Shown: in pieces, positions 1 to 64,000 of the stretch
How positions within the stretch are numbered: position 1 is the stretch's first letter
How the letters are laid out: each line of letters starts with the position of its first letter
Assembly (NCBI GenBank): GCA_902768975.1
Contig: CACXMZ010000002.1
Coordinates: 62,001 to 126,000 of the forward strand
DNA length: 64,000 nucleotides
Direction: 5' to 3'
From: an uncultured Coriobacteriaceae bacterium
Lineage (GTDB): Bacteria; Actinomycetota; Coriobacteriia; Coriobacteriales; Eggerthellaceae
Notes under the pieces: model-generated
Database searches by the model: none
What the model was told of the DNA's origin: nothing
What the model saw: the letters and a program-made list of their open reading frames with translations, nothing else
Program-made: the position numbers and the translations under genes

Positions 1-55
1 CAAACCCGCCTCCGCTCTCGAAGTCTTTAGCCGCAGGTAGTCGAAGTGTCAGTAT

Positions 56-156
56 AGAAAGAATCTGGCGCATGCAATAGGCCCGACTGGCGCAATGAGC
101 GTACTTGGTACGCGCAGTGGAGCACGGAGGGCCTAGTGCGGCGCCAGATTCTTTCT
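56..156. repeat. about 100-bp near-perfect palindromic element at glnN 3' end
   Basis: The arms AGAAAGAATCTGGCGC (56-71) and its exact complement (141-156) pair over 16 bp. The pairing continues inward with TGCA-TAGGCCC against GGGCCTAGTGC, and a small apical hairpin GCGTAC-TTG-GTACGC lies at the centre. The right arm overlaps the glnN stop codon (155-157). It could be a structured mRNA 3' end, a terminator without a clear U-tract, or a small palindromic mobile element. No second copy was seen in the window. Confidence 0.75.
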
Positions 157-2245
157 AGGCGTAAAAGAGGATGTCGTTGTACGTAGGCACTGGCCAATAC
201 TTATGGTCGACAATGCGTTCGAGCGTGTCGATTTCTGCGCGCACTTCTTCCATGGCGGGTACCACTTCTTTGGCGTAGCAGTTGGCCTTCTTTTGGCTGT
301 CCTTGATCTTGAGTGCCTTGGCGTGCAGGTCGTTGAGCTTACGATGTGCCAGGTCGACCTTATGCAGGCCCGTAAGCAAGCGGTCGAGCACTACTTCTTG
401 GTCGGCCAGGTTGGCCTTGGGGCATGCTTCGCGCACCGTAGTAATGCCCTTAGCAATCTTGGTGGCATAGGCATTGATGGCCGGGATAAACATGCGGCGC
501 ACCATGCGCTCCATCACATTGCTTTCGATGTTGATAGTCTTGTTGTACTTGTCCAACTTTACTTCGTAGCGGCTGCGCAGTTCCACTTCAGAAAGTACGC
601 CCATTTCTTCGAAAAGCGCAATGGCCTTGGGCGCCACGAGCGCCGGCAGGGCTTCAGCCGTATTGGTATGGTTGGCCAAGCCACGCTTCTTTGCTTCCTT
701 TACCCAAGCTGCGTCGTAGCCATTACCGTTAAAGATAATGCGTTGGTGCTTGGTAAGCGACTTCTTGATGTAAGCAAGAGCCGCCTCTTCAAACTTGGCG
801 CCCTTCAGGCCCTTCATGGCGTCGGCAAAGTCCTTGCATTCCTTGGCCATGGCGGTGTTCAGGACCGTGTTGCAGTCTGAAAGGTTCACTTGCGCGCCTG
901 GCATGCGGAACTCAAATTTGTTACCCGTGAAGGCGAAGGGACTCGTACGGTTACGGTCCGAATTGTCGATGAGGAAGCTCGGCAGTACGTCCACACCTAA
1001 GTCGGTGCGCACTTCGGCAGCCTTCTTGTAAGGCTTGTCGTTGATAATGGAATCAACGATGGCACCCAGTTCGTCGCCGAGGAACACGCTCACGATGGCC
1101 GGGGGCGCTTCGTTGCCGCCCAGGCGGTGGTCGTTTCCTGCCGAAGCCACGCTCATGCGCAGAAGTTCTTGGTAGTCGTCCACGGCTGCAATAACACAGG
1201 TCATAAAGACGAGGAAGCGCAGGTTTTGCATGGGCGTGTCGCCCGGTTCAAGCAAATTGTGCTCGCTCGTCGAAATGGACCAGTTGTTGTGCTTGCCCGA
1301 CCCGTTAATGCCACGGAAGGGCTTTTCGTGTTGCAGGCACACCAGGCCATGATGGCTGGCAAGCAGGCGCATCTTTTCCATGACAAGCAGGTTTTCGTCT
1401 ATGGCGCGGTTGGCTTCCGTGTAAACGCAAGCAAGCTCGTGTTGGCAGGGCGCCACTTCATTGTGCTTGGTTTTTGCTGCAATGCCCAATGCCCACAGTT
1501 CGTCGTCGAGCTCCTTCATGAATTCGTTAACGGTGGGGCGAATGGCTCCAAAGTAATGCTCTTCCAATTCTTGGCCCTTGCAGGGGTCGGCACCGAAGAG
1601 GGTGCGGCCGCACAGCATGAGGTCTTGGCGCAGGGCATAGTCCTTTTCGCTAATGAGGAAGTATTCTTGTTCGCCGCCCACATTGGTGTGCACGCGATGG
1701 CCACTTTCACCAAAGAAAGCCAACACGCGGTTAGCTTCTTCAGAAAGCACGCCCATGCTGCGCAAAAGCGGCGTCTTCTTGTCCAGGGCTTCAGTGGTAT
1801 AGCTGGCAAAGGCCGTGGGTACGCACAGCACTTCGTCCTTGATGAAGGCATAGCTGGTAGGGTCCCAGGCGGTGTAGCCGCGCGCTTCGAAGGTGGCGCG
1901 CAGGCCGCCGTTAGGGAAACTTGACGCGTCGGATTCGCTTTGGATTAGTTCCTTGCCCGAAAACTTCACGATGGCCGTGTCGTCGCTAACGGGGTCCAGG
2001 AAGGCGTCGTGCTTTTCGCTCGTAATGCCCGTGAGCGGTTGGAACCAATGTGTGTAATGCGTGGCGCCATGTTCGATGGCCCAATGCATCATGCCGTCGG
2101 CCACGGCGTCGGCAATTTTAGAGTCGATGGGGCGGCCTTCATGAACGGTTTCCATGAGGGACTTAAAAACCTTCGCAGGAAGGTATTCCTTCATGGCACG
2201 CGGCCCAAAAACCAGGCTTCCGTATTTTTCAGTAATGTCGGGCAT
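155..2245 (-). CDS. glnN: Type III glutamine synthetase
   Basis: Makes glutamine from glutamate, ammonia and ATP in the cytoplasm. The 696-residue length matches the long type III (GSIII) family, not the roughly 450-residue GlnA. Typical stretches are present: an N-terminal KYGSLVFGPRAMKEYLP, the catalytic-core NVGGEQEYFL, and HNEVAPCQHELA followed by HEKPFRGINGSGKHNNWS near the middle. The start is set at the ATG at 2243-2245 because AGGGAG lies just upstream; the open frame extends six codons further to a GTG with no ribosome site. The gene stands alone, downstream of rpsI and its terminator, so it probably has its own promoter. The stop codon lies in the arm of a long palindrome. Confidence 0.95.
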   Translation of the reverse strand: MPDITEKYGSLVFGPRAMKEYLPAKVFKSLMETVHEGRPIDSKIADAVADGMMHWAIEHGATHYTHWFQPLTGITSEKHDAFLDPVSDDTAIVKFSGKELIQSESDASSFPNGGLRATFEARGYTAWDPTSYAFIKDEVLCVPTAFASYTTEALDKKTPLLRSMGVLSEEANRVLAFFGESGHRVHTNVGGEQEYFLISEKDYALRQDLMLCGRTLFGADPCKGQELEEHYFGAIRPTVNEFMKELDDELWALGIAAKTKHNEVAPCQHELACVYTEANRAIDENLLVMEKMRLLASHHGLVCLQHEKPFRGINGSGKHNNWSISTSEHNLLEPGDTPMQNLRFLVFMTCVIAAVDDYQELLRMSVASAGNDHRLGGNEAPPAIVSVFLGDELGAIVDSIINDKPYKKAAEVRTDLGVDVLPSFLIDNSDRNRTSPFAFTGNKFEFRMPGAQVNLSDCNTVLNTAMAKECKDFADAMKGLKGAKFEEAALAYIKKSLTKHQRIIFNGNGYDAAWVKEAKKRGLANHTNTAEALPALVAPKAIALFEEMGVLSEVELRSRYEVKLDKYNKTINIESNVMERMVRRMFIPAINAYATKIAKGITTVREACPKANLADQEVVLDRLLTGLHKVDLAHRKLNDLHAKALKIKDSQKKANCYAKEVVPAMEEVRAEIDTLERIVDHKYWPVPTYNDILFYA

Positions 2246-2288
2246 AGCATGCTCCCTTTTCACAAATTACTTGTTCACATAATAGTAT

Positions 2289-2320
2289 AAAAAAGTTCGA
2301 CGGCCCGAAAGCCGCCGAAC
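2289..2320 (-). terminator. Rho-independent terminator of rplM-rpsI
   Basis: Read on the minus strand, GTTCGGCGGC-loop-GCCGTCGAAC forms a strong stem (2295-2320) followed directly by a run of six T. It sits 25 bp past the rpsI stop and separates the ribosomal operon from glnN. Confidence 0.85.
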
Positions 2321-2345
2321 AGGTACCCAATGCGAATTCCAAAAA

Positions 2346-2738
2346 CTAGCGCTTCGAGAACTGGGGACGCTTGCGGGCTTTCTTCAGACCGTACTTCTTG
2401 CGTTCAACCATACGGCTGTCACGCGTAAGGAAACCAGCCTGCTTAAGCTCTGCGCGATATTCGCCAGCCTCCAGAAGAGCACGAGCGATACCATGGCGCA
2501 GGGCACCCGCCTGGCCAGACACGCCACCACCATTGCAACGTGCGATTACGTCGAAATGGTTCATGGTGTCCGTTACCTTAAACGGAGCGCAGGCCATGTC
2601 GATAAGCTGCTGCCTACCAAAATAGTCGAGCGCTTCCTTGCCATTAACCGTTACCTTGCCGCTACCGGGCACGAGGCGTACACGTGCGATGGCGTTCTTC
2701 CTACGGCCGGTGCCGTAATACATTGCTTCACCTGCCAT
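2346..2738 (-). CDS. rpsI: 30S ribosomal protein S9
   Basis: Small-subunit ribosomal protein of 130 residues, the usual length. It carries the S9 signatures [16 protein letters not shown] near the N-terminus, [19 protein letters not shown] in the middle and the basic tail [12 protein letters not shown] that reaches the P-site tRNA. It follows rplM with only three bases between stop and start, the standard L13-S9 operon. GGAGGG precedes the ATG with good spacing. A terminator follows. Confidence 0.98.
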
Positions 2739-2741
2739 AGC

Positions 2742-3176
2742 TTAGCCCTCCACTTCAATCTTGACGGGTTTTTGTGCCATATGCGGATGTTCAGCGCCCG
2801 CATAGACCTTCAGCTTCTTGCCCATGGCACGACCAAGCGTGTTCTTGGGAAGCATGCCCTTGATGGCACGTTCGACAACGCGCTCGGGATGCTTTTCCAT
2901 GGCTTCTGCGAAGCTTTCTGCATGCAGACCGCCGGGGAAACCGCTGTGGCGGTAATAGGCCTTGTCGGCAGCCTTCGCACCCGTAAGACGGATCTTGTCG
3001 GCGTTGATGATAACCACAAAGTCGCCCGTGTCTACGTGCGGGGTGTATTGTGGCTTATGCTTGCCCTTCAAAATGGTTGCAGCCTTGGTGGCAAGACGAC
3101 CAAGCACTTGGTCTTCAGCGTCGATTAAGACCCAAGCGCGCTCGACCTCACCGGGCTTTGCGTAATACGTCTTCAC
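2742..3176 (-). CDS. rplM: 50S ribosomal protein L13
   Basis: Large-subunit ribosomal protein of 144 residues, the normal length. Recognisable L13 blocks are [35 protein letters not shown] and the [20 protein letters not shown] motif. The start is a GTG (3174-3176) preceded by a near-perfect GGAGGAATG ribosome site. It is the first gene of the rplM-rpsI operon, with a promoter about 195 bp upstream and hence a long leader. Confidence 0.98.
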
Positions 3177-3400
3177 TTACATTCCTCCAATGTTGTTGGC
3201 AGGGCTGGCGTACGAATTGCGGCCGCCAAGCCTTGCTTGTTTGTTTTCAAAAGTGCAGTTCGTGCATGCGTTCGGGATCCTACTCCAAACACGGGCGTTC
3301 AATTCTGGACAATTGCACGCACCGTTTTGCACCAAACATGCGTTTACGGGGCTTTTGAAAGCAACTCGAGAAGTATAGTGCGCGAACTGCGCTTACGCAA
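3177..3400 (-). promoter_or_regulatory. rplM promoter and about 190-nt 5' leader
   Basis: On the minus strand TTGCGT (3395-3400) and TATACT (3372-3377) are separated by exactly 17 bp, a good sigma-70-type promoter. Transcription from it would give a leader of about 190 nt before the rplM GTG. A leader this long in front of L13 fits autogenous control as known for ribosomal operons in other bacteria, but I did not match it to a described L13 leader fold. Confidence 0.6.
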
Positions 3401-3468
3401 GAAAAAATACCCTGCACAAGGGCATTTTCGCAGTTTGTACACGAACGAGTTTGAGCCTTGTGGGGGCC

Positions 3469-5142
3469 TTAGGCCTGAACCACTACCTGTTGTGGCACCA
3501 CGTAGCCGCTTATCTGTTCCATGAGCATGGCGACCTTGCTCCCCCAAATGGGTGTTGAACAGTAGATGTCGCCCATGGCGGTGAGTGAAGGCGTGGTTGC
3601 CAGGCCCGTTTGGGAACTGGCCATGCCATAGTGCCAGGCTTCGATGGCTTCTTCCCAACTGCCCCAACCACTTGCCAGATTGTACGGGTCGCTGTCGGCG
3701 GCGCCCCAGCCCCAGGCATTGTGCGGCTTAATGCAATAACGGCCACCGCTGGACTCAACAATACTTACTGCAGCACACAGGCGCGGGTCCACCTTATAGA
3801 CATATGCCTGGCGCGCCATTTCATTACCATAGCCCTGCAGGGGTGCACCCTGGGAAACAAAGAATGCGTCGATAGCGGGGCCCCACTTGGCCACGAAATC
3901 TTTTTCTTCAAGCGCGAAGTCGAGCCCGCAACCATAGGAAATAGCACCTTCAAGACCCACGAGCGAATCGACCGTGTCATACCATAGGCCTGCCTGGGCC
4001 AGGGCGTCAGCACGAACGCCGTTCGACGCAAGGTCCCAGTCCTTGGCGGATTCTTTTAAGTCCTTAACGCCTTCGATTTTGTCGCTCAGTTTTTCAACGC
4101 TCGTTACCGCTTCCTTGCTCGCTTGGCGTGCCTGGCTGGCAAGTTTTTCAATTTCAAAGGCGGCTATATTGCCTTCGTCTACCACTTCTTCAAGAGCCTT
4201 TTGGGCTTCCGCCTTTTTCTTTTCAACTTCTTTTATTTCGGCTTCGATTTCAGTAATGCGCTTTTCCTTAGCGGCAATGTTGTTTTCAATTTTTTCCACG
4301 CGGGCGTCGGCAGCTTCTTTGGCCTTCGCCTGGGCAAGCGCCACGCGTTCAAGCAAGTATTCGCTCGTTTCAGCTTCCGTCGCGTTGCTTACCCCCACCA
4401 ATACGGCAACGATGCCGTCTTGGCCTGCCTGCGAAAGCTCCTTGTCTACCAAAAGCAAGCCATAGAGTGCTTCGGCGCGTTCTTCCTTGGCAACTTTAAG
4501 TTCAGCCTGGAAGCCTTTAATGGCTTCTTCGCATTCCTTGCGTTCTTTGTCGAGCGGTTCACGCAGACCCTTGGCAGCTTCAAGTTCATTCCAAGCAAGG
4601 GCGAGCTTGTCGAAAGAAGGGGCAAGATTGGCCTGAAGTTCAGCCATGCTTCCCAGCTGACCAAGCGCTTCACTGGCAGCGTCAAAAGCCTTGTCGTAGG
4701 CCCGCTGGGCTTCTTCAACGTTCTTGGCACGCGCGGCAGCTTGGGAATCTTCGGTTTCGGTTGAAAGGTTATTGCGCGAAGAAGTGGCTTCGGAAGCACT
4801 CGAAGCATCCGAAGTGTCTTGACTGCTTGCGTCGTCGTTTGTAGTGCTGCTCGGTTCGCTGCTGGGCGCTGGCGCCGGGGCAGGTGCTGGCGCTTCAGGT
4901 TCAGGCGCCGCCGGTTCGGGCGCTTCGCTCGGAGCCTCTTCCTGGGCTGGCGCAGGTTCTGAAGAACTCGATGCTGCCGAAGATTCTTCCGCTTCGTCTG
5001 CAAAGGCGAAAGTAGCAGGCGTGCCAAACAGGACCAAGGCAGCCGAAAGCAGCACGGCCAAAACCATGCGTGCGTACTGCCTTATGTATATGCTCTGCTT
5101 CAATTTCGTCCTTAATACGTGCGAAATTCTATAGTAGCACAT
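3469..5142 (-). CDS. Secreted coiled-coil protein with lysozyme-like C-terminal domain
   Basis: Predicted exported protein of 557 residues. A basic N-terminus and hydrophobic stretch (about residues 26-47) form a signal peptide. A low-complexity Ser/Ala/Pro/Glu region (about 50-130) follows, then a long charged coiled coil (about 140-380). The C-terminal 130 residues contain PRLCAAVSIVESSGG, NAWGWGAAD and GSWEEAIEAWHYGM, which look like a lysozyme or glucosaminidase fold, with IVES offering a candidate catalytic Glu. The coiled coil plus hydrolase layout recalls PcsB-type cell-wall hydrolases. Catalytic activity is inferred. AGGT lies 5 bp before the ATG used; a later start nearer the hydrophobic segment is possible. 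Confidence 0.65.
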   Translation of the reverse strand: MCYYRISHVLRTKLKQSIYIRQYARMVLAVLLSAALVLFGTPATFAFADEAEESSAASSSSEPAPAQEEAPSEAPEPAAPEPEAPAPAPAPAPSSEPSSTTNDDASSQDTSDASSASEATSSRNNLSTETEDSQAAARAKNVEEAQRAYDKAFDAASEALGQLGSMAELQANLAPSFDKLALAWNELEAAKGLREPLDKERKECEEAIKGFQAELKVAKEERAEALYGLLLVDKELSQAGQDGIVAVLVGVSNATEAETSEYLLERVALAQAKAKEAADARVEKIENNIAAKEKRITEIEAEIKEVEKKKAEAQKALEEVVDEGNIAAFEIEKLASQARQASKEAVTSVEKLSDKIEGVKDLKESAKDWDLASNGVRADALAQAGLWYDTVDSLVGLEGAISYGCGLDFALEEKDFVAKWGPAIDAFFVSQGAPLQGYGNEMARQAYVYKVDPRLCAAVSIVESSGGRYCIKPHNAWGWGAADSDPYNLASGWGSWEEAIEAWHYGMASSQTGLATTPSLTAMGDIYCSTPIWGSKVAMLMEQISGYVVPQQVVVQA

Positions 5143-5165
5143 TGTCTACCTGAACAGGGGACTTT

Positions 5166-5198
5166 AAGAAAAGCCCCACGTTTGTAACATGGGGCTTT
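5166..5198 (-). terminator. Terminator after the SPFH gene
   Basis: Read on the minus strand, AAAGCCCCATG-TTACAAA-CGTGGGGCTTTTCTT is a GC-rich stem ending in a T-rich tract, just past the stop of the SPFH gene at 5203. Confidence 0.8.
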
Positions 5199-5202
5199 GT
5201 AA

Positions 5203-6141
5203 TTATTGACCAGACTCGTTAGGCGTATTGAAAGAAGCCTGTTCTGCCACCAACATCTGCTGGAACATATTGCGGCTCTGGTTGAAGTCGCTCGGCAGAA
5301 CCACGGTGGTGGCGTTGCCCTTCTTAGCAAAGTCGGACATCATTTCGGTCCACTGGGTATAGAGGAACAGTTCGTTAGCTTCCTGTTCAGAAACGCCCGA
5401 GCTCGCAATGGTGTCCAGGCTTTCCTTAATACCCTTAGCAATGGCAATACGCTGGGCGGCAATACCATTACCCGTCTTCTCCATGGCTTCGGCTTCTGCT
5501 TGAGCTTCCGTTACGCGCTTGATCTTCGCGGCGTTTGCCAAACTCTGCGCTGCTTGCTGCTGACGCTGGGCGGCGTTAATGTCGTTCATGGACTGTTCAA
5601 CGCTGGCCGGCAGCTGGATGCCCGTAATAAGCGTGGAAACCAGTGTCCAACCATAGCTGGCCATGGTGTGCGAAACGGTAGCGTTCACGTCGTTGGCAAT
5701 GTTGTCCTTCTTTTCGAAGACTTCGTCGAGCGTATAGTTCGGAATGGACGAACGCAGGGCGTCAGCCAGGTAGTCATGCATCTGTTCGATGGGGCGCGCA
5801 AGCATGTAGTAGCTGCGGTAAATGCCTGACTCTTCAGGCGCGTTGCCCCAATTGTAGTCCACATGGTACTGGGCGGAAACTTCCAAAACGATGGTTACGT
5901 TGTCGGAAGTTTTTGCATCGATAGTGAAGCCTTCCTTCATGGTACGCATGGAAACGCGGGTAACCTTGCGGTCGATGAAGGGTATCTTCATGTGCCAACC
6001 AGGGTTGGTAATACGATGGAACTTACCCAGGCGTTCAATAATGATGGCTTCTTGCTGGCGCACGATGAAGAAGATGCTTCTTCCGAAAATGACCAGCAGC
6101 AACACAATAATGAACAAGAAGGTTAATAATCCGCCAAGCAT
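5203..6141 (-). CDS. SPFH/Band 7 membrane protein (stomatin-like)
   Basis: A 312-residue protein with one N-terminal membrane segment (about 3-27) followed by the SPFH core: VRQQEAIIIERLGKFHRITNPGWHMKIPFIDR and the region around LARPIEQMHDYLADALRSSIPNYTLDEVF. An Ala/Gln-rich coiled coil (about 185-245) drives oligomerisation in this family. Such proteins form membrane scaffolds and often modulate proteases or membrane domains (QmcA/paraslipin type). It is a single gene with its own terminator. Bases 6142-6290 upstream hold no gene. Confidence 0.85.
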   Translation of the reverse strand: MLGGLLTFLFIIVLLLVIFGRSIFFIVRQQEAIIIERLGKFHRITNPGWHMKIPFIDRKVTRVSMRTMKEGFTIDAKTSDNVTIVLEVSAQYHVDYNWGNAPEESGIYRSYYMLARPIEQMHDYLADALRSSIPNYTLDEVFEKKDNIANDVNATVSHTMASYGWTLVSTLITGIQLPASVEQSMNDINAAQRQQQAAQSLANAAKIKRVTEAQAEAEAMEKTGNGIAAQRIAIAKGIKESLDTIASSGVSEQEANELFLYTQWTEMMSDFAKKGNATTVVLPSDFNQSRNMFQQMLVAEQASFNTPNESGQ

Positions 6142-6290
6142 TTCTTTTCCTTTCGAACCGTGCTTGCTTGTTATTTGCTGTTACCAGCATAACGTACTTC
6201 GCCTTGTTGCACGAAGCTTTTTACCAAGCCGTTACGAGGGAATAACAGAAAGGCCTCGTGTGAGCTGGGGGGAATGGGGGATTATTCACG

Positions 6291-6971
6291 CTAGCTTGGC
6301 AGGCAGGACTGTACCGTTGCTTCAAGCAAGGCCGCATGGAACAGCAGGTGCGGGTTTTGGCTTTCTTCGGCGATGGCGCGGGCTATGCCAAAAGCAGTGT
6401 CGGCCAAGTGTTCGACCATAAAGGTGTCGCGCAGGATAATCCAGTCGTGGGCGCTGGCCGCGTCTTCACCCTTCCAAGCTTGGAATTCAGCGGCTGTCAC
6501 ATAGGCAGCGTAGTCGAGCTCGCACACGATGTGGTCGGCCGGTTCCCGCTTGCCCGCCTGCAACTTCAAACCCAAGTCGCGAAACAGCGCGTCCACCACC
6601 ACGCGTTCACTCTGGCGCGCCGCAAGCGAACCACCACGCTGCACCCAACGTGTACCCACCAAAGGCACCAGGCGCGGCATGGCATAAAACAGGCGGGTGT
6701 GTTCCACACGCAATTCGTGGGACCGGCTTTCAGCGTCCAGGGCGGCAGCATTGCTAAAGCGCACGGCCGCATTGAGGAGCTCTTCCCCTTCGAGCCCTAC
6801 CAGTTCAGCCAAGTCGACGGCATGGAGCAAAAAGCCTTGCGAAGTAAGCCATTCTGCCTGTTCAAGAGTGGGGTAAGAAAAGGCGCGCGCCAAAAGCAAG
6901 AAGAGGTGCGCAAGCGCGTCGGTACGGGATGTTGCCACGCCAGTAAGCGGAAGAGTGCGGAATTGTTCCAC
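6291..6971 (-). CDS. TorD/DmsD-family molybdoenzyme chaperone (copy 1)
   Basis: Cytoplasmic chaperone that would hold a molybdopterin oxidoreductase until cofactor insertion and TAT export. About 226 residues, all-helical, with the family motif around REPADHIVCELDYAAYV (E-x2-D-H-x3-E-L). I place the start at a GTG (6969-6971) preceded by AGGGAGGGG, instead of the upstream limit of the frame. It follows the tandem-wHTH regulator at 7014-7844 on the same strand and closes the respiratory module. A second TorD-like gene is at 9342-9968, so two chaperones serve one visible catalytic subunit. Confidence 0.75.
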   Translation of the reverse strand: MEQFRTLPLTGVATSRTDALAHLFLLLARAFSYPTLEQAEWLTSQGFLLHAVDLAELVGLEGEELLNAAVRFSNAAALDAESRSHELRVEHTRLFYAMPRLVPLVGTRWVQRGGSLAARQSERVVVDALFRDLGLKLQAGKREPADHIVCELDYAAYVTAAEFQAWKGEDAASAHDWIILRDTFMVEHLADTAFGIARAIAEESQNPHLLFHAALLEATVQSCLPS

Positions 6972-7013
6972 GAAAGCCCCTCCCTCTTTTCGACCTGGCG
7001 CAGAGCCTTGCAC

Positions 7014-7844
7014 CTAGGCAAACAAATACAAGCAGCTTTCGACGGCAGCCACCACGTCTTCGCGGCGTTCGGCGCTAATGCGGTCAAAAGCTTCTAAAAT
7101 CTTAACGCGCAAACGGTCCAGAATCAACGCAGCGCGTTCGGTACCTTCCGTGGTAATAGTTGCGGCGTCGGCAAGACGAATGAGATGCCTGTTTTCAAGT
7201 CCGTCGAGTACCGAAGCCGTAATTGATGCCCCGGCAGAAACACCCAAGCGTTGCCCTATGGCTTCTTCGCAGAGGCCCTGGGGGAAGACCATCAGAATAC
7301 ACATGACCACAAACTGCGAAATCGAAAGGTCAACGCGGGCGCATTCCTGCACCATGTATTGGTTGGCAAGATAAAGCAGACGCAAAGGCTGGCTGGGAAT
7401 AATGCCCGCTGCGATGCGCGTTGCTTCTTCCCCTTGAAGGCCATGAAGCTGGGTGGCAAACTGTTCGAAGCGTTCTTCGGTAATGCGCGTGGTGCTATCT
7501 ACCAAGGAAAATGCAAGGCTTTCGTCGACGGTGTTAATACGATTGCGCCCTTTCAGGGTTGCGTGGAGGGCGAATTTCCTGCGGTCGTTTGCCAGGCGCT
7601 TCCGTTCAACCAGTTCTTTTTCTTCCAGCAATTCACTTGCCGTTTCAACGCTACCCCACACGTTCGCGTAAGCACGCTTTATGTTTTGCAAGGGGAAGCC
7701 CTCGGGCATTTCCGCGATTTCAGTGAGCAGAGCATATTCGAGGGGGCTTATGTCGCCCACGTGCATGCACACCGCGTCGATGCTGGTGTACAAATAGTGC
7801 AGCACGATATAGGTTTTATAGTTGTCTAGAATCGGTTCGTTCAT
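7014..7844 (-). CDS. Tandem winged-helix (MarR-like) regulator
   Basis: 276 residues that appear to hold two MarR-like winged-helix units, roughly 1-130 and 150-270. Each has a helical start, a recognition-helix region (ANVWGSVETASELLEEKELVERK; SAGASITASVLDGLENRHLIRL) and a wing-like ending (NDRRKFALHATLKGR; ADAATITTEGTERA). The two-unit organisation matches the regulator at 13494-14249 at the other end of the module. Likely a local transcription factor; its ligand is unknown. No strong ribosome site precedes the ATG. Confidence 0.65.
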   Translation of the reverse strand: MNEPILDNYKTYIVLHYLYTSIDAVCMHVGDISPLEYALLTEIAEMPEGFPLQNIKRAYANVWGSVETASELLEEKELVERKRLANDRRKFALHATLKGRNRINTVDESLAFSLVDSTTRITEERFEQFATQLHGLQGEEATRIAAGIIPSQPLRLLYLANQYMVQECARVDLSISQFVVMCILMVFPQGLCEEAIGQRLGVSAGASITASVLDGLENRHLIRLADAATITTEGTERAALILDRLRVKILEAFDRISAERREDVVAAVESCLYLFA

Positions 7845-7887
7845 GGTGTCATTGTAACAATTCGCAATACCTCGTTTTACCGCTGCG

Positions 7888-7957
7888 CGCCTTCACTGCT
7901 AGTTGCCTTCATTGCCAGTCGCCTTCATTACTAGTCGCCTTCACTGCTAGTCGCCTT
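7888..7957. repeat. 16-bp direct tandem repeats, about 4.5 copies
   Basis: Units start at 7888, 7904, 7920 and 7936 with consensus CGCCTTCAYTRCTAGT, followed by a partial fifth at 7952. They overlap the last codons of the ferredoxin gene (stop 7947-7949) and run into its 3' flank. Because 16 is not a multiple of 3, copy-number change would alter the 3' end of the gene. Confidence 0.85.
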
Positions 7958-9266
7958 TGCCATGCAACCATTTAACCATCTGACTGCGAATGCGGTCCGC
8001 CACTAGTTTGGGGTCGGGTTCGTTGAGGCAGATTATGCACAGCTCCCCCGTCCCTTCACGCGCAGGAAGGCCGCAGCGCTTGCAGGCATGTGCGGGCCAC
8101 TGCACGCAAATCTGTTCGTCGAAGGGCTGCACCATGTTTTGGTAGTCGCGTTCCAAGGCGCACGCCAAGCACGACTCAATACAAAGGCCGCAATTGGTGC
8201 AGCGCCCCGGAATATGGCTGTAGGTAAACATGCCGCCTTCAAGCTTGTGCTGAATAGCACCCGTCGGGCACAGCTGCATACACACACCGCAGGCCTTGCA
8301 AAGGTCTTCATCAACCGTTTGTTTGGGCCACGGAAAACTGCCCGCTTCCTGGGGCTTGTTGGCACGCCATAATTCTTCAAGGCGCGAACGCCAGAACGGA
8401 ACATGGCGGCGCTTTGCTTGAAGCTTCAAGGCGCTGTTAATGTGGCGCTGGCGTTCCTTGGCTTCCCGCTTGCGACGGCGCCCATGGAACAGGGCGCGAA
8501 TGGACGACTTGATATTGTCGGAAAGGTCGGACGTGGTAGAGTCTTTTGAAGCCGCAGAATCCGCGTGTGCGGCGCTGCTCGTGCTGGCCGTAGCAGCCCC
8601 TTGTACATTAATCGCTTGGGACGCCGCAGAGCCTTCCTGGCTTTCGGTAAGAGCACGCTCCTCCAAAGGGTCAAACATCTGCGGCGTAGACGTGACTGGC
8701 TCAGCTTCCATAGCGGGCAAGAAGAGCGGTGCACTTTCCCGCAAGTTGCCGGCACGCCCCCAGTCGGCAAGCAGGGCATAGGCCGTTTCTTCGTTGCACT
8801 GAAGCGTAGGCCACACGCGTTCATAGAGCTGGCATTCCTTGCAGCGGTCCACCACCAAGGTACACTGCTTTGAAAAGGCCATTTCAGCCAAGCCACCGGG
8901 AGTAATGGCAGCCAGGCATGCACCCAACTGGTAGTCCTTTGCCGCATCGAGCACTTCGGCTTCGCCATAGGGCATAAAGCAGCGCAGGCGTAAAGGCGAA
9001 ATGGGTTCAACGCGGCTCAGCAGCTTGCGTTCACTGAAGCGCGGCGAAGAAAAAGCGTCCAGCGGGCAGGCCGAAAGGCACTGGCCACAGTTCAAGCACT
9101 TTCCCAAGTCAAGCTGGGGAAGCCGGTCGGGCTCTTGGGTAAAAATGGAACCAGACGGGCACGAATCGATGCACAGGCTGCAACTAGCCCAGACGCTGCG
9201 CACATGCAAACAGCGGCTTGCGTCGAAACTAATTTCTATACCGTTTGCTCGATCGCCTTCTGCCAC
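7947..9266 (-). CDS. Multi-cluster 4Fe-4S ferredoxin-like protein
   Basis: A 439-residue cytoplasmic iron-sulfur protein. Cys motifs lie in two pairs: near the N-terminus CSLCIDSCPSG and CLNCGQCLSACP, and near residues 330-390 CKACGVCMQLCPTG and CTNCGLCIESC. A C-terminal CKRCG...CIIC looks like a zinc ribbon. A charged, Ser/Ala-rich linker joins the halves. The layout recalls NapF-like and other accessory ferredoxins encoded with molybdoenzymes, so a role in electron delivery or enzyme maturation is likely. The start is a GTG (9264-9266) preceded by GGGAG. It sits between the two TorD-like genes. Confidence 0.75.
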   Translation of the reverse strand: MAEGDRANGIEISFDASRCLHVRSVWASCSLCIDSCPSGSIFTQEPDRLPQLDLGKCLNCGQCLSACPLDAFSSPRFSERKLLSRVEPISPLRLRCFMPYGEAEVLDAAKDYQLGACLAAITPGGLAEMAFSKQCTLVVDRCKECQLYERVWPTLQCNEETAYALLADWGRAGNLRESAPLFLPAMEAEPVTSTPQMFDPLEERALTESQEGSAASQAINVQGAATASTSSAAHADSAASKDSTTSDLSDNIKSSIRALFHGRRRKREAKERQRHINSALKLQAKRRHVPFWRSRLEELWRANKPQEAGSFPWPKQTVDEDLCKACGVCMQLCPTGAIQHKLEGGMFTYSHIPGRCTNCGLCIESCLACALERDYQNMVQPFDEQICVQWPAHACKRCGLPAREGTGELCIICLNEPDPKLVADRIRSQMVKWLHGKGD

Positions 9267-9341
9267 AAGCGGCTCCCGTCTGCATCCCCCAACCGCTGCT
9301 TCTATTATCCACCATGCCGCTCTGTTTTCGCGGCGCTGCTT

Positions 9342-9968
9342 CTAAAATTCGTTCAAGAAAGCTTGCATGAGTGCCGCAAGCGCTTGGTAGTAAGGCGTGG
9401 TAGATTCACGCACAACGTCGTCGCAGAAACCCGGTGCCCACTTCAGCATATGGTCGTCCATGAAGTTGCCCAGAATCTCTATGTTGTCCCTGCCCATTTC
9501 AGCCAAGTATTCAGGCCCGTTGGCCAAGAACGCGGCAAAGTCGCATTCGTTTTCAATATAGTCAATGCAGTCGTTGTATTTCGGCTGGCGCTTCACGCCA
9601 CATTCGCGCATGAAGTCGGCAACTTCATTGGTATAGCGGTTAATCATGCGAACCGAGTCGCGCCCTTCAGCGCGGAAACGCCACAGTCCTTCCGTGTTGG
9701 TAACGCGCGGCCTGTCGCCCATATACATATGCGCCCAGTCGATGCGCAATTCGTGAAGCACTTCTTCAGCGTCGCGCCCACGATACTGTTCCATGGTAGC
9801 AAGGAACTGCTCAAGGGCTTCAGCGGGCAAGTCCAATGCCTTCCAGGTGGTAGCTACGTCGTCGGCCAGGGTGCCTTCCACGATAACTTTCACGCTCTGT
9901 TCGGTAACAGGAGTAAAGGCAACTGAAAACAGTTTGAAAATATTTCCCAAATGAGTTGCGTCTGACAT
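9342..9968 (-). CDS. TorD/DmsD-family molybdoenzyme chaperone (copy 2)
   Basis: A 208-residue helical protein of the TorD-like family, encoded directly downstream of the DmsB-like subunit. Supporting features are the typical length, the LRIDWAHMYMGDRPRVTNTEGLWR stretch (the family's middle segment before the hinge) and the NECDFAAFLANG motif in place of the usual E-x2-D-H-x3-E-L. It probably serves the DmsA-like enzyme. AGGAAGG precedes the ATG. It differs strongly from the copy at 6291-6971, suggesting different clients or steps. Confidence 0.75.
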   Translation of the reverse strand: MSDATHLGNIFKLFSVAFTPVTEQSVKVIVEGTLADDVATTWKALDLPAEALEQFLATMEQYRGRDAEEVLHELRIDWAHMYMGDRPRVTNTEGLWRFRAEGRDSVRMINRYTNEVADFMRECGVKRQPKYNDCIDYIENECDFAAFLANGPEYLAEMGRDNIEILGNFMDDHMLKWAPGFCDDVVRESTTPYYQALAALMQAFLNEF

Positions 9969-9993
9969 GGGCGGGTTTCCTTCCTATTTGCAA

Positions 9994-10023
9994 CAGGGGT
10001 GCCAGGACTTATTGGCACCCCTG
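9994..10023 (-). promoter_or_regulatory. Intercistronic hairpin between dmsB-like and torD-like genes
   Basis: CAGGGGTGCCA and TGGCACCCCTG form an 11-bp perfect stem with an 8-nt loop (10005-10012). No U-tract follows on the minus strand. This suggests an mRNA processing or stability element, or a partial attenuator. A second weaker inverted repeat (CTATCTGG / CCAGACAGGTATAG) lies at about 10038-10078. Confidence 0.55.
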
Positions 10024-10085
10024 CGCTTTATACATCCTATCTGGTATAAGGGAGGTTCTTCCAGACAGGTATAGTATACAAGTAC

Positions 10086-10709
10086 TTACTTCAAGTAATA
10101 CATGTTCGGGCCTGTGCCTTCTTCGGGCAGCATGACGTCGTATTCACGTTCGGCAAGGAGCTTGGACACTTCGCTGTTGGGGTCGTCCAGGTCGCCGAAT
10201 ACGCGCGCACGAGCCGGGCAGCCTTCAACACAGGCGGGCACGTCGCCGTCCTTCACGCGGAAGTAGCACATGATGCACTTTTCGACCGTGTTTTCCTTGT
10301 GGTCGGGTGCCTGCTGGTGGCCAACGGGCCAGTCCAGAGCAGGAATCGGGTCGCCTTCGATGTAGGTACGCACACCCGTGTAGGGGCAGGCGTCGATACA
10401 GCTACGGCAGCCGATGCACTCGTCTGAGTTCTGCATGACGATGCCTGTTTCTTCGTCCTTGTAGGTTGCACCCGTCGGGCAAATTTCAGTACAGGCAGGC
10501 GTGTCGCAGTGCATGCAGTGGAAGGGGGTGTAGTGCATGGTGTTCTTGCCATATTCACCCGCAGGAGTGTTGGGGCTCGCGCCACCTACGGTAAGAACCG
10601 TGTTCCACCAGGCCTGGTCGGGAAGGTTGTTTTCAAGCTTGCACGCTACAGAGCAGCTCCAGCAGCCGATGCAACGCTTGGTGTCGGTAACAATTGCATA
10701 CTTAGTCAT
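10086..10709 (-). CDS. DmsB-like four-cluster 4Fe-4S electron-transfer subunit
   Basis: A 207-residue ferredoxin subunit of a DMSO-reductase-family complex. Four cysteine groups are visible in order: CIGCWSCSVACK, CMHCDTPACTEICPTG, CIGCRSCIDACPYTG and CIMC...CVEGCPARA, the DmsB/NrfC pattern for four [4Fe-4S] clusters. It has no signal peptide and would be co-exported with the TAT-bearing catalytic subunit encoded three bases upstream. It should pass electrons from the membrane side to the molybdopterin subunit. No DmsC-type anchor follows. Confidence 0.92.
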   Translation of the reverse strand: MTKYAIVTDTKRCIGCWSCSVACKLENNLPDQAWWNTVLTVGGASPNTPAGEYGKNTMHYTPFHCMHCDTPACTEICPTGATYKDEETGIVMQNSDECIGCRSCIDACPYTGVRTYIEGDPIPALDWPVGHQQAPDHKENTVEKCIMCYFRVKDGDVPACVEGCPARARVFGDLDDPNSEVSKLLAEREYDVMLPEEGTGPNMYYLK

Positions 10710-10712
10710 GGC

Positions 10713-13250
10713 TTACTCCTTCCCTTCACCGGTCCATGGCTCGATCTTGATACGGTTGTCGAAGAACGAGCAGTTTACCGCGTACGGGTCGGCGTAGTCG
10801 GTGGTGATAGCACCCTGGCTACCAAACTTGGTTTCGTTTTCGGCATAACCCTTGTTGTATACCGTCATGCCGGGGCGCATACCGGTGTGGTAGACGCACT
10901 TCATAACGCACTGGCCAACGGTGGAGGTGATCAGGATGTCCTGGCCGTCTTCCACGCCAGCAGCCGCGGCGTCGTCCGGGTGGACGAACAGGGTTGGGTC
11001 GGGCATAACGTCGCGCGCCCAGTCCTTCATGAAGTGAGTCATGTGAACACGGGTGGGGTTGCGGTGCGAAATCATGACCAGTGGGAATTCGGCAGCGTAT
11101 TCGCTGTGTTCGCCGGCGATCTTGTTTTCGAAGTACGAAGGCATAATTTCGCGTTCGAAGGTGGAAACAACGTCCAAGCTCGAAGGAGTACGCGGAATAG
11201 GATTGTCTTCGTAGAACATCAGCTTGCCAGTTTCGGTGATGAAGTTCTTCAGGTCCTTGTTGCCAATGTAGGGCTTTTCGGAAACGTAGCGCATTTCCTT
11301 GTTTTCGCGCAGGGTTTCGAGCGTGATGCCATTTTCAACAGCGGCAGGCACGTCGTCGAAGGTGCCCTTCCACCAGTCTTCGTCGGTAACGTCGCAGACA
11401 GCGTCTTCAACACCCAGGTACTTGGAAAGGAAGCGAGCGATTTCGGAGTCAATCTTAGCTTCGTACAGGGGCTCGATGCACTTTTCAGAAATACGAACGT
11501 TCTTTTCGTGACTCAGCGGCACAACGTCTTCGTATTCGTAGATGTCGGCGGCAGGCAGCACGATGTCGGCATAACGAGCGGAGTCCGTCATGAAGGGGTC
11601 GATAACCACATACATGTCCAGCTTGTCCAGGAATTCCTTCTTGGTACGGTCGGAATTTACCGAACCACCAATCAGGCCACCGTGGGTCTGAATCATGGTC
11701 TTCAGCGGGTAAGGTTCGCCATTCAGTTCGCCCGAATTCATGATGTTGCAGGCGTCGAGCCAGGTAATGGTGTTGTACATCTTGCCGTTTGAAGGCGTGG
11801 CCAGGGCGTGGCCGAAGAAGTTACCATACATGGCGTCGAAGCCACCAACGCTGCGACCCGGTTCACCGAAGTTGCCCGTCATGGCGATAAGAGCCGAAAG
11901 GGCATAGGCGGCATGCAGGCCGTTTTCGTAAGCGCCCGTACCAAAGTTGATGTAGTGAGCAACCTTGTTCTTGGGCTGCAGGACGTCATAGAGGAAGTTG
12001 AAGTCTTCTTCGGAAATACCGGTGACTTCCATGACCTTTTCCAAGGTCCATTCCTGTACGTGTTCCTTGAACTTGTCCCAGGCGGTGGTGTAGGCTTCGT
12101 CGGGGCAAGACCATACGGGGTCTTCGCATTCGTCGAAGCAGACCGGCTTGCCTTCTTTTTCGCTCCATACCATGATGGGGTCGATTTCGGTAGGAATGCC
12201 GGTTACCCAGAACGGAGGGCCTTCATGCAGCGGTTCGTTCTGGAATTCGCCGCCGCGCAGGTACTTGCCGTCTGCGTTCTTCACCAGGAAGGGTGCGCAG
12301 GTGTGGTTCAGTACAAAGTCAGCGTTGTAGGTTTCGTCGTCCATGAACTTCTTGATAAGACCAAGGTACAGGGCGGGGTCGGTGCCAGGCTTTACGGTAA
12401 TCCACTTGTCTGCCTTGGCAACGGTGGGGCTAAACACAGGGTCAACGCAGACCAGCTTAACGCCAGCGGCCTGAGCGTTTGCGATGTGCTGCCACATCTG
12501 GATCTGGGCACCAACGGGGTTTGCGCCCATGATGAGGATGTAGTCGGAATTAACGAAGTCCTGAGGTTCGGACTGGTCGAACCACTGGATACCACCACGG
12601 GTCAGACCAGTGTTGGTAGCAGCGTCGAAGGAATAGTGCCAGTAGGTGCAACCCGTGGCACGATACAGACGCATGGTAAGGCCAGCGTTACCGTTCAGGG
12701 AACCCTGAGAACCGCAGCCCTGATAATAGGTGTTGGCCAGAGGACCGAATTCTTCTTCGACCGCCAGCCACTTCTTGCCGATCATTTCGCCGGCTTCTTC
12801 CCAAGTAATGCGCTCCCATTCGTCCTTGCCGCGATTTTCAGGATGCGGGTCGTCGATGCTGAAGGTAGCACGCTTCATGGGGTACTGCACGCGAGCGTCT
12901 GAATAGGTACGCTGAATACGAGCGCGACCCTTCAGGCAGGTGCGGTAGTCGTAGTCGGGCTTGGGCAGCATGTGGCACACGTTGCCATCACGCGTAAAGA
13001 TGCGGTACTGGCAGAACGAGCAGCTCCAGCTGCAGGTGCAGTAGAATTCCTTTTCTTCTACTTCTGGTTTCGCGGCAACTTCGCTGCTTGCTTCGAGGTT
13101 AGCCATCGAGCTGCTTGCTTCTTCGGCGCTGCTTGCAGCGGCACTGCTGCTGCTAGCCTGCGGGGAAGAACAAGCTGCCAGGGTGGCCAACGACGTGCCA
13201 GCAAGACCAGCGGCAGCCATGAATCCACGACGGGTCAGTTTTTGTCCCAT
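10713..13250 (-). CDS. DmsA-like molybdopterin oxidoreductase, TAT lipoprotein
   Basis: An 845-residue catalytic subunit of the DMSO reductase superfamily. The N-terminus has a twin-arginine motif TRRGFMAAAG and then a lipobox-like LAAC, followed by a Ser/Ala-rich tether, so the enzyme is probably exported folded and lipid-anchored. A Cys-rich FS0 region (CTCSWSCSFC ... TCLKGRARI) should bind one [4Fe-4S]. Later segments such as SDYILIMGANPVGAQIQMWQ and YADIVLPAADIYEYEDVV are typical of the family. The substrate cannot be told from sequence; DMSO, TMAO or other organic acceptors are possible. It is first in a run with dmsB-like and torD-like genes. Confidence 0.9.
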   Translation of the reverse strand: MGQKLTRRGFMAAAGLAGTSLATLAACSSPQASSSSAAASSAEEASSSMANLEASSEVAAKPEVEEKEFYCTCSWSCSFCQYRIFTRDGNVCHMLPKPDYDYRTCLKGRARIQRTYSDARVQYPMKRATFSIDDPHPENRGKDEWERITWEEAGEMIGKKWLAVEEEFGPLANTYYQGCGSQGSLNGNAGLTMRLYRATGCTYWHYSFDAATNTGLTRGGIQWFDQSEPQDFVNSDYILIMGANPVGAQIQMWQHIANAQAAGVKLVCVDPVFSPTVAKADKWITVKPGTDPALYLGLIKKFMDDETYNADFVLNHTCAPFLVKNADGKYLRGGEFQNEPLHEGPPFWVTGIPTEIDPIMVWSEKEGKPVCFDECEDPVWSCPDEAYTTAWDKFKEHVQEWTLEKVMEVTGISEEDFNFLYDVLQPKNKVAHYINFGTGAYENGLHAAYALSALIAMTGNFGEPGRSVGGFDAMYGNFFGHALATPSNGKMYNTITWLDACNIMNSGELNGEPYPLKTMIQTHGGLIGGSVNSDRTKKEFLDKLDMYVVIDPFMTDSARYADIVLPAADIYEYEDVVPLSHEKNVRISEKCIEPLYEAKIDSEIARFLSKYLGVEDAVCDVTDEDWWKGTFDDVPAAVENGITLETLRENKEMRYVSEKPYIGNKDLKNFITETGKLMFYEDNPIPRTPSSLDVVSTFEREIMPSYFENKIAGEHSEYAAEFPLVMISHRNPTRVHMTHFMKDWARDVMPDPTLFVHPDDAAAAGVEDGQDILITSTVGQCVMKCVYHTGMRPGMTVYNKGYAENETKFGSQGAITTDYADPYAVNCSFFDNRIKIEPWTGEGKE

Positions 13251-13493
13251 ACTTCCTCCTCCTCTTGTGTCGCCCGTGGCGGGTAGGTCCGCCGTTTCAG
13301 CGGCACCACGGGCAACATCGTCAGAGCGGATTATACGCGCCCGTGAAATTGCATGCTGACGGCAGAGTGCGAATTAGTGATTTATATTTCATTTTTGATA
13401 TATCTAAAAAAATCAACACCTTGCAGAGAGGCGTTACCGAAAGCAGATGAAAATGCGCAAAGAGCACCTAGCTAAACTGGTTCAGGGGCTTAG
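13251..13493 (-). promoter_or_regulatory. Promoter region of the dms-like operon
   Basis: This 243-bp gap holds no gene. A consensus -10 box TATAAT lies at 13330-13335 on the minus strand, but no good -35 box is seen 17 bp upstream, which fits activator-dependent transcription. An AT-rich near-palindrome centred on GATATATC (about 13392-13410) is a candidate operator for the neighbouring tandem winged-helix regulator. Confidence 0.5.
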
Positions 13494-14249
13494 CTAGAAT
13501 GCATGAGCGAAGCATTTGGCAATGCGCTTCCCTTCCGCCGTAAGGGAAATCGTACGCTGGCGTGCATCGGTTTTGCCAGGCTCCAGCTTCACCTGCCCCT
13601 TACTCTGCAAGACCGCCACTGCCTGCGAAAGCCTATTCTGGGCAAGCCCCGTGGCTTCTATCAAAGCCGAAAGGCTCAGGGGCTTTGCAGTAGCGTGGAG
13701 CACGAGGTAAATGCGCTGGGCGGAGTCGGAGAGCTTGCGTTCCCCTGCCTGGCTTTCGGCCTTGCGTGTGGCCAGCTGCAGCGTGCAATAATCTTGGAAG
13801 AGCGCGTTTATATGCTGGGCGCCAAAGCGGCGGCGGATTTCAAAGAACACATTTTCGCCGTGGTTGGACAGACGGTAATGCGAAACGCGATAGTCGCTGC
13901 GCTGAACGACTTCTTGGACGAGCCCGGCTGCCGCAAGGCGCGCAAGGCTTCGCGATGTACGCGGGCGGCTTATATGCAGTGTCGAAGCAAGGCCGCTTGC
14001 GGTGTCGGCTCCTGGCTGGGCGCCTTGCCCTAGGTGCACTAAGATCATAATGTCGTCAGTATGAAGGGCACCCCCTTGCACAAAATGGTGCACCGCATCC
14101 AAGTCGTGGAAGAGCTGGCTGAAGTCTTTGGGGCTTTCAGCAGCTTTCTTGGACTGGGTGGGCCTCTTCGGCTGCGTGGGTTTCTTAGACTGGGCAGCCT
14201 TACTCCCCCGCGCTACCTTTTTGGATTGCCTGGCTTTTGCTTCTTTCAT
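13494..14249 (-). CDS. Tandem winged-helix (MarR-like) regulator with Lys-rich tail
   Basis: 251 residues. A basic, repeat-like N-terminal tail (about 1-40, many KK and PTQ motifs) precedes two MarR-like winged-helix units (about 45-140 and 165-251), each ending in a wing such as RVSHYRLSNHGENVF or RQRTISLTAEGKRIA. It lies directly upstream of the dms-like operon on the same strand and probably controls it. Its ATG overlaps the stop of the membrane protein gene at 14246 (ATGA), so the two are translationally coupled. The architecture matches the regulator at 7014-7844. Confidence 0.65.
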   Translation of the reverse strand: MKEAKARQSKKVARGSKAAQSKKPTQPKRPTQSKKAAESPKDFSQLFHDLDAVHHFVQGGALHTDDIMILVHLGQGAQPGADTASGLASTLHISRPRTSRSLARLAAAGLVQEVVQRSDYRVSHYRLSNHGENVFFEIRRRFGAQHINALFQDYCTLQLATRKAESQAGERKLSDSAQRIYLVLHATAKPLSLSALIEATGLAQNRLSQAVAVLQSKGQVKLEPGKTDARQRTISLTAEGKRIAKCFAHAF

Positions 14250-14911
14250 TGCGCGTCCTTACGAAAACGGACAAAACGCGCGACGGCATAGCCCACAAAT
14301 ACAAGCGTATATACCGCCAAGTTAATTTGCGTATTTACACTGCCTGCCAACGCGCCAGAGCCCAAAAGCAAAATAATGTGGAAGTAAACCAGGGCGTAAA
14401 ACAGGTAAGACCATTTCTGCAAGTTCTTCCACGAATGGGAATCCATGCGTTTCTTCACAAAGGTGAAGGACGTAATGCCCAGCACCACCACAAGCGCAAA
14501 CAATACGAGCGAAATAGCAATGGACGCGGCAAGTGTCGGGCGGGTGCCTGGATGGAAGATACGCGGCAGGAAGCTTCCCAGGTTAACGGCCATATGCATG
14601 GCAACGAGCAGGCAGGCTGCTATGGAAAGTTCTGCTCGGGCCAGTTGCAGGCGCGTGCGAAGGGCGGAGTCGTGCGGCAAGACGCCTATGTACATAACAA
14701 CGGTAAAGAGCGCCATCGCCAAGGTGCCACGCCGCATGAGCAGCAAGACCATTCGCCCCGCAGGCCCCGGAACAGCCGAAAAGGCACCGACAACAAAGAG
14801 GATATCGAAAAGAAGCACTATGCCATAGAGCACCCAGGGGTACTTATGGATGGCAGGCGCGGCCGCCCAGGAAAGCAGGGCGCATACTGCAAGTGTCACA
14901 AGAAAAATCAT
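14246..14911 (-). CDS. Six-helix membrane protein, ferric-reductase/MsrQ-like
   Basis: 221 residues, almost entirely hydrophobic, about six membrane segments. His residues sit within helices (CLLVAMHMAVNLG; LVYFHIILLLG), compatible with transmembrane haem binding as in the ferric-reductase-like/MsrQ group. It is coupled to a regulator of the dms-like module, which has no recognisable DmsC anchor. A role in quinol-linked electron input to the exported reductase is possible but unproven. Alternatively it serves as a sensor partner of the regulator. Confidence 0.5.
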   Translation of the reverse strand: MIFLVTLAVCALLSWAAAPAIHKYPWVLYGIVLLFDILFVVGAFSAVPGPAGRMVLLLMRRGTLAMALFTVVMYIGVLPHDSALRTRLQLARAELSIAACLLVAMHMAVNLGSFLPRIFHPGTRPTLAASIAISLVLFALVVVLGITSFTFVKKRMDSHSWKNLQKWSYLFYALVYFHIILLLGSGALAGSVNTQINLAVYTLVFVGYAVARFVRFRKDAQ

Positions 14912-15082
14912 GCTGCTATTGTAGCGACAGTCCTTGATGGAATAGATGAGCGTCCACTAATTATTTTCAATTTTGATATTTTGTCTCGAAAGATGTCTCG
15001 TTTAGGGACGGAGGCAAAATGAGACAAAGCTCTCTCGGTTTTACTTCATCCCCCCCATGAACAAAAAAGGGGTGTAGGGAGC
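14912..15082. other. Intergenic gap without a gene
   Basis: 171 bp between copA and the membrane protein gene. It would hold the copA 3' end; only a weak C-run/G-run stem at about 15050-15077 is seen. No good coding frame or clear promoter was found. Confidence 0.4.
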
Positions 15083-17398
15083 TTAGAGGCTTGGTTCCCA
15101 GAAACGGAGGCGAAGCGCGTTTGTTACCACAAACAAAGAAGAAAGGCTCATGGCAGCAGCAGCAATCATGGGGTTAAGCGTAAGGCCCGCCCAGGAAAGT
15201 GCACCCGCCGCAACGGGAATGCAAATGGCGTTGTAGAACAGGGCCCAGAACAGGTTTTGCTTGATGTTGCGCATAGTGGCACGCGAAAGCTGTATAGCCG
15301 CCGGTACCGCATTCAAGTCGTTGCGAACCAAGACCACGTCGGCCGACTCCATGGCCACGTCGGTGCCGCTGCCCAAAGCAATACCCACGCTGGCACGAGC
15401 AAGGGCAGGAGCGTCGTTAATACCGTCGCCCACCATAGCCACCGTTGCCCCTTCAGCCAAGTGCCGCACCTGTTCTTCCTTTTCCTGGGGCAACACGTCC
15501 GAAACAACACGTGAAATGCCCAACTGCTGGGCAATGGCCTTAGCCGTTTGCGCATTGTCGCCCGTGAGCATAAGGCTTTCGATGCCCATCTTGTTCAGCG
15601 CAGCAATGGCCTGAACACTGCTTTCCTTAGGGGCGTCCGCGAGCGCAATAATGCCAAGCAAGTTCTGCTCTTCAGCAAAGAACAGGGGTGTGGCACCCTG
15701 GGTGGCAAATGCTTCGGCCTGTTCCCTGGCAGCGCCTATGTCCACGCCCACTTCAGCCATGAGCGCGGCGTTACCCACAAAGTAGTCCATGCCTTCAATG
15801 CACGCGGAAAGCCCGCGCCCGGGCAGTTGCTTAAATTCTTCAAAGGAGACGCCGTCAACCGCAGCAGCCGCTTCACCCAATTCAGTGCGCGCATAGTCCA
15901 CGATGGCGCGTGCCAAGGGGTGCTCCGACTTGCTTTCAACCGCCAAGGCAGCAAGCAGCAGGTTGTTGCGGTCCACGCCTGGTGCGGGGTTTACGGCTTG
16001 CACCTGCGGGGTACCCTGGGTAAGCGTGCCCGTCTTGTCGAAGACCACGAGCGATGTGTCGTGCGCTGCTTCCAAGGCTTCCGCCGACTTGATCAAAATG
16101 CCATGCCGTGCACCTGCCCCCGTGCCCACCATAATAGCTGTGGGCGTGGCCAAGCCCAGTGCGCACGGACAACTAATAACGAGCACGGTAATCGCATGAT
16201 TAAGCGCCACCCCAAGGCCGCCACCTACGAGCATCCATACTATGAAGGTTAGAAGTGCGATGGCAATAACCACGGGCACGAAAATGCGCGCGATGCGGTC
16301 CGCCATACGTTCAATGGGCGCCTTGGAGCTGGTGGCTTCGTCCACCAAGCGGATAATCTGCGCGAGGGCCGTTTCGCCACCCACGTGGGTCGCGCGCATG
16401 GTCATCCAGCCCGTGGTGTTCACGGTTGCGCCCGTGAGCGCGTCCCCCACCTGCTTGTCCACGGGAAGGCTTTCACCCGTCAACGCGCTTTCATCCACGC
16501 TGCCGCTGCCTTCAAGCACAACGCCGTCGCAGGGAATGGATGCACCCGCGCGCACCACGCACACGTCGCCCACCTGCACTTCGGCCGTGGGCACTTCCAC
16601 TTCCTCGCCGCTGCGCAGCACGATGGCAGTCTGGGGCGAAAGGTCCACCAGGGCTTCGATGGCACCCGTGGTCTTGCCCTTCGCGCGCGCTTCGAAATAC
16701 TTACCAAGCGTGATAAGCGCCAGAATCATACCAGCGGAATCGAAATACAAATTCATGGCCGCCTGGTGCGCCGCTTCATGGTTGCCCGCATTCAGACCAA
16801 CAACCAGCGCGCCCAAACCATACAAGCTGTAAACGATGGAGGCCGCCGAGCCCAGGGCAATAAGTGAATCCATGTTGGGCGACCCATGGAACAGGGTTGA
16901 AAAGCCGCGTGTGAAATAGCTGCGATTCACCACCACGATGGGCACCAGCAATACCAACTGCGCAACTGCAAAGGGCAGCAGGTGGCCAGCGTCTTGCAAA
17001 TTAAAAGGTATGGGCCAACCAAACATGTGGCCCATGGCCAAGTAAAACAAAGGGATGCCAAACACCAGCGAAACAATAAGGCGGGTGCGCATGCGGTGTT
17101 CGTCTTCGGCACGCTTGGCGCTGGTGGCACGCGCCGCTTCCGCAAAATCCTGCATACTGCCCGCGCCAGCATCGCGCAGGCTTGCCCCGTAGCCCGCCTT
17201 CGCAACCGCGGCACAAACAGCAGAAGAGACCGCGCTTACGTCGGCCCCTTCCGCGAATTCGACTTCCATGCTGTTCTTGAGCAAATTTACGTTTGCCTGC
17301 GCCACGCCTTCGACGGTGACGCTCGCCTGTTGCACGCGCGCAGAACAGGCGGCGCATGTCATGCCGCTTATGTCAAATGTTGCCTTAGTACAGGTCAT
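15083..17398 (-). CDS. copA: Copper-exporting P1B-type ATPase
   Basis: A 771-residue membrane pump that exports Cu(I) using ATP. One N-terminal heavy-metal domain carries [11 protein letters not shown] (about residues 12-22). The ATPase core shows TGES (actuator), the CPC metal motif in [12 protein letters not shown], the phosphorylation site [15 protein letters not shown] and [13 protein letters not shown]. The CPC motif and Cys-x2-Cys domain point to copper. The ATG chosen (17396-17398) begins inside the last codons of the upstream DUF4190-type gene (14-bp overlap), so expression may be coupled. No CopZ or copper repressor gene is adjacent. Confidence 0.92.
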
Positions 17399-18794
17399 AC
17401 AGGGTGTAGAAGAGTGAATCAACCGAATACTGGTCGACCTTCCAGGTGTCACCTTCTTTTGTCGCATCAATGCTTACGATTTGTTCAACCTTGTCGGTGC
17501 CTTCCATGGCGTGTTTCATAATCTCGCCAAACTTCGCTGCACGCTTTTCTTCGGTGTCTAAGCTCGCAATTTCCTCGTCGGGGATTGCCATCATTTCGTC
17601 GTAATACAGGTCGATAAACTGGTTCCAGTCGCGTGCTTCAACGGTTACGTCGGCCCAAGCATAGTCTTCGCTTCCCATAACGTCTTGAATCTTGTATTGG
17701 AAGTCGCCCGCGGCCCAGTTCATATACTCTTCCTGAGTCATGTTGAACTGCTCAAGGGTGCCGCCATAGCTACGCTCGAAGGCTTCTACAAAGTATTTGT
17801 CGATTTCTGCCTTCTGTTCAGCGGTCGGGTTCTTGGCAGCGCCAATGACGCTTTCGGTGATAGCGCGAACGTCGGCTTCCATGTCGCCCGTTGCCTTCAT
17901 GTCGAAGGTCGATGCATCAATAACGGAAGTCAGGCCATAGTCATAGTCCGTTGAGTCGCCAATAGCGCCTTCGGTTCCCGTAGAACCGGTTGAATCTTCC
18001 GTCATGCCAAGTTCCTGCTTAAGCTTGTCGAGGTCTTGCTGAAGTTCACCCGTTTCGTCGTAGCTCGAAAGCTGTTCCATAGTCTCGACAAAGGCTTCAG
18101 GGTTTTCAGCTGCTGCGGTTACGCCAATCATGGTCACAACGATAAGGGCGATGCCCAAGATAATTCCCAGAATGGAAAGAACCAGGCCAATAATACTGGT
18201 AATCTTGCCTGCCTTGGCGCGGCCGTTATTCGGGTCTGCCGCCAGCACAGGGCCGGACTTTTTCAAGCCAATAATGGAAAGTACCAAACCAACCAAGCCA
18301 GCAAATACGATGGAAAGGATGCCCAAGACCATAGGCGTGGTGCCCGGGTTGGAGCCGTTTGCATACTGGGGTGCGACTGGCTGCCCATATTGGGGCTGGT
18401 CGTAGTAGGGCTGTGCGCCTGGCTGGGCGCCATAGGCTTGCTGGTTGGGGTCGTAGGCCTGCGTGGGCTGCGTGTACTGCACCTGAGCAGGGTCGTATGC
18501 AGCCTGCTGGGCCGGGTCGTAGGCCTGCGTAGGCTGAGCCGTTGGGTCGTAAGCCTGTGTGGGCTGCGTGTATTGGGGTACAGCCTGGGTAAAAGGCTCT
18601 TGCACAGGTTCGGCTGCCTGGGCGGGCTGAGCAAACGTCGGCTTATTTGGGTCGCTGAACGGCTCGGACTGTACCGGTGTCGTAGCTTCAGGAACCGAAG
18701 CGTTGTCACCCGCAAGGGCGTTAGCTAAATGCTCGAGCGCATTATTCGCATCATTTTCGACATTTTCAGGAGTCAAATTGTCTTCTGGCATCAT
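17385..18794 (-). CDS. DUF4190-type membrane protein with Pro/Gln-rich N-terminus
   Basis: 469 residues. The N-terminal 140 residues are low complexity with repeats of QPTQAYDP. Two hydrophobic segments follow (about 155-175 and 195-230; [20 protein letters not shown] and [20 protein letters not shown]), matching the DUF4190 layout. The C-terminal half (about 235-469) is a soluble, acidic, probably extracellular domain of unknown function. The 3' end overlaps the start of copA by 14 bp. The neighbour at 18860-20971 has the same general plan (Pro/Gln-rich head, membrane segment, soluble tail), suggesting related envelope roles. Confidence 0.65.
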
Positions 18795-18859
18795 TCTTCC
18801 TTTTCTCTAAAGCGCGCGAGCTTAGACGCGCAAAAAACCTAAATTGCGTTTCCTTTAGT

Positions 18860-20971
18860 TTACTTTATGCAATCCCACATGCTGGAATCTTTTTTCGCGG
18901 TCTTAAGCTGTTCTTCAGTCAGGGTGTAGTCCCACCAACCGCGGGCCACAGCTTCGTTGTTTGCAAAGTGGTAGGTCGCGCCAAAGTTCACCTTGCCGTT
19001 GCCGTCGATATAAAACGTTGTGGTCACATTGTTCGCTTCGGAGCCTTTGCCCTGAAGTGCGCCAATGAAACTGTCGCGGCCGGCCGCTTGTTCAGACGTG
19101 CCGCCGTCGTACTTCGCAAGGTTGTCGATAAAAGCTTCGGCGATTTCGTCGTTGATGTTCAAAACGTCGTCGAGCGTGTAGACCTCGCCCGTTTTCAGAT
19201 TAACGTTAACCGTGCGCAGGGCTACGTAAGAACCCGTCCATGACCCAATGGCGTATTCGTCGGAAAAGCAGATGCTGATGAAGTCTTCGTTGTTGTAGCT
19301 AATGGCATAGTCGACGTCGCTTTCCAAAATGGCGTCCACGGCCTTGGGTACTCCGTAGCCGTCTACGGCATTGGCTTCAAGCAGCTCACGCGCCTGGGAG
19401 GTGGGGTTTTCGTAGGTGTCTATTACGAAGGCCATAGCAGTATCGCGGATGGTCTTGTTAATTTCGTCCAGATTGGGAATGTTGCCCGTAAGTTGGGGGT
19501 ATTCCACGTCGAAGTCATAGCCGATGGTCTTGCCGTAGAAGTCCATGCTTTCAATGCCTTCGCGGCTGTAGTCGCCTTCGGTATAGCTGTAGGAAACCGA
19601 CTTATTCCATGCGTCGTGGAGTTCGCCGTCGTCGGCTTCAACGCCGCCACCATAAATATGATGAACGCCGTTCGGGTTATTACCCGACTGGTCGTCGGTT
19701 CCACCCTGGGAGTCTTCGTCCCAATTGAAGCCCCACTGGTCCTTGCCTCCGCCGCCCTGGCCATGGCTTCCGCCGTCGGGGGCGCCGCCGCCATTGCCGT
19801 CCTTGCCGCTGTCGTTGGAGTCAAGCTGCTCGGTCGGGTTAAGCTGGTCGATCATGTCCGAACCGCCTTCACCCGCGTCCGCCAGAATGCGGCCCATGAA
19901 AATGGCAGCAATAATGGCAAGCAAGGCAACGACTACTACCACGACGATGGCAAGCGTTGAACGGTTTGACTTCGCGTAAGCCGGTGTAGCAGGCTGGGGC
20001 TGCACCGTAAAGTCTTGTGCAGGAACGTAGCCAGCAGGCTGCTGGATCTGCGGAGTGTAGGCCTGCGAATAACCAGCTGGTTGAGGCTGGGCTTGGGTCT
20101 GAGGTTGGTACTGAGCCTGCGGTTGGGGTTGCGGCTGGGGTTGGGGCTGTACGGTTGGCGCCGGCTGCCCATAGGGTTGAGCACCACGGACTGGCTGGGC
20201 CTGGGCTTGTGTGCCAGGTACTGGCTGGCCATAAGGCTGAGCTTGAGGCCCTGGGGCTGGCTGGACCGGGGGCTGCATGGCGGGCGCCGGCTGCCCATAG
20301 GGTGCAGCTTGCCCGTAAGGCTGGGGCTGCACACCGGGTGCTGGTTGCCCGTACGCTTGCGCCTGCACGCCGGGTACTGGCTGCCCATAGGCGTGGGGCT
20401 GCGCAGCGGGCATTGGCTGGCCTTGCGGCACAGGTGCTCCGGGCTGTGCGGGCGGCACCGGTTGGAAGCCACGCCAGTAGTCCTGCGCAGCAGGCTGAGC
20501 GGGCTGCGTGAGTTGGCCCTGCATAGGAGCCGCCGCCTGAACCGACTGACCAGAAGAGTCATAGCCGGGCTGGGGCATGGCCTGCGCGCCTGGCTGAACG
20601 CCTGCTTGTTCGGGCTGCCCAAATGCCGCTTCTGCAGCGGGCGCTTCGTAGGCAGGTGTACCGGTAATGGCTTCTGCTTCAGCCACCTGGACGGTTTCGG
20701 TAACGGCTTCGTCTGATCCTTCAAACCAGCCGCCCATAAGGTCTTTGAGCTGCTCTTCGGCAAATGCAACCTTGCTCACCGAAGCACGCGCTTGGGCAAG
20801 GTCGCTTTCGGCCTTACCTGGAACGGTTGGGAATGCCGCCACCTGGGCGTCTTCGGCGGATTCTTCAGGCACTTCAACTGCTTCAGCAGCCGCACCCGCC
20901 GTTTCTTCCGCGCCACCTTCAGGGAGCATTTCCGCAGATTCTTCTTGCATGTTCTCTTGGTCTTCAGCCAT
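18860..20971 (-). CDS. Pro/Gln-rich single-pass protein with DUF3298/RsiV-like tail
   Basis: About 703 residues. An acidic start is followed by a long low-complexity section (about 110-335) built of Ala-Tyr-Gly-Gln-Pro type repeats. One membrane helix (about 345-367, LAIVVVVVVALLAIIAAIFMG) precedes a Gly/Asp-rich linker and a C-terminal domain of about 250 residues. The latter (YPQLTGNIPNLDEINKTIRD ... TGEVYTLDDVLN) resembles the DUF3298/RsiV family, which in some proteins binds lysozyme. The start is taken at the ATG at 20969-20971 with AAAGG upstream. The cytoplasmic Pro/Gln tail and extracellular domain suggest an envelope sensor; this is inferred. Confidence 0.6.
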   Translation of the reverse strand: MAEDQENMQEESAEMLPEGGAEETAGAAAEAVEVPEESAEDAQVAAFPTVPGKAESDLAQARASVSKVAFAEEQLKDLMGGWFEGSDEAVTETVQVAEAEAITGTPAYEAPAAEAAFGQPEQAGVQPGAQAMPQPGYDSSGQSVQAAAPMQGQLTQPAQPAAQDYWRGFQPVPPAQPGAPVPQGQPMPAAQPHAYGQPVPGVQAQAYGQPAPGVQPQPYGQAAPYGQPAPAMQPPVQPAPGPQAQPYGQPVPGTQAQAQPVRGAQPYGQPAPTVQPQPQPQPQPQAQYQPQTQAQPQPAGYSQAYTPQIQQPAGYVPAQDFTVQPQPATPAYAKSNRSTLAIVVVVVVALLAIIAAIFMGRILADAGEGGSDMIDQLNPTEQLDSNDSGKDGNGGGAPDGGSHGQGGGGKDQWGFNWDEDSQGGTDDQSGNNPNGVHHIYGGGVEADDGELHDAWNKSVSYSYTEGDYSREGIESMDFYGKTIGYDFDVEYPQLTGNIPNLDEINKTIRDTAMAFVIDTYENPTSQARELLEANAVDGYGVPKAVDAILESDVDYAISYNNEDFISICFSDEYAIGSWTGSYVALRTVNVNLKTGEVYTLDDVLNINDEIAEAFIDNLAKYDGGTSEQAAGRDSFIGALQGKGSEANNVTTTFYIDGNGKVNFGATYHFANNEAVARGWWDYTLTEEQLKTAKKDSSMWDCIK

Positions 20972-21227
20972 GTTTCCAGGCCTTTCTCGCACAGGATAAT
21001 AAGTTGTCGTTATTCTAGCATTCAGCTACTTGCGCGGTTTGGCTGCTTTACATCTGTTGCCATTTGGAAACGTAGGCTCCTTCGTGCCGTCCTCTTGAGT
21101 TTTTGCTTGCGTTTTTCGCCGACGTACTGCGCCATTCGCATGCGTTTCGTGTATAGTGAATTTATCAGTAAAGTCCGAAGGTCGGCGCGCTGCAAGGGGG
21201 CGCGCAGCGAGAGTAGGAGAACCCCAC
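20972..21227. promoter_or_regulatory. Divergent intergenic region
   Basis: 256 bp between divergent genes. TATAGT at 21152-21157 is a plausible -10 box for the AICAR transformylase gene, without a clear -35. GTAGGAG precedes its ATG. No gene is seen here. Confidence 0.35.
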
Positions 21228-22403
21228 ATGAATGAATTAGAACTGAAGTACGGTTGTAACCCCAACCAAAAGCCGTCGCGCATTTACATGGAAAATGGCG
21301 CGGACCTGCCCATCGAAGTTTTAAGCGGAAAACCGGGCTACATTAACTTTATGGATGCCTTTAATTCCTGGCAGCTCGTGCGTGAAGCCGCCGCGGCAAC
21401 GGGCAAGCCTGCCGCTGCTTCGTTTAAGCACGTTTCCCCCGCGGGTGCCGCCATTGGCCTGCCGCTTTCCGATATTGAAAAGAAGATCTACTTCGTTGAA
21501 GACATGGAACTCACACCCGTGGCCAACGCCTACGCACGCGCCCGCGGTGCCGACCGCCTGTGCAGCTATGGCGACTGGATCGCCCTTTCCGACGAATGCG
21601 ACGAAGCCACGGCACGCATTATTGCTCTCGAAGTTTCCGACGGCGTAATCGCCCCTGGCTACACGCCCGAAGCTCTGGAAATCCTGAAGACCAAGCGCAA
21701 GGGCAACTATAACGTTATTAAGATGGACACCGCATACGTGCCCGCCCCGGTTGAAACCCGCCTCATTTATGGCATTGGCTTTGAACAGGGCCGCAACGAA
21801 CTGCCCATCGACGCCAGCTGCCTGACCAACATCGTCACAGAAAACAAGGATCTACCCGACGCCGCCAAGGACGACCTGGTACTGGCCCTTATTACGCTGA
21901 AGTACACCCAGTCCAATTCGGTGTGCTACGTAAAGAACGGCCAGGCCATTGGCATTGGCGCCGGCCAGCAGAGCCGCGTTCACTGCACGCGCCTGGCGGG
22001 CAACAAGGCCGACAACTGGCTACTGCGCCAGCACCCGAAGGTACTGGAACTGCCCTTTATTGAAGGGGTGGCCCGCCCGCTGCGCGACAACGCCATCGAC
22101 GTGTACATTTCTGAAGAAAACGACGACATCCTGCGCGACGGCGCGTGGCAGGAAGTGTTCAGCGTGAAGCCCGACGTGCTTACGCTCGACGAAAAGAAGG
22201 AATGGATCGCAGCCCAGAGCGGTGTAAGCATTGGTTCGGACGCCTTCTTCCCCTTCGGCGACAACATCGAACGCGCACGCAAGAGCGGCGTGCAGTACGT
22301 GGCCGAACCGGGTGGCAGCATCCGCGACGACAACGTAATTGAAGCGGCAAACAAGTACAACATGGTTATGGCCTTCACGGGCAGCCGCCTGTTCCATCAC
22401 TAA
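21228..22403 (+). CDS. Stand-alone AICAR formyltransferase
   Basis: Catalyses formylation of AICAR to FAICAR with 10-formyl-THF, the penultimate step of IMP synthesis. The 391-residue protein matches only the transformylase half of PurH and lacks the N-terminal IMP cyclohydrolase domain. Family blocks include ELKYGCNPNQKP, the catalytic KH in ASFKHVSPAGAA, LKYTQSNSVCYVKNGQ, IGIGAGQQSRVHC and DAFFPFGDNIE. The ATG at 21228 follows AGGAG; the frame extends upstream without support. The cyclohydrolase step must be encoded elsewhere. A terminator follows at 22470. Confidence 0.92.
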   Translation: MNELELKYGCNPNQKPSRIYMENGADLPIEVLSGKPGYINFMDAFNSWQLVREAAAATGKPAAASFKHVSPAGAAIGLPLSDIEKKIYFVEDMELTPVANAYARARGADRLCSYGDWIALSDECDEATARIIALEVSDGVIAPGYTPEALEILKTKRKGNYNVIKMDTAYVPAPVETRLIYGIGFEQGRNELPIDASCLTNIVTENKDLPDAAKDDLVLALITLKYTQSNSVCYVKNGQAIGIGAGQQSRVHCTRLAGNKADNWLLRQHPKVLELPFIEGVARPLRDNAIDVYISEENDDILRDGAWQEVFSVKPDVLTLDEKKEWIAAQSGVSIGSDAFFPFGDNIERARKSGVQYVAEPGGSIRDDNVIEAANKYNMVMAFTGSRLFHH

Positions 22404-22469
22404 TTCATAGACCGCAGATACAAGCCGAAGCCGCACATTGCGAACCACAAGCTAGCAGCAAACTTGCGA

Positions 22470-22494
22470 GAGCCCCGCACCGCGGGGCTCTTTT
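22470..22494 (+). terminator. Rho-independent terminator
   Basis: GAGCCCCGC-ACC-GCGGGGCTC followed by TTTT, about 66 bp past the transformylase stop. Confidence 0.9.
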
Positions 22495-22518
22495 AGAGTT
22501 CGACCTCTGCATAGATTT

Positions 22519-22974
22519 TTAGAAATCGACCTCGGCGTAGAGTATGTTTTGTTCTGTTTCAAGCCAAGCAAAAAAGCCTTCGGGCGAATATACGGGTATT
22601 TCAGATTGAGCGTAGTCTTCAAGGTTTGACGTAATAAGCACAACAGGCTTTACAGAACGTGCTGCCTGATAAACCACCGCGTCTTCAAAGTCGTCCCACG
22701 AAGAAGCAAGTGCGGCATCTATTTCAGGTTCACCCATCATAGACACGTGCACAGCCTTGCGAACTTCCTGAAGCTTGGCTTTTATTTCTGTGCGCCGCGA
22801 CGGCTTGCCACCTTCAGTGAGAATATAGAACATGTCTGTCCATTGGCTTGGACTCGCCCATAGTTCAAATTCCCCTATTTCACCCAGCGCAAGAATAAGC
22901 TTGGCAGCATTGTGGCTGCTGCCGCGTTCAACTAAGGCATCGACTATAACGTTTGAGTCAAGAAACACTTTCAT
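22519..22974 (-). CDS. PIN-domain toxin
   Basis: Predicted ribonuclease toxin of about 151 residues. The PIN fold is indicated by MKVFLDSNVIVDAL at the start (first Asp), the middle acidic WDDFEDAVVYQAA, and the C-terminal VVLITSNLEDYA. These supply the usual set of acidic metal ligands. The start is the ATG at 22972-22974 next to MKVFLD; the open frame runs on upstream into the antitoxin. It lies 10 bp downstream of a RelB/DinJ-like antitoxin gene, forming a type II toxin-antitoxin pair. Confidence 0.82.
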   Translation of the reverse strand: MKVFLDSNVIVDALVERGSSHNAAKLILALGEIGEFELWASPSQWTDMFYILTEGGKPSRRTEIKAKLQEVRKAVHVSMMGEPEIDAALASSWDDFEDAVVYQAARSVKPVVLITSNLEDYAQSEIPVYSPEGFFAWLETEQNILYAEVDF

Positions 22975-22984
22975 TGCAAGTACC

Positions 22985-23293
22985 CTAAGCCTTTTTCGAT
23001 TGTTGGCGTGCCAAGCGGTGCTTTTTGGCGTCCTTCGTTGACATTGCAGCAAACGTAGGCGAAAGGCTCACCTGAAGGCCGTCCACCCATTCCAGGGCTT
23101 TTCTTAAACGCTGCTCGTCCAGACCTGATGCCCGTGTTTGACTTTCAGCCCAAGGAAGCGATTTATGGGTAAGTAGGTAGTCGTACAATTCATTGATTGC
23201 CTGCGATGCGCTACACCCCAAACTCTCAAGAACACGATTCCCCGCTTCTTTTTTTGATGGCTGCATACGCGCCGTTACCATTGCGTCCTGCAT
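22985..23293 (-). CDS. RelB/DinJ-family antitoxin
   Basis: A 102-residue protein with a ribbon-helix-helix N-terminus: TARMQPSKKEAGNRVLESLG then SASQAINELYDYLLTHKSLPW, the RelB/DinJ pattern. The C-terminal half is charged and would bind the toxin. It precedes the PIN toxin gene. Its partner is unusual, since RelB-type antitoxins are more often paired with RelE/YafQ toxins. AGGGTG precedes the ATG. An inverted/direct repeat at 23306-23345 is the likely autoregulatory operator. Confidence 0.8.
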   Translation of the reverse strand: MQDAMVTARMQPSKKEAGNRVLESLGCSASQAINELYDYLLTHKSLPWAESQTRASGLDEQRLRKALEWVDGLQVSLSPTFAAMSTKDAKKHRLARQQSKKA

Positions 23294-23305
23294 AATTCAC
23301 CCTTC

Positions 23306-23345
23306 TGTATTACGTTGTACCTTATTATTGTATTACGTACAACGT
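23306..23345. promoter_or_regulatory. Candidate toxin-antitoxin operator
   Basis: ACGTTGTAC (23312-23320) and GTACAACGT (23337-23345) are exact inverted repeats. TGTATTACGT also recurs directly at 23306-23315 and 23329-23338. The element lies 12-50 bp upstream of the antitoxin ATG, where ribbon-helix-helix antitoxins usually bind. Confidence 0.65.
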
Positions 23346-23431
23346 TTTGTAGTCAAGACAAATGCAAGCGCAGGCAACTACCGTATACTATGCACTATCA
23401 AATTGTTTTATTCGACCGCAAAAGAGACGCT

Positions 23432-23884
23432 ATGCTCAAGATTGATGTTTTGGCCGTGGGGAAGCTGAAGGAAGCGTTTTGGCGCGATGCCTGCGCGGAA
23501 TACCTGAAGCGCCTGTGTGCCTATGCCAAGGTGAACGTGCAGGAAATCCCTGACAGCTGCCCCTGCAGCGAAGCGCCTGCACTCTTTGGCCACCTGGATG
23601 CCCTGCCGCCAAGTGCGCAAGTGGTTTTACTGGATATTCAGGGGAAGCAGGTATCGAGCGAACAGCTAGCGGAAACCCTGGAGGACTGGACGGTAGGCGG
23701 CATTTCGCACATCGTCTTTATTATTGGTGGCAGCGAAGGCGTCACGCCCGAAATCAAACAGCGTGCCCATACGCGTATGAGCTTTGGCCCTATCACGCTG
23801 CCCCACAACCTGGCGCGCGTGGTGTTGCTCGAACAGCTCTACCGCGCCTTCAAAATCCAGCGCGGCGAACCCTACCACAAGTAG
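23432..23884 (+). CDS. rlmH: 23S rRNA (pseudouridine-1915-N3) methyltransferase
   Basis: SPOUT-family enzyme that methylates pseudouridine 1915 in helix 69 of 23S rRNA using SAM. The 150-residue length is normal. Motifs: N-terminal KIDVLAVGKLKEAFWRDA, the knot segment HIVFIIGGSEGVTPE, SFGPITLPHNLARVVLLEQLYRA and the C-terminal GEPYHK. The ATG at 23432 is preceded by AAAGAGA. Transcribed alone, divergent from the toxin-antitoxin pair and convergent with hom. Confidence 0.95.
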   Translation: MLKIDVLAVGKLKEAFWRDACAEYLKRLCAYAKVNVQEIPDSCPCSEAPALFGHLDALPPSAQVVLLDIQGKQVSSEQLAETLEDWTVGGISHIVFIIGGSEGVTPEIKQRAHTRMSFGPITLPHNLARVVLLEQLYRAFKIQRGEPYHK

Positions 23885-23895
23885 TCACAAAAAGC

Positions 23896-25182
23896 CTATT
23901 TAATAACCCTAATCAAGGTGGGGGCGGCGCCAGCAAGGATGTGGTCAAGCTTGGCGATGTCTTCCAATACCGCACGCAGGTCGCCTTCGCGCGTGGAATG
24001 CGTGACGTAGGCAACTTCGGCTGCATCCTGTTCGTTCTTGCCGCGCTGGATAACCGAATACACACTTACGCCATGGTCGGCGAACACAGCGCTCATGGCA
24101 GCCAGCACGCCCGGGCGGTCTTCCACTGTGAAGCGAATGTAGGCGCGGGTCACCAGGTCGTCGGTGTTGGTGAAGGGCAGCTTGTCGCTGTAGGTATTAC
24201 CCTGCTGCGGTTTTTCGCCCGCCTGAATACGGCGCGCCACTTCAAGCACGTCGCCCATCACGGCGCTTGCCGTTGCGTGCGAACCGGCGCCCTGCCCAAA
24301 GAACATGGCAGGACCAATGAAGTCGCCTTCCACGTAGATGGCATTGAAGACACCATTCACGCCTGCCAGCGGGTGGTCCAGCGGCACCATAGCCGGGTGC
24401 ACGCGCACGTCGATGCCAGCATCGGTGCGGTTCGCGCTTGCCAGCAGCTTCACTGCATAGCCCATGTCGGCCGCAGCGGCTAGGTCGGCGGTGGTGATGC
24501 TGCGGATACCTTCGCAGGATACTTCGTCCTGAGTCACGCGGGTATTGAAAGCAATAGAAGCGAGGATGGCAATCTTGGCAGCGGCGTCCAAGCCGTCCAC
24601 GTCAGCAGTGGGGTCGGCTTCGGCATAACCCTTCGCCTGCGCGTCGGCCAGCACGTCTTCGTAGCTGATGCCTTCGTTGGCCATGCGCGTGAGCATGTAG
24701 TTGGTCGTGCCATTTACGATGCCCAGAATGCTGTTGATGTCATTGGCAATAAGCGAATGCTTGAGCGGCCCAATAATGGGAATGCCGCCGCCCACGCTTG
24801 CTTCGTAGGCCACTTCGCAGCCCTTTTCGGCCGCAAGCGTTTCGATTTCTTCGCCGTAAGCAGCCAGCAGAGCCTTGTTGGCGGTAACCACGTGCTTGCC
24901 GTTTTCCAGGGCTTCCATCACCACTTCCTTGGCCGTGGTGGTGCCGCCCATAAGCTCCATGACAATGTCGATTTCAGGGTCGGTGGTAATCTTGTGCCAG
25001 TCGTGGGTATAGAGTTCCGGCACGCCATGCTTTTCGGCGCCTTCCGACGTACGCGCGCACACGCGCACCAGTTCCACGTCGATGCCGTAGCGGGTCTTGA
25101 AATCTGCGGTATGGGCGTTGAACACGTCAATGCAGCCGCCGCCAACCGTACCCGTTCCTACCAAGCCAACCTTTACTGTCAT
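23896..25182 (-). CDS. hom: Homoserine dehydrogenase
   Basis: Reduces aspartate semialdehyde to homoserine with NAD(P)H, the branch point to threonine and methionine. 428 residues: an N-terminal Rossmann motif VGLVGTGTVGGG, the catalytic section KHSLIANDINSILGIVNGTTNYML and EADPTADVDGLDAAAKIAIL, and a C-terminal ACT domain (about 345-428, RFTVEDRPGVLAAMSAVFADHG) for feedback by threonine. It starts 10 bp after lysA stops, so the aspartate-family genes form one operon. Confidence 0.96.
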   Translation of the reverse strand: MTVKVGLVGTGTVGGGCIDVFNAHTADFKTRYGIDVELVRVCARTSEGAEKHGVPELYTHDWHKITTDPEIDIVMELMGGTTTAKEVVMEALENGKHVVTANKALLAAYGEEIETLAAEKGCEVAYEASVGGGIPIIGPLKHSLIANDINSILGIVNGTTNYMLTRMANEGISYEDVLADAQAKGYAEADPTADVDGLDAAAKIAILASIAFNTRVTQDEVSCEGIRSITTADLAAAADMGYAVKLLASANRTDAGIDVRVHPAMVPLDHPLAGVNGVFNAIYVEGDFIGPAMFFGQGAGSHATASAVMGDVLEVARRIQAGEKPQQGNTYSDKLPFTNTDDLVTRAYIRFTVEDRPGVLAAMSAVFADHGVSVYSVIQRGKNEQDAAEVAYVTHSTREGDLRAVLEDIAKLDHILAGAAPTLIRVIK

Positions 25183-25192
25183 CTTGAACTCC

Positions 25193-26548
25193 TTATATAT
25201 CGCAAGTCATAAGATCATTATAAGTTTCGCGGCGGGTGACGACGCGCGCAGTGCCATCTTTCACGAAGACGACAGCGGGGCGTGGCTGGCCGTTGTAGTT
25301 GCTGGACATGGACCGGCAATACGCACCTGTGTCAAATACGCACACGATGTCGCCCAACTCTGGCGTTTGAATACTGCCGTCCAGCACCACAGCGTCGCCG
25401 CTTTCGCAGTGCTTACCTGCCAAGGTCACAATTTCGGTGCGCGGCTGGTCGGCCTTGTTGGCGATAACCGCTTCGTAGGCCGCGTGGTAAAGCGCCGTAC
25501 GAATGTTGTCGGACATGCCGCCGTCGATAGCCACGTATTTACGAATTCCGGGCAACGTCTTCAGAATGCCGACGGTATACAAAGTCACGCCTGCCGTTGC
25601 CACAATGGAACGGCCCGGTTCAGTAAGTAGCTTGGGCGGGTTCACGCCATGCACCTCGCAGCTGCCCAGCAAAGCTTCGGTTGCCACTTCGGCAAACTGC
25701 TCGATGGTCGCGGGCTGGTCTTGGACCGTGTAGGCAATGCCCACGCCGCCGCCAATGTCCAGCTCGGTAATTTCAAGCCCATAGCGCTCCTTGATGCGCG
25801 CGATGAATTCCACCATAATCTCCACCGCTTCCGCAAAGGAATGCAGGGCGAAAATCTGCGAGCCTATGTGGCAATGCAGGCCCACCAGGTTCACGCCAGG
25901 TGCCGCCAGCACGTCGCCCACGCAATTGAAGGCGAAGTCTTCGCGCATGGTGAAACCAAACTTGCTGTCTTCGCAGCCCGTCTTAATATATTCGTGCGTG
26001 TCGGCTTCCACGCCCGGGGTAATACGCATGTACACGTCCTGCACCACGCCCAGGCGCTGGGCAATTTCGGAAACACGCGCCAGTTCCAGGCGACTGTCCA
26101 GCACGATGCGCCCCACGCCCGCCGAAATGGCTTCTTCAAGTTCCTGGGGCGTCTTGTTATTACCGTGCACATACACCCGCTCAGCCGGGAAACCAGCCGC
26201 CAGGGCAATGGCCAACTCGCCGCCGCCCGAAACGTCCAGGCTAGCGCCTTCTGCGGCTACAATGCGCACCATTTCCTTATTGATAAAGGCCTTGGATGCA
26301 TAGATGATTTCGGAATTGGCATAGCGGCTTTGGAAGTTTTCGCGGTAAGTGGCCAGACGCCCGCGAATGTCCGCTTCGTCGAACACATACAGAGCCGTGC
26401 CCTGTTCGCGCGCCAGTTCAACCATGTCTACCCCACCAATAAACAGGTGGCCTTCGCGCACTTCCGCCGTTGCGGGCAGCACGGCACCCAGGTCCATGGT
26501 GGTTAAATGGTCCGCTTGTTTCGTGAGGTCAGATGCGGGCAGCGACAT
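25193..26548 (-). CDS. lysA: Diaminopimelate decarboxylase
   Basis: PLP enzyme for the last step of lysine synthesis, meso-diaminopimelate to lysine. 451 residues. The PLP lysine is in NSEIIYASKAF (about residue 85), HGNNKTPQEL follows, GLHCHIGSQI binds phosphate, LDIGGGVGI is the glycine loop, and the C-terminal CESGDAVV carries the cross-subunit Cys. AAAGGA precedes the ATG. It is first in the lysA-hom operon. The 26549-26660 gap upstream holds no gene. Confidence 0.96.
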   Translation of the reverse strand: MSLPASDLTKQADHLTTMDLGAVLPATAEVREGHLFIGGVDMVELAREQGTALYVFDEADIRGRLATYRENFQSRYANSEIIYASKAFINKEMVRIVAAEGASLDVSGGGELAIALAAGFPAERVYVHGNNKTPQELEEAISAGVGRIVLDSRLELARVSEIAQRLGVVQDVYMRITPGVEADTHEYIKTGCEDSKFGFTMREDFAFNCVGDVLAAPGVNLVGLHCHIGSQIFALHSFAEAVEIMVEFIARIKERYGLEITELDIGGGVGIAYTVQDQPATIEQFAEVATEALLGSCEVHGVNPPKLLTEPGRSIVATAGVTLYTVGILKTLPGIRKYVAIDGGMSDNIRTALYHAAYEAVIANKADQPRTEIVTLAGKHCESGDAVVLDGSIQTPELGDIVCVFDTGAYCRSMSSNYNGQPRPAVVFVKDGTARVVTRRETYNDLMTCDI

Positions 26549-26660
26549 GCGATTCCTTTCGTTTGAGAGCGAAAGAATTTTACCATGCGAATACGCCTTA
26601 TTTGCCCGACGGGCCCCATGGATAGACGAAAGGTCAGCGAAATTTAAGTTGCCGCATACA

Positions 26661-26688
26661 AAAGGGCCCCAGATTACTCTAGGGCCCC
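26661..26688 (-). terminator. Terminator of the giant adhesin gene
   Basis: Minus strand: GGGCCCTAGA-GTAA-TCTGGGGCCC then TTTT, a 10-bp stem about 40 bp past the adhesin stop. Confidence 0.85.
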
Positions 26689-26727
26689 AGTTTATGAATG
26701 GCTCGCATTCAGCTTTGGTGTGTGCGC

Positions 26728-29700
26728 CTACTTCTTGCCAAAGGCACGACGTCCTGTTGCACCCAGGGCAGCGGCGCTCAGGACAGCCAGCAGTGCAAAG
26801 CTTAGGGTTGCTGCGCCAGAGGTGTCGCCCGTCTTAGCCGTGCTCTTGGATGTGCTGGGTTTCTTTCCGGTGGATGGCTTGTCATACATGACGATACCTT
26901 TGTCGTCATAGGCCTTCCAGTCTTTGCCGTCAAAGACTTCCACCGAGCCGTCCACGTTCACGCGGAACTGGATGTCTGCCGCCAAATCATAGCCACTCGG
27001 CGCTGAAACTTCGTGCAGCTTGTACAGACCAACAGGCATCATAGGAATCGCGTGCGGCTTGTCTGTGGTAGTCCACTCAAGGCGTTCACCGTTGCCGTCC
27101 ACGGCTACCTTGCCGTCTGCGTCAAGAACCTGCAGCTTGGCACCCTTGAGTTCGGCCGTGGCACCAACAGCCTTCTTGGACACCATAATTTCAATAGCCG
27201 TGTTCGGGGTATTCGGGTGGTTGGTGCCGCTCATGCCCGTTTCAGAAGACATATCTACAACCACGATTTCCTCATCGTCACCGGGCGTATACAAACCACT
27301 AAAGTCGCCGCTGTTTGCCTCGATTACGCGATACGAAATGAGCTCGTCATTTTCGTAGGCAGGCAGATTGTCAAAGCGACCCGTCCATTCAGACGTATTC
27401 GCCGAATGTTCTTCGGTCAGCGTAAGGGTCTTACCTTCAACACATTCCCATTCGCCAGATTCGCCGACCTTGCGCCACAGCTCGAAGTTGACCGGCTTGC
27501 GGTCCTTTGCATTGCCGCCGTCGGCCCACTTCTTGGTAACCGTTGATGCTTCAGCGGAAAGCATCTGCTGGCCACCCTTCTTGTTCACGAAGGTGCCCGC
27601 TTCAACGGCGTCTAGCGTAACGCCGTTCAGGTCGTCGCGACTGTCAATCTTCTGGGCCTTGCCGCCATACGAGTCGTAAGTAGCCTTGTCGACCACAGCC
27701 ATAATGCGTTCAAAGGTTGCGCCATTGGCAGTGTCTTCAGCCTTGGCAGGGGTAATGGCAAAGGCGAATTGCGAAGCCAGTCCAGAACGCAGTACCACGG
27801 GCAGACCACCCAGGATAGTGAGGGGTTGAGTCTTCTTGGTGGGCAGGATGAATTCAGCTACGCAGAAAGATCCTTCAAGCAGTCTTGTGTCATAAGCGAT
27901 GGTGGCATCGCTGCCAACAACTTCAGTTACTTCGTACTTATATTCGCCCGGAACGTCAAGACCTGCCACGCTAAAGCAAGCACGCGTGCCTTCTTCTTCG
28001 CTGTTGCTTACCCTTTGCATAGTGACTGCCCCATTCGGGTCAGTAAGCTTAAGCTGGAAGGTAAAGGCGTCGGCCTCGGGGGCAATACTGGTGCCCGTTT
28101 CGTCTTCCATGGACTTGGTAACCCAAAGCACTACGTCGGTAGGCTGAGCCTTGGGCTTAACGGTAACCGTGTTGGACTCGTCCTTGTGCTTGTATTCAAT
28201 CTTGCCAGCAGCATTCTTTACCCCAATGACGTACGACGTCTTGTTAGGAACACCCGCATGCGCTTCGGTCGACTTAACGGGATCGTTCCCCTTATTGGGC
28301 TCAGCGCGCTCTTCCTTTTCTTCAGGGTCGATTGCGGTGTACTTCAAGTCACTCAGAGTCAGGCCGTCGGCAATCTTGGCCGTGAAGGTAACCTGCACCC
28401 ACTTGCTGCGCAACGCCGTTGCATCTTCTATGAATACCGTAAGCGTATTATTGTCGATGGTAATCGTGGCACCATTTACGGGGTCGCCCGTAGCGCATAC
28501 GGTAGCATCAGCATTTTTAACAATGGCATTACCTGCCACGTCGTTACGCGGCTTGTGATTGTCGTCGTTGTGGGAAACCACCTTAACATCGCTTGCCACG
28601 CTCACGAACTGCAGCTGCTCGTCCAGAACATCGGTGATAGTAACCGTGTCGGCGTCGCCTGTCACATAGGCCAGAATGTCGTACGTGAATTCTTCCTCAA
28701 GGTCGATTTCCTTATGGACAGCCTGAGCCACGTACTTTTCAATTTCAGGGCCTTCGGCCTTGTTGACGAAGGTGTAGGTCAGGCCATCGTCTGAAACCTC
28801 GGGGGCACCCATAGTAAAGGCATCGGCACCTGTTACTTTCCCTTCCGTAATGCTATAGCTTACGCCTTCCAGCACAGGCAGTTTGGCAAAGGTGTGGCTT
28901 GGCTTGTCTGCCGTAAGCGTTTCTTTAGCAACTTCGGTGCCGTTGTTGTCAACAACAATAGCTTCAACCGTTGCACCCGCAGGCCAGTCTACTGCCGCAG
29001 TGCCTACCATCCAGGTCTTGTTTACTTTCAGGTCGATACTGTCGGGCTTAACCGTTACCGTGTTGGATTCGTCATGGTACTTACCAGCGTTGCCCACTTC
29101 GATGTCGTAGGATGACTTGTTGCAAATACCCGTATGGTCCTTGTCGGACTGCACGGGCGCATTACCCACATTGGGAACATCGCGGCTTTCAGTAGCGTTC
29201 GCCTTGATAGTCACGTTTTCAAGGTCGGCAAGCGTCTTAGTGCCTGCCTTAATCTGGTCTTGCAGCGCCTTCTTAATCTGCGCTTGGAAAGTCACCTTAA
29301 TCCAGTGTCCACGATACGGCGTAAGGTACTGCTTGTTTGCATCGTTCAAGTCGTTTGCGATGATAACTGTCAGGTCCCTGCTCGTAAGCAGTACTTGAAC
29401 AGCATCTGCGGGCACGATGGCTGTTCCAGCACCGCTAACAGAAGCGTCCGGGTTTTCTGCCGTATAGGAGCCATTGGTCTTATGATTGTCGCTTGTGCCA
29501 AGGTCAACCACAGACACCGTGTCCTTTGTGCTTACAAATTCAAGGTCGTCAACCAGTTCGTCGGTAATAGTGATCTTATCTGCGTCACTCGTAACATAAG
29601 CAATGATGTCGTAGGTAAATACCGTATCGAGCTTAATATCTGAATGAACATCCTTTTCCACGTATTTTTCGATTTCGGGCTTTTCCGGCACCACGGTAAC

Positions 29701-32700
29701 TATGTTGGACTTGTCGCTGTACTTACCGTCGTTTCCAACCTTAATGGTATATTCAGCTTCGTTCTTGATGCCAGTATGGTCTTTCTGGGTGTCTGTCACA
29801 CTAAGCGGACTGTTGTCATTGATGGGCACGACGTCCAACTCATCTTCGGCGATAAGTTCACCAATAGACTTGCCGCTTGTGTTGACCAGCTCTACCACGC
29901 TGTCGGCCAGCTGTGCCTTAAATTCAACACGAATGAAATGGCCACGATACGGGCTCAGGTCTTCGCTGGCATAGTCAATAACACCTGTCGTGTTGTCTAT
30001 ACTGCGAATACTATTTGCGATCTTCACCACAAGTTTACCGTTTGCCGTGCTAATACTTGCCTTGTTGGTAATAGGCGTACCGCGCTTGGTAACCGTGGCT
30101 TCGGTGCTTTCTTCAGCGCCCTTGTCCGCTGTCATATGATTATTGCTTGTGCCCATGTCGTAGACTTTGACATCGGCACCGCTCTTCGCAAACTGAAGCT
30201 GCGAGTCGAGCTCGTCGGTGATTTCCAGTTCATCTGCATCGGCAGTTACGAAAGCGATGATGTCGTAGGTAAACACTTCGTCGAGACCAACAAACTTGTG
30301 GACATTCTTGTTGATGTATTTTTCAAGCGCGGACTTGGCATTGGTGATTGTGCCACCATCGGCTGCAGCTTCGCCTACCGCGGCGCCACCTTCGAATGTT
30401 GCGCCTTCGGTATCGGCCTTGCCCGAATACGTTGTGGTATAACCCGTTGCCTTGGCAGGGTCTTCCTGCGCGGCATAGCAGACAAAGCCTTCGTCCGGGT
30501 TTTCTGGGTCTATATATTCCTTAGGAAGGCCTGTCCACGAAACGGTGTAGGTGCCGTTGGTATTAGCGGTAACCACGGGTTCGTGGCTTGCCGTAATATC
30601 GAGGGCGTCTGTGCCGACAATCTTAATAAGTTTCATCCAGCTCTTAAAGGTGTCTTCTGTCATGCCTTCGGGCATCCTGTCGGCCGTTGTGCCGTCGCTC
30701 CACACCTTGGTGATTTCAAGATCTTCCGTCCCTGGCTTGACGGTAACCGTGTTGGTGTCGTAGTCGTAGCGGAAACCGGAGTCGTTGCCTACCTTGTAGT
30801 CGGCCTTGTTCTTGATACCTTCATGCTTTTCGTCAGAGTCCACAAGCGAGTTAGGATTGTTTGGATCCTTGAACTGCTTCTGAGTGGTCTTGTCGTCATC
30901 TTCTTTAGCCCAAGTGCCACTAGCAGTGAGGCTGTCCATGGTGCGATAGGCGTCACGAATACGTGCCGTAAAGCACACCTTAACCCATTTACCACGCACA
31001 CCAGAACCATCAGCAATGCCGCTCACAGAAACCGTCAGCTTTTGCGTATCGTCTTCGCCGAGGCTGCTTGCATCTGCGGGCTCGATGGTCTTGGTAACGG
31101 CAAGAGCGCTGTCAACACTTTCGATTGCAGTGCCCGCAGTATTGACCGTTGTCTTATGGTCATTCGCAGCACCAAGAACCATAATTTCAACATCGCCGGC
31201 CGCTGTTTCAAACTGCAAGGTCTTTTCCAGCGTGTCGGTAATTTCAAACTCGGTAGCATTACTGGGCACGTAAGCCATGATGTCGTAGGTAAATATTTCA
31301 TTAAAGGCTTCAAGCTCTGCGTGTACATCCTTATTAACGTACTTTTCTACCTGCGGTTCTTCTTCCTGGTTAGTAATGGTTGTGGTGCCATCTTTCGAAG
31401 AAAGCAGTGGCATGTAGTACTTGGTGCCATCGGGGAATACTTCTTCGATGGTGTATGACTTGCCCTCAATAACAGGAAGGTTTTCGAAAGTCACCTTAGA
31501 AGGCACGGTACCGTCATTCGGGCTGGGAGGCGTCATGTCAAGCGTTGCGGGTAGACCTGTTTCGCTCCACCATGAAAGATTCGAAACGTATTCGCCACCA
31601 AGCAACAGCTTAACAGTGATGCTTTCTGGTTCACCCATGCCCTCAGGCCACTTGTAAGAGATGGTCCAGGTATCGATGTCTGAAGGATCGACCTTGTCCA
31701 CCCATTTCTTCAAGACTTCCAGTTCGGTGGTCTTGGGCTTTACCGTCACGGTATTGGTGAAGTAGTCAGACGAACCTTCATCGCCGATAAAGACCTTGTA
31801 GCTTGCCTTGTTGAGGAGGCCAGCGTGCGATTTGTCGCCTTGCACATCTGCACCGTTCTTAACGGGACCATCACTCGTAACCTTTTCCCACTTAAGGGCG
31901 TTCGGATCGCTTGGGTCTTCAGAAGCGTCGCTGCCAGATTTAATCTTTTTAACGATTTCATCATAGCTCGCTTCTTTGATCTTGGCCTTGAAGGACATCT
32001 TCACCCAGAAGCTCTTATCTTCTGCGTCCTTAACCTTGCCTTCAGTCGTGCGAATTTCTTCCAGGAACCCTTCGTCCAGGGTAAGCGTTACCGTGTTACC
32101 GCCTGTAACTTCAATCTTGTAGTCCTTTTCGGTTTTACCCGGCTGCACGGGGCGCGTGTTGCTTGCTACGGCTGCCGCATTGCGAATGAAGTTACTACCG
32201 CTGGTGGTACTTACCGTACCGCTACCGCTGCCTACATGGTCATTGGTCTTGTACAGGTGTACCGCACTCAAAACCTTGTCAACGGTGGGGTTCACAAATT
32301 CAAGGTCCTTGGTTAGCGTGTCGGTAAGGACAACCTTGGTGGCGTTTGCGGGCACGTAGCCCATGACCGAATAGGTGAATTCGGTGTCGAAGCCTTCAAG
32401 GTCTACGTGTACCTTGTTGTTTACGTACTTTTCAACCTGCGGCTTGGTATTAGTTGCCGTAAAGGATTCTGTAAGTGGCGTCACGGTAACCGCGGGGTCC
32501 GCAGTCTTGTTGAAAATTTCAACCGCTCGGTTGTAGAGCGCAATTTCTTCGTCGCTTGCACTGCTTCCCGGTACAGGCACCAGAGTCCATTCAGTGTCGT
32601 CTTCTACTCCCGTTGTGTCGCCTTCAAAGGTTACATAGAACTTGCCGGATTCTGTCATCGCAAACAAGCGATTGTCGGCTTCAGCACCAAAGATAGGCAT

Positions 32701-35700
32701 GTCGGCTTCACCCGTGGTTTCCGCCAGTTTAGTAAAGCGGTCGTCGAGCAGCGCGCTCTTCATAGCCGTAAAGACCGTTGGGGAGTTTTCGGGCGAGCGC
32801 CCTGTGGTCTTGCTTTCGTTATATATAACGTCGTTGTCGCCAACCTTTGTTTCGTGCGCAATATAGCGCACGCCCTTCAAACGCGGCAAGCCAGAAACGG
32901 TAGCCTCCGGGCTAGCTTCCGTCAGAGTAACCGTAAGTTTCGTAGCACCTGCAGGAATATTCGAATCGCCATCGGCATAAGAACCAACAACCTTGCCATT
33001 GCTGTCTACATATACTGCTGTTTCAACAGGATCGCCCGCGTCATCTGCCTTGACGGAATAGACATTGAAGGTGACATTTGCAACATCATCCGGCCAGGCG
33101 CCATCGTTGCCGTCCCATTTCTTTACTGCTTTGATTTCAGTTGTTTCAGGTGCAACCGTAACCGTATTGGTCTTGTAGGTGCCTTCTGCGCCGTTACCAA
33201 ACTTTACGTTGTAGCCAGCTTGGTTGGCCATGCCTTCATGTTCTTCTTCGGAAATAACAGGCCAGTTCTTGCCGTTGCCATCCAACGTGAAGCTTCCTGT
33301 TGTCAGGTCGAGCATACGAATAGTGCCATTGTCGGGCTTCAAGCGGGCAATAGCATTTTTGTACACCTGACCGTCCGCTGCCGTTATCTCATACCACGTA
33401 GCACCCGACTTATCGTTGTTAGGTGTTGTGAAGATATGAGTATTACCTTTGGCATCTTCTGTTTGGACAAAGAGGCGCGAGCCACCTTCAGCGCCCTTAA
33501 TTAAGGTGTGGCCAATTACCAATGGCTGGTTATCAAGCTCGTCCAGCAGGGAGTCGTCAAGGTCAATCTGGCGCTTGGTATTGTTTGCCTCGGGAGGACG
33601 ACCGTTATAGCGATTGTCAGCATTATTCCAGTCATCGCTACCCTTTTCGAGCAATACCCAGGTATTGCCAGACTTGTCATTAAACGGCGTAGCGTAGTAT
33701 TCGCCACGACTTGAGTGTGCAAACAGACGACTGGGGGCTTCTACGGCCCAGTCGATTGGGTCTGGGCCAACTTCGGAAACAAGGGCTGCAACCAAGCCTA
33801 AGTCACCATTGGCAAAGGTAACGTCATGGGCATCGGGTGCCCACTTGTTCGTGCCAGTGCCTTCCCAGCTGGTGGTCTTGCCCTCAACTTCTGCCTGCAG
33901 TTCTTTCAGTGCGTCCAGGTTTCGATATTCGTCTTTGATGCGGGCATTAAAAGTAACTTGAATCCAGCGACCTGGAAGCCACTTTTCATTTGCATTGTTT
34001 ATTCCAAATACCCTGTCATCTGTAGGCTTGCTATGATCAAACGTGATCGAAAGCGTACTGCCTTCAATATTCATTGTCGGGTAGTATTTATCACCGTATT
34101 TGGGACCCCATGCAATAAAGTCAATCGGATTACCGTTATAGGTATGAAGAACAGCACCCGATGTAACAGTTCCTTCTTCTCCCGGAAGGTGGTTATTCGC
34201 CATCTTCATGGTGATAGACTGAACAGCTTTCAGGGGATCAGTAGTAGGATTGCCGTCCTTGTCTGCAAATTCCAAACCCTTCACCAAAGTATCGGTGATG
34301 GTAAGTTCGGTTGCCGACATCGGAACATAAGCCAAGATGTCATAGGTGAATTCCTGGTCGAAATTCACGATATCGGAATGCACATCCTTGTTAACGTACT
34401 TCTCGGTAATGGGCCAGTTGTCGTTTGTCATGGGGCCCGTCAGTGGTATTTCGAACAGGTAGATGCTGTAAAGTACTTCGTCGGTTACGACGATTTCCCC
34501 TGTTGCTGGGTCATAAGTAGTCTTGTAGTGCGGCGTGGCCGAAATGGAGTAATTAATATCTTCGAGGTTAAGTTCGCCCGGCGTAAAGACATAATCCGTG
34601 CATTCTACGAGTGTGCCAGAACCATCGTCTTTGAATTCATTGAACTGTATGGAAATGGGCTCAACCTTGTAGCTTCCATCAGCGTTCTTCTTGATTATCT
34701 TAGGATCACTTGTTGAGTCTTCGTACTCGGGCTCACCAAATAGGACTTTGATCTTGTCCTGCTTGTTGTTCTTCAAAGCTGCTCCAAGAGCTGTCTTGCC
34801 ACGGAAAGAAAGTGGGTCCATTTCCATGCCAGCTGTAAGCGTAAAGCCAGCACCAGTGTCGATGTTTTCCCCTGTATAGACCAGGGTGTAGAGCTTCGCT
34901 GTGCCATGTTCTGCCTCTGCAGACATGGGGAAAACAAATCGTCCATTCCAAGTATTGCCAGCAGGTGCAAGTTCTTCAATGGTATCAAATTCCGTCTCGG
35001 GCGGATTAGCTACGCCGTCAAGGGGAACGTTGGCAAGAATGGCTTTACCTTTTGCTGTTTCGGCACTTACCTGAATGGTGACCGGAGCTTTCTCGACACT
35101 GTTGGCCCATTCCTTTTCAACGCTTAAAGTTGCAGAAGGTGTAGCCTGGTCGCCAGCAGTACCAAAGATAAAAGTACCGTCGGCCGCAAGACCGCCGCCG
35201 TGCCTGGAAAGGTTGCCATATACTTCAACCTTAAGAGCTTCATCTCGCATTGCGGCCGGGTTGTTGTTGACAAGGTTGAGACGCCCGCTCGAAACCGTGG
35301 ATTCGTACTTTTCTTTGGTGTTTTCGTTCGTCCAATTGGCGTCTGTGAGGCCATTGATGACCACGGTGCCTTTGTTGCCCGTGTCGGCATGGAAGTCGCT
35401 GCCGCCGGCAACGCCCGAACGGGACGCAGTGGACGTTTGGCTATTGTTCTTTGCATCTGCCAGGTCTGGGTCCCACAAAGTCTTGTGGTAGGCGCCGGTT
35501 GCGTTGAAGGGGGCACCTGGAGCGCCCGTTGCCCAGTTGTCCGTAATAATTACTTCATCGGGTTCATTGGCATCGAATATGGTATTGCCATAAGCGCACA
35601 GCCACACACCGCCACCGGTGCCTTGGGCGCCCGTGCCATCAGTCCAGTCGTCAGTGTTGCCCTTACCTTTACCGCCCGTAACTTGTCCACTCAGAATATC

Positions 35701-37233
35701 GCCCGTGTCGCCACAAGTCGTTGGGTCTTGAAGCAGTGTTTGCATGGGCGCGTTAAGTGCATCCCAACCATTACCCCACTTTTGCGCAAGAATATCGCTA
35801 TTAGGTGCAGTAGCTGCGTCGCGGGCCTTCTTTTCACCCGACACGGATGCATTGTCGTGGACGTAGAGACCTGTCATCTGAACGGTGTATTCATACTTCG
35901 GATGGTCGCCCATAACATACATGGCACCGCCAAGCATGCGGCCCATGTTGTAGGACAGTTTTCCGCCTTGAATATTGACACCATCTGAATCTGCGAGAAC
36001 AGCACCGCCACGAGTGAAAGCGGTATTCTCAGTAAGCGTGCCACCTTCCATGAAGAATTCGCCATCTTTACGGCTATCGAACTGAGGATGTAAACCATCG
36101 TCGCCACTCATGCGACCCAGCAGCCAGTCAACACCGTTTTCGGTTGCATACACAGCACCGCCGCCAAACCAAGCAACGTTTTTTGACATAGTGCCGCCAG
36201 TCATCAAAATACGGCCGCCCTGTTCTGCGGTAGAACCGCCACCAAACTGTACACCCACGTTCTGGGCAATGGTCGTGCCTTCTTTGATGTTGACTTGAGT
36301 ATTGGGACCAGAAGCCATAATACCGCCCGTGTCGGCGCGGTTGTTCTGAATAGTGCCTTCAACGATACCCTTGGCACCGTCTTTGTAAATAACAGCACCG
36401 GCAGTAGCCGTAATACCAGATCCTGGAACGCCGTCGTCAATACCAGCGTTTGTGCTGCGAGGGCGACCAGAGTAATTACCACTGTTAGCCTTCTGGGCTG
36501 ACACGTTCGGAACACGTGGGACATTGGGTGGCGCACCCTTAACGTACTGCTTGATGGTCTGAGCATCGTTGTTGGCTTTAGCGTCGTCAACGATATAGCC
36601 AACAAGGTTGTTCTTAATAACACCCTTACTACCAATGTTAAACATGGCGTTTGAGCCATTTGCCACAACGGGCGCCACATAACGCGGCGTGTCAGCCTTG
36701 TTGCGGGATGTTACAAAGTCGGAAATAGTGCCATTAAGGGTAGCTGTACCGCCACGTTCAACCTGGATGAAGAAACCTTTAGGGTCGTAAGTCTTACCGT
36801 CTGCGCTTACATCACCTGTGAATTTATCGGCGGTATAGGTAGTAGGTTCTGGACAGATTCCACTTGTACCGTCTGTACTTGTTTTGCCAGAAAGGGTAAC
36901 GCCCTCGCCAATGGTGAGCTTGCCGCCGTTTGCAACTTTGAACATGGAATCGTAGGACGTACGACCAGCTTTGGAATAGATGGTCTTACCACCCGTAATG
37001 GTAACTTCATTGCTGATGGTGATTGTGCCTTCGGCAACAATGTCATTGGCAAGCGTGATAGTGCCACCATCTGCCACCGCAGCTTGAAGCCCGTTCCAGT
37101 CAGTGACTGTTGCGTCTGCCCATGCTTCATCCGCTTGGGTAAACGCCATGCCGGCGCATGCCAGCGCACATGCCAGCATGAATGCTGCGAGTGTGGCATA
37201 CCATTTACGTGCTTGTGTCTTACAGAGCTTCAT
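26728..37233 (-). CDS. Giant sortase-anchored adhesin, 3501 residues
   Basis: Predicted cell-wall-anchored surface protein. A signal peptide ends near AWA (about residue 39). Residues about 40-640 look like a right-handed beta-helix with many short Gly/Asn/Thr repeats. Six repeats follow, starting near residues 944, 1603, 1963, 2304, 2520 and 2830, each opening with a form of EKYVNKDVH...FTYDIxAYV and closing with SNTVTVKP. They resemble fimbrial isopeptide D2-type domains, the opening Lys and closing Asn being candidate cross-link residues. CNA-B-like modules (KKWDGNDG, KVWSDGT, KTWMVG, KKWADGGN) and a SpaA-like domain (about 3330-3440) alternate or follow. The C-terminus is STAKTGD, a hydrophobic helix and a basic tail. 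No classical LPxTG is present. Likely role: adhesion. Confidence 0.85.
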   Translation of the reverse strand: MKLCKTQARKWYATLAAFMLACALACAGMAFTQADEAWADATVTDWNGLQAAVADGGTITLANDIVAEGTITISNEVTITGGKTIYSKAGRTSYDSMFKVANGGKLTIGEGVTLSGKTSTDGTSGICPEPTTYTADKFTGDVSADGKTYDPKGFFIQVERGGTATLNGTISDFVTSRNKADTPRYVAPVVANGSNAMFNIGSKGVIKNNLVGYIVDDAKANNDAQTIKQYVKGAPPNVPRVPNVSAQKANSGNYSGRPRSTNAGIDDGVPGSGITATAGAVIYKDGAKGIVEGTIQNNRADTGGIMASGPNTQVNIKEGTTIAQNVGVQFGGGSTAEQGGRILMTGGTMSKNVAWFGGGAVYATENGVDWLLGRMSGDDGLHPQFDSRKDGEFFMEGGTLTENTAFTRGGAVLADSDGVNIQGGKLSYNMGRMLGGAMYVMGDHPKYEYTVQMTGLYVHDNASVSGEKKARDAATAPNSDILAQKWGNGWDALNAPMQTLLQDPTTCGDTGDILSGQVTGGKGKGNTDDWTDGTGAQGTGGGVWLCAYGNTIFDANEPDEVIITDNWATGAPGAPFNATGAYHKTLWDPDLADAKNNSQTSTASRSGVAGGSDFHADTGNKGTVVINGLTDANWTNENTKEKYESTVSSGRLNLVNNNPAAMRDEALKVEVYGNLSRHGGGLAADGTFIFGTAGDQATPSATLSVEKEWANSVEKAPVTIQVSAETAKGKAILANVPLDGVANPPETEFDTIEELAPAGNTWNGRFVFPMSAEAEHGTAKLYTLVYTGENIDTGAGFTLTAGMEMDPLSFRGKTALGAALKNNKQDKIKVLFGEPEYEDSTSDPKIIKKNADGSYKVEPISIQFNEFKDDGSGTLVECTDYVFTPGELNLEDINYSISATPHYKTTYDPATGEIVVTDEVLYSIYLFEIPLTGPMTNDNWPITEKYVNKDVHSDIVNFDQEFTYDILAYVPMSATELTITDTLVKGLEFADKDGNPTTDPLKAVQSITMKMANNHLPGEEGTVTSGAVLHTYNGNPIDFIAWGPKYGDKYYPTMNIEGSTLSITFDHSKPTDDRVFGINNANEKWLPGRWIQVTFNARIKDEYRNLDALKELQAEVEGKTTSWEGTGTNKWAPDAHDVTFANGDLGLVAALVSEVGPDPIDWAVEAPSRLFAHSSRGEYYATPFNDKSGNTWVLLEKGSDDWNNADNRYNGRPPEANNTKRQIDLDDSLLDELDNQPLVIGHTLIKGAEGGSRLFVQTEDAKGNTHIFTTPNNDKSGATWYEITAADGQVYKNAIARLKPDNGTIRMLDLTTGSFTLDGNGKNWPVISEEEHEGMANQAGYNVKFGNGAEGTYKTNTVTVAPETTEIKAVKKWDGNDGAWPDDVANVTFNVYSVKADDAGDPVETAVYVDSNGKVVGSYADGDSNIPAGATKLTVTLTEASPEATVSGLPRLKGVRYIAHETKVGDNDVIYNESKTTGRSPENSPTVFTAMKSALLDDRFTKLAETTGEADMPIFGAEADNRLFAMTESGKFYVTFEGDTTGVEDDTEWTLVPVPGSSASDEEIALYNRAVEIFNKTADPAVTVTPLTESFTATNTKPQVEKYVNNKVHVDLEGFDTEFTYSVMGYVPANATKVVLTDTLTKDLEFVNPTVDKVLSAVHLYKTNDHVGSGSGTVSTTSGSNFIRNAAAVASNTRPVQPGKTEKDYKIEVTGGNTVTLTLDEGFLEEIRTTEGKVKDAEDKSFWVKMSFKAKIKEASYDEIVKKIKSGSDASEDPSDPNALKWEKVTSDGPVKNGADVQGDKSHAGLLNKASYKVFIGDEGSSDYFTNTVTVKPKTTELEVLKKWVDKVDPSDIDTWTISYKWPEGMGEPESITVKLLLGGEYVSNLSWWSETGLPATLDMTPPSPNDGTVPSKVTFENLPVIEGKSYTIEEVFPDGTKYYMPLLSSKDGTTTITNQEEEPQVEKYVNKDVHAELEAFNEIFTYDIMAYVPSNATEFEITDTLEKTLQFETAAGDVEIMVLGAANDHKTTVNTAGTAIESVDSALAVTKTIEPADASSLGEDDTQKLTVSVSGIADGSGVRGKWVKVCFTARIRDAYRTMDSLTASGTWAKEDDDKTTQKQFKDPNNPNSLVDSDEKHEGIKNKADYKVGNDSGFRYDYDTNTVTVKPGTEDLEITKVWSDGTTADRMPEGMTEDTFKSWMKLIKIVGTDALDITASHEPVVTANTNGTYTVSWTGLPKEYIDPENPDEGFVCYAAQEDPAKATGYTTTYSGKADTEGATFEGGAAVGEAAADGGTITNAKSALEKYINKNVHKFVGLDEVFTYDIIAFVTADADELEITDELDSQLQFAKSGADVKVYDMGTSNNHMTADKGAEESTEATVTKRGTPITNKASISTANGKLVVKIANSIRSIDNTTGVIDYASEDLSPYRGHFIRVEFKAQLADSVVELVNTSGKSIGELIAEDELDVVPINDNSPLSVTDTQKDHTGIKNEAEYTIKVGNDGKYSDKSNIVTVVPEKPEIEKYVEKDVHSDIKLDTVFTYDIIAYVTSDADKITITDELVDDLEFVSTKDTVSVVDLGTSDNHKTNGSYTAENPDASVSGAGTAIVPADAVQVLLTSRDLTVIIANDLNDANKQYLTPYRGHWIKVTFQAQIKKALQDQIKAGTKTLADLENVTIKANATESRDVPNVGNAPVQSDKDHTGICNKSSYDIEVGNAGKYHDESNTVTVKPDSIDLKVNKTWMVGTAAVDWPAGATVEAIVVDNNGTEVAKETLTADKPSHTFAKLPVLEGVSYSITEGKVTGADAFTMGAPEVSDDGLTYTFVNKAEGPEIEKYVAQAVHKEIDLEEEFTYDILAYVTGDADTVTITDVLDEQLQFVSVASDVKVVSHNDDNHKPRNDVAGNAIVKNADATVCATGDPVNGATITIDNNTLTVFIEDATALRSKWVQVTFTAKIADGLTLSDLKYTAIDPEEKEERAEPNKGNDPVKSTEAHAGVPNKTSYVIGVKNAAGKIEYKHKDESNTVTVKPKAQPTDVVLWVTKSMEDETGTSIAPEADAFTFQLKLTDPNGAVTMQRVSNSEEEGTRACFSVAGLDVPGEYKYEVTEVVGSDATIAYDTRLLEGSFCVAEFILPTKKTQPLTILGGLPVVLRSGLASQFAFAITPAKAEDTANGATFERIMAVVDKATYDSYGGKAQKIDSRDDLNGVTLDAVEAGTFVNKKGGQQMLSAEASTVTKKWADGGNAKDRKPVNFELWRKVGESGEWECVEGKTLTLTEEHSANTSEWTGRFDNLPAYENDELISYRVIEANSGDFSGLYTPGDDEEIVVVDMSSETGMSGTNHPNTPNTAIEIMVSKKAVGATAELKGAKLQVLDADGKVAVDGNGERLEWTTTDKPHAIPMMPVGLYKLHEVSAPSGYDLAADIQFRVNVDGSVEVFDGKDWKAYDDKGIVMYDKPSTGKKPSTSKSTAKTGDTSGAATLSFALLAVLSAAALGATGRRAFGKK

Positions 37234-37426
37234 TTCAGGTCCCTTCCAACAGGATTCCTTAATAACTTATCTAGGCAATATTGCTTTGTAAATTCTTGTG
37301 CGTAACATGCCCCATTTGTTCTTCGTTTTACTACTTCGTTTTATGACGCTTCAATGTTTGGGGACACGAATGCCCCGCTCGTTTATAGCCACGTAACATT
37401 AAACCTTATTTGGTGGCTTTAGTCAA
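37234..37426 (-). promoter_or_regulatory. Promoter and 5' leader of the giant adhesin
   Basis: On the minus strand TTGACT (37421-37426) and TTTAAT (37398-37403) lie 17 bp apart, a good promoter. The leader is about 155 nt and contains a small hairpin GGGG-CATTCGTG-TCCCC (about 37362-37378). I looked for a c-di-GMP riboswitch because adhesins often carry one, but saw no match. Confidence 0.65.
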
Positions 37427-37602
37427 TAAAAATACCAGGTCAGACCAAATGTATAGTAAAGCAACAGGAATTGTATTACTTTAGACGTAAAAAGGGAGGT
37501 TTTTTGCGTCAAATATACCTGTTTTATTGTCCTCCCGTCCCTTTTTGAAACAGTGGGTTTTATCCTATTTTTCACTCTGTCCGCGCTTCCTCGCGTTTCC
37601 CC
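37427..37602. other. Intergenic gap, unexplained hairpin
   Basis: No coding frame stands out. AAAAAGGGAGG (about 37487-37497) and CCTCCC-GT-CCCTTTTT (about 37532-37548) can pair with a small bulge, forming an AT-tailed stem of unknown purpose. Confidence 0.35.
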
Positions 37603-37634
37603 AAAAGAAAGAACCCCGCCGGAGCGGGGTTCTT
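37603..37634 (-). terminator. Terminator of nrfA
   Basis: Minus strand: GAACCCCGC-TCCG-GCGGGGTTC followed by TTTCTTTT, about 40 bp past the nrfA stop. Confidence 0.9.
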
Positions 37635-37672
37635 AATGGCCCTTAAGCTTTCAGTTAGTTGGGAGGTTCTAA

Positions 37673-39421
37673 CTAGGCAGCCTTAGCCTGTTCGGCGTTC
37701 CAAGCCTCGAAATCGGCAGCGCTGGAAGTTACGCCCAGAAGTTCGTCACCCTGGTTGAGAAGCTCTTCGAGCTTGTCAAGGCACATGGTGTACAGCTTCT
37801 GGTTGTGAGCACCTTCACTGTTGTCTGCAGCAGGCAGATTCCAGTAGTAGCATGCTTCGCGCTGGATTTCCTGGAGCTGAGCCAGCTTGTCGGCATCGAT
37901 GCCATTGGCTTCAGCAGTTGCCTCGTCGAGAAGCAGAGCTTCGTCGCCGCCGCCCTCAGGAACCTTCATGATGGCTACTTTTTCTTCAAACTTATGAATG
38001 AAGTCAGCGTAGCGCATACCCAGTTCGTGGTTGCGACCGTCGATCTTAGCCTGAATGTCCTTGACGTAAGCTTCAATACCGCCATCCTTTGCATGGCAGC
38101 TGTCGCAAGTCGCGGAAATCTCAGGATCGTCGAGCGGGCTTGTCCAGGTGTGGCTGGTGTATTCCGTGCCGTCGTCGGCAGTCTTCTTGCCCATGTGGCA
38201 GTCAACGCAATTGAACTTTTCGCCCGTTGTGGGGTTCAGAGTGTTGCGCATCAAGGAGCCACCCTCCATGACGTAATAGATTTCAAATTCGGCATGGCGG
38301 ATGGAAAGCATCTTGGCGCCTGTGGAAGCATAGACCCAGTCAGTAATGTCATGGTCATTGTAGAACTGGTATGCCTTTTCAGGAGTCATGTTGCTCAGAG
38401 TGCCGTCGGTGTCAGCCTCATAGGGGCTGGTGGGCTCGCCATTGTTGTACTCGGTGTCCGTCTTGGACAGAGCCATCGAGTAGTCGCAGTGGCACTGGCC
38501 GCACACCATAGCGGACTGCGGAATATCCAGGCTGTTGGATTCCCAAGCCTTACCCAGAACGCGCTTCCAGTCCTGACGAATGATATTCATCTGACCTGGG
38601 TCGTCGTTCACGTGGCAGTTGGCGCAAGAAACATTTTCGGTGTAGTAGTCTGCACCGTTAGTTGCGCTCTGCTTCCAGCCAGGGAGTTCCTTGCCTTCTT
38701 CGTTCACCTTGAGTTCAACGTCGGTAGCAACAGCTGTTGGCCTCAGTTCGCCAATTGTCCAGCTTTCATGACCACCAAGGTTTTCGGCGTCAAAGTGAAT
38801 CTGCGGAGTCTTGCAGCTATAGCAAGCAAGAATGCCGCCGGTCTTGCCGCCACGTACGTCACCCAGACGACCGTTGTGTTCGATCGACCAGATGGAGTAG
38901 GTGTGGCCACCGGGCTCGGTGTAGTACTTGGCATAACCATAGCCCTTACCAATAACCTTGATTTCAGGATACTGGTCGTCGGCCAGGAAGTTTGCCTTAC
39001 CACTGTCTGCAGTGGCCTGAATGTCGCCCTTGGACGTCTTGTCAGGCTCGTTTGCAGTAATTTCGGCATATTCACCCTTGTACCCGGGTACGTTGTACGC
39101 ATTAGCCAGGTAGGTGTTGTACTGATTCGGGTAGGTGTCTGCCCATTGATCAGCGGTGATTACACCGAATTGGTCCGGCTGAGGCGTGCCAGCAGCCGGC
39201 GTAGCTTCAGCCGAAGCTGATGCTTCTTCTTCTGCTGCGCTTGCGGAAGCTTCCGCGGCAGCACTTGCAGATGCATCGGCTGATGCAGCTGCGCTTGACG
39301 CTGCTGCCCCGCCGCCGCCACTTGTGCAGGCAGCCAGGACAACACAGGCCATGATGGCGATGAGGGCCAGCACCCACACCATGGCTTGTTTGCCAAGCTT
39401 AAGTCCCTTAGTGCGCTTCAT
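37673..39421 (-). CDS. nrfA: Pentaheme cytochrome c nitrite reductase, lipoprotein form
   Basis: Reduces nitrite to ammonium with six electrons at the outer face of the membrane. 582 residues. Five haem c sites are visible: the active-site CYSCK (lysine-ligated haem 1), then CANCH, CGQCH, CVDCH and CDSCH, the NrfA set. The N-terminus has a membrane segment ending in VLAACTSGGGG, a lipobox, and an Ala/Ser/Glu-rich tether (about 35-75). So it is probably lipid-anchored. No nrfH quinol dehydrogenase lies next to it. It is monocistronic, with its own terminator. Confidence 0.93.
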   Translation of the reverse strand: MKRTKGLKLGKQAMVWVLALIAIMACVVLAACTSGGGGAAASSAAASADASASAAAEASASAAEEEASASAEATPAAGTPQPDQFGVITADQWADTYPNQYNTYLANAYNVPGYKGEYAEITANEPDKTSKGDIQATADSGKANFLADDQYPEIKVIGKGYGYAKYYTEPGGHTYSIWSIEHNGRLGDVRGGKTGGILACYSCKTPQIHFDAENLGGHESWTIGELRPTAVATDVELKVNEEGKELPGWKQSATNGADYYTENVSCANCHVNDDPGQMNIIRQDWKRVLGKAWESNSLDIPQSAMVCGQCHCDYSMALSKTDTEYNNGEPTSPYEADTDGTLSNMTPEKAYQFYNDHDITDWVYASTGAKMLSIRHAEFEIYYVMEGGSLMRNTLNPTTGEKFNCVDCHMGKKTADDGTEYTSHTWTSPLDDPEISATCDSCHAKDGGIEAYVKDIQAKIDGRNHELGMRYADFIHKFEEKVAIMKVPEGGGDEALLLDEATAEANGIDADKLAQLQEIQREACYYWNLPAADNSEGAHNQKLYTMCLDKLEELLNQGDELLGVTSSAADFEAWNAEQAKAA

Positions 39422-39566
39422 AATATCCTCCTAACGCACTTTTTCCCTGCGCGATATTTTCCCAGAATGTGTAGGAATTGTAAAGATAAAAGTCAGGCTA
39501 CACCCTATGATTTACCTAGGGGTTTTCCCCCAGAATACGCCATGTGATGTATGTGCTATACCCCAG

Positions 39567-40856
39567 CTAGCCTATGGAATAGTCGACTATCTTATTGTTG
39601 TCGTCGAAGGTGCAGGTAATGGTTTTCGTTGACTTATTTAAGGTCCAGCCATTCTTTATTTCGTTACCCGAAACCAGGTCGACAGTCACCGTAACAGAGT
39701 CGCCCGAAATATCGGTTGCCTGCACGCTGGTCGCAAAGCTGTACTGCGCGCCATTGCCTGAACCAATCTTGCCCGCAGCAGCCGAACCAGGTGCCACATA
39801 CTGGCCCACCACTGCACTCCAGTTGGTAATTACGCTGACCTTGGAGTCGTCGTCGGGGTCGGGGAAGCCCACGTTGGTATAGAACTTTTCGGCGAAAGTC
39901 TGAGCAAGGGGCGCACGCTGTTCTTCTGCCTGCTTGCGCTTTTCTTCGGCGGCCTTGCGTTCTTTTTCTTCCGAAAGCGCCTTGCGGGCAGCTGCGGAAT
40001 TTTCTTCCGCCACGCCAGCGAACTGCGCATCTTTCACGGCCCAGTTGTAGGCATTGTTAATAATGTCGTCGGTAGTTTCTGCCACGTTCAGGGGAATGAG
40101 CACGATGGCTTGGTCGATCTGGATCACTTCTTCTTCGTTGTTTGGAACGCGGAAACTATAGGTTTCACTAGGCGTTTTGTACAAGCCGCCATTCGAGCGT
40201 ATGGGCGAAGCGGGAATGCTTGCCGTGTATTCGCCCGGTATAAGCGAAAGCCCGTCGCCTTCGTAGTTGATGAAGCCTTCCGTTTGCACTTCGGCCCCGT
40301 CGAGGTCAACCCCGGTTACCACCAAGGGTATGCGCGTTGAAAGCGAATCCAAATCCACGGCCGAAACAATAAACTTGAGCGTTCGTAGTGCATGGGCCGC
40401 CTCCTGGATGCGCGCTTCTTCGGCTTCCGCTTCAGCCTTTTCCTGAGCTTCGCGCGCTTCCTGGGCCTTTCGTTCGTTTTCCGCCATGATGGCAGCGGTT
40501 TCCTGTTCGGACTTCAGGTGGTTTGTATACATGCCGGCACCCAAGCCAATGCCGAAAATAGCCAGAATACTAATGAGCGCCGCGGCCACTTTATGGCGAA
40601 CGCGCCCTTCGTTGCGCTTCATGGTGGTTCGCACACTTTCCGTGGGGCCCTGCACAACAGGCATAACCGGGTGGGCCGTGCGCTGGATAGGCGTGAGCAG
40701 CTGAGTCATGCGCTCGTCTTCTTCGGGGGAGTACGCGTCTCCGGCTTCGTAGAGCGAATCGATGGCTTCTTCCGCTTCTTCGGCAAGCTGCTGTTCAACC
40801 AGCTCTTCGTCGAGCTGCTTGGTTAGTTCTTCGTCTTTTGGGTTATTCCCAGCCAT
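39567..40856 (-). CDS. Single-pass membrane protein with coiled coil
   Basis: 429 residues. An acidic cytoplasmic N-terminus (1-85), one membrane helix (about 89-110, AAALISILAIFGIGLGAGMY), a Glu/Ala-rich coiled coil (about 112-155), a domain with GEYTASIPASPIRSNGG (about 215-250), a second coiled-coil patch (about 285-315) and a C-terminal beta-rich domain (about 330-429). It resembles uncharacterised Actinobacterial envelope proteins; I cannot assign a family. GGAGGG precedes the ATG. The gap 40857-41111 upstream holds no gene. Confidence 0.5.
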   Translation of the reverse strand: MAGNNPKDEELTKQLDEELVEQQLAEEAEEAIDSLYEAGDAYSPEEDERMTQLLTPIQRTAHPVMPVVQGPTESVRTTMKRNEGRVRHKVAAALISILAIFGIGLGAGMYTNHLKSEQETAAIMAENERKAQEAREAQEKAEAEAEEARIQEAAHALRTLKFIVSAVDLDSLSTRIPLVVTGVDLDGAEVQTEGFINYEGDGLSLIPGEYTASIPASPIRSNGGLYKTPSETYSFRVPNNEEEVIQIDQAIVLIPLNVAETTDDIINNAYNWAVKDAQFAGVAEENSAAARKALSEEKERKAAEEKRKQAEEQRAPLAQTFAEKFYTNVGFPDPDDDSKVSVITNWSAVVGQYVAPGSAAAGKIGSGNGAQYSFATSVQATDISGDSVTVTVDLVSGNEIKNGWTLNKSTKTITCTFDDNNKIVDYSIG

Positions 40857-41111
40857 AGCACCCTCCTGCTGCGGTTTTAGTGCGTTTGTAGTGCAGCTTT
40901 GTGCGTTCGAATATTTTAAGCCTTAGGCGTGATTTCCTCAAGACGCAAGCCTTTGCGCGTTCATAACTATGAGACAATAGCGAAAGTGCCAGCGGGCATA
41001 GTCGCCGGCGCAGCCGTGAAGGTAATCGCGGGTACAATGGTGAATGCAATAGTACACATCATCGCGAATTTGCTTTATAAATATAGATAAGCGCCGAACA
41101 AGGAGGCAACA

Positions 41112-41657
41112 GTGGCAGAAACCAAAAACGACCTTGATCTTGAAAGCTTAATTACCGACATTCCGGACTACCCTAAGCCGGGCGTGGTTTTTAAAGACAT
41201 CACCACCCTGCTGCGCGACCCGCGTGGTTTTGCTGAAGCCATAGACCGCATTGCCGACCATTTCATTGGCAGGGGCGTAACCAAGGTGGTTGGCGCCGAA
41301 GCACGCGGTTTTTTGGTTGCAGCGCCTGTTGCGTACCGTCTGGGTGCCGGCTTTGTGCCTGCGCGCAAGCCAGGGAAGCTGCCCCGCGAAACACGTTCGG
41401 AAGAATACGCGCTGGAATATGGCTTTGACCGCTTGGAAATTCATGCCGACTCTATTGTCCCTGGTGACAAGGTACTTTTGGTGGACGACCTTATTGCCAC
41501 GGGCGGCACGGCTGTTGCCCAGGTGAAGATGATTGAAGACTCTGGCGCCGAACTCGTGGGTATGGGCTTCTTGATGGAACTTGCGTTCTTAAAGCCGCGC
41601 GAATTAATGGCCGCACATACCGACGTTGAACTCTTTAGCCTGGTACAGGTGGACTAA
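41112..41657 (+). CDS. apt: Adenine phosphoribosyltransferase
   Basis: Salvages adenine to AMP using PRPP. 181 residues, standard length. Motifs: IPDYPKPGVVFKDITTLL near the start, VVGAEARGFLVAAPVAYRLG and the PRPP loop VLLVDDLIATGGTA. The start is a GTG at 41112 with a strong AAGGAGG. It is followed 51 bp later by a HAD phosphatase on the same strand. Confidence 0.96.
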   Translation: MAETKNDLDLESLITDIPDYPKPGVVFKDITTLLRDPRGFAEAIDRIADHFIGRGVTKVVGAEARGFLVAAPVAYRLGAGFVPARKPGKLPRETRSEEYALEYGFDRLEIHADSIVPGDKVLLVDDLIATGGTAVAQVKMIEDSGAELVGMGFLMELAFLKPRELMAAHTDVELFSLVQVD

Positions 41658-41708
41658 AACCTCCGTACAACGGCATAGTTAACGCCGTGTTGTTCCAGAA
41701 GAGGAATC

Positions 41709-42368
41709 ATGACAAAGCTTAGCCCTATTTTCGATGGTGCCAGCGGTTTTATTTTTGACTGCGACGGCACCCTGCTCGACACCATGAACGCATGGAATGC
41801 GCTTGAAGAAGACCTGTTCGCGCGGGCCAGCATTCCGTTCACGCCTGAACAGATCGACGAAGTGCGCGCCCTGCCTATCCAGATGAGTGCCGGACGCTTT
41901 TTCGAACACGGCATTGGCGAAAGCCCCGAAGACGTCATGAATATTTTGGACACGGCCCTGCTTAGCTTTTATCAAAACGAAGCCCCCGTCTTGCCTGGCG
42001 CAGTAGAATTCGTGCGCGCAGCCCAGGCGGCAGGCATTCCCTGCACGGTGGTGAGTTCGAGCCCGCAGCGCTTTGTGGTGGCAGGGCTTGAACGCAACGG
42101 TTTCGCAGACGCCTTCAAGGCCATTGTGACCGCCGAAGATGTGGGCATGTCCAAGCAGGACCCAAACATTTATTTACACGCTATTGAATTGATGGGGTCC
42201 CAGGTTGAAAGCACCTGGGGTTTCGACGACGCTCTGTATGCCATTAACACCATGAAAGGCGCTGGCCTGCGCACCTGCGGTTGCTACGACCACGACGAAA
42301 CGGGCACCTACGAACAACTAAAAGGAGCGGCTGATATTGCCATCCGCTCCTTCGAAGAACTGCTGTAA
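41709..42368 (+). CDS. HAD-superfamily phosphatase (PGM/phosphatase-like)
   Basis: 219 residues. HAD motif I is FDCDGTLLDT (nucleophile and acid Asp), motif II TVVSSS, motif III Lys in the SKQDPNIY region and motif IV GFDDALYA. A helical cap after motif I places it with beta-phosphoglucomutase/phosphoglycolate phosphatase-like enzymes. The substrate is not predictable. AGAGGAATC precedes the ATG. Probably co-transcribed with apt. Confidence 0.85.
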   Translation: MTKLSPIFDGASGFIFDCDGTLLDTMNAWNALEEDLFARASIPFTPEQIDEVRALPIQMSAGRFFEHGIGESPEDVMNILDTALLSFYQNEAPVLPGAVEFVRAAQAAGIPCTVVSSSPQRFVVAGLERNGFADAFKAIVTAEDVGMSKQDPNIYLHAIELMGSQVESTWGFDDALYAINTMKGAGLRTCGCYDHDETGTYEQLKGAADIAIRSFEELL

Positions 42369-42394
42369 AGCCTGTTCTTATTTCTTGTTATTAC

Positions 42395-45300
42395 TTACTC
42401 TTCGTTCCTGCGATACGAACGCCAGGCGATTATGCCTGAAGCTGCTGCAGCCAAGGCAAGTGCCGTAAGCGGAAGGATGGGCGCAGCGTCGCCCGTCTTT
42501 GCTTGGCCTGAAGCTGGCTTAGCTGGTGTAGCGGTCTTGGGCGTAGCAGGCTGCTTGGGCGTTTCCTGCTTAGCGGGCTCATTGGGGGTTTCTGGTTCTT
42601 CCGGAGTTTCCGTAGGCGGATTGTTCGCCGGCGGTTCCGGTTCTTCGATTTCGGTGGTTTCTTCAGGCTCTTCAGGTTCAGGCTTGGGGCTATTGGTAAT
42701 AGTCCAATTCTGAATAGCTTGGGAAACTATGTCGTAGGCTTCACCTGATGTGGGGACTTCCACTTCGCGTGCACCGTCTTCGACGCGTGTTGCCTGAGCC
42801 GTATAATAGTCGCCAATCTTAACGTCTTCACCGCTTGCCGTTTGGGCGACATAGTCCAGGTCTTCTTCAACTGTATAGATATATTCAATACCTTCGTTGA
42901 AACCAATTACGTGCTTGATAAGGTTCTTCCAGGTATATGCAAAATTACCATCTTCGCCAGCCTCTACAACGACTTCTTCGATGAGTTCTTTTTCAGCTTC
43001 TTCGCCCGCGGCACGGAACAGCTTGTACTTCAGCGTGGTCGGGCGCGTGCTAGCAATAGCTTCGTCGCCTTCCCAGACCTTCTGCACGGCAACATCGACC
43101 TTCGGGGAAATCTTACCAATTTCTACAATGCCATTAGTGCCAATGCCACCACCACAGGAACCGCTGTAGTTGTTGGCAATAAGCACTTTGGCCCCTGCGC
43201 GCGCACGCTCAACAACTTCGTCGCCTGCGGTTGCATCAGTTGTTGCCGCCATGTAGGTAAGATTCTTATACAGCACGTCGCTGTCGATAGGTTCCCCGCT
43301 AGAAACGGAATACCAGTTGTATTCCCCGCCACCGATCATATATTTCGAAAGGTAGCCAGGAGCATGCGGGTATCTGTTCATAAAACTATCGTCCCACATG
43401 GACTTGAAGGAATGGAAGACCTCTACATTGCCTTCGCCAGAATACTTTGCCCAAGTAGGAGCACCATTATTATTTGATATATTGTCATGTATGGCCGTAG
43501 TGCCTTCACCCACGAGGTCTTGGCTTGTAATACAACCGGCAATGGCGCCACCGCTCCATTCAGCCGTATTACCCGTTATTTCAACGTTTTCAATATAGAG
43601 ATAGCCGTGCGTATGACCCGCTTCGTCTCTTGCAAAATCAGCATCATAAACGTGAGGGGTCCAAGCGGCAGTAGCATGCAGACCATTTACGTAAATGCCA
43701 CCACCAGCAAAATGACTCGCACCAGCATTGGCCCTATTGTTGGTAATTACACCAGCATAGACATAGCCTTTGCAGGAATCTTGGATAAAGATACCACCGC
43801 CAGCATGGCCACACTTATTGCCATCAATTATGCCCCCGCTCATCGTAAGGCTGGCACCTTCATAACCTTTATAAGAGCCTACTGAAATACCGCCACCAAA
43901 GCGGGAAGCCGTGTTATTGGTAATAGTAGGGGTTTCGGAAGAGGCCGCTCTTATGCGCTTTGTTGGTGCTGAACCCATGGTCATCTTTGCCCCAGCGACG
44001 ACGCTCACGCCGCCACCGCAGCCATTAGTTTCGCCTCCGCTTGTAACGGCGGCGTTGCGCGTAATAGTACCACCCGTAAAATCAAAACTTGCATTTGCTC
44101 CATAGACGCTCACGCCAGCACCATGGGTTGCTTCGTTGTCGCAAATAGTGCCGTCGGTCATGGTTACTGCACCTTCGGCATGAACGGCACCACCGAAGCG
44201 TAAATTCTCTGCACGGTTATAATTCTTCTGAAGTACGGCGCCATTTTGAATGGTCAAAGACCCGTCCTTTTCAACAGAAACGAGGGGCATATTCGCATCA
44301 ACAAGCTTGCCGTCGAGCACAATGCTGTCAAGCACGAGTGAGCCACCCCTGGCAACATTAACTAAGCTTTCCTTAAAGGTTTCCCCGCGCACCATGGATA
44401 CGCCTTCGGGCAGTGTCCAGGTTTGTTCATCGGCGACCGTAACGGTACCCACCACAATTACGGTGTCGAGCTCGGGGTCGGCTGCAATACGCTTCTCCAC
44501 CTCGGCGAAGCTCTTTACCGCTGTTGCAGCCGTGGTTCCATCTGCTTCGTCGTTGCCATTTACGCCATCAATGTACAAAGCATTACCAACGTGAAGGACA
44601 ATGTTTCCGTCGCTCATCTTCTTGGCGACCTTGCTATTGGCAAGACCTTTTACGGTAATGCCATTAAAAAGACCTTCGTTGCCGCCCTTGGTAAGTACGA
44701 CATCGCCAGATTCTCCTTCATTTAAAGCTGCCAGCACAGCTTCGGGAAGTTCAATTGCAAGTTTGGCCTGCTTGTATGAAGCGTCGTCGTACGCGTCCCC
44801 CAGTTCGACATACTTGCCTTCGCCCAAAATGATGTGCATGGTTTTCTGCAGGGCGTCCACGGCCATGGTCCCATTAAGCTCTACGTCGTCGGTAACCATG
44901 GAGTCAGCCAGCACGAGCCTGGCACCGTCGTTAACAACAACCGTGCCTTTTTCGATACCACCTTCAAAGTCGGCAGTAGAGTTGCTGTCGGTGCTATCAT
45001 GCTCGCTCTGATTTTTGGCGAGGGTGAACGTGACGCCGTCCTGAACATCAAACAGTGGCTCAGTTGAACCTTCAGTGGGACGGTAGACAACTTTATGGTC
45101 ACCGATCTCCAGCGTGACGTTCTTGTCCACGGGAATTCCTTTGGAGACCGTAATAACCTGCTCCTTAGCGATGATTTCAATCGTATCGCCATCCTGAGCA
45201 TCTGCAAAGGCCGCTTCTAGCGATTCATAAAGAACGTCACCAATCTGTGCCACATGCAGACTGTTCACATCGGTGATTGTGTAATAGTACCCGCCCTTAA

Positions 45301-46693
45301 GGAACGCTTCGGGCTTTTCTTCGTAACCCGTGTCCTTGCCGTCTTTCCACACTAAACTCGAAAAATCGTAATCGGGGTCGCTGAAATCATAGAAGTCCTT
45401 TGCCGCCAAGGCATTGCCAAAACCAGGATAGTAACTCTGGTACCTGGTATTCATGTAGGAGTACACGTCGTTTGCCACGCCAGGACTGCTGGGGGCAACT
45501 TTTTCCTGCACGTTGTTGTACACCGCGCTATTAGTCATGGAAAATTCTAGGCCATAAAACTTCACGCCTCCCGACTGAGCGAGGTAGGAACCACTGCGGC
45601 CCGTAGCCACATTGTTCTTGATAACGGAGTTGTTCATCTGGAAGCGGGTGTAGCTGCCAATTTCCACAGCACCATCGATAGACGTGTTGTCGGCAACAAT
45701 GGTGTCTTTAAGCTTGAATACATTCCAGCCACTACCGCTAAAACCATTAGTTGTACGAATGATGCCACCAGAATTGCTCGTGTTGTTGGTGACCGTGCAA
45801 TTTTCGAGTGTCATGTTTACCCAATCTGAGCCACCTTCAAGAAGAATAATGGCGCTCAGGTTGTCGTTCGTTTCGTTGTCTTGAATGGTGCAGTCCTTGA
45901 GGGTGATATCGCCCTTCTTGTCGCCGTAGGTATAGCGGATAATGCCGCTTGATGTTTTCGTCTTGTTGTTGGAAATGTCGCAGTTGGTAATGACGGCATC
46001 GCCACCATGGATAGAAAGAGCACGATGTTGATTATGGAACGCTGAATCGGAAACGGTCACCTTCGCATATTCAGTAGCAACCGCAGCGTGATAATCGTTT
46101 CCAAGCTTATCGAGATCGTTGTCGAAAGTACAATTCTCGATAGCAAGGCTACCCTTATTGACATAAACGGAGTTCGCGACATACCCAACACCAGATTGTT
46201 CAATGTTGTCGTAGAAGTTCATGTCTTTTACAACAAGATTGGAATCGTACGCGTAGATGCCCCCGGACCCATTAGTCCGCCTGCCATTGTCATAATCATT
46301 ATAGGAACGGCCGTCGCGCATGGTGCCGTTACTGATAGTTACGTCCGCACCATCAATCACACTAATAATGCTTTTCTTTTCAATATTCGCACCCGAAAGA
46401 GTGTGGCCGCCCAGGTCGACGTTGAGGGACTTTCCTTCGATAACAGTAGGGGTGCTTTCAACCAAGTCGGCGGCAAGTTGAATAGTTGCACCATCTTCGG
46501 CTGCATCAACAGCTTCCTGCAAACTGGTGTAATCGCCCGACCCCGTTGGGTCCACCACGAGCGCCTGGCTTCCCTGTGGAACCGTGGTCAAAGGCGTGCC
46601 CGGATCGGCCCAGACGACTGAAGGCGTCAAAGAGATAACCAGGGCAATGCTTACGAGAATTGCCAAAAACCCGTTGTTGCGTAACTTGGTCAT
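42395..46693 (-). CDS. Large sortase-anchored surface protein, 1432 residues
   Basis: Signal peptide (about 1-29, ending VVWA). Residues about 40-470 and 700-1180 are rich in short repeats such as ITNNTA, DNETN and GGGIxVxG, typical of right-handed parallel beta-helices (pectin-lyase-like surface proteins). A Cna-B-like domain follows (about 1190-1330, VAVQKVWEGDEAI). A Pro/Glu/Thr wall-spanning linker leads to GQAKTGD, a hydrophobic helix and RRNEE. The anchor shares AKTGD with the giant adhesin and lacks LPxTG. Convergent with the HAD gene (26-bp gap). Likely an adhesin or glycan-binding protein. The 46694-46899 gap upstream shows no gene. Confidence 0.82.
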   Translation of the reverse strand: MTKLRNNGFLAILVSIALVISLTPSVVWADPGTPLTTVPQGSQALVVDPTGSGDYTSLQEAVDAAEDGATIQLAADLVESTPTVIEGKSLNVDLGGHTLSGANIEKKSIISVIDGADVTISNGTMRDGRSYNDYDNGRRTNGSGGIYAYDSNLVVKDMNFYDNIEQSGVGYVANSVYVNKGSLAIENCTFDNDLDKLGNDYHAAVATEYAKVTVSDSAFHNQHRALSIHGGDAVITNCDISNNKTKTSSGIIRYTYGDKKGDITLKDCTIQDNETNDNLSAIILLEGGSDWVNMTLENCTVTNNTSNSGGIIRTTNGFSGSGWNVFKLKDTIVADNTSIDGAVEIGSYTRFQMNNSVIKNNVATGRSGSYLAQSGGVKFYGLEFSMTNSAVYNNVQEKVAPSSPGVANDVYSYMNTRYQSYYPGFGNALAAKDFYDFSDPDYDFSSLVWKDGKDTGYEEKPEAFLKGGYYYTITDVNSLHVAQIGDVLYESLEAAFADAQDGDTIEIIAKEQVITVSKGIPVDKNVTLEIGDHKVVYRPTEGSTEPLFDVQDGVTFTLAKNQSEHDSTDSNSTADFEGGIEKGTVVVNDGARLVLADSMVTDDVELNGTMAVDALQKTMHIILGEGKYVELGDAYDDASYKQAKLAIELPEAVLAALNEGESGDVVLTKGGNEGLFNGITVKGLANSKVAKKMSDGNIVLHVGNALYIDGVNGNDEADGTTAATAVKSFAEVEKRIAADPELDTVIVVGTVTVADEQTWTLPEGVSMVRGETFKESLVNVARGGSLVLDSIVLDGKLVDANMPLVSVEKDGSLTIQNGAVLQKNYNRAENLRFGGAVHAEGAVTMTDGTICDNEATHGAGVSVYGANASFDFTGGTITRNAAVTSGGETNGCGGGVSVVAGAKMTMGSAPTKRIRAASSETPTITNNTASRFGGGISVGSYKGYEGASLTMSGGIIDGNKCGHAGGGIFIQDSCKGYVYAGVITNNRANAGASHFAGGGIYVNGLHATAAWTPHVYDADFARDEAGHTHGYLYIENVEITGNTAEWSGGAIAGCITSQDLVGEGTTAIHDNISNNNGAPTWAKYSGEGNVEVFHSFKSMWDDSFMNRYPHAPGYLSKYMIGGGEYNWYSVSSGEPIDSDVLYKNLTYMAATTDATAGDEVVERARAGAKVLIANNYSGSCGGGIGTNGIVEIGKISPKVDVAVQKVWEGDEAIASTRPTTLKYKLFRAAGEEAEKELIEEVVVEAGEDGNFAYTWKNLIKHVIGFNEGIEYIYTVEEDLDYVAQTASGEDVKIGDYYTAQATRVEDGAREVEVPTSGEAYDIVSQAIQNWTITNSPKPEPEEPEETTEIEEPEPPANNPPTETPEEPETPNEPAKQETPKQPATPKTATPAKPASGQAKTGDAAPILPLTALALAAAASGIIAWRSYRRNEE

Positions 46694-46899
46694 AACAAAC
46701 CCTACTCTGTCGAGTTGAAACCAACATTATTCGCTTGTACGTGTTCTTGGATTTATGCTGTGTAAGCTACATGGTTGACGATGAAATATGCTGCCGAATA
46801 ATTCTACCACCGGGGTAGGTTTACGTAAATTATTATCTGCATTCTTCCATACAGCTGTTACCACCCCGAAAAGTGGTGAGAAATTAAACCGCAGCGGCT

Positions 46900-46932
46900 G
46901 TAGTTCCGTCGTTTGTAAAACGACGGAACTAC
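46900..46932. repeat. 15-bp perfect stem hairpin over a stop codon
   Basis: GTAGTTCCGTCGTTT (46900-46914) and its exact complement (46918-46932) with a 3-nt spacer. It covers the stop codon of the membrane protein gene (46929-46931). There is no U-tract on either strand, so ordinary intrinsic termination is not clear. Confidence 0.75.
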
Positions 46933-48200
46933 CTACTCAGGTGTTCGATAACTTCAGCTTCGTGCTTGCAGGCGAAGTAGCTAGACGGATAGCTTTCCGA
47001 AACACTCTTGCCTACATGTACGTCTTCACCCGTACGGTATATTTCACCCAAGCTGTAAATGGGGCTACCCAGCGGCACCACGTCTTCGATGATGCGATAG
47101 CCGCGGAAGCTGTCCTTCGGAGCAGGCGTAACAGGCTGATAACCCGTCGTGGGCTTGGTGGTGTTAATGCTGGAAAGCAGCATGCCCAAGCCAATGTTGA
47201 GCAGCGTGCCCGTGACGGAAGAACCGCCGATGCGGCCACCGCCCCACACGTAGGGGCCACCATAGCCAAAGCTTGAAAGGTTGCCGCCCGAAATGGCGCC
47301 GCCCAAGAAGCTGTCCAGGCTGGACGGATAATGCGAATGAGAAACACCATAGCCCGGGCCACCAATATTAATGGTGAAGCCACGCTTGCCAATGGGGCCG
47401 CTGTCGTCGGGCCTGCCCAAAAACATGGCGGAACCCTTTTGCGCTTCTTCGGTGCTTGCAGCAAAGCCAGCCGCGCATGCACCCGCATAGGCAGGCTGCA
47501 TGCCACCAAGGGTTTGCCGGGCCGCCCAAGCCGCCTGGGCAATGCCGCGGCGCGTCCATTCGGCTGCGCCGGCGAGCCAGTTCGCGCCCGTTTCGGCAGC
47601 GTCCAGCACACGAGCAGAGAAGCTCACGCGCGGGCTCGAACCTGCGCCATGCTGAGCCATGGCTTGATTAAGCGCGGCAGACACTTCGGAATTAGCGCCT
47701 TCCACGCGGTTTGTCGAATTAATTAAGATAACGTGGTTGCCAAAGGAATTCAGGTCCACGTAAATGCGCTGATCGCCCGAATTGTCCGTGAAATAGAAGG
47801 GGTCGATCGACTTTTCGTGGGCAATAAGCGTTTCCACGTCGCGCCCTTCGCGGCTTTCAATGCGATAACAACGCAGGTCATAATAGGCAACTTCGCGCTT
47901 GCTGTAGGGAGCAACCACGCCACTTGTTGTTTGGGCGTTGCCGATAAGTTCACAGTAATGACGGTAGCCCGGAGAAGCATTACCCAGGTCGTCCAAAATG
48001 TTCACCGCGTCGGTCGTTGACGTGGTCTGCGTCATTTTGATGTCTTCAACAATTTGGGGAGCGTTAGCAACGGTTTGTTGCTGTGTGGGCTTATTTCCTG
48101 AACTACTCTTGCGCATGCGCTGAATCATGAACACGATGAACATGGCAACGAATAGAAACAGGAAAAAATCGACCATCATTTCCGCCATTACTTCTTCCAT
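46929..48200 (-). CDS. Membrane-anchored protein of unknown function
   Basis: 423 residues from the ATG at 48198-48200, which has GAGAGGG upstream. An N-terminal membrane helix (about 9-28, DFFLFLFVAMFIVFMIQRM) precedes a soluble body. A Gly/Ser-rich patch (about 275-345) includes GGPGYGVSHSHYP and FGYGGPYVWGGGRIGG. No known domain recognised. Its stop is in a perfect hairpin. It lies downstream of the PspA-like gene on the same strand, suggesting an envelope-stress link, but 149 bp separate them. Confidence 0.5.
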   Translation of the reverse strand: MEEVMAEMMVDFFLFLFVAMFIVFMIQRMRKSSSGNKPTQQQTVANAPQIVEDIKMTQTTSTTDAVNILDDLGNASPGYRHYCELIGNAQTTSGVVAPYSKREVAYYDLRCYRIESREGRDVETLIAHEKSIDPFYFTDNSGDQRIYVDLNSFGNHVILINSTNRVEGANSEVSAALNQAMAQHGAGSSPRVSFSARVLDAAETGANWLAGAAEWTRRGIAQAAWAARQTLGGMQPAYAGACAAGFAASTEEAQKGSAMFLGRPDDSGPIGKRGFTINIGGPGYGVSHSHYPSSLDSFLGGAISGGNLSSFGYGGPYVWGGGRIGGSSVTGTLLNIGLGMLLSSINTTKPTTGYQPVTPAPKDSFRGYRIIEDVVPLGSPIYSLGEIYRTGEDVHVGKSVSESYPSSYFACKHEAEVIEHLSR

Positions 48201-48349
48201 GGGTACCCTCTCGGTCGAGCGCCATACCAGGCGCAATGCCTGGGACCACCAGTGGCGGCCCCAGGCGAATTAATACCTTGTGCTTTGCACGGTGCGGCAC
48301 GTAGCTGCGGCAGCACTAGCTGCTACAGTGCGGAGGCCGCAGGCGGTCT

Positions 48350-49018
48350 TTACAGACCCAGTTCGCCCTTCAGGCGGGCCAGTTCGTCGTCAACAGCAGC
48401 GTTGTGTGCCATTTCATCGAAGGTCTTTTCAGTTGCAACAGCGTCGGCTGCGCCAATTTCAGTCATGGCTTCAGCAACGGATTCCTGTTCAACAATCTTG
48501 CGCTCCAGCTTGTCCAGCTTGGCGAAAGCGGAGTCGGTGTCGACCGAAGAAATAGATTCGGCAACGCCCTGGGATGCTTCAGCCATCTTGGCGCGAGCGA
48601 TAAGAACATTCTGGCGGCTGCGAGCTTCTTCGAGCTTCATCTTCAGTGTTTGGACCTGGTCCTTCAGCTTATCAACCTGTTCGGTGATGCCGTCGTAGGA
48701 ACCCTGCAGTGCAGCAACCTGTTCGTCCAGACCAACCTTGGCGTCCAGAGCCTTGCGGGCCAGACCTTCGTCGCCATTGCGCAGGGCCAGCTTGGCCTTG
48801 TCTTCCCAGTCCGCAACCTTGGCCTTGGCATCTGCCAGTTCCTTGGCGGCCAGCTTCTGGGAACCCATAGCCTGACCAAGAGCCTGGGTGGCTTCGTCAA
48901 CGTCTTCTTCCATTTCAAGAATGAGTTGCTTAACCATTTTTACGGGGTCTTCGGCCTTGTCGATAAGGTCGTTGATGTTTGCCTGCAGGATGTCTGCAAT
49001 GCGCTCGAAAATAGCCAT
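48350..49018 (-). CDS. PspA/IM30 (LiaH-like) membrane-stress protein
   Basis: About 222 residues, nearly all coiled coil. The N-terminus MAIFERIADILQANINDLIDKAEDPVKMVKQLI is the membrane-binding helix and start of the PspA/Vipp1 fold. These proteins assemble as ESCRT-III-like oligomers that protect leaky membranes. The ATG at 49016-49018 is preferred because GAAAGGTG lies upstream; the frame has a GTG three codons earlier. No PspF/PspC gene is seen nearby. Confidence 0.88.
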   Translation of the reverse strand: MAIFERIADILQANINDLIDKAEDPVKMVKQLILEMEEDVDEATQALGQAMGSQKLAAKELADAKAKVADWEDKAKLALRNGDEGLARKALDAKVGLDEQVAALQGSYDGITEQVDKLKDQVQTLKMKLEEARSRQNVLIARAKMAEASQGVAESISSVDTDSAFAKLDKLERKIVEQESVAEAMTEIGAADAVATEKTFDEMAHNAAVDDELARLKGELGL

Positions 49019-49219
49019 AGGATTCACCTTTCTCTAAGGAAAATAGCTACGCCGCTTATTGTATGACAAGGTGTGCAACTTGTGTGCGAAAAATGCGCTT
49101 GGAAGAAAGGTTGCTGCCGTTTCGTAACCTTTGTGCTGCGGGCGAAGCGGCGCGTGGGCCCTGGCGGCATGCTTGGGAACTTACGAACTGTCGTCACATG
49201 AACACAATAGTGCAAATAA

Positions 49220-49237
49220 TTTACCGTTTACGGTAAA
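49220..49237. promoter_or_regulatory. Palindromic operator-like site
   Basis: TTTACCG-TTTA-CGGTAAA, a perfect 7-bp inverted repeat about 50 bp upstream of a TATAAT box (49286-49291) that precedes the gene at 49320. It sits where an activator or upstream repressor would bind. Confidence 0.45.
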
Positions 49238-49319
49238 AGAAAGCCCCGTTTGTAGCATTTTGTACAAATATGCACCCACGTGAGTTATAATAAGCACCCA
49301 CAGACAGGAAGGATACTTT

Positions 49320-49757
49320 GTGGCCGCGCGCATTATCACTCCCGATTTTTCGAAGAGCCAGGGCTCGTTTTTAGATTCGCCCGGCAAGTACAACCTGTGC
49401 CGCGGCTTGCGCGTAACCTATTCCGAAAAGCTGAAGGCCTACCTGGAAAACCAACGCGACAAAGACATTCTTATTTCGGCCTACAAGCCGCACGGGCACA
49501 TGGGCAAGGCCGAAGAAAACATCCAGCAGATTACCGAAGCGCTGGCCGACAAGCTCATAGACAGTGGCACGCCCTACGTGGTGGGCGAACTGGGCCGTGT
49601 GCTTATTTCGAACACATGGATCCCAGACGAACGCAATGCGGTAGTTGAACTAGACCTCACTAGTTGGCTGGGCGTGAAGGCCGTTACCGCCAAGGGCTTA
49701 AAGCGCCAAGACATTTTGGGCAACTTCGCCCCGCTACTGCAGCAAATGGACGAATAG
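49320..49757 (+). CDS. Conserved-looking protein, tandem paralogue A
   Basis: 145 residues, start GTG with AAGGA upstream. Soluble, no signal peptide. It is clearly homologous to the next gene: shared blocks are YSEKLKAYLENQRDKDILIS, TPYVVGELGRVLISNTWIPD, ELDLTSWLG and TAKGLKR. The family is not recognised. The N-terminal 30 residues are extra relative to paralogue B. Likely co-transcribed with it (34-bp gap). Confidence 0.6.
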   Translation: MAARIITPDFSKSQGSFLDSPGKYNLCRGLRVTYSEKLKAYLENQRDKDILISAYKPHGHMGKAEENIQQITEALADKLIDSGTPYVVGELGRVLISNTWIPDERNAVVELDLTSWLGVKAVTAKGLKRQDILGNFAPLLQQMDE

Positions 49758-49791
49758 TCTTAAGGGACCAACATTAAAAACAGGAGCATGT

Positions 49792-50109
49792 ATGAACGTT
49801 GTTTATTCTGACAAAGTGAAAGAATATCTTGCGCGTGAAGGCAAGACCGATATCTTGGTTTCTTCATTTCGTGCAAAGGGTTGTGCGGTAAAACCTGAAG
49901 AAGTTGTTGAAGCGATTTCTTCGGAACGTGCGGCGGAATTGCTTGAAATTAACACGCCTTATGTTGAAGGTGAAATGGGGCGCCTATTTATTACCAATAG
50001 CTGGATGCCAGACGACCCCAACCGCACCTTCGAAGTAGACCTCAAGTCTTTCTTGGGCACCAAAACCATTACGGTTTCGGGCCTCAAGAAGCCGAATCTC
50101 CCCGTCTAG
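49792..50109 (+). CDS. Conserved-looking protein, tandem paralogue B
   Basis: 105 residues with AGGAG five bases before the ATG. It aligns with paralogue A over nearly its whole length (YSDKVKEYLAREGKTDILVS, TPYVEGEMGRLFITNSWMPD, EVDLKSFLG, TVSGLKK). Function unknown. It is convergent with the flavorubredoxin gene (28-bp gap). The pair probably arose by tandem duplication. Confidence 0.6.
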   Translation: MNVVYSDKVKEYLAREGKTDILVSSFRAKGCAVKPEEVVEAISSERAAELLEINTPYVEGEMGRLFITNSWMPDDPNRTFEVDLKSFLGTKTITVSGLKKPNLPV

Positions 50110-50137
50110 CAGGAACGATTCGGCTCCAACTTACGTC

Positions 50138-50296
50138 TTAGTCGACCTTGGTGAACATGTCCTTACCAAGACCGCATACGGGGCATACCCAGTCTTCGGG
50201 CACGTCTTCCCAAGCGGTACCAGGGGCAACACCGTTGTCTGGATCGCCCTTCTCGGGATCGTAGATGTAACCGCAGGGGCACTTGTACTTGTCCAT
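50138..50296 (-). CDS. Possible independent rubredoxin from an internal start
   Basis: In the linker of the flavodiiron-rubredoxin gene an in-frame ATG (50294-50296) is preceded by AAAGGAG with ideal spacing (AAGGAG, six bases, ATG). Translation from it gives 52 residues, exactly the size of a stand-alone rubredoxin, with CPCGY and CPVCG as the iron ligands. The linker codons (Glu-Lys-Glu-Glu-Lys-Glu-Lys) could produce a purine-rich site by chance, so dual translation is a hypothesis. Confidence 0.45.
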
Positions 50297-51538
50297 AGTC
50301 TTCTCCTTTTCTTCTTTTTCAGATGCCGCACCGCCGGAACCCAACAGGGCTTCCACCAACACGGGAATCTGATCGTACACGTCGTTAGTCATGGGGTTCC
50401 AGTTGCACTTCACAACTTCGTCCACCACGTCGAAGCCCGCTTCCGCAAGCTTGTTCTTAACAATGTCGACCGACTCGCCACTCCAGCCATAGCAACCAAA
50501 GGCGCCCGCCTTCTTGTTCTTAAAGCGCAGGCCGTGCAGGAAGGTAAGCCAACCCGCCACGCTGGCCAGGATGTCGTTGCTTTCCGTGGGGCTGCCCACC
50601 AGGACGGCCTTAGAGCGGAACACTTCGGTCATGATTTCGTTTTTGTCGGTCTTCGCAATGTTGAAAACCTTCACCACCGTTTCGGGGTGCTGCTTATTGA
50701 TTTCGCTCGCGATTTCGCGGGCCAGACGCGTGGTGCCTTCCCACATGGTGTCGTAGGCAATGGTCACCTGGTCTTCCTGATAGTTGTCCGACCATGCCTT
50801 GTACAGGTCGATAATCTGGCCCGGGTTGTCGCGCCAAATAACGCCATGCGAAGGGCAAATAAGGTCGAACTTCAAGTCCAGTTCTTCAACCAGCCCGTCG
50901 ATTTCTTCGAGCTTCTTTTTGCAGATGGGGCTAAAGGGATTCAGGATGTTAGCGTAGTACTTCATGGCTTCGTGCATGAGCTGGCACTGGTCGGCCTTGT
51001 CGTTGAACAGCTCTTCCACGGCGAAGTGCTGGCCGAAGGCGTCCATGGAAAACAGGATGTTGTCGCCGGTCATATAGGTTGCCATGGAGTCGGGCCAGTG
51101 AAGCATCTTCATTTCAATAAAGATGAGCTTCTTGCCATTGCCAATGTCGAGGGTGTCGCCCGTCTTGACCGTCTGGAAGTTCCAGCCGCGGTCGCCGTAT
51201 TGGCCCACCAGGCTCTTCACGCAGTTTTCTGTGCAATAGATGGGCGTGTCGGGGATTTCGTTCATGAGCGAAGTTAAGGCGCCGGAGTGGTCCACTTCGC
51301 CATGGTTACAGATGACGTAGTCGATCTTGTTCAGGTCGATTTCCTTTTTCAGGTTGTCGATGAATTCAAAACGATGCGGGCGCCAAATGGTGTCCACGAG
51401 CACCGTTTTTTCTTCTTCGATAAGGTAAGCGTTCTGGCTGGAACCGTGTTTGATGGCGTAGTCTTCGCCATGGAAGGTTTCCAGTTCCCAGTCCAGGTAG
51501 CCCACCCAACTAACATTATTCTTTACGTGTTTGCGCAT
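50138..51538 (-). CDS. Flavodiiron protein fused to rubredoxin (flavorubredoxin)
   Basis: Cytoplasmic O2 and/or NO reductase for defence of anaerobes. 466 residues: a metallo-beta-lactamase-like di-iron domain (about 1-250) with H-x-E-x-D-H in [10 protein letters not shown] and further ligands near [15 protein letters not shown] and CPSHGVIW. A flavodoxin domain (about 255-400; [29 protein letters not shown]) follows, then a short charged linker and a C-terminal rubredoxin (415-466; CPCGY and CPVCG). The order matches NorV-type fusions. AGGAG precedes the ATG. An in-frame internal start in the linker may also yield free rubredoxin. CGTAATTACG (51629-51638) upstream is a perfect palindrome and candidate operator. 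Confidence 0.93.
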
Positions 51539-51673
51539 AGCTACTCCTTTTGTTGGTTAGCTTAAATTTAGTTTATTTCCTAGCTTCAATATAGCCATTC
51601 AGTACGTGTTTTGGAATACCCTCTGTGACGTAATTACGCCTGTAGAGTACTTTTGGGATATCATGGCGTGGCT

Positions 51674-51713
51674 GTAAAAGAAAGCGCCCGACCGCATATT
51701 GCAAACCGGGCGC
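51674..51713 (-). terminator. Terminator-like hairpin
   Basis: GCGCCCG (51684-51690) pairs with CGGGCGC (51707-51713). On the minus strand the stem is followed by TTTCTTTT. It lies 30 bp past the small ORF at 51743-51871. Confidence 0.65.
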
Positions 51714-51742
51714 CCATGTAAGGGGGACTAGGTTCAGGATGC

Positions 51743-51871
51743 TTACTTCCCCCGGGGGACCTTCTTACCGCGCACAACTTGCGCAACGACGACCGCAGGA
51801 ATCATAAGCATCCATACTGCGGTGCTCGCAATCTTCTGCGGAAGTGTTCTTTTGTGCCATTGCTTTTTCAT
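51743..51871 (-). CDS. Putative 42-residue small membrane protein
   Basis: Basic N-terminus MKKQWHKRTLPQK, one hydrophobic stretch (about 14-33, ASTAVWMLMIPAVVVAQVV) and a basic tail GKKVPRGK. AAGG lies upstream of the ATG and a terminator follows in the right orientation, which supports transcription of this strand. The frame is open much further upstream, but that part looks random. No homologue recognised. Confidence 0.45.
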   Translation of the reverse strand: MKKQWHKRTLPQKIASTAVWMLMIPAVVVAQVVRGKKVPRGK

Positions 51872-52197
51872 CGCTATGCCTTCGCTTTCTTGCCATCCGC
51901 GTGCCAAGTTCGCGCCATCCTCTTGCCATTCATTCTGGTGGACGTCCGTTCGGCTTGGCATCCGTTCTGTTTCGCGCACAGTGTACCTGCCTTTTTCGCG
52001 CGCGTTGGCCAGGTTTTGAATCCTTAAAGTTGCTGTTTCGCAGTCGTTTCCTGCCCGTAATCTTGCTTTTCTGTCTTTTTGCACTCTATTCGTACAAAAT
52101 TTTATTAGTTTTCTGTAACAAAGTTACTTTACTTTCATCTTTATGGATAATATAGTGCAAGTCGTTATAAGCAAAATTTAACCGAAAGGATTTAACA
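51872..52197. promoter_or_regulatory. Peroxiredoxin upstream region
   Basis: No gene. GTAAC-AAA-GTTAC (52115-52127) is an inverted repeat that would overlap the -35 area of a promoter with a -10 near GGATAATATAG (about 52145-52155). It could be an operator for a redox regulator. AAAGGA precedes the ATG at 52198. Confidence 0.4.
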
Positions 52198-52920
52198 ATG
52201 AGCAAGAAAAAGAACCTTCCCCTGATTGGCGATCCGGCTCCTGAATTCGTGGCAAGCACCACGCAGGGCGAAACCAACTTCCCCGCCGACTACAAAGGCA
52301 AGTGGGTCATTCTGTTTTCGCATCCCGCTGACTTCACCCCGGTTTGCACCACTGAATTCATGACCTTCGCTTCCATGATCGACGAATTCAAGGCCCTGAA
52401 CACCGAACTGGTTGGCCTTTCGGTCGACGGTCTGTACAGCCACATTTCTTGGCTGCGCAACATCCAGACCATCGAATGGAAGGGCATGAAGAACCTCGAA
52501 GTGAAGTTCCCCCTGATCGACGACATCAAGATGGAAGTTGCCAAGGCTTACGGCATGATCCAGCCCAAGGCTTCCACCACGCAGGCAGTCCGTGCGGTCT
52601 TTATTGTTGACCCGAAGGGCATCATCCGCACCATCCTGTACTACCCGCAAAGCACCGGACGCAACTTCGACGAAATCAAGCGCATCATCCAGGCGCTGCA
52701 GACCGCCGATGCTGAAGCTTGCGCTACCCCTGCCGACTGGCGTCCAGGCGACGACGTTATCGTTCCGCCCGCTGGTTCCTGCGGTGTTGCGAAGGATCGC
52801 ATGACCAAGAAGGCTGCTGGCCAGTATTGCCTGGAATGGTACCTCTGCTTTAAGAAGTACACCGGTGCGGCTTTCAAGAAGGTTGCTGCCAAGAAGGCTC
52901 CGGCCGGGAAGCGCAAGTAA
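52198..52920 (+). CDS. Peroxiredoxin (AhpC/TSA, Prx6-type)
   Basis: Thiol peroxidase that reduces H2O2 and organic peroxides. 240 residues. The peroxidatic Cys is in HPADFTPVCTTEF (P-x3-T-x2-C, about residue 50). SVDGLYSHISWLRNI and the long C-terminal extension with WRPGDDVIVPPAGSC place it in the Prx6/archaeal-type group. Further Cys residues lie near the C-terminus (SCGVAKDR, QYCLEWYLC), so it may act as a 2-Cys enzyme. Single gene with strong ribosome site. Confidence 0.95.
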   Translation: MSKKKNLPLIGDPAPEFVASTTQGETNFPADYKGKWVILFSHPADFTPVCTTEFMTFASMIDEFKALNTELVGLSVDGLYSHISWLRNIQTIEWKGMKNLEVKFPLIDDIKMEVAKAYGMIQPKASTTQAVRAVFIVDPKGIIRTILYYPQSTGRNFDEIKRIIQALQTADAEACATPADWRPGDDVIVPPAGSCGVAKDRMTKKAAGQYCLEWYLCFKKYTGAAFKKVAAKKAPAGKRK

Positions 52921-53034
52921 GCGCACGTAGCTACCGCTTGCCGTGAAGCACGCATGGCAGAAAGCTGCAGAGTGCGCAAACTTGGCAAGCATGTAATTTG
53001 ACAATCCTCCTTCTAATCGGACTTTACCGATAAA

Positions 53035-53162
53035 GCAGGGCTGGCCCTACCCTTACAAGTACCCCTTTCCTCCCAGCCCTGCACATGTTGACCCTGCGGT
53101 AGTCCCAACCGCATTCAAACAAACGACGCCCTTGCGAACTCCCACAAAGCAGGGGCGTTGTT
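53035..53162. terminator. Two hairpins after the peroxiredoxin gene
   Basis: GCAGGGCTGG (53035-53044) and CCAGCCCTGC (53073-53082) are exact inverted repeats. AACGACGCCCTTGC (53122-53135) pairs with GCAGGGGCGTTGTT (53149-53162) with two G-U pairs. Either could end the peroxiredoxin transcript; neither has a clean U-tract. The rest of 52921-53259 holds no gene. Confidence 0.4.
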
Positions 53163-53259
53163 GCTTTATGACATCGCATTGGGATGCCGCACGCTCCGCT
53201 CCATATTGTTGTTCTGTGCTGTTGTTTTACAATGTAAGCACGTGAAGAAAGGGGCACAC

Positions 53260-54462
53260 ATGGCCAACATCATCGACTACGTTTCCAACACGACTGCGTC
53301 CTTTGGCGAAGAGCCGCTCAACCGCGTGGACAGCCTGGTATTTTCCTGGCTTGCATACACGCGCATTCCTGAAGAAATCCCCGCGGCTTGTACCGCCGAA
53401 GGCGATAGCCTGGCCACCATCTGCGGGCAGGAAAACCTGCTTGGCTTGGTAGCCCCCGTATACGACCCCCGTTCAACCGAAGCCCTCCTGCGCGCTGTGG
53501 CCGCAAGCCCGCGCTTTAAGGACGTGCGCGCCTGCCGCAGCGTGGACACCTGGTCGCGCGAAGGCGAAGTGCAGTTCAGTGCCACGACATTCGAACTGCC
53601 CGAAGGTGCGGGTGTCTATGTCGCCTTCCGCGGCACCGACGATTCGCTCGTGGGTTGGAAAGAAAACTTCAACATGGCATTTACTGTGGTGCCCGCGCAA
53701 AAGGCTGCGACCGAATACGTGGAAGATATCGCTGCGGCCTACCCGAACGCGCCCCTGTGGATTGGCGGGCATTCCAAGGGCGGCAACCTGGCCATGTATG
53801 CCATGCATACTATTAAAGAAAGCACACGCAGCAAAGTCTTAAAGTGCTTCGACCACGACGCCCCGGGCTTCCTGGAACACGCCAGTGCTGCCGAAGGCTG
53901 GGTGGACGAAACCGACGAAGACCGCATCGACAAGACGGTGCCCGAAGAATCTATTATTGGCTTGCTGTTTGACAGCAACACGCACGATATAACCGTAGTC
54001 AAAAGCACCCAGCCGGGCATTCTGCAGCACGCACCCTTCACCTGGGTGGTGGAAGGCACGGACTTTGCTACCGCCAGCGCCGTCACGTACGACGCCTACC
54101 GCACGAACAAGCGGCTCAATGCCTGGTTGAAGACCATGAATGCGGAAGAACGTGAAAAGTTTATTGAAGTGCTCTACAAGCTGGCGAACGCCACGGGTGA
54201 AGTAACTCTTTCAGGCATTTCGAGCACGCTCAAGGACGGGTCGCTCGACTTGGCGCTGCGGCGCCTGGACGGCCTGCCTGAAGCCGACCGCCTGTTTTTC
54301 ATGGAAGCCGTGGACGACTTGGTGGCAACCCTGCTGTTGGGGCCAGCGCCCACCAAGCCCGAAACGCCCACCGAAAAGGCCGAAGCCGCAAAAGACAAAG
54401 TGGACGATATTACCGCCCACTTTGAAGACCGTTTGTCCAAATTAGACAAATACGGGTTTTAG
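53260..54462 (+). CDS. DUF2974-family alpha/beta-hydrolase (Mbeg1-like)
   Basis: 400 residues, no signal peptide. The core has a lipase-like nucleophile elbow in WIGGHSKGGNLAMYA (G-H-S-K-G, Ser about residue 180), preceded by GVYVAFRGTDDSLVGWKENF, both characteristic of DUF2974. Candidate acid and His residues follow in the CFDHDAPGF and FDSNTHDITVV regions. The C-terminal 100 residues are charged and helical. Substrate unknown; a lipase or esterase role is inferred. The ATG at 53260 has AAAGGGG upstream. Confidence 0.8.
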   Translation: MANIIDYVSNTTASFGEEPLNRVDSLVFSWLAYTRIPEEIPAACTAEGDSLATICGQENLLGLVAPVYDPRSTEALLRAVAASPRFKDVRACRSVDTWSREGEVQFSATTFELPEGAGVYVAFRGTDDSLVGWKENFNMAFTVVPAQKAATEYVEDIAAAYPNAPLWIGGHSKGGNLAMYAMHTIKESTRSKVLKCFDHDAPGFLEHASAAEGWVDETDEDRIDKTVPEESIIGLLFDSNTHDITVVKSTQPGILQHAPFTWVVEGTDFATASAVTYDAYRTNKRLNAWLKTMNAEEREKFIEVLYKLANATGEVTLSGISSTLKDGSLDLALRRLDGLPEADRLFFMEAVDDLVATLLLGPAPTKPETPTEKAEAAKDKVDDITAHFEDRLSKLDKYGF

Positions 54463-54543
54463 CTTCTGTGCTTTACACACGCTGGGCCGCCGAAACGAAA
54501 CTATGCCGCTTTGGTGCTGTGCCCGCTTCAGGCTTCCGCTTGC

Positions 54544-55059
54544 TTAATTGTTAGCGAGCGGCGAAGGCGTTGTGTATACGCGCGCCGCACATTCGGCATC
54601 CAGATCGTATAGGCCCTTGGAATCGCCACCGAAGAGCTTCATACGCGTAACCATGGTGTCGGCATTGTCTTCTTCTTCCATCTGTTCGTCCACAAACCAG
54701 TTCAGGAAGTTCATGGTGCGGAAGTCCTTGGCCTTGTGCGCCGCTTCATAAATGGTATTGATAAGCGAAGTCACCAACTTTTCGTGTTCAAGGGCTGCTT
54801 CCAGCGGTTCAACAAAGTTCTTGAACGACTTCTTGGGCTGGTCGATCTTTTTCATGGTGACCTTTTCGCCATTTTCATGCAGGTACTTGCGGAAAATAAG
54901 CGCATGGTCGCGTTCTTCCGCGGCCTGGATTTCGAAGTAGTTCGCATAGCCAGACAGGCCCTGCTCTTCATAGTAGTCGGCGAAGGTTAAGTACAGGTAA
55001 GCGCTGTAGAATTCAGCGTTAATCTGTTCGTTGATGAGTTTGGCGATGTTTGCTTGCAT
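54544..55059 (-). CDS. Ferritin (non-haem, FtnA-like)
   Basis: Iron-storage protein of 171 residues forming a 24-subunit shell. Ferroxidase residues are in NEQINAEFYSAYLYL (Glu), QAAEERDHALIF (E-x2-D-H) and the NWFVDEQMEEEDNADTM segment. The start is the ATG at 55057-55059 with AAGGAGG. Together with the peroxiredoxin and flavorubredoxin it forms an oxidative-stress neighbourhood. Confidence 0.95.
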   Translation of the reverse strand: MQANIAKLINEQINAEFYSAYLYLTFADYYEEQGLSGYANYFEIQAAEERDHALIFRKYLHENGEKVTMKKIDQPKKSFKNFVEPLEAALEHEKLVTSLINTIYEAAHKAKDFRTMNFLNWFVDEQMEEEDNADTMVTRMKLFGGDSKGLYDLDAECAARVYTTPSPLANN

Positions 55060-55092
55060 GGTGCCTCCTTGGGATTTTCGAAACAGTAACAA

Positions 55093-55309
55093 AGGGTAAT
55101 CCAGCAGCTATTATATCGTGCTTCCTACGGTTAAGAGGCTTTGCCTTCATAGGATGAGAGAACAGTTTTCTTATTAATACTCAGATTGCAAAGTGGCCTT
55201 TTTATATCTCTCATTACGAAAAACAAGGTACAGATTTTAGATATAATATAATATTGACTTTAGATTTTATACAATATAGACTTTAGAAAATACAAAAAAG
55301 GAGAATACC
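55093..55309 (+). promoter_or_regulatory. AT-rich upstream region with tandem repeats
   Basis: Two adjacent copies of a unit ATATWGACTTTAGA...ATACA lie at 55251-55273 and 55274-55294, with a weaker copy before them (about 55230-55250). They overlap possible TTGACT and TATAAT boxes just upstream of the ATPase gene and are much more AT-rich than the surroundings. A repeated operator or an imported promoter is likely. Confidence 0.5.
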
Positions 55310-56479
55310 ATGATCCAACGCATAGCAAAAGATGCGCTGCTACGATTAGCTTCTCAATTTCCCGTGGTCGGAGTGACAGGACCAAGACAAAGTGGAAAAT
55401 CCACGTTAGTTCAAGAAGTATTTCCTGAAAAAAGATATGTAACACTGGACGATGACAGCATTCGTACGATTGCCGCGTCTAATCCGAAGGACTTCATAGA
55501 CGCGTTTCCTGATGGGGTAATTGTCGACGAGGCGCAGAAGGTTCCTGAGCTTTTTAATGCTCTCAAATTGAAGGTGGATTCGGAAAAAAGTGAAGCGGGA
55601 AAGTTTATTCTTACCGGATCTAGCCAGTTCAAGCTCAAGAAAAACATGACGGACAGCCTTGCTGGAAGAGCCTTCTTTCTGGAGTTACTTCCATTTTCTA
55701 TTCAAGAATTGAAGGCTGAAGGCGTATTGCCTGACAGTCCGTATGACCTGATTTTTAGGGGAACGTATCCGCCTCTTCACGACTCGGAAAAAAACTTTAT
55801 TTCGGAAGACTGGTTCGAGGGATATATTGACACCTATATTTCCAGAGATGTAGAAGATTTGATTAATGCATCTAATGCCCAGACTTTCAAGAAGTTTATT
55901 CAAATCTGCGCGCTGCACAGCGGTCAGATGCTATCCATGGACAACATCGCCCGAAATGTGGGGGTAACGGCGCCCACAATAAAAAGTTGGCTCTCGATTT
56001 TGGCGCGTTCATATGTCATTCATTTTCTTGAGCCAGACAGCAACAATTTAGGAAGATCCCTTGTTAAGTCACCGAAGCTATACTTTATAGACACAGGACT
56101 TTTATGTCATCTACTAAGGATTGAAAGCAAAGAAGAACTGCTCTTAAGCGAAAAAAAGGGTGCAATCGTAGAAACCTTCGCCGTATCGGAGCTACTAAAG
56201 CATAGAACGAATGCGGGCCGAAAGGGCAATCTTACATACTTTAGAGACAGGACGGGATTTGAGGTGGATACCATTGCAGACTGGAAGCATTCGTTTGCTA
56301 TCGAAATCAAAAGCACGTCAGAAAGCGAAGCAAAAGCGGCAAAGAACCTTAGGAGATATTTGGAACTGAAAAAACACAACGATTCAAAAGGTGCGGTCTT
56401 TTATCTTGGTGATTTAACTTTGAAAATGAACGGTGTTGATTATGTTGGATGGAGAGACTGGGGAAATTATCAAGACTAG
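55310..56479 (+). CDS. AAA ATPase of the DUF4143 family
   Basis: 389 residues. N-terminal P-loop GPRQSGKSTLVQ (Walker A) and GVIVDEAQKVPEL (Walker B), LTGSSQFKL as sensor, a winged-helix-like middle (NIARNVGVTAPTIKSWLSIL), and a C-terminal DUF4143 nuclease-like part (KKGAIVETFAVSELLKHR ... GFEVDTIADWKHSFAIEIKS). Such genes are common, often mobile, and their role is unclear. Base composition is clearly more AT-rich than the neighbours, suggesting horizontal acquisition. GGAGA precedes the ATG. Confidence 0.85.
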   Translation: MIQRIAKDALLRLASQFPVVGVTGPRQSGKSTLVQEVFPEKRYVTLDDDSIRTIAASNPKDFIDAFPDGVIVDEAQKVPELFNALKLKVDSEKSEAGKFILTGSSQFKLKKNMTDSLAGRAFFLELLPFSIQELKAEGVLPDSPYDLIFRGTYPPLHDSEKNFISEDWFEGYIDTYISRDVEDLINASNAQTFKKFIQICALHSGQMLSMDNIARNVGVTAPTIKSWLSILARSYVIHFLEPDSNNLGRSLVKSPKLYFIDTGLLCHLLRIESKEELLLSEKKGAIVETFAVSELLKHRTNAGRKGNLTYFRDRTGFEVDTIADWKHSFAIEIKSTSESEAKAAKNLRRYLELKKHNDSKGAVFYLGDLTLKMNGVDYVGWRDWGNYQD

Positions 56480-56558
56480 AAATTGGTAAAAATGTAGGAC
56501 AGAATGGGCTAGTTAGCGTATAAGTCAATGGAAAAGGGATTAACGGAAAGGAACGACC

Positions 56559-56768
56559 ATGACGGACCAGAAAAAAGTAATGACTCCGGAAGAAATTCTT
56601 GAAGCCGCAAAAGGCGAAGGCTACGAGCTTTCTGACGACGAACTTGAAATGGTTGCCGCAGGCGGTGAATGGGTAAACGAAGCCTGCCCCAATTGTGGTC
56701 ATACGGGCACCATGTATTGCCCTGGCACGGGCGTGTCCAGGTGCGGCAAGTGCGGTTCTACCTGGTAG
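56559..56768 (+). CDS. Nif11-leader RiPP precursor-like peptide 1 (Cys-rich core)
   Basis: 69 residues. The leader MTPEEILEAAKGEGYELSDD...EMVAAGG is a Nif11-type leader ending in a double-glycine site (residues 35-36). The remaining 33 residues start EWVNEACPNCG and contain five Cys (43, 46, 54, 62, 65), two of the pairs as C-x2-C, giving a zinc-ribbon look. It ends in Thr-Trp like peptide 2. AAAGGA precedes the ATG. No modification enzyme is directly beside it; the candidate enzymes are at 58.6-63.2 kb. A double hairpin follows. It could also be a non-secreted zinc-binding small protein. Confidence 0.65.
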   Translation: MTDQKKVMTPEEILEAAKGEGYELSDDELEMVAAGGEWVNEACPNCGHTGTMYCPGTGVSRCGKCGSTW

Positions 56769-56797
56769 TTACCTGTAGTTTTTCGTAATAGACAAGC

Positions 56798-56845
56798 GGG
56801 CGCATGAAGCGCCCTGTGTGAGCGCGCCCCAAGGGGCGCGCTCTG
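56798..56845 (+). terminator. Double hairpin, likely terminator
   Basis: GGGCGC-ATGAA-GCGCCC (56798-56814) and a strong GAGCGCGCCCC-AA-GGGGCGCGCTC (56820-56843) followed by TGTTAT, 30-75 bp past the peptide 1 stop. Confidence 0.65.
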
Positions 56846-57009
56846 TTATGGCACGACTAAAAAACAGACCAGAAAACTGCGCCTAAAAACCCTGCAAGGC
56901 GCCCTGTTTTTACTACGGTTCAAACCAAGGATGCAATTAAGCTGTCCCATGAATGCCCCTAAGAGCTATAATGAGGTATATCGTTTTCGGATGCCTTCAG
57001 GGGGTATAT

Positions 57010-57993
57010 ATGGCTGCCAACAGCAAGCAGAAACTAAAGCTTCTTTACTTGTATAAAATGCTCGACGAACAGACCGATGCCGAACATGGTCTGTCCATGG
57101 CGCAAATCCTCGAAAAACTTGAAGAAGAAGGCATTTCGGCCGAACGCAAGGGCATTTACCGCGACCTGGGCATCCTGCGTGAATTCGGGTGCACCGTCAA
57201 CACCATTCAGCGCATGCCCGTTGAATATACGATGGAAAAAAGCGGGCTTGATCTTGCCGAACTTACCCTGCTTTCCGACGCCGTACAGTCGAGCCGCTTC
57301 CTTACCAAGCAGACTGCCGACCGCCTGAGCAAAAAGGTGGCAGCACTCGCTAGCGTGCATGAACGGGAAGCCTTGTGCGGACGCGTGCATGTGGATGGCC
57401 GCGTGAAAAGCCAGAGCGATTCGGTTTTCTACAACGTGGACACCATCCACGCCGCCATACGCGAAAAGAAAAAGATAAGCTTCCTGTATTACAAGTACGA
57501 CACGAATGTTCAGCCGGTCATCCAGCACGGCGGCAAACCCTATGACCTGACGCCCGTGCAGGTGGTGTTTGCCGACGGCTTTTATTATTTGATTACCTGG
57601 TCGGACAAGCACGAAGACTTCGTGCGCTTCCGCGTGGACCGCATGCGTCTGGTGCAAGTGGGCGCGGAAGCTGCCACGCGCAACCAACGCATTGCCAACT
57701 ACAATCTGGAAGATTTTGCCTACCAAGCCTTTGGTATGTACGACGGCGAAGTGACGAAGGCCAAGCTGCTCGTGGCGCCCGACGCCATGGATGTTGTGGT
57801 CGACCGATTTGGCACCGACCTGCGCGTTAAGCGCATTACCGACGGCAGTGCCGAAGTGGCCGTGACCGTGCGCAAGAGCGCCCAATTCTTCGGTTGGGTG
57901 GCGGGAACCAATGGCGCCATAAGCCTTATTGGCCCTAAGGCGCTGGTCAAGGAATACAAATCCTGGTTAAAGCAGCTGCTGAAGAAGGTTTAG
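57010..57993 (+). CDS. WYL-domain transcription regulator
   Basis: 327 residues. An N-terminal helix-turn-helix (about 8-70, with SMAQILEKLEEEGISAERKGIYRDLGILREFG) precedes a WYL ligand-binding domain (about 140-225; AAIREKKKISFLYYKYD and LTPVQVVFADGFYYLITW) and a WCX-like C-terminus. Such proteins sense nucleic-acid or other ligands and often control defence or accessory loci. The ATG at 57010 has GGGGG upstream and TATAAT at 56967-56972 fits its promoter; the frame opens earlier without support. The stop overlaps the convergent gene at 57990 by four bases. Confidence 0.85.
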   Translation: MAANSKQKLKLLYLYKMLDEQTDAEHGLSMAQILEKLEEEGISAERKGIYRDLGILREFGCTVNTIQRMPVEYTMEKSGLDLAELTLLSDAVQSSRFLTKQTADRLSKKVAALASVHEREALCGRVHVDGRVKSQSDSVFYNVDTIHAAIREKKKISFLYYKYDTNVQPVIQHGGKPYDLTPVQVVFADGFYYLITWSDKHEDFVRFRVDRMRLVQVGAEAATRNQRIANYNLEDFAYQAFGMYDGEVTKAKLLVAPDAMDVVVDRFGTDLRVKRITDGSAEVAVTVRKSAQFFGWVAGTNGAISLIGPKALVKEYKSWLKQLLKKV

Positions 57994-58493
57994 GTACGTT
58001 TCCAGCAAAGGTCGTATTGCTGATTTGTTTTGAAGCCCGCCTCGTCCAGGTCAGGCACCATAATAACGCGAGCACGTGTGTCCACGTCACCCGACCAGAT
58101 GGCGGTCGGCCGCGGGTCTAAGCGCATGACCACGTCGCCATGTTCGAAGCGCAGCACGGCAAGACCGTCTTCATACCATGTGTTAGTTAAGTCGTCCCAA
58201 AGGCGGAAATTTTCGAGCACCATATTGTCGTTTTCTACCAAGTCGAGCCGTGGAGGCATACCTTGAAATGAAAGCGACAACACCAAGCGTCCTTCCAAGT
58301 ACACAGGCCCCGAGCTCGGAGCAATGCTTTCGAGGAGGGCATGGTTTGGCACACTAAGTTGCTCTAATGCGAGGCGTGGAGCGCCAAGCTGTTTTTTCGC
58401 TCCGGCTTTTGCTACTGTAGCCCTCTTTTTCGTTCCAGGTTTTGACGCCCGTGTTTGTTTCTGTGTTGTATTCGTTGTATTTGTACGTCCCAT
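57990..58493 (-). CDS. Hypothetical protein with basic N-terminal tail
   Basis: 167 residues from the ATG at 58491-58493, which has AAGGAGA upstream; the frame starts earlier without a site. The first 45 residues are Lys/Thr/Gln-rich and disordered. The rest has a beta-rich look (GPVYLEGRLVLSLSFQG, MVLENFRLWDDLTNTWYEDG, HGDVVMRLDP). No family recognised. It lies 115 bp downstream of the HipA-like gene on the same strand, after a palindromic repeat, so it may or may not belong to that operon. Confidence 0.5.
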   Translation of the reverse strand: MGRTNTTNTTQKQTRASKPGTKKRATVAKAGAKKQLGAPRLALEQLSVPNHALLESIAPSSGPVYLEGRLVLSLSFQGMPPRLDLVENDNMVLENFRLWDDLTNTWYEDGLAVLRFEHGDVVMRLDPRPTAIWSGDVDTRARVIMVPDLDEAGFKTNQQYDLCWKRT

Positions 58494-58584
58494 TGCTTCG
58501 TTTCTCCTTACATTTTTCGCTAGCTTATTGCAACGCAGGCAAGGTCCAAGTCCACGCCATGGGACACAAAGAAGGTTTTTGAAC

Positions 58585-58609
58585 AACACAGGGGACAGTT
58601 CCCTGTGTT
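58585..58609. repeat. 25-bp REP-like palindrome, copy 1
   Basis: AACACAGGGGACAGTTCCC then TGTGTT. It is an imperfect palindrome and identical to the copy at 63237-63261. It begins at the stop codon of the HipA-like gene (58608-58610, read on the minus strand). Confidence 0.85.
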
Positions 58610-59789
58610 AACCCTGAACAATTTCCTTCACGTAGTCGCGCTGCGCTACAAACACACGCGAAACGAGGTCTGCGAAGGCGGGCGGCAGACTCTGGCAGGA
58701 TGCGAATGCATCCTTGACGGCGTCTTCGAAGCCTTCAAGTTTTCGCATGTCACACCAGGACCAATCCCACGACGGGTCTAAGAAAGAAAAGCGTTGCGCA
58801 CAAAACAAATTAACAAGCACGGGGTTTTCGCAATAATACGAAAGAGGAGTCCCGTCGAGCGGAATACCGAAAGCGCCGTCGTAGTCAAAGATGGGTGCCG
58901 CACGCCACACGTCCGTGCTGATTTTGCGTATGGCGCCGACGTTGCCTACGTTGAAATCCGAAAAAAGCGCAAGGCAGGCGAAGCATGCCCGCCTGGCTAC
59001 GTGGGACGAAGCGTCCTCAATTCCGATAGCAGTATAGATATCGACAAGGGCGTCGCATGTCTCCGCCCTCATGCCACCTCCGGCAAAAACGGGACTTTCC
59101 CACGCGTCCACTATCGCGCAGAGCCTGTTCCCGTTGGCAAGTTCTTCGTCGGGGGCAAGCATGAGCGGGCTGACCGAGCAAGGCCTGCCAGAGCGCTCCA
59201 CTACATCCAGGGGAATGAAGTGCCCTTCGCCAAAAAGCAAGGAACATAGTTCGGCACCCAACTTAGCCCCTGCGAGTTCCGCACCATCGGGGTATTCAGC
59301 AGCTTTGACAAGGTAGATGCCTTCGCCGTTGCGCTCCCATGCTTTAACAGCATGACCAGACGTCGTGACTTCAGGAACATTGGGCGAAGCGTCCGCTAGG
59401 TGTGCGTAATCACCCGTAAGAACCGCTTCACCAAAGCTCGGGTCCCAAGCATTGTCGTGGAAGTTCACGTCCTTCCAACCCTCTGTGCTGCCAGGGCTGC
59501 GGTACCAAAGCTGGTCGGTGAGAGAAACACCATGCCCCATGAGGACAATGTCAACAGGCGACCTTGCTCCAAAGGCCGCAAGAATGTCGTCCTTGTCGCT
59601 GCGAAGGGGCGAAATAGCCCGCCTTAACACGAGCATCGACAAAAACCGGTCACTGTTTTCTTGGGTCAGCCCAAAAGAAGAGGCCAGGCTGCTGTTCAGC
59701 ACATTGACGATATGTGCTTTGCCCGTTACCGGGTCAACGTCGAAGTCGACCAGCTCTTGGTCGCCTTGCATGAGTGTGCGCCTGACCAT
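58608..59789 (-). CDS. HipA-like kinase
   Basis: 393 residues. The N-terminal part has MGHGVSLTDQLWYRSPGSTE and WKDVNFHDNAWDPSFGEAV, typical of HipA-like proteins of Gram-positives. Kinase-like elements follow: a candidate ATP lysine in GIYLVKAAEYPDG, a catalytic-loop candidate SDFNVGNVGAI, and a metal-binding FDYDGAFG. No HipB-type DNA-binding antitoxin is adjacent. It starts 21 bp after a Nif11-leader peptide gene, so a role in modifying or regulating that peptide is possible; ATP-dependent phosphorylation is inferred. The ribosome site before the ATG is weak. A palindromic repeat begins at the stop. Confidence 0.6.
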   Translation of the reverse strand: MVRRTLMQGDQELVDFDVDPVTGKAHIVNVLNSSLASSFGLTQENSDRFLSMLVLRRAISPLRSDKDDILAAFGARSPVDIVLMGHGVSLTDQLWYRSPGSTEGWKDVNFHDNAWDPSFGEAVLTGDYAHLADASPNVPEVTTSGHAVKAWERNGEGIYLVKAAEYPDGAELAGAKLGAELCSLLFGEGHFIPLDVVERSGRPCSVSPLMLAPDEELANGNRLCAIVDAWESPVFAGGGMRAETCDALVDIYTAIGIEDASSHVARRACFACLALFSDFNVGNVGAIRKISTDVWRAAPIFDYDGAFGIPLDGTPLSYYCENPVLVNLFCAQRFSFLDPSWDWSWCDMRKLEGFEDAVKDAFASCQSLPPAFADLVSRVFVAQRDYVKEIVQG

Positions 59790-59810
59790 GGGCCTACGTT
59801 CGTGCGCGCA

Positions 59811-59981
59811 CTACCAGGTTTCGTTCATGCAGTTATACCATGCGCCACCTGCGATGGAATCAAGCTGCTCTTCGGTGAGTTCGATGCCTTCGGCTTCGGC
59901 GAGCATAACTAGTTCGTCGGCATTCTTGCAGGCGCGTGCCTTTTCCATTTGTTCAGGAGTTAATTCGTTTATGCTGGCCAT
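59811..59981 (-). CDS. Nif11-leader RiPP precursor-like peptide 2
   Basis: 56 residues, read directly from the minus strand. The leader has INELTPEQMEKARACKNADE and then LAEAEGIELTEEQLDSIAGG, a Nif11-type helix pattern with Gly-Gly at residues 45-46. The short core is AWYNCMNETW: two Trp, one Tyr and one Cys in ten residues. AGGTAG precedes the ATG. It sits between paralogue B (66-bp gap) and the HipA-like gene (21-bp gap) on the same strand, so it is embedded in a likely operon. The Trp-x-Asn after Gly-Gly and the Thr-Trp end are shared with peptide 1. Confidence 0.75.
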   Translation of the reverse strand: MASINELTPEQMEKARACKNADELVMLAEAEGIELTEEQLDSIAGGAWYNCMNETW

Positions 59982-60047
59982 CTTCTACCTGCTTCCCGTC
60001 GGAGTTGGTTTCGAAGTCTTGCTGTAACTTACGACTATTTTACGCTG

Positions 60048-61046
60048 CTACAAACTAATTCGTCCTGCTTGTAGGTAAATCTTCGTGTCGAAAACCTTGT
60101 CTGCACGCACGCGAAACTTCGCATACAGGGGGATGCAGTAAAGCGCTTGCGAAACTGTGCTGTTTTGTATCGCCTTCGAAAACATGGTGTCTGGAATGTG
60201 CTGCAATCGGGCATCGGCGACGTGTGAATTCACGGCGAATTCCATAAGCCGTGCCGCAGCACCACCAGGTTCCCAAGGCGGGCGCGCCGTGCTTGCGGGC
60301 ACAAGGGGAAGTTGGGCGGAAATACCCACGGTTTGCCCGAGCCTTTCGTTAGAAAGAAGGTCGAACTGAAGCTCCATGCCGAAGGGCGATGCAGCCACTT
60401 CAGCACCAACGTTGCGGACCGCTGGGCCTTCAACGGCAAAGCCAATATTCTGGAAGTCTTCCTCAAGCTTTGCAGGGTCGGCTGCATACGTGCGTTTTAG
60501 GTCCTTGTTAACGAAGCAGTCAACTCGAACGGGAGCGCCTGGCCTGCCTGGATGCACGCCGAAATACCACACGCGCCAGCCCTGCGGAAGGCGCTTTATG
60601 AAGCCCTGATAGAGCTCTGCTGCTTCGGGCCTGCCCACGTGTGCGAAGAAACCCTCGGCGTCGAAAGCATTGGCAGCATTCACATTGACGTGCACGGCGG
60701 GGGCTTCAATTCGGCCTTCGCCTACGTCGTACGCGAGCGCGATGCCGCCGCCTTCGCGGGGTGCAGATGCATACCAATTCAACAGTTCACCGTGGCCGTC
60801 CAGAGCACTCGGAGTAAAGGGGGCATACTCATGTATACCTTCGTTACTGTAGGCAACATGCAAGTCGAAACGCGGCGGGCCAGTAAGCGGAATCTCGAAC
60901 CAGAGGATGGGCGCCAAGGCGCCGAGCGAAGCACGCTGGCATGCCTCTTGCGCGAGCAGGGTGCTCGTTCCAAATAGGTCGTGTTCTACCTTCTTGGAAG
61001 CCAGGCGGTACAAGGTTTCGTACGCTGTGGTTGCTTCGGCACTCAT
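60048..61046 (-). CDS. Unknown enzyme-like protein, paralogue B
   Basis: 332 residues from the ATG at 61044-61046, which overlaps the stop of paralogue A as ATGA and has GAGGTGG upstream; translation is therefore coupled. It shares several blocks with paralogue A: FEIPLTGPPRFDL, FGVHPGRPGAPVRVD, LEEDFQNIGF, MELQFDLL, and a C-terminal FRVRADKVFDTKIYLQ. The alternation of amphipathic helices and strands and the final K-x-YL strand are compatible with an ABBA-type prenyltransferase fold, but no motif proves it. It precedes a Nif11 peptide gene. Function unknown; peptide modification is a hypothesis. Confidence 0.55.
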   Translation of the reverse strand: MSAEATTAYETLYRLASKKVEHDLFGTSTLLAQEACQRASLGALAPILWFEIPLTGPPRFDLHVAYSNEGIHEYAPFTPSALDGHGELLNWYASAPREGGGIALAYDVGEGRIEAPAVHVNVNAANAFDAEGFFAHVGRPEAAELYQGFIKRLPQGWRVWYFGVHPGRPGAPVRVDCFVNKDLKRTYAADPAKLEEDFQNIGFAVEGPAVRNVGAEVAASPFGMELQFDLLSNERLGQTVGISAQLPLVPASTARPPWEPGGAAARLMEFAVNSHVADARLQHIPDTMFSKAIQNSTVSQALYCIPLYAKFRVRADKVFDTKIYLQAGRISL

Positions 61047-62065
61047 GCTTCCACCTCGCCAGCAGAGAATCTGAGATAGAACTTCGCCGGCTGCGCAACG
61101 CCCCCAGCAAACTTGACCTTCGCGTAGTTGAACAGGCAACAAAGGGCGAACCTGCCCGTGGTCCCGTCTTCGCGGTCGAATGGCACATGGCGCGCTAAGG
61201 CTGCGCCCGCAATAAGCTTCCAGCGATTGTCTGCAAGCCCCCAGTCCTGCAAGATGCTACAGAGGTGGGCACCGTAGCCGCTTTCCATACAGGCGCGAGC
61301 TTCGCGCGGTTTCGTTTCATTGAACGAAAGTGACAAGCCGAATATGTCTCTGAGTGTTCCGTCGGGCATAATGTCGAACTGGAAGTCGATGGACGGTGCA
61401 AGCGTAAGGAAGGTACTGCATTGTTCGAGCATTTCACTGTTGTAGGCGGAAAAACCAATTTGGTCGAACTGCGCCGCAAGGAGTGCAGGATCCTTAGCGC
61501 ATGCCTTTTGAATGTCGCCTGCCAGATAGCCTCCGATACGCATCGGAGTGCCCGCCCGTCCTGGGAAGAGGCCCACATAGGCTGGCGGCCAGCCTTCGGA
61601 CATGCGGTCGGCTACTGCGAGGAAGCTTTCCGTCCGGGCGCCTTCGCCGATGGATTCCAGAAAGGGCGCAATTAGATTTTGGTGTTTGCGGTACTGCAGG
61701 TACACGCCTGCGCGTTCGGTTTCGCCAGCCGATGTATCCAGCTCGATCCCGCAACTCGCATTAACGCCTGTCGCGCAAACATCTGCAAACCAGTCAAACA
61801 TTGCCTGGTAGCCAAAGCCCGCCCCTGGTGCGAACTTGGAGCCGGGCTGCATGCTGTGATGGACCGAAAGCAAGTCGAAGCCCGGAGGACCAAAGAGAGG
61901 AAACTCTAGGTAAGCATCTGGATAGTCGTCGCCTATGAGCGTGCGTTCGTAAACGCTCCGCGCGATGTCGAAGCTATTCCCGAACAGCGCTTCACCCCTG
62001 CCGTCTTTTGCGGCAATTAAATACAGCGCATCGAACACCGTCATCTGAGATGGTTTTCCAGCCAT
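61043..62065 (-). CDS. Unknown enzyme-like protein, paralogue A
   Basis: 340 residues from the ATG at 62063-62065; an ATG seven codons later is also possible, and neither has an ideal ribosome site. It is homologous to paralogue B, with LEFPLFGPPGFDL, VGLFPGRAGTPMRIG, LLAAQFDQIGF, SIDFQFDIMPDG and a C-terminal AKFYLRF. First gene of the minus-strand operon A-B-peptide 2-HipA-like. No signal peptide or membrane segment. The family was not recognised. A tandem pair of related proteins with a precursor peptide suggests two modification steps or a heterodimer. Confidence 0.55.
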   Translation of the reverse strand: MAGKPSQMTVFDALYLIAAKDGRGEALFGNSFDIARSVYERTLIGDDYPDAYLEFPLFGPPGFDLLSVHHSMQPGSKFAPGAGFGYQAMFDWFADVCATGVNASCGIELDTSAGETERAGVYLQYRKHQNLIAPFLESIGEGARTESFLAVADRMSEGWPPAYVGLFPGRAGTPMRIGGYLAGDIQKACAKDPALLAAQFDQIGFSAYNSEMLEQCSTFLTLAPSIDFQFDIMPDGTLRDIFGLSLSFNETKPREARACMESGYGAHLCSILQDWGLADNRWKLIAGAALARHVPFDREDGTTGRFALCCLFNYAKVKFAGGVAQPAKFYLRFSAGEVEA

Positions 62066-62115
62066 GTTTATAGGATAGCACCTTGCTTTTTCACGCACGC
62101 CACGGGTTTGCCAAC

Positions 62116-62152
62116 AACGTAGGAGACAGTTCTATGTATTCCCCCCTGTGTT
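62116..62152. repeat. Degenerate copy of the REP-like palindrome
   Basis: 62116-62140 matches the 25-bp repeat at 19 of 25 positions (core GAGACAGTTC), followed by a half-site CCCCTGTGTT at 62143-62152. It lies in the divergent promoter region between paralogue A and peptide 3. Confidence 0.55.
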
Positions 62153-62223
62153 GCAGCGGGCACGCCAGGACATTCCTCGATAATTGCGCGTATAAGATGT
62201 ATAAGCAACAATGAGGAGGAACC

Positions 62224-62442
62224 ATGGCACACGATAACACCGACAACATGTCCAACGACGTGAAGGCGAAGCTGCGCGGCTGCGAGACTGCCGACGAGAT
62301 CGCAGAACTCGCCCAAGAGGAGGGCTGCGAGCTCACCGACGAACAGCTCGAGAGCTTCTCCGGCGGCTGGGCGGGCAAATGCGACGACTATACCTGCACC
62401 AGCGACACCTGCGATACGTATACAAAAAATATAGGCGAGTGA
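62224..62442 (+). CDS. Nif11-leader RiPP precursor-like peptide 3 (periodic Cys)
   Basis: 72 residues. The leader (SNDVKAKLRGCETADEIAEL then CELTDEQLESFSGG) is a clear Nif11-type leader with Gly-Gly at 47-48. The core starts WAGKCDDYTCTSDTCDTY: Cys 53, 58 and 63 are spaced every five residues in an Asp/Thr/Tyr-rich context. GGAGGA precedes the ATG. The next gene, 39 bp downstream, is a QueC-like enzyme. Codon use favours GAG, unlike most of the window, so the pair may have been acquired together. Confidence 0.75.
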   Translation: MAHDNTDNMSNDVKAKLRGCETADEIAELAQEEGCELTDEQLESFSGGWAGKCDDYTCTSDTCDTYTKNIGE

Positions 62443-62481
62443 CGATTGCCCATGCCTAGCTAGCTTCTCGCACCAGGCAGC

Positions 62482-63228
62482 ATGAGTACAGAGATACGGC
62501 TCTTGTGGACTGGGGGCTGGGACTCGACGTTCCGGCTCTTGCAGCTTTCGCAAATTGAAGGACTGACCATACGTCCCATCTACATCAGGGACCATGGGCG
62601 GCCCAGCATGGCACACGAGCTTTCCGCCATGTGCGCCATCCTGCCGCAGGTTCGCGGCATCGCGCGCGCCCGCGTGATGGACGTGGACCTGTACGACCGG
62701 GGCACGATAGCACACAACTACCCGAACGATGCCATTTCAGAGGCCTACGGCAGGCTCGCGGATGAGTTCGGCCTGGGCTACCAGTACGAGATGTTCGCAC
62801 TCCTGTGCGAAGGCCTGGGCATACGGGCCGAATGTGCGGTGGAGAACTCGCCGAGGAGCAAGGCGAAGCGGGCGATCGAAGCCCAGTGCCAGCTTGTGCC
62901 ATGCGACACGGACCCCTGTGGGAACGGGCGCTTCCGCGTCATCCCCAAAGGCGAAAGCAGCGATGCGGCAACGGTGTTCGGGCGGCTCGACTTCGGGATG
63001 CTTGATGTGAGCAAGGTCGAGACGAAGCGCGTGGCGCAGAAGATGGGCTGGATGCCAATCATGCGGAAGACCTGGTTTTGCCATGAGCCAGTGAATGGCA
63101 AACCGTGCGGAGTCTGCAACCCTTGCAAGGACGCAATGAACGAAGGGATGCGGTGGCGCATGCCACTTTCGGCGCGACTGCGCTATCGGATGTGGCTCGC
63201 CCGGCAAGACTCCGAGCTGGCACAGTAA
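62482..63228 (+). CDS. QueC-like ATP pyrophosphatase beside a Nif11 peptide
   Basis: 248 residues. A PP-loop LLWTGGWDSTFRLL (residues 8-21) matches the SGGxDS adenylation motif. The C-terminus has C-x8-C-x2-C-x2-C (WFCHEPVNGKPCGVCNPC), the QueC zinc site. QueC converts carboxy-deazaguanine to preQ0 by adenylation and ammonia addition. No QueD, QueE or QueF is nearby. Direct linkage to a precursor peptide suggests recruitment to peptide modification, as QueC relatives have been in protein-modifying defence systems; this is inference. GAG-rich codon use. The stop codon abuts a palindromic repeat. Confidence 0.75.
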   Translation: MSTEIRLLWTGGWDSTFRLLQLSQIEGLTIRPIYIRDHGRPSMAHELSAMCAILPQVRGIARARVMDVDLYDRGTIAHNYPNDAISEAYGRLADEFGLGYQYEMFALLCEGLGIRAECAVENSPRSKAKRAIEAQCQLVPCDTDPCGNGRFRVIPKGESSDAATVFGRLDFGMLDVSKVETKRVAQKMGWMPIMRKTWFCHEPVNGKPCGVCNPCKDAMNEGMRWRMPLSARLRYRMWLARQDSELAQ

Positions 63229-63323
63229 CACAGGGGAACACAGGGGACAGTTCCCTGTGTTCGGCACGCAGCCAACGCAGCCTGCCGAACGGGATAGTAA
63301 CACAGGGAACTGTCCCCTGTGTT
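63227..63323. repeat. Inverted pair of REP-like palindromes
   Basis: Copy 2 (63237-63261) is identical to the repeat at 58585. Copy 3 (63299-63323) is its exact reverse complement. A partial unit AACACAGGGG (63227-63236) precedes copy 2 and starts inside the QueC-like stop codon. Between them CGGCA...TGCCG can form another small stem. The arrangement resembles REP doublets. Confidence 0.85.
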
Positions 63324-63459
63324 CCGCGGGCTTCCCCATTGTTGCCCCTACATGAATCAGAGAGACGAAGTGATTGCCATTTCCACGAAAGCCGGATCGA
63401 ATTCCTTTTCCATGCCTTCCAACATTACGATACAATGCAACAAAAACAAAGGTTGAGAC
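63324..63459 (+). promoter_or_regulatory. Upstream region of the MarR gene
   Basis: 136 bp without a gene. GATACAAT (about 63428-63435) is a likely -10 box and AAAGGTTGAG the ribosome site. Confidence 0.4.
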
Positions 63460-63963
63460 ATGAAACTGAGTTCATTCGAGAAGTTCGTGATATACCAAAC
63501 GTTTGTCTTGCGCAACATGGGCGCCGTGAGTGAATTTGCTCGCAGGCGAGGGGCAAACCTCAATGAGCTTTGCGTTTTAATCGCTGTTCGATATTACGAC
63601 TCGGCGGAAGAAACTATCCACGAGGGGTGCACGCAGCAAGAAATCTGCAAGCGTATGCCCACCATGCCCAAACAAACGGTAAGCACCACGGTGAAACGCC
63701 TCGAAAAAAACGAGTATGTGAAATGCGAGCCATTCGAAGATGATGCGCGCGTCAAGATCATTCGCCTCACTCCGCAAGGCGAGCAGTATGCTGACTACCT
63801 TTTGGGTGACTACGTGTCTTTTGGACTGCAAACGGTAGAGCAGTTTTCTGACGAAGAGTTTTTGCAGCTTCTCAACCTGACTCGCAAGTTCGATACCATG
63901 CTTGAAGCTGCATTTGGCCTAGGGCATATAGGTTCAAACATAGATATTCCCCAACAAGCGTAA
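63460..63963 (+). CDS. MarR-family transcription regulator
   Basis: 167 residues, one winged-helix domain: TQQEICKRMPTMPKQTVSTT then KRLEKNEYVKC (recognition helix region) and EDDARVKIIRLTPQGEQYA (wing and following helix), flanked by dimerisation helices. It probably controls itself or neighbours; the ligand is unknown. It lies past the repeat pair and may mark the edge of the accessory region. Confidence 0.88.
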   Translation: MKLSSFEKFVIYQTFVLRNMGAVSEFARRRGANLNELCVLIAVRYYDSAEETIHEGCTQQEICKRMPTMPKQTVSTTVKRLEKNEYVKCEPFEDDARVKIIRLTPQGEQYADYLLGDYVSFGLQTVEQFSDEEFLQLLNLTRKFDTMLEAAFGLGHIGSNIDIPQQA

Positions 63964-63977
63964 CCTCCTCTGCACGG

Positions 63978-63997
63978 CTCCTGCCAGGAGTTCTTTT
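63978..63997 (+). terminator. Weak terminator after the MarR gene
   Basis: CTCCT-GCC-AGGAG followed by TTCTTTT. The stem is only five pairs. Confidence 0.35.
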
Positions 63998-64000
63998 ACT

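Follow-up and report, generated by a model that had tools for sequence, protein, structure and literature searches.

Nif11 and NHLP peptides are precursors of ribosomally made, modified peptides (RiPPs) that share a leader family, a Gly-Gly end and NHLM ABC exporters with a C39 peptidase, and the modifying enzymes named for them are of the YcaO/cyclodehydratase and LanM types (Haft et al. 2010, PMC2887384). In Eggerthella lenta, N11P peptides adjoin NHLM exporters (PMC2887384). Prenylation is also known from this leader family: in the lanthipeptide pathway of MppC/MppE, the ABBA enzyme MppC geranylates a Trp of a Nif11-leader peptide (PMC12715784). A nitrile at the C terminus of a RiPP has a precedent in the nitrilobacillins, the sole RiPP nitrile pathway that we found reported, in which the ATP-dependent, asparagine-synthetase-like PesC uses Gln and acts on the C-terminal carboxylate of precursors with a conserved C-terminal motif (PMC13060819). 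Members of the family of QueC, an enzyme of the tRNA base queuosine, have been recruited to proteins as well: Cap9 of type IV CBASS and QatC of qatABCD have as their target a protein partner whose gene lies close by, protein modification being proven for Cap9 and likely for QatC (PMC13279940, PMC13329287).

Here we describe Nif11-type peptides whose neighbouring enzymes are QueC-like and HipA-like instead (Table 1). They lie in a window of 64,000 nucleotides, the whole stretch of DNA analysed, from an uncultured Coriobacteriaceae bacterium. The two-gene cassettes of this genome pair a secreted-type peptide precursor with an enzyme family that had no earlier link to peptides of this kind, and no paper combining QueC with Nif11, or Nif11 with HipA, was found in the literature searched.

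Table 1. Features of the Nif11 peptide region, with positions counted from the first nucleotide of the window.
Feature	Coordinates	Strand	Length (aa)	Description
Peptide 1 (P1)	56559..56768	+	69	Nif11-type leader, zinc-ribbon-like core CPNCGHTGTMYCPGTGVSRCGKCGSTW
WYL/WCX-domain transcription regulator	57010..57993	+		Between P1 and D199; syntenic in L041
D199	57990..58589	-	199	Last gene of the B-A-P2-HIP-D199 run; kept in sister genome L041
HIP	58608..59789	-	393	HipA/CtkA-type Ser/Thr kinase homologue
Peptide 2 (P2)	59811..59981	-	56	Nif11-type precursor, core AWYNCMNETW
Protein A	60048..61046	-	332	Length counted from MSAEATT; reading frame open to 61142; paralogous to B
Protein B	61043..62065	-	340	Paralogous to A; reading frame open to 62098
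Peptide 3 (P3)	62224..62442	+	72	Nif11-type precursor, leader end ..FSGG, core WAGKCDDYTCTSDTCDTYTKNIGE
QUE	62482..63228	+	248	QueC-like PP-loop ATP pyrophosphatase, C(x)8CxxCxxC zinc site

The three small ORFs, which an earlier note on this DNA had singled out for their Nif11-like leaders ending in Gly-Gly, are real genes, as orthologues of each exist in other loci (for P3 at L099, L105, L106, L107 and L139, other genera included). Singly, P1, P2 and P3 score 19.6, 16.2 and 19.9 bits against PF07862, below its cut-off of 23.8, and they stay under the NCBIfam cut-offs as well; with a Nif11 profile built from the lineage, which itself included these leaders, they reach 58.6-77.5 bits. The same genome holds 10 further Nif11 matches above cut-off, and in the Nif11 peptide sequences examined a Gly-Gly cleavage site is followed by a variable core. 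P3 is preceded by a ribosome-binding-like gaggagg (62213-62219).

Genes B, A, P2, HIP and D199 form a close-packed run; D199 was assigned to no family by a search with Pfam and NCBIfam models. The paralogy of A and B (27% identical), the HipA/CtkA-type kinase and the QueC-like protein with its zinc motif were all borne out. P3 and the QueC-like gene had been described as divergent, which is wrong: P3 comes first, 39 nt separate its stop from the start of QUE, and a divergent arrangement occurs only in two relatives (L099 and L139). A homologue search of the window returned no radical SAM maturase, exporter or C39 peptidase, and the expectation that export genes would lie elsewhere was correct, with three NHLM_ABC1 genes above cut-off outside the window in the same genome. 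Radical SAM/SPASM maturases of the usual type are likewise present elsewhere in the genome and may therefore act in trans on the peptides of the window.

The earlier note had read the region as a single RiPP locus whose enzymes form one unusual set. This reading is not supported, because the gene pairs occur apart in other genomes and because, in the syntenic locus of the sister genome L041, P2 and the kinase are replaced by two different Nif11 genes and one of the radical SAM type. The region is better described as a number of exchangeable Nif11 cassettes than as a single new RiPP locus, and P1 is assigned to neither the P3-QUE nor the P2-HIP cassette. The comparison of gene neighbourhoods that the note itself had proposed gave a divided answer: linkage to Nif11 genes held for every intact copy of QUE and more loosely for HIP, and failed for most of the A/B family.

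The linkage of P3 to QUE was surveyed with profiles of both in 399 genomes of the order. The P3 profile gave eight matches at 106-132 bits, the next dropping to 81, and the QUE profile matched in only 10 of the 399 genomes, among them six with an intact gene of the clade (G000, G051, G234, G355, G120 and G128). Each of these six intact genes adjoins one of the eight P3-type genes at a distance of 43-344 nt, co-directionally in four cases and divergently in two; near the three decayed copies (G123, G268 and G346) there is no P3-type gene. All six QUE-linked cores end in Glu (five in -GE, one in AE), as compared with 5 of 60 other Nif11 cores (66 distinct cores; Fisher 5e-6); the RiPP-linked QUE genes form one clade (65-80% identical, support 0.998), so that common descent connects the six linkages, and their independence is exaggerated by the Fisher and chance figures. 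An orphan P3-type peptide in G225 ends in -NWGV, not -NWGE; a joint loss of the Glu is argued by this one genome only.

The model of QUE (pLDDT 96) has QueC (3bl5) as its best match among solved structures, at a TM-score of only about 0.44-0.53, with the nitrile synthetase ArtA lower in the ranking. QUE has the PP-loop, zinc motif and overall fold of canonical QueC, and its GGWDS PP-loop and zinc cysteines (C200, C209, C212 and C215) are invariant across 56 relatives. It differs from canonical QueC in falling far below the family cut-off (15.6 bits against 150.3 for TIGR00364), in its genomic surroundings, with no queD or queE neighbours at the loci examined, and in its substrate signature: of the motifs YxQxHxxE, VPxRN and YPDC and the zinc-loop Tyr, it keeps nothing but the Tyr and Glu of YxQxHxxE, and it has lost the equivalents of R99, Y131 and Y189, signature residues that E. 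coli QueC cannot do without (PMC13329287). Canonical QueC is absent from four of the six QUE hosts (G000, G120, G234 and G355), which also have no convincing match to QueE, fragmentary assemblies being a caveat to the latter. No QUE was found on plasmids. Homologues of QUE at 31-39% identity occur in other phyla, where none of 76 loci had a Nif11 gene, inspection by eye gave no convincing short peptide gene beside them, and 34 of the 76 loci had sugar or capsule genes as neighbours.

Since the ATP and zinc motifs are kept, the queuosine substrate motifs are lost and four of six hosts are without QueC and QueE, QUE is probably an enzyme that activates a peptide carboxylate to give a C-terminal amide or nitrile, rather than one of queuosine synthesis or deazaguanylation. 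P3 would be delivered to QUE by its Nif11 leader, and QUE would then adenylate one carboxylate of the peptide at the expense of ATP, the conserved C-terminal Glu (-GE) being the likeliest site. Reaction with ammonia would yield an amide, or a nitrile if a second round followed as in QueC. Cleavage behind Gly-Gly and export of the P3 core would fall to an NHLM exporter with its C39 domain, encoded elsewhere in the genome, and a radical SAM/SPASM maturase acting in trans may add cross-links in the Cys/Asp-rich part of that core. The likeness to PesC that we infer lies in ATP-dependent action on a RiPP C terminus; QUE differs from it in being a small QueC-like zinc protein and in its precursor, partners and host lineage (compare PMC13060819). 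The Glu could also be a recognition or cleavage feature instead of the modified site. The overall account, a P3-QUE cassette for Glu amidation or nitrile formation, with export elsewhere and a separate P2-kinase cassette, has in our view about an even chance of being correct. A wider version, in which C-terminal nitriles (or amides) on Nif11-leader peptides define a RiPP class by QueC-fold tailoring, while adjacent cassettes employ a HipA-like kinase, and perhaps also ABBA prenyltransferases of a divergent kind, on Trp-containing cores and all share NHLM export, is doubtful.

The same carboxylate-activating chemistry would serve a ligation, in which QUE adenylates a Glu or Asp of P3 and then forms a macrolactam, or joins another amine at the C terminus, as in asparagine-synthetase-like lasso cyclases. 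The C-terminal Glu and acidic residues are conserved in all QUE-linked cores, and formation of carboxylate-amine bonds by a QueC fold is known from Cap9 (PMC13279940); however, the cores have no conserved Lys, the ring size would vary if the amine were the core N terminus, and no leader-removing protease is adjacent, which makes such a ligation rather unlikely. Membership in the superfamily of Cap9 and QatC raises the alternative that QUE transfers 7-carboxy-7-deazaguanine (CDG) onto a peptide amine. This is improbable, as QUE is without the CDG-recognition residues (compare PMC13329287), the P3 N termini (MAHD, MDIE, MTHE, MDTE) have no MGGS/MGTS motif, and CDG is apparently not made in most hosts, the QueD-like gene in G000 and G234 lying beside a folC-like gene; no defence genes were seen beside QUE either. 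A canonical queuosine function was rejected in view of the motifs, the family score, the neighbours and the missing QueE. That QUE replaces QueC in queuosine biosynthesis, its proximity to P3 being incidental, is scarcely credible: canonical QueC is indeed absent from some hosts, but G051 and G128 carry both genes, the hosts without QueC also have no convincing QueE, and the rarity of QUE and its linkage to and loss with P3 speak against it.

Physical closeness in the window would fit one biosynthetic operon group acting on shared peptides, with Trp prenylation by A and B, phosphorylation by the kinase and capping by QUE. Trp is frequent among the cores, the core in the MppC/MppE system being likewise Trp-containing, and nearly all of the fifty best PDB matches of the A/B model are ABBA aromatic prenyltransferases. 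That model, however, is a two-sequence AlphaFold prediction of low confidence (pLDDT 55), and a profile comparison of A/B with eight actinobacterial DMATS sequences was not significant (HHalign probability <1%); the resemblance of the A/B fold to ABBA prenyltransferases is weak. A and B have no Pfam or PDB profile match and, unlike the MppC/MppE enzymes (PMC12715784), no sequence match to known prenyltransferases; no LanM gene was seen here, in searches that used no dedicated LanM model. A role as Nif11-dedicated enzymes was rejected for A and B, most copies in six same-genus genomes having no Nif11 gene nearby. Because the pairs separate in relatives, a single pathway for the whole locus is disfavoured, and we regard it as quite unlikely. 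No relatives of A/B were found on viral contigs.

Apart from the P3-QUE cassette, P2 and the HipA-like kinase would make up a second one. Five of ten close homologues of HIP have a Nif11 gene at no more than 0.2 kb, a sixth has one at 1.9 kb, and one further close homologue lies behind an NHLM exporter; at L087 the kinase is adjoined by a nearly identical core, TWYNCMNETW. This pairing is separate from, and looser than, that of QUE with P3. The HIP family profile matches CtkA (3akj, E 2e-7), and PF07804 (HipA_C) matches 9 of 13 family members, HIP of the window alone being below detection. K162, E216, D278, N283 and D302 are invariant across 13 relatives, and by analogy with HipA we take K162, D278, N283 and D302 to be the catalytic K, D, N and D. 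The close homologues are without the N-terminal HTH of more distant relatives, and none of the relatives was found on viral contigs. The kinase is predicted to phosphorylate its linked peptide, probably on Ser/Thr.

If the proposed role of QUE is true, the QueC fold would have been recruited to a protein partner for a third time, Cap9 and (probably) QatC being the earlier cases, and for the first time to a small peptide of the secreted type. P3 and QUE constitute a ready-made two-gene system in which the predicted new peptide chemistry is directly testable, and nitriles and amides at the C terminus are valued features of protease inhibitors. Relatives of QUE are spread over numerous phyla, frequently within gene clusters for polysaccharides, and an answer for the peptide case would offer a way into their function.

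The earlier note proposed one new RiPP locus combining three Nif11-type precursors with an unusual enzyme set, its export genes lying elsewhere. Its description stood in part: an ORF check of the window found the three peptide ORFs where it had placed them, whereas peptide 3 and the QueC-like PP-loop gene (QUE), read as a divergent pair, lie on the same strand in the window. Here 39 nt separate the peptide 3 stop from the QUE start, with a good ribosome-binding-like stretch at the peptide 3 gene; the divergent arrangement is present in two relatives (L099 and L139). Separate scans of 399 genomes of the order with a peptide 3 profile and a QUE profile yielded eight peptide 3-type matches (106-132 bits; next score, 81) and six intact QUE genes. 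Every intact QUE (6/6) lies 43-344 nt from one of these eight genes. The peptide 3-type gene seen without QUE in genome G124 is at a contig end; that of G225 has no QUE, and its core ends in -NWGV, as against -NWGE in an otherwise similar QUE-linked core (G051). No peptide 3-type gene adjoins the three partial QUE copies, which cover residues 71-239, 105-246 and 209-235. Among 66 distinct Nif11 cores collected, a terminal Glu occurs in 6/6 QUE-linked cores (five -GE, one -AE) and in 5/60 others, the contig-end G124 peptide being one of these five. All these counts come from related genes of one clade and do not stand for six independent events. Variable orientation, occurrence in different genera and co-loss nevertheless speak for selection acting on the two genes together. 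As far as the literature searched shows, the pairing is undescribed; its chemistry we infer.

QUE falls just short of the PF06508 cut-off (E = 1.9e-4; 21.4 bits versus 22), and by sequence its homology to QueC is judged weak but real. A predicted model from a 56-sequence alignment (pLDDT 96) has B. subtilis QueC as its best solved match (TM 0.44/0.53); further PP-loop enzymes rank below it, the nitrile synthetase ArtA among them. The GGWDS loop and four zinc Cys are invariant across the alignment, and only the first Tyr and one Glu survive of the QueC substrate motifs (as defined in PMC13329287). Leu at position 107 in the RiPP-linked clade, as against Arg in 84% of other family members, suggests a changed substrate pocket. 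Homologues beyond this clade (31-39% identical) had no Nif11 gene nearby in 76 loci, and sugar or capsule genes in 34/76. Such QueC-like proteins (LWTGGWDSTFRLL; L108-L184) are widespread in many phyla, frequently near glycosyltransferases, CapA, TupA-like ATP-grasp or UDP-glucose dehydrogenase, and perhaps form amides on sugar acids.

QueC activates a carboxylate at the expense of ATP and, by adding ammonia, takes it through an amide to a nitrile (PMC13329287), and in another RiPP the C-terminal carboxylate is so processed by a different ATP-dependent enzyme (PMC13060819). The conserved C-terminal Glu of peptide 3-type cores would offer a QueC-like enzyme such a carboxylate. QUE probably acts on peptide 3; that the product is a C-terminal amide or nitrile is a tentative assignment, at an even chance or slightly less. 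Deazaguanylation, as by its relative Cap9, is disfavoured because 4/6 QUE hosts have neither canonical QueC nor a convincing QueE, the QueD-like gene adjoins a folC-like gene in two of these four, and peptide 3-type N termini lack the MG(G/T)S motif (PMC13279940). An apparent QueE-QueC fusion lies in a queuosine-type gene run of G128, a relative that itself has QUE as well. Downstream of QUE in G234 (L100/L105), a Nif11 leader is fused to an apparent remnant of a G004-type radical SAM gene, with a C-terminal kinase remnant ~8 kb beyond; both are debris of other cassettes.

Coordinates of the features discussed
Feature	Locus	Position (strand)
Peptide 1-type gene	window	56559-56768 (+)
Peptide 1-type gene	L088	12553-12762
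Peptide 1-type gene	L107	1579-1788
Peptide 1-type gene	L221	58-321
Peptide 2	window	59811-59981 (-)
Peptide 3	window	62224-62442 (+)
QUE, 248 aa	window	62482-63228 (+)
HipA/CtkA-type kinase, 393 aa	window	58608-59789 (-)
A	window	60048-61046 (-)
B	window	61043-62065 (-)
D199, 199 aa	window	57990-58589 (-)
WYL regulator	window	57010-57993 (+)
AAA ATPase	window	55310-56479
AAA ATPase	L099	12254-13570
AAA ATPase	L101	8141-9475
Radical SAM/SPASM maturase	L234 (G000:C7)	1759-3357
Radical SAM/SPASM maturase	L233 (G000:C4)	13747-15099
Region of the MoaA-like radical SAM gene and two Nif11 genes	L041 (G004:C59)	4395-5800
Apparent QueE-QueC fusion	L229 (G128:C134)	4488-6596
Clostripain-like C11 peptidase	L032 (G000)	5652-8489
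Five-gene Nif11 cluster	L036 (G000:C2:146.8-159.2 kb)	2832-15150

The genome itself (G000; 1.89 Mb in 10 contigs, the window being C2:62001-126000) holds ten further Nif11 matches above the curated cut-off. Taken singly, peptides 1-3 score under curated cut-offs, and reach 58.6-77.5 bits against a lineage-built profile whose training set contains them. The peptide 1 core (CPxCGHTGTMYCPGxGxSRCGKCGSTW), which has a zinc-ribbon-like Cys pattern, is near-constant across genera, whereas other Nif11 cores vary. Elsewhere on C2, five Nif11 genes cluster within 12 kb, four with short cores rich in Trp and Cys and the fifth with a long zinc-ribbon-like core; a second WYL regulator is close by, and no maturase is obvious.

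The 393-aa protein groups with HipA/CtkA kinases in profile comparison, its catalytic residues invariant in 13 relatives. Close homologues number ten when the protein of the window is counted (45-72% identity); five have a Nif11 gene within 0.2 kb and a sixth within 1.9 kb; none was found in 9-20 kb around six more distant HTH-fused homologues. The pair with a peptide 2-type gene (WYNCMNETW core) recurs almost unaltered in G121, and a paralogue on contig C5 immediately follows an NHLM exporter. The kinase likely modifies or controls Nif11 peptides; that it phosphorylates the core is a guess. Kinases in L087, L089 and L092 adjoin other long zinc-ribbon-like Nif11 cores.

The note's reading is supported in part, its enzyme set faring unevenly: every intact QUE is beside a peptide 3-type gene, but most copies of the paralogues A and B, whose lineage family is multicopy in most genomes of the genus, have no Nif11 gene nearby, and the conserved linkage that the note put forward as a check is largely lacking for them. 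Neither a family match nor a PDB profile match was obtained for A/B. A poor two-sequence AlphaFold model (pLDDT 55) had almost exclusively ABBA aromatic prenyltransferases among its best PDB matches, and profile comparison with bacterial DMATS proteins was not significant. An ABBA fold is a modelling lead, which if true would be of interest because Trp prenylation by such an enzyme is known for a cyanobacterial Nif11-leader peptide (PMC12715784). A family member in G000 adjoins the C11 peptidase gene, and the A gene of L041, the equivalent locus in sister genome G004, is broken.

Three NHLM_ABC1 exporters score above cut-off in G000, two of them adjoined by ranthipeptide-like radical SAM/SPASM maturases, one of these maturase genes lying directly after a Nif11 gene; the closest NCBIfam models (TIGR04463, Clo7bot, PapB) all score below cut-off. 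AAA ATPases, DUF4143-like by eye, flank several loci. L041 retains the WYL, D199 and A/B genes, and a MoaA-like radical SAM gene between two other Nif11 genes replaces peptide 2 and the kinase. The comparison suggests that Nif11 cassettes carrying different enzymes are swapped at this site.

Follow-up and report, generated by a model that had tools for sequence, protein, structure and literature searches.

A conserved precursor peptide

The window analysed here, a stretch of 64,000 nucleotides from an uncultured Coriobacteriaceae bacterium (the source genome), carries on its minus strand a short open reading frame (ORF) squeezed between two larger genes. This raises the question of whether the ORF is a gene at all and, if so, what its neighbours make of the product. 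A preliminary description had taken it for an overlooked 56-residue precursor with a ribosome site, a Nif11-type leader and the ten-residue core AWYNCMNETW, located with short gaps between one of two paralogues (gene B) and a HipA-like gene (Hip).

According to the ORF list and its translation, the frame (59811–59981, minus strand) starts with ATG and encodes 56 amino acids, MASINELTPEQMEKARACKNADELVMLAEAEGIELTEEQLDSIAGGAWYNCMNETW*. The leader, residues 1–46 with Gly-Gly at its end (59981–59844), is followed by the core AWYNCMNETW (59843–59814) and the stop codon (59813–59811). A Shine-Dalgarno-like sequence, AAGCAGGT, can be read 5 nt before the ATG (59987–59994, minus strand), and a similar purine-rich sequence precedes the ATG in relatives of the peptide. 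The gaps are short, as described: 66 nt separate the frame from gene B and 21 nt separate it from Hip. Scans of the sequence for promoters gave numbers near the shuffled level (2 versus 1.8) and those for terminators were modestly above it (9 versus 5.4); neither signal was detected between gene B and the peptide.

The peptide possesses both a double-glycine leader end and an L(X)4L stretch before it (LTEEQLDSIAGG), the latter reading LTEEQL. The assignment to Nif11-type leaders stands for the family rather than for the single sequence. Taken alone, the peptide scored below the curated cut-offs of Pfam Nif11 (16.2 bits; cut-off 23.8) and TIGR03798 (18.6 bits; cut-off 32.3), while 16 of 17 aligned members of its leader family matched TIGR03798 at E ≤ 0.01 (best 7.3e-10) and 14 of the 17 matched Pfam Nif11.

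The search for the same short ORF in relatives, as proposed in the preliminary description, recovered intact frames in ten other Coriobacteriales genomes belonging to different families, with a near-invariant core [AST]WY[NSD]CMNETW. The exact DNA pattern W[YF]xCMNETW, applied to a collection of 84,980 species (by the description of the tool), matched 10 stretches, every one of them a Coriobacteriales record: nine are named 'uncultured Coriobacteriaceae bacterium isolate RUG...', where RUG presumably denotes rumen genomes, and one is a sheep duodenum isolate. All 10 stretches encode the full leader and core. Five of these ten genomes were also reached via the flanking genes without the core pattern, as judged by contig and position: the search with Hip led to G036 (genome labels here and below are ours), whose peptide ends in SWYSCMNETW, and the search with genes A and B plus a leader profile led to G057, G200, G145 and G273, with cores all of the form [AS]WY[ND]CMNETW. 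Across the 11 intact cores, variation is confined to position 1 (A/S/T) and position 4 (N/S/D); for the five genomes found only by the pattern, positions 2, 3 and 5–10 were fixed by the pattern itself, which allowed F at position 3. Over these genomes (55 pairs), the leader gave a pN/pS ratio of 0.262 and the core one of 0.076, the latter value coming from a genome set partly chosen by the core pattern; synonymous sites were close to saturation. By these ratios the peptide is under purifying selection.

Loss of the frame in relatives that retain the neighbouring genes had been named in the preliminary description as the refuting outcome. Instead, seven other genomes (G036, G273, G200, G145, G304, G305, and G308) have the frame intact immediately before a close Hip orthologue. 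The counter-case is G271: its frame before Hip is interrupted within the leader, and its core is the diverged NWIDCLNETW; since G271 is a draft assembly, the break may represent either an error or decay. The AWYNCMNETW ORF is a real, conserved precursor peptide.

Gene order around the peptide

The complete order A-B-peptide-Hip occurs in five of the 11 genomes with an intact core, namely the source genome, G200, G273, G304, and G308. Shorter versions are A-B-peptide followed by the contig end in G057 and B-peptide-Hip in G145. Overall, A/B genes are located upstream of the peptide in 7 of 10 testable genomes (G307 is cut off by a contig end), and no A/B gene was seen beside it in the stretches examined of G036, G305, and G306. 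Hip lies downstream in 8 of 10 testable genomes, G057 being untestable; the stretches examined of G306 and G307 showed no Hip beside the peptide. In a twelfth genome, G271, A-B and the broken-frame peptide are on separate contigs, the peptide standing just before Hip. A/B genes are present somewhere in all ten pattern-found genomes versus 23 of 297 genomes of the order. This conserved order supports the functional link that had been proposed from position in the window.

Further close Hip genes were found in G002 and G034, as additional copies in G057 and as a second copy in the source genome. They are neighboured by other leader peptides or NHLM genes, or have no intact leader that could be found. 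Downstream of Hip in the window, a 166-aa protein (57990–58490, minus strand) is of doubtful membership in the unit: it had no relative in the 64 loci scanned and no match in Pfam or NCBIfam.

Genes A and B

Gene B (60048–61046, minus strand) encodes 332 amino acids and gene A (61043–62065, minus strand; start uncertain) about 340. The two proteins of the window are 25–26% identical and form one family. The ATG of gene B overlaps the stop codon of gene A (ATGA), and the limits of gene B were therefore set at 60048–61046; the alignments and the structural model used 60048–61040, leaving off the first two residues, so that numbers such as E49 count from there.

Neither protein has a match in Pfam or NCBIfam. 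Together with 51 relatives, 0 of 53 sequences matched a prenyltransferase model in Pfam, or any meaningful Pfam model at all, and a profile search of PDB sequences with the A/B alignment returned no related sequence, only two chance matches. The AlphaFold2 model of B, built from 53 sequences, has a mean pLDDT of 95.5, a pTM of 0.92 and five alpha-alpha-beta-beta units. Foldseek returned 34 matches with this model at E ≤ 0.001 (best 5.5e-6), all of them aromatic or indole prenyltransferases; the cyanobactin enzymes KgpF and PatF ranked below the bacterial indole enzymes, at positions 48–49 (E 0.05). In VIA-align, the best matches over the whole length of B were CymD, MpnD, NphB, IptA, and PriB with Z scores of about 15–16 (CymD: Z 16.0, rmsd 4.3, 280 residues), and KgpF reached Z 13.9. 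Sequence identity of B to solved prenyltransferases is 4–14%, and 6–13% to the bacterial indole and aromatic enzymes in the top VIA-align rows. Gene B is thus predicted, from the model and the fold searches, to have the ABBA fold of aromatic/indole prenyltransferases, and the same fold is predicted for gene A from its membership in the alignment. The identity of the operon, which the preliminary description had not seen, is that of a predicted pair of prenyltransferase-fold genes.

Seventeen polar or aromatic columns of the A/B family are conserved at ≥80%, and ten are invariant in 53 of 53 members (E49, D59, W89, D105, W155, Q225, R278, K308, K320, and Y322). Candidate diphosphate-binding residues, placed by alignment and not from a donor complex, are R278, K308, K320 and Y322 (all in 53 of 53) and R172 (51 of 53). 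An [ND]Dxx[DE] stretch is found in just 9 of the 53 members. The units contain two clear orthologue groups, 76–81% identical to A and 69–71% identical to B of the window, with 25–28% identity between the groups. Since no member matched a Pfam prenyltransferase model and no related PDB sequence was found by profile, A/B are regarded as the same fold in a new sequence family, which is unnamed in the model libraries used (Pfam, NCBIfam).

The HipA-fold kinase

The HipA-like nature of the gene downstream of the peptide (Hip; 58608–59789, minus strand; 393 aa) was borne out by modelling and fold searches. The model (pLDDT 84.9) matched HipA with a Foldseek E value of 5.6e-10 (4pu5) and a VIA-align Z of 21.2 over 338 residues (3dnt). 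Residues K162, D278, N283, and D302, which we take to be catalytic, are invariant in all 10 Hip members. Curated Pfam and NCBIfam models gave Hip no name; HipA_C was touched weakly by 3 of the 10 members (best E 0.014).

We counted as close those Hip relatives that score above 250 bits, a line drawn where the ranked scores show a gap. Of the 297 genomes, 11 have such a relative, and all 11 also carry A/B genes. Two of the close Hip genes lie inside NHLM loci (source contig C5 and G057 contig C120), and that of G134 is located, by coordinates, just after NHLM genes. Hip shares its fold with HipA kinases (E. coli and Shewanella HipA; CtkA) and differs from them in having a precursor peptide just upstream, no antitoxin seen, and a close clade whose sampled members all come from A/B genomes. 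A HipBA toxin-antitoxin module was considered and rejected: no HipB-type antitoxin was seen adjacent to Hip, the upstream gene is the precursor peptide and the downstream gene is the 166-aa protein described above.

The leader family

The peptide is one of a set of precursors spread over the genome, which could not be seen in the preliminary description. The source genome yielded 17 matches to it at E ≤ 10, of which about 16, including the peptide itself, are credible leader peptides, and another genome contains 31 leader-family matches. The strict motif L(X)4[LM] is present in 37 of 45 leader peptides. Tryptophan follows Gly-Gly in all rows of 17 aligned leader peptides (13 from the source genome, four from others). 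With a leader-only profile, Trp was found within four residues of Gly-Gly in 81 of 92 distinct peptides, compared with 0.029 per position further on. The proportions were 15/16 in the source genome, 35/37 among the top rows and 31/39 among the weaker rows; profiles containing this Trp had served to pick part of the sample, which favours the rule, and the weaker rows are the fairer sample. The misses among the latter include one peptide without a usable core and one with Trp before a second GG. A control with NHLM genomes lacking A/B had no power: it offered two distinct peptides to score, and both lack Trp in the four residues after Gly-Gly.

Two sister precursors with the same leader are encoded in the window on the plus strand. 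The first (62224–62442), divergent from gene A, has the core AGKCDDYTCTSDTCDTYTKNIGE after GGW; a core ending in NIGE that resembles it occurs in G266 (locus L193). At 39 nt after this precursor, a gene (span to 63228) displays a weak match to QueC, a PP-loop model (21.4 bits; cut-off 22). The second (56559–56768) has a zinc-ribbon-like C-terminal part and a counterpart in G034 with 81% identity. Such C-terminal parts with CxxC pairs occur on several same-leader peptides (also L010:12418–12720, L043:4899–5171, L198, L208, and L212).

The core WSC[DS]SFGERSDCHLNQWYE is almost identical in the source genome (L014:8470–8664, contig C1), G266, G293, G034, G134, and G057 (further loci L157, L158, L159, L162, and L179); accordingly, several cores of the leader family, not AWYNCMNETW alone, are conserved across families. 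In G200 and G271, the gene immediately before A encodes another conserved precursor, with the core DSWWCPTATSCPNYE[VI]MR (L088:7486–7677, L087:7133–7324; also L165). The precursor upstream of A in the window differs from it and is divergently oriented. A hypervariable, prochlorosin-like core was rejected, given the near-invariance of AWYNCMNETW and of other cores in the family.

Exporters and radical SAM genes

The source genome has three genes above the cut-off for NHLM1, an exporter with a C39 peptidase, none of them inside the A-B-peptide-Hip unit. Among the same 297 genomes of the order, A/B genes were found in 23, NHLM1 above the cut-off in 38 and the leader family, counted at E ≤ 1e-10, in 25. 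NHLM1 is present in 22 of the 23 A/B genomes (G029 is without it) versus 16 of 274 others, and the leader family in 22 of 23 (G037 misses the line) versus 3 of 274 (G054, G225, and G261). The Fisher values of 4.8e-22 for A/B with NHLM1 and 5.2e-29 for A/B with the leader family are too small, because the genomes are related and the leader query was drawn from A/B genomes. The leader family, the A/B genes and NHLM C39-peptidase exporters co-occur.

Source contig C7 carries a radical SAM/SPASM gene next after a leader peptide, with NHLM transporter genes within 9 kb. None of the NCBIfam models listed for this enzyme reached its cut-off (best TIGR04463, 171.5 versus 525 bits), and related radical SAM genes were found in 6 of the 40 A/B stretches examined. 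A fuller version of the system is found at the large locus L046 (G057 contig C120), where two leader peptides and two Hip genes are accompanied by the pair of NHLM transporter genes, one radical SAM/SPASM gene and the gene of a GGDEF protein. A deacetylase-like gene, with a weak match to BshB1 (35.3 versus 182.5 bits), is present in two NHLM/Hip loci (L039:9325–10047 and L046:17416–18102; 75% identity).

Comparison with known systems

The closest precedent is MppC/MppE of Moorena producens, where the ABBA-type prenyltransferase MppC depends on a Nif11-like leader, the L(X)4L motif being part of this requirement, and attaches a geranyl group to a single Trp of the core (PMC12715784). Features in common would be an ABBA-type fold beside the precursor, a Nif11-like leader, L(X)4L before the core, and a short Trp-containing core. 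The Moorena pathway differs in that ring closure by a lanthionine synthetase comes first and a single prenyltransferase is at work (PMC12715784). The system described here has two diverged prenyltransferase-fold genes, a HipA-fold kinase, many dispersed precursors and Coriobacteriales hosts. A lanthionine synthetase is absent from the unit; neither A, B and Hip nor the 166-aa protein matched a model of such an enzyme in Pfam or NCBIfam.

The cyanobactin prenyltransferases KgpF and PatF (8ye0, 4bg2) have the same overall fold as that predicted for A/B. Enzymes of this group act on RiPP cores (PMC13290415, PMC11002830), and do so without a leader and after macrocyclization (PMC12715784). In the structures of CymD, MpnD, NphB, IptA, and PriB the substrates are small molecules or free Trp derivatives, whereas A/B occur with RiPP leaders. 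Prochlorosins, Nif11-leader precursors of marine picocyanobacteria that are modified by a LanM, resemble our set in having many precursors per genome under a common Nif11-type leader (PMC10783134). The system here departs from prochlorosins in that the core studied hardly varies between families and in the A/B prenyltransferase-fold genes that go with the leader family. Searches of the open-licence PMC literature found nothing joining Nif11, HipA and RiPP, nothing on RiPP precursor peptides of rumen Coriobacteria, nothing linking Coriobacteria with Nif11 and, by title, nothing relevant on prenylated RiPPs in gut Coriobacteria.

A proposed pathway and its alternatives

From the observed ORF, its conservation, the gene order, the folds and the co-occurrence we infer a route that would run from an isoprenoid donor to the use of an exported product. 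The ORF would be the precursor of a Nif11-type RiPP, whose leader, with its LTEEQL stretch, would recruit the modifying enzymes to the core. A and B would most likely attach an isoprenoid to these ten residues, probably at the first Trp, close behind the cleavage site, or else at the Tyr or the second Trp. Hip may phosphorylate the peptide or regulate the pathway, and we make no firm claim for its role. A C39 peptidase domain would then remove the leader after Gly-Gly and NHLM transporters encoded elsewhere in the genome would export the product. This product may serve as a conserved signal and not as a bacteriocin that diversifies. On balance, we favour a core prenylated by ABBA-fold A/B, freed of its leader and exported by NHLM transporters as the probable reading. 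A fold is not an activity, and the 4–14% identity to solved prenyltransferases and the lack of any Pfam prenyltransferase match among the 53 members count against this reading. The same is true of the peptides of G036, G305, and G306, which lack adjacent A/B, of G306 and G307, where no Hip adjoins the peptide, and of G271, which keeps A-B with a broken peptide frame. The Trp near Gly-Gly is in its favour and could equally reflect the radical SAM enzyme or the peptidase.

The peptides without adjacent A/B, together with the fixed Cys of the core, would also suit a Nif11/NHLM RiPP precursor modified mainly in trans by a radical SAM/SPASM enzyme, for example with a Cys or Trp cross-link, while A/B serve other precursors or act as peptide-binding accessories. 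The radical SAM/SPASM gene that immediately follows a family leader peptide in the source genome, and its relatives in A/B stretches, argue in the same direction. We consider this unlikely: there is no radical SAM gene within the A-B-peptide-Hip unit, A and B adjoin the peptide in most testable genomes, and both enzymes may act. In some lanthipeptide pathways, kinases phosphorylate residues and the phosphate is kept or eliminated. Hip as the central modifier, phosphorylating Thr9 or Tyr3 of the core with either outcome, would agree with its place after the peptide in 8 of 10 testable genomes, with its invariant presumed catalytic residues and with the restriction of close Hip genes to A/B genomes. 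It is nevertheless improbable, as no lyase was seen in the unit and G306 keeps the peptide without Hip beside it; by contig coordinates G306 appears to be the same as G266, which is not among the Hip matches. That the ORF is a chance or decaying frame between two genes is hardly credible. The failure of the peptide alone against curated leader models and the broken relative in G271 fit such a frame, but ten intact relatives, the conserved core and position, and purifying selection speak strongly against it.

With prenylation as the preferred reading, the system points to an undescribed family of exported lipid-tagged peptides. More tentatively, and with considerable doubt, it might represent an undescribed RiPP class of gut and rumen Coriobacteriales, characterized by large dispersed Nif11-leader sets, Trp near the cleavage site, a new ABBA-fold family occurring as an unlike A-B pair, and a dedicated HipA-fold kinase. 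AWYNCMNETW would then be a conserved prenylated signal, which we liken in function to ComX, readable across families of the order.

The ABBA-fold peptide prenyltransferases known so far are mainly cyanobacterial. A tandem A/B family unseen by Pfam and tied to Coriobacteriales leader peptides would widen the enzymology of peptide lipidation, and the up to 31 leader matches per genome offer ready natural substrates for work on specificity. The role of a conserved, probably exported, lipidated ten-residue peptide in gut communities would become directly testable.

Follow-up and report, generated by a model that had tools for sequence, protein, structure and literature searches.

A QueC-like enzyme of gut Coriobacteriia that probably modifies an adjoining Nif11-type peptide, with the C-terminal acid as the most likely site

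QueC adenylates a carboxylate, adds ammonia and then dehydrates the product to a nitrile, chemistry that to our knowledge is established on a heterocycle carboxylate and not on a peptide. In Cap9 a protein amine takes the place of ammonia, and members of the family have newly been shown to modify proteins, in the case of Cap9 itself and probably of QatC. Nif11-leader peptides, for their part, are known to pair with LanM, with radical SAM enzymes and with others of that kind. According to two papers (PMC13329287, PMC13279940), canonical QueC recognises 7-carboxy-7-deazaguanine (CDG) through VPxRN and YPDC motifs and a Tyr/Asp pair, all of them essential. Another family offers a precedent for the ATP-dependent conversion of a C-terminal carboxylate to a nitrile on a RiPP, namely PesC (PMC13060819).

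The window, by which we mean the whole stretch of 64,000 nucleotides that was analysed, contains a QueC-like gene that follows a Nif11-type peptide gene on the same strand, with 39 bp between the peptide stop and the enzyme reading frame. The parts of the locus are as follows.

61043..62065, minus strand: predicted ABBA/DMATS-type prenyltransferase (from its predicted fold), divergent neighbour of the peptide
62116-62144: degenerate REP-like copy upstream of the pair
62213..62219, plus strand: Shine-Dalgarno sequence GAGGAGG of the peptide gene (sequence)
62224..62442, plus strand: Nif11-type precursor peptide gene, 72 aa and stop (MAHDNTDNMSNDVKAKLRGCETADEIAELAQEEGCELTDEQLESFSGG / WAGKCDDYTCTSDTCDTYTKNIGE)
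62224..62367, plus strand: leader, residues 1-48, with a Gly-Gly cleavage motif at its end (profile match and peptide alignment)
62368..62439, plus strand: predicted core, residues 49-72, Trp first
62437..62439, plus strand: C-terminal Glu codon, the proposed modification site
62482..63228, plus strand: QueC-like PP-loop enzyme gene, 248 aa and stop (motifs, profile comparison, predicted fold and tree)
62509..62529, plus strand: ATP pyrophosphate-binding loop TGGWDST, residues 10-16 (sequence and alignment)
62773..62787, plus strand: LGYQY, residues 98-102, at the position of VPxRN in canonical QueC (alignment)
63079..63126, plus strand: zinc site C200-x8-C209-x2-C212-x2-C215 (sequence and alignment)
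63235..63325, no strand given: REP-like pair with perfect 27-nt inverted repeats, just 3' of the enzyme gene

The peptide resembles described Nif11-leader RiPP precursors (TIGR03798/PF07862) in its leader pattern, ELxxEQLE...GG, in the short Cys-rich core that follows and in the candidate modifying enzyme beside it. Its Pfam Nif11 score falls below the cut-off (19.9 against 23.8 bits), with NCBIfam in agreement, and a Nif11-type leader ending in Gly-Gly, joined to a short and variable core, marks it as a probable precursor of this class. The initial annotation had recognised a precursor peptide as the direct neighbour of the enzyme and both QueC hallmarks, loop and zinc site, as retained in the latter; our analysis bore out each of these observations.

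With canonical QueC (PF06508/TIGR00364; PDB 3BL5) the enzyme shares the PP-loop fold, the GGxDS loop, the zinc site and a similar length. The SGGxDS-type loop reads TGGWDST or SGGWDST across the clade of Nif11-linked enzymes, the four zinc-site Cys are invariant in an alignment of 55 sequences, and profile comparison with seven canonical QueC returned a probability of 97%. Unlike canonical QueC, the enzyme sits beside a Nif11 peptide, is not linked to queD or queE, and scores below the curated cut-offs, narrowly for PF06508 (21.4 against 22 bits) and by a wide interval for TIGR00364 (15.6 against 150.3 bits). It also lacks both VPxRN and YPDC, the stretches aligned with them being LGYQY and ENSPRSKAK, and in the alignment these motifs are missing alike from the Nif11-linked clade and from the wider family that surrounds it, in which Q101 of LGYQY is invariant and Y102 nearly so. 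Only the Tyr and Glu of the canonical YxQxHxxE motif are kept (Y34...E46), Gln and His being absent. Whichever two enzymes of the Nif11-linked clade are compared, dN lies far below dS, and the gene is under purifying selection.

In the tree, the seven canonical QueC split off with 100/100 support and the Nif11-linked clade is recovered at 100/99, which is the separation from queuosine QueC, and the tracking with one Nif11 peptide subtype, that a phylogeny had been proposed to look for. As the initial annotation stated, there are no other queuosine genes in the window, which lies on contig C2; elsewhere in the genome such genes amount to a PTPS/QueD-like gene, placed between folC and dnaE on contig C3, and a TGT gene on contig C4. 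A profile search of this genome, which is 96% complete so that a gene may have been missed, found no canonical QueC: the PF06508 matches proved by length and sequence to be GMP synthase, TilS, MnmA, ArgG, ThiI, NadE and similar PP-loop enzymes, and the sole match to QueE is a weak one to a SPASM-type radical SAM protein. With TGT present but QueE and canonical QueC missing, the organism possibly relies on salvage of queuine, and no route by which it would make CDG is seen. A second, canonical queC with queD and queE, which had been suggested as something to seek, is thus lacking in the genome itself, where only PTPS and TGT occur, but does exist in the sister genome G337, in a queD-queE-queC operon followed by a queF-looking gene; both G337 and G136 carry a canonical QueC besides the QueC-like protein. 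Since it lies outside canonical QueC in the tree, lacks the CDG-binding motifs and belongs to a genome without QueE and canonical QueC, the enzyme is, judged by its sequence, not a queuosine enzyme; the contrary case, of a sole QueC that groups with the canonical proteins and serves an otherwise complete pathway, is not what we find. Where a genome lacks QueE, a QueC annotation is not to be taken as a sign that queuosine is made.

These results also bear on the suggestion, made when the locus was first described, that a deazapurine acid is attached to the peptide. The QueC fold, and Cap9 as a precedent (PMC11996544), would favour activation of CDG and its transfer to the precursor; set against this are the missing QueE and canonical QueC, with no de novo synthesis of CDG seen, the loss of VPxRN and YPDC throughout the clade and the wide family, and precursor N-termini without the MG motif, and we regard deazaguanylation as very improbable.

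An AlphaFold2 model of the enzyme, for which 55 relatives served as input, has a mean pLDDT of 96 and the QueC fold, comprising the QueC core plus one C-terminal helix. By structural re-alignment, its nearest solved chain is that of Cap9 (9nto_B; Z 13.5, rmsd 3.1, 164 residues, 17% identity), then YcfA and QueC (3bl5_E, Z 10.7), and QatC reached Z 10.0; Foldseek had put MnmA, LarE and TtuA ahead of QueC, and it was the re-alignment of that list that brought Cap9 and QueC to the top. Cap9 of type IV CBASS (PDB 9NTO) is alike also in having a protein or peptide partner encoded nearby, but it keeps YxDC and puts CDG on an N-terminal Gly, whereas the present locus has neither the motif nor the CDG pathway nor the Gly. 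The YxDC and RN of Cap9 are absent from the enzyme, as seen through its alignment to canonical QueC, which shares them. None of the six enzyme-linked precursors (N-termini MAHD, MDIE, MDTE, MTHE, MAHD and MAHG) has the exposed N-terminal Gly (MGG) of a Cap9-type partner, or the MG motif found in partners of Cap9 and QatC. QatC of qatABCD (PDB 9Y01/9Y02) likewise has a QueC core without the CDG-binding Tyr/Asp and a partner presumed to be its protein substrate, but its N- and C-terminal extensions are large (~400 aa) and its partner QatB begins with MGTS, while our enzyme, at 248 aa, has no such extensions.

The likeness to Cap9, which activates an acid and couples it to the amine of a protein, could mean that a small carboxylic acid other than CDG is activated here and joined to an amine of the precursor, all the more as QatC still acts with a protein partner without the CDG-binding residues (PMC13279940). 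We think this quite unlikely, as there is no conserved MG at the precursor N-termini, the Lys residues of the core are not conserved in position and no acid-making enzyme is linked to the pair. As for membership of a defence system, PADLOC yielded merely a weak QueC match. A search of phages and plasmids gave no match, and viral contigs gave six, none above 33%.

The pairing of enzyme and peptide is reproduced in other genomes. Among 395 genomes of the order and 396 of the class, six intact and closely related enzymes were found (the present one and those of G136, G339, G275, G159 and G337), with 62-80% identity, in two families of gut Coriobacteriia, mostly from the rumen. All six enzymes have as their direct neighbour a Nif11 peptide belonging to a single subtype, which lies upstream and in line at four loci and is divergently transcribed in G136 and G339. 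The last two are sisters in the enzyme tree and yet belong to different families, so that the pair seems to have passed horizontally from one lineage to another. Conversely, when the peptide profile was run against the 396 class genomes, six of the best seven matches were adjacent to the enzyme. From the number of Nif11 peptides, chance adjacency would be expected at about 1-2% per genome, against six of six seen, although the product of these values is illustrative, since the six pairs are related and their counts are not independent; the pairing exceeds chance and is real. Several of these Coriobacteriia encode at least 15 Nif11 peptides per genome, dispersed, together with several C39 transporters.

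Where no intact enzyme is present, the peptide is missing or different. For three truncated copies (in G454, G193 and G406, covering residues 71-239, 105-246 and 209-235) the DNA analysed contains no such peptide, and their sequence is continuous, with no Ns in the stretches checked. G433, of the same genus, has neither gene: it matches the window through position 62223, directly before the peptide ATG, and then breaks. We do not treat this as a clean deletion of the pair, given that the downstream DNA has no match to our genome within 20 kb, and a rearrangement or an assembly edge may be responsible. In G130 a peptide locus 83.5% identical persists and the enzyme is absent; compared with the locus of G136, identity is 79-84% on both sides, and 0.37 kb takes the place of the 1.98 kb on which G136 carries the enzyme together with a Sir2-like gene. 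Genes for an AMP-ligase, an acyl carrier protein and a condensation-domain-like protein adjoin the Nif11 peptide in G136 (L019:3703-9064) and, by DNA similarity, in G130 (L155:4271-8015), the QueC-like and Sir2-like genes occurring in G136 only.

The Nif11-linked clade is nested in a wide family at about 35% identity, with 202 matches confirmed and 78 loci retained, that extends over Bacteroidota, Pseudomonadota, Nitrospirota, Bacillota, Elusimicrobiota and others, most members scoring weakly with PF06508. The parts of a QueC family survey available to us contain no description of it (PMC13329287). At least 41 of 73 loci have glycan-assembly genes within 6 kb, a rough count because the simple gene caller was weak in loci of high GC; those seen include glycosyltransferases, UDP-glucose dehydrogenase, CapK-like and TupA proteins and sugar-transfer ATP-grasp proteins. 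Near members of the wide family outside Coriobacteriia, the Nif11 profile found no match. The closest outgroup to the clade is a protein of a sheep-rumen Elusimicrobia that adjoins glycosyltransferases, and this, with the nesting in a family of glycan clusters, suggests that the enzyme was recruited from a glycan cluster to the peptide. Divergent genes of the wide family also stand in tandem, two to four in a run, mostly in glycan clusters (L059, L079, L093, L054, L066 and L060).

Such an ancestry could be taken to mean that the substrate is still a small molecule or glycan, and that the peptide is a neighbour for some other reason, such as a joint mobile cassette; the REP-like repeats that flank the pair and the abundance of Nif11 peptides in these genomes fit this view, as do the 41 loci with glycan genes. 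We hold it to be unlikely, in that no glycan cluster is seen beside the loci of the clade, the peptide subtype tracks the presence or absence of the intact enzyme, and the C-terminal residue of the peptide differs where the enzyme is absent.

This residue is the proposed site of modification. W49, C53, C63, N69, G71 and E72 are invariant in the five peptides that can be aligned, and the sixth, that of G337, shares just the leader, W-G after the Gly-Gly, the Cys residues and the final Glu, having no N-x-G. A C-terminal Glu ends six of six enzyme-linked peptides, against two of 42 other Nif11 peptides of these genomes (Fisher P 2e-6, with relatedness ignored). The G130 peptide, without an enzyme, has Val in place of the terminal Glu and has lost the first core Cys. 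Modification of a peptide carboxylate, the second reading of the initial annotation, fits this pattern better than the first, but the Asp residues of the core, among which it had placed the site, are not conserved in position, and the conserved carboxylate is that of the C-terminal Glu. The conserved C-terminus could alternatively serve recognition rather than being modified.

With CDG probably unavailable, the CDG motifs gone and a carboxylate invariant in the partner, the economical reading is that the C-terminal carboxylate of the peptide is the acid substrate. We therefore consider that the enzyme probably modifies the adjoining peptide with ATP, most likely at its C-terminal acid, as far as can be judged from comparison of sequences. 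That Cap9, the nearest solved fold, acts on a protein lends this some support. More specifically, and with slightly less than even confidence, we propose a minimal RiPP unit made up of a Nif11-leader precursor and a dedicated ligase of QueC fold that activates a carboxylate, most likely that of the terminal Glu. The enzyme, probably recruited from the QueC-like family common in glycan gene clusters, would bind the leader-bearing precursor and use ATP to adenylate the carboxylate at the end of the tail N-x-G-E; nitrogen would then replace AMP, yielding an amide and, if a second ATP is spent, possibly a nitrile. Cleavage after the Gly-Gly and export of the product would fall to a shared C39-peptidase transporter whose gene lies elsewhere in the genome. 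Transporters of this type occur in seven of seven genomes searched, and our genome has three C39 peptidase genes, none of them in the window. PesC, the nitrile synthetase of the nitrilobacillins (PMC13060819), is alike in acting on a RiPP precursor by ATP-dependent activation of a C-terminal carboxylate, shown in that case and proposed in ours, but it belongs with the asparagine-synthetase-like enzymes, draws on Gln and depends on hydroxylation by an MNIO partner, of which we noticed none here.

An activated Asp or Glu carboxylate of the core might instead be captured by an internal nucleophile, a core Cys or amine, to form a thiolactone or macrolactam. We know of no cyclase precedent in the QueC family, the Asp and Lys positions are unconserved and the N-terminal amine is blocked before leader removal, which make cyclisation rather unlikely, even though the core has two conserved Cys besides the conserved terminal Glu and asparagine-synthetase-like enzymes both amidate and form lactams (PMC13060819).

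Returning to the enzyme-peptide pair, a second modifying enzyme for the same peptide may be encoded next to it. Two paralogues of ~340 aa, at 61043-62065 and 60048-61142 on the minus strand (others at L184-L195), lie divergently to the peptide and belong to no Pfam or NCBIfam family; the one modelled adopts a confident ABBA fold that matches tryptophan/indole prenyltransferases (DMATS, CymD, PriB) with Z 15-16 over 270-290 residues. This prenyltransferase-like family, with one to nine copies in 23 of 138 genomes of the bacterial family, is found in genera rich in Nif11 peptides and often near the peptides themselves, most of which, in these genomes, have a core with Trp within a few residues of the Gly-Gly. 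It may be an expanded group of prenyltransferases that act on Trp in Nif11 peptides. A fuller proposal, which we put forward more tentatively than the two-gene unit, is a new class of RiPP modification in which a PP-loop enzyme of the QueC family turns the carboxylate of the Glu that ends a Nif11 precursor into an amide or nitrile; the Trp with which the core begins might in addition be prenylated by the neighbouring DMATS-type enzyme.

We know of no other QueC-family enzyme whose substrate is the carboxylate of a ribosomal peptide itself. If correct, the proposal would provide the first and would extend the QueC fold to ribosomal peptide natural products in a compact two-gene system; for the wider family in glycan clusters it would suggest ATP-dependent carboxylate chemistry as well. 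A literature search found no pairing of a QueC-family enzyme with a Nif11 or other ribosomal peptide, a weak sign of novelty given that most subscription journals fell outside its coverage; for QueC with RiPPs it returned the nitrilobacillin preprint and one unrelated paper alone, and for Nif11 RiPPs of Coriobacteriia nothing.

The surroundings of the pair have features of their own. REP-like palindromes (AACACAGGGGACAGTTCCCTGTGTT) occur at 63235-63325, 58586-58608 and 62116-62144, and also in G433, close to the break at which peptide and enzyme are missing. A protein resembling HipA kinase, with no Pfam match (58608-59789, minus strand), follows a Nif11 peptide (59811-59981, minus strand) with the core AWYNCMNETW, and a 35% homologue of it adjoins a Nif11 peptide in G239 (L141:1791-3116). 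Finally, a Nif11 leader is fused to a zinc-ribbon-looking core, CPxCGHTGTMYCPGTGxSRCGKCGSTW, at 56559-56768 on the plus strand, as well as at L021:3244-3453 and L028:8558-8821, and this peptide is nearly identical in the three genomes.
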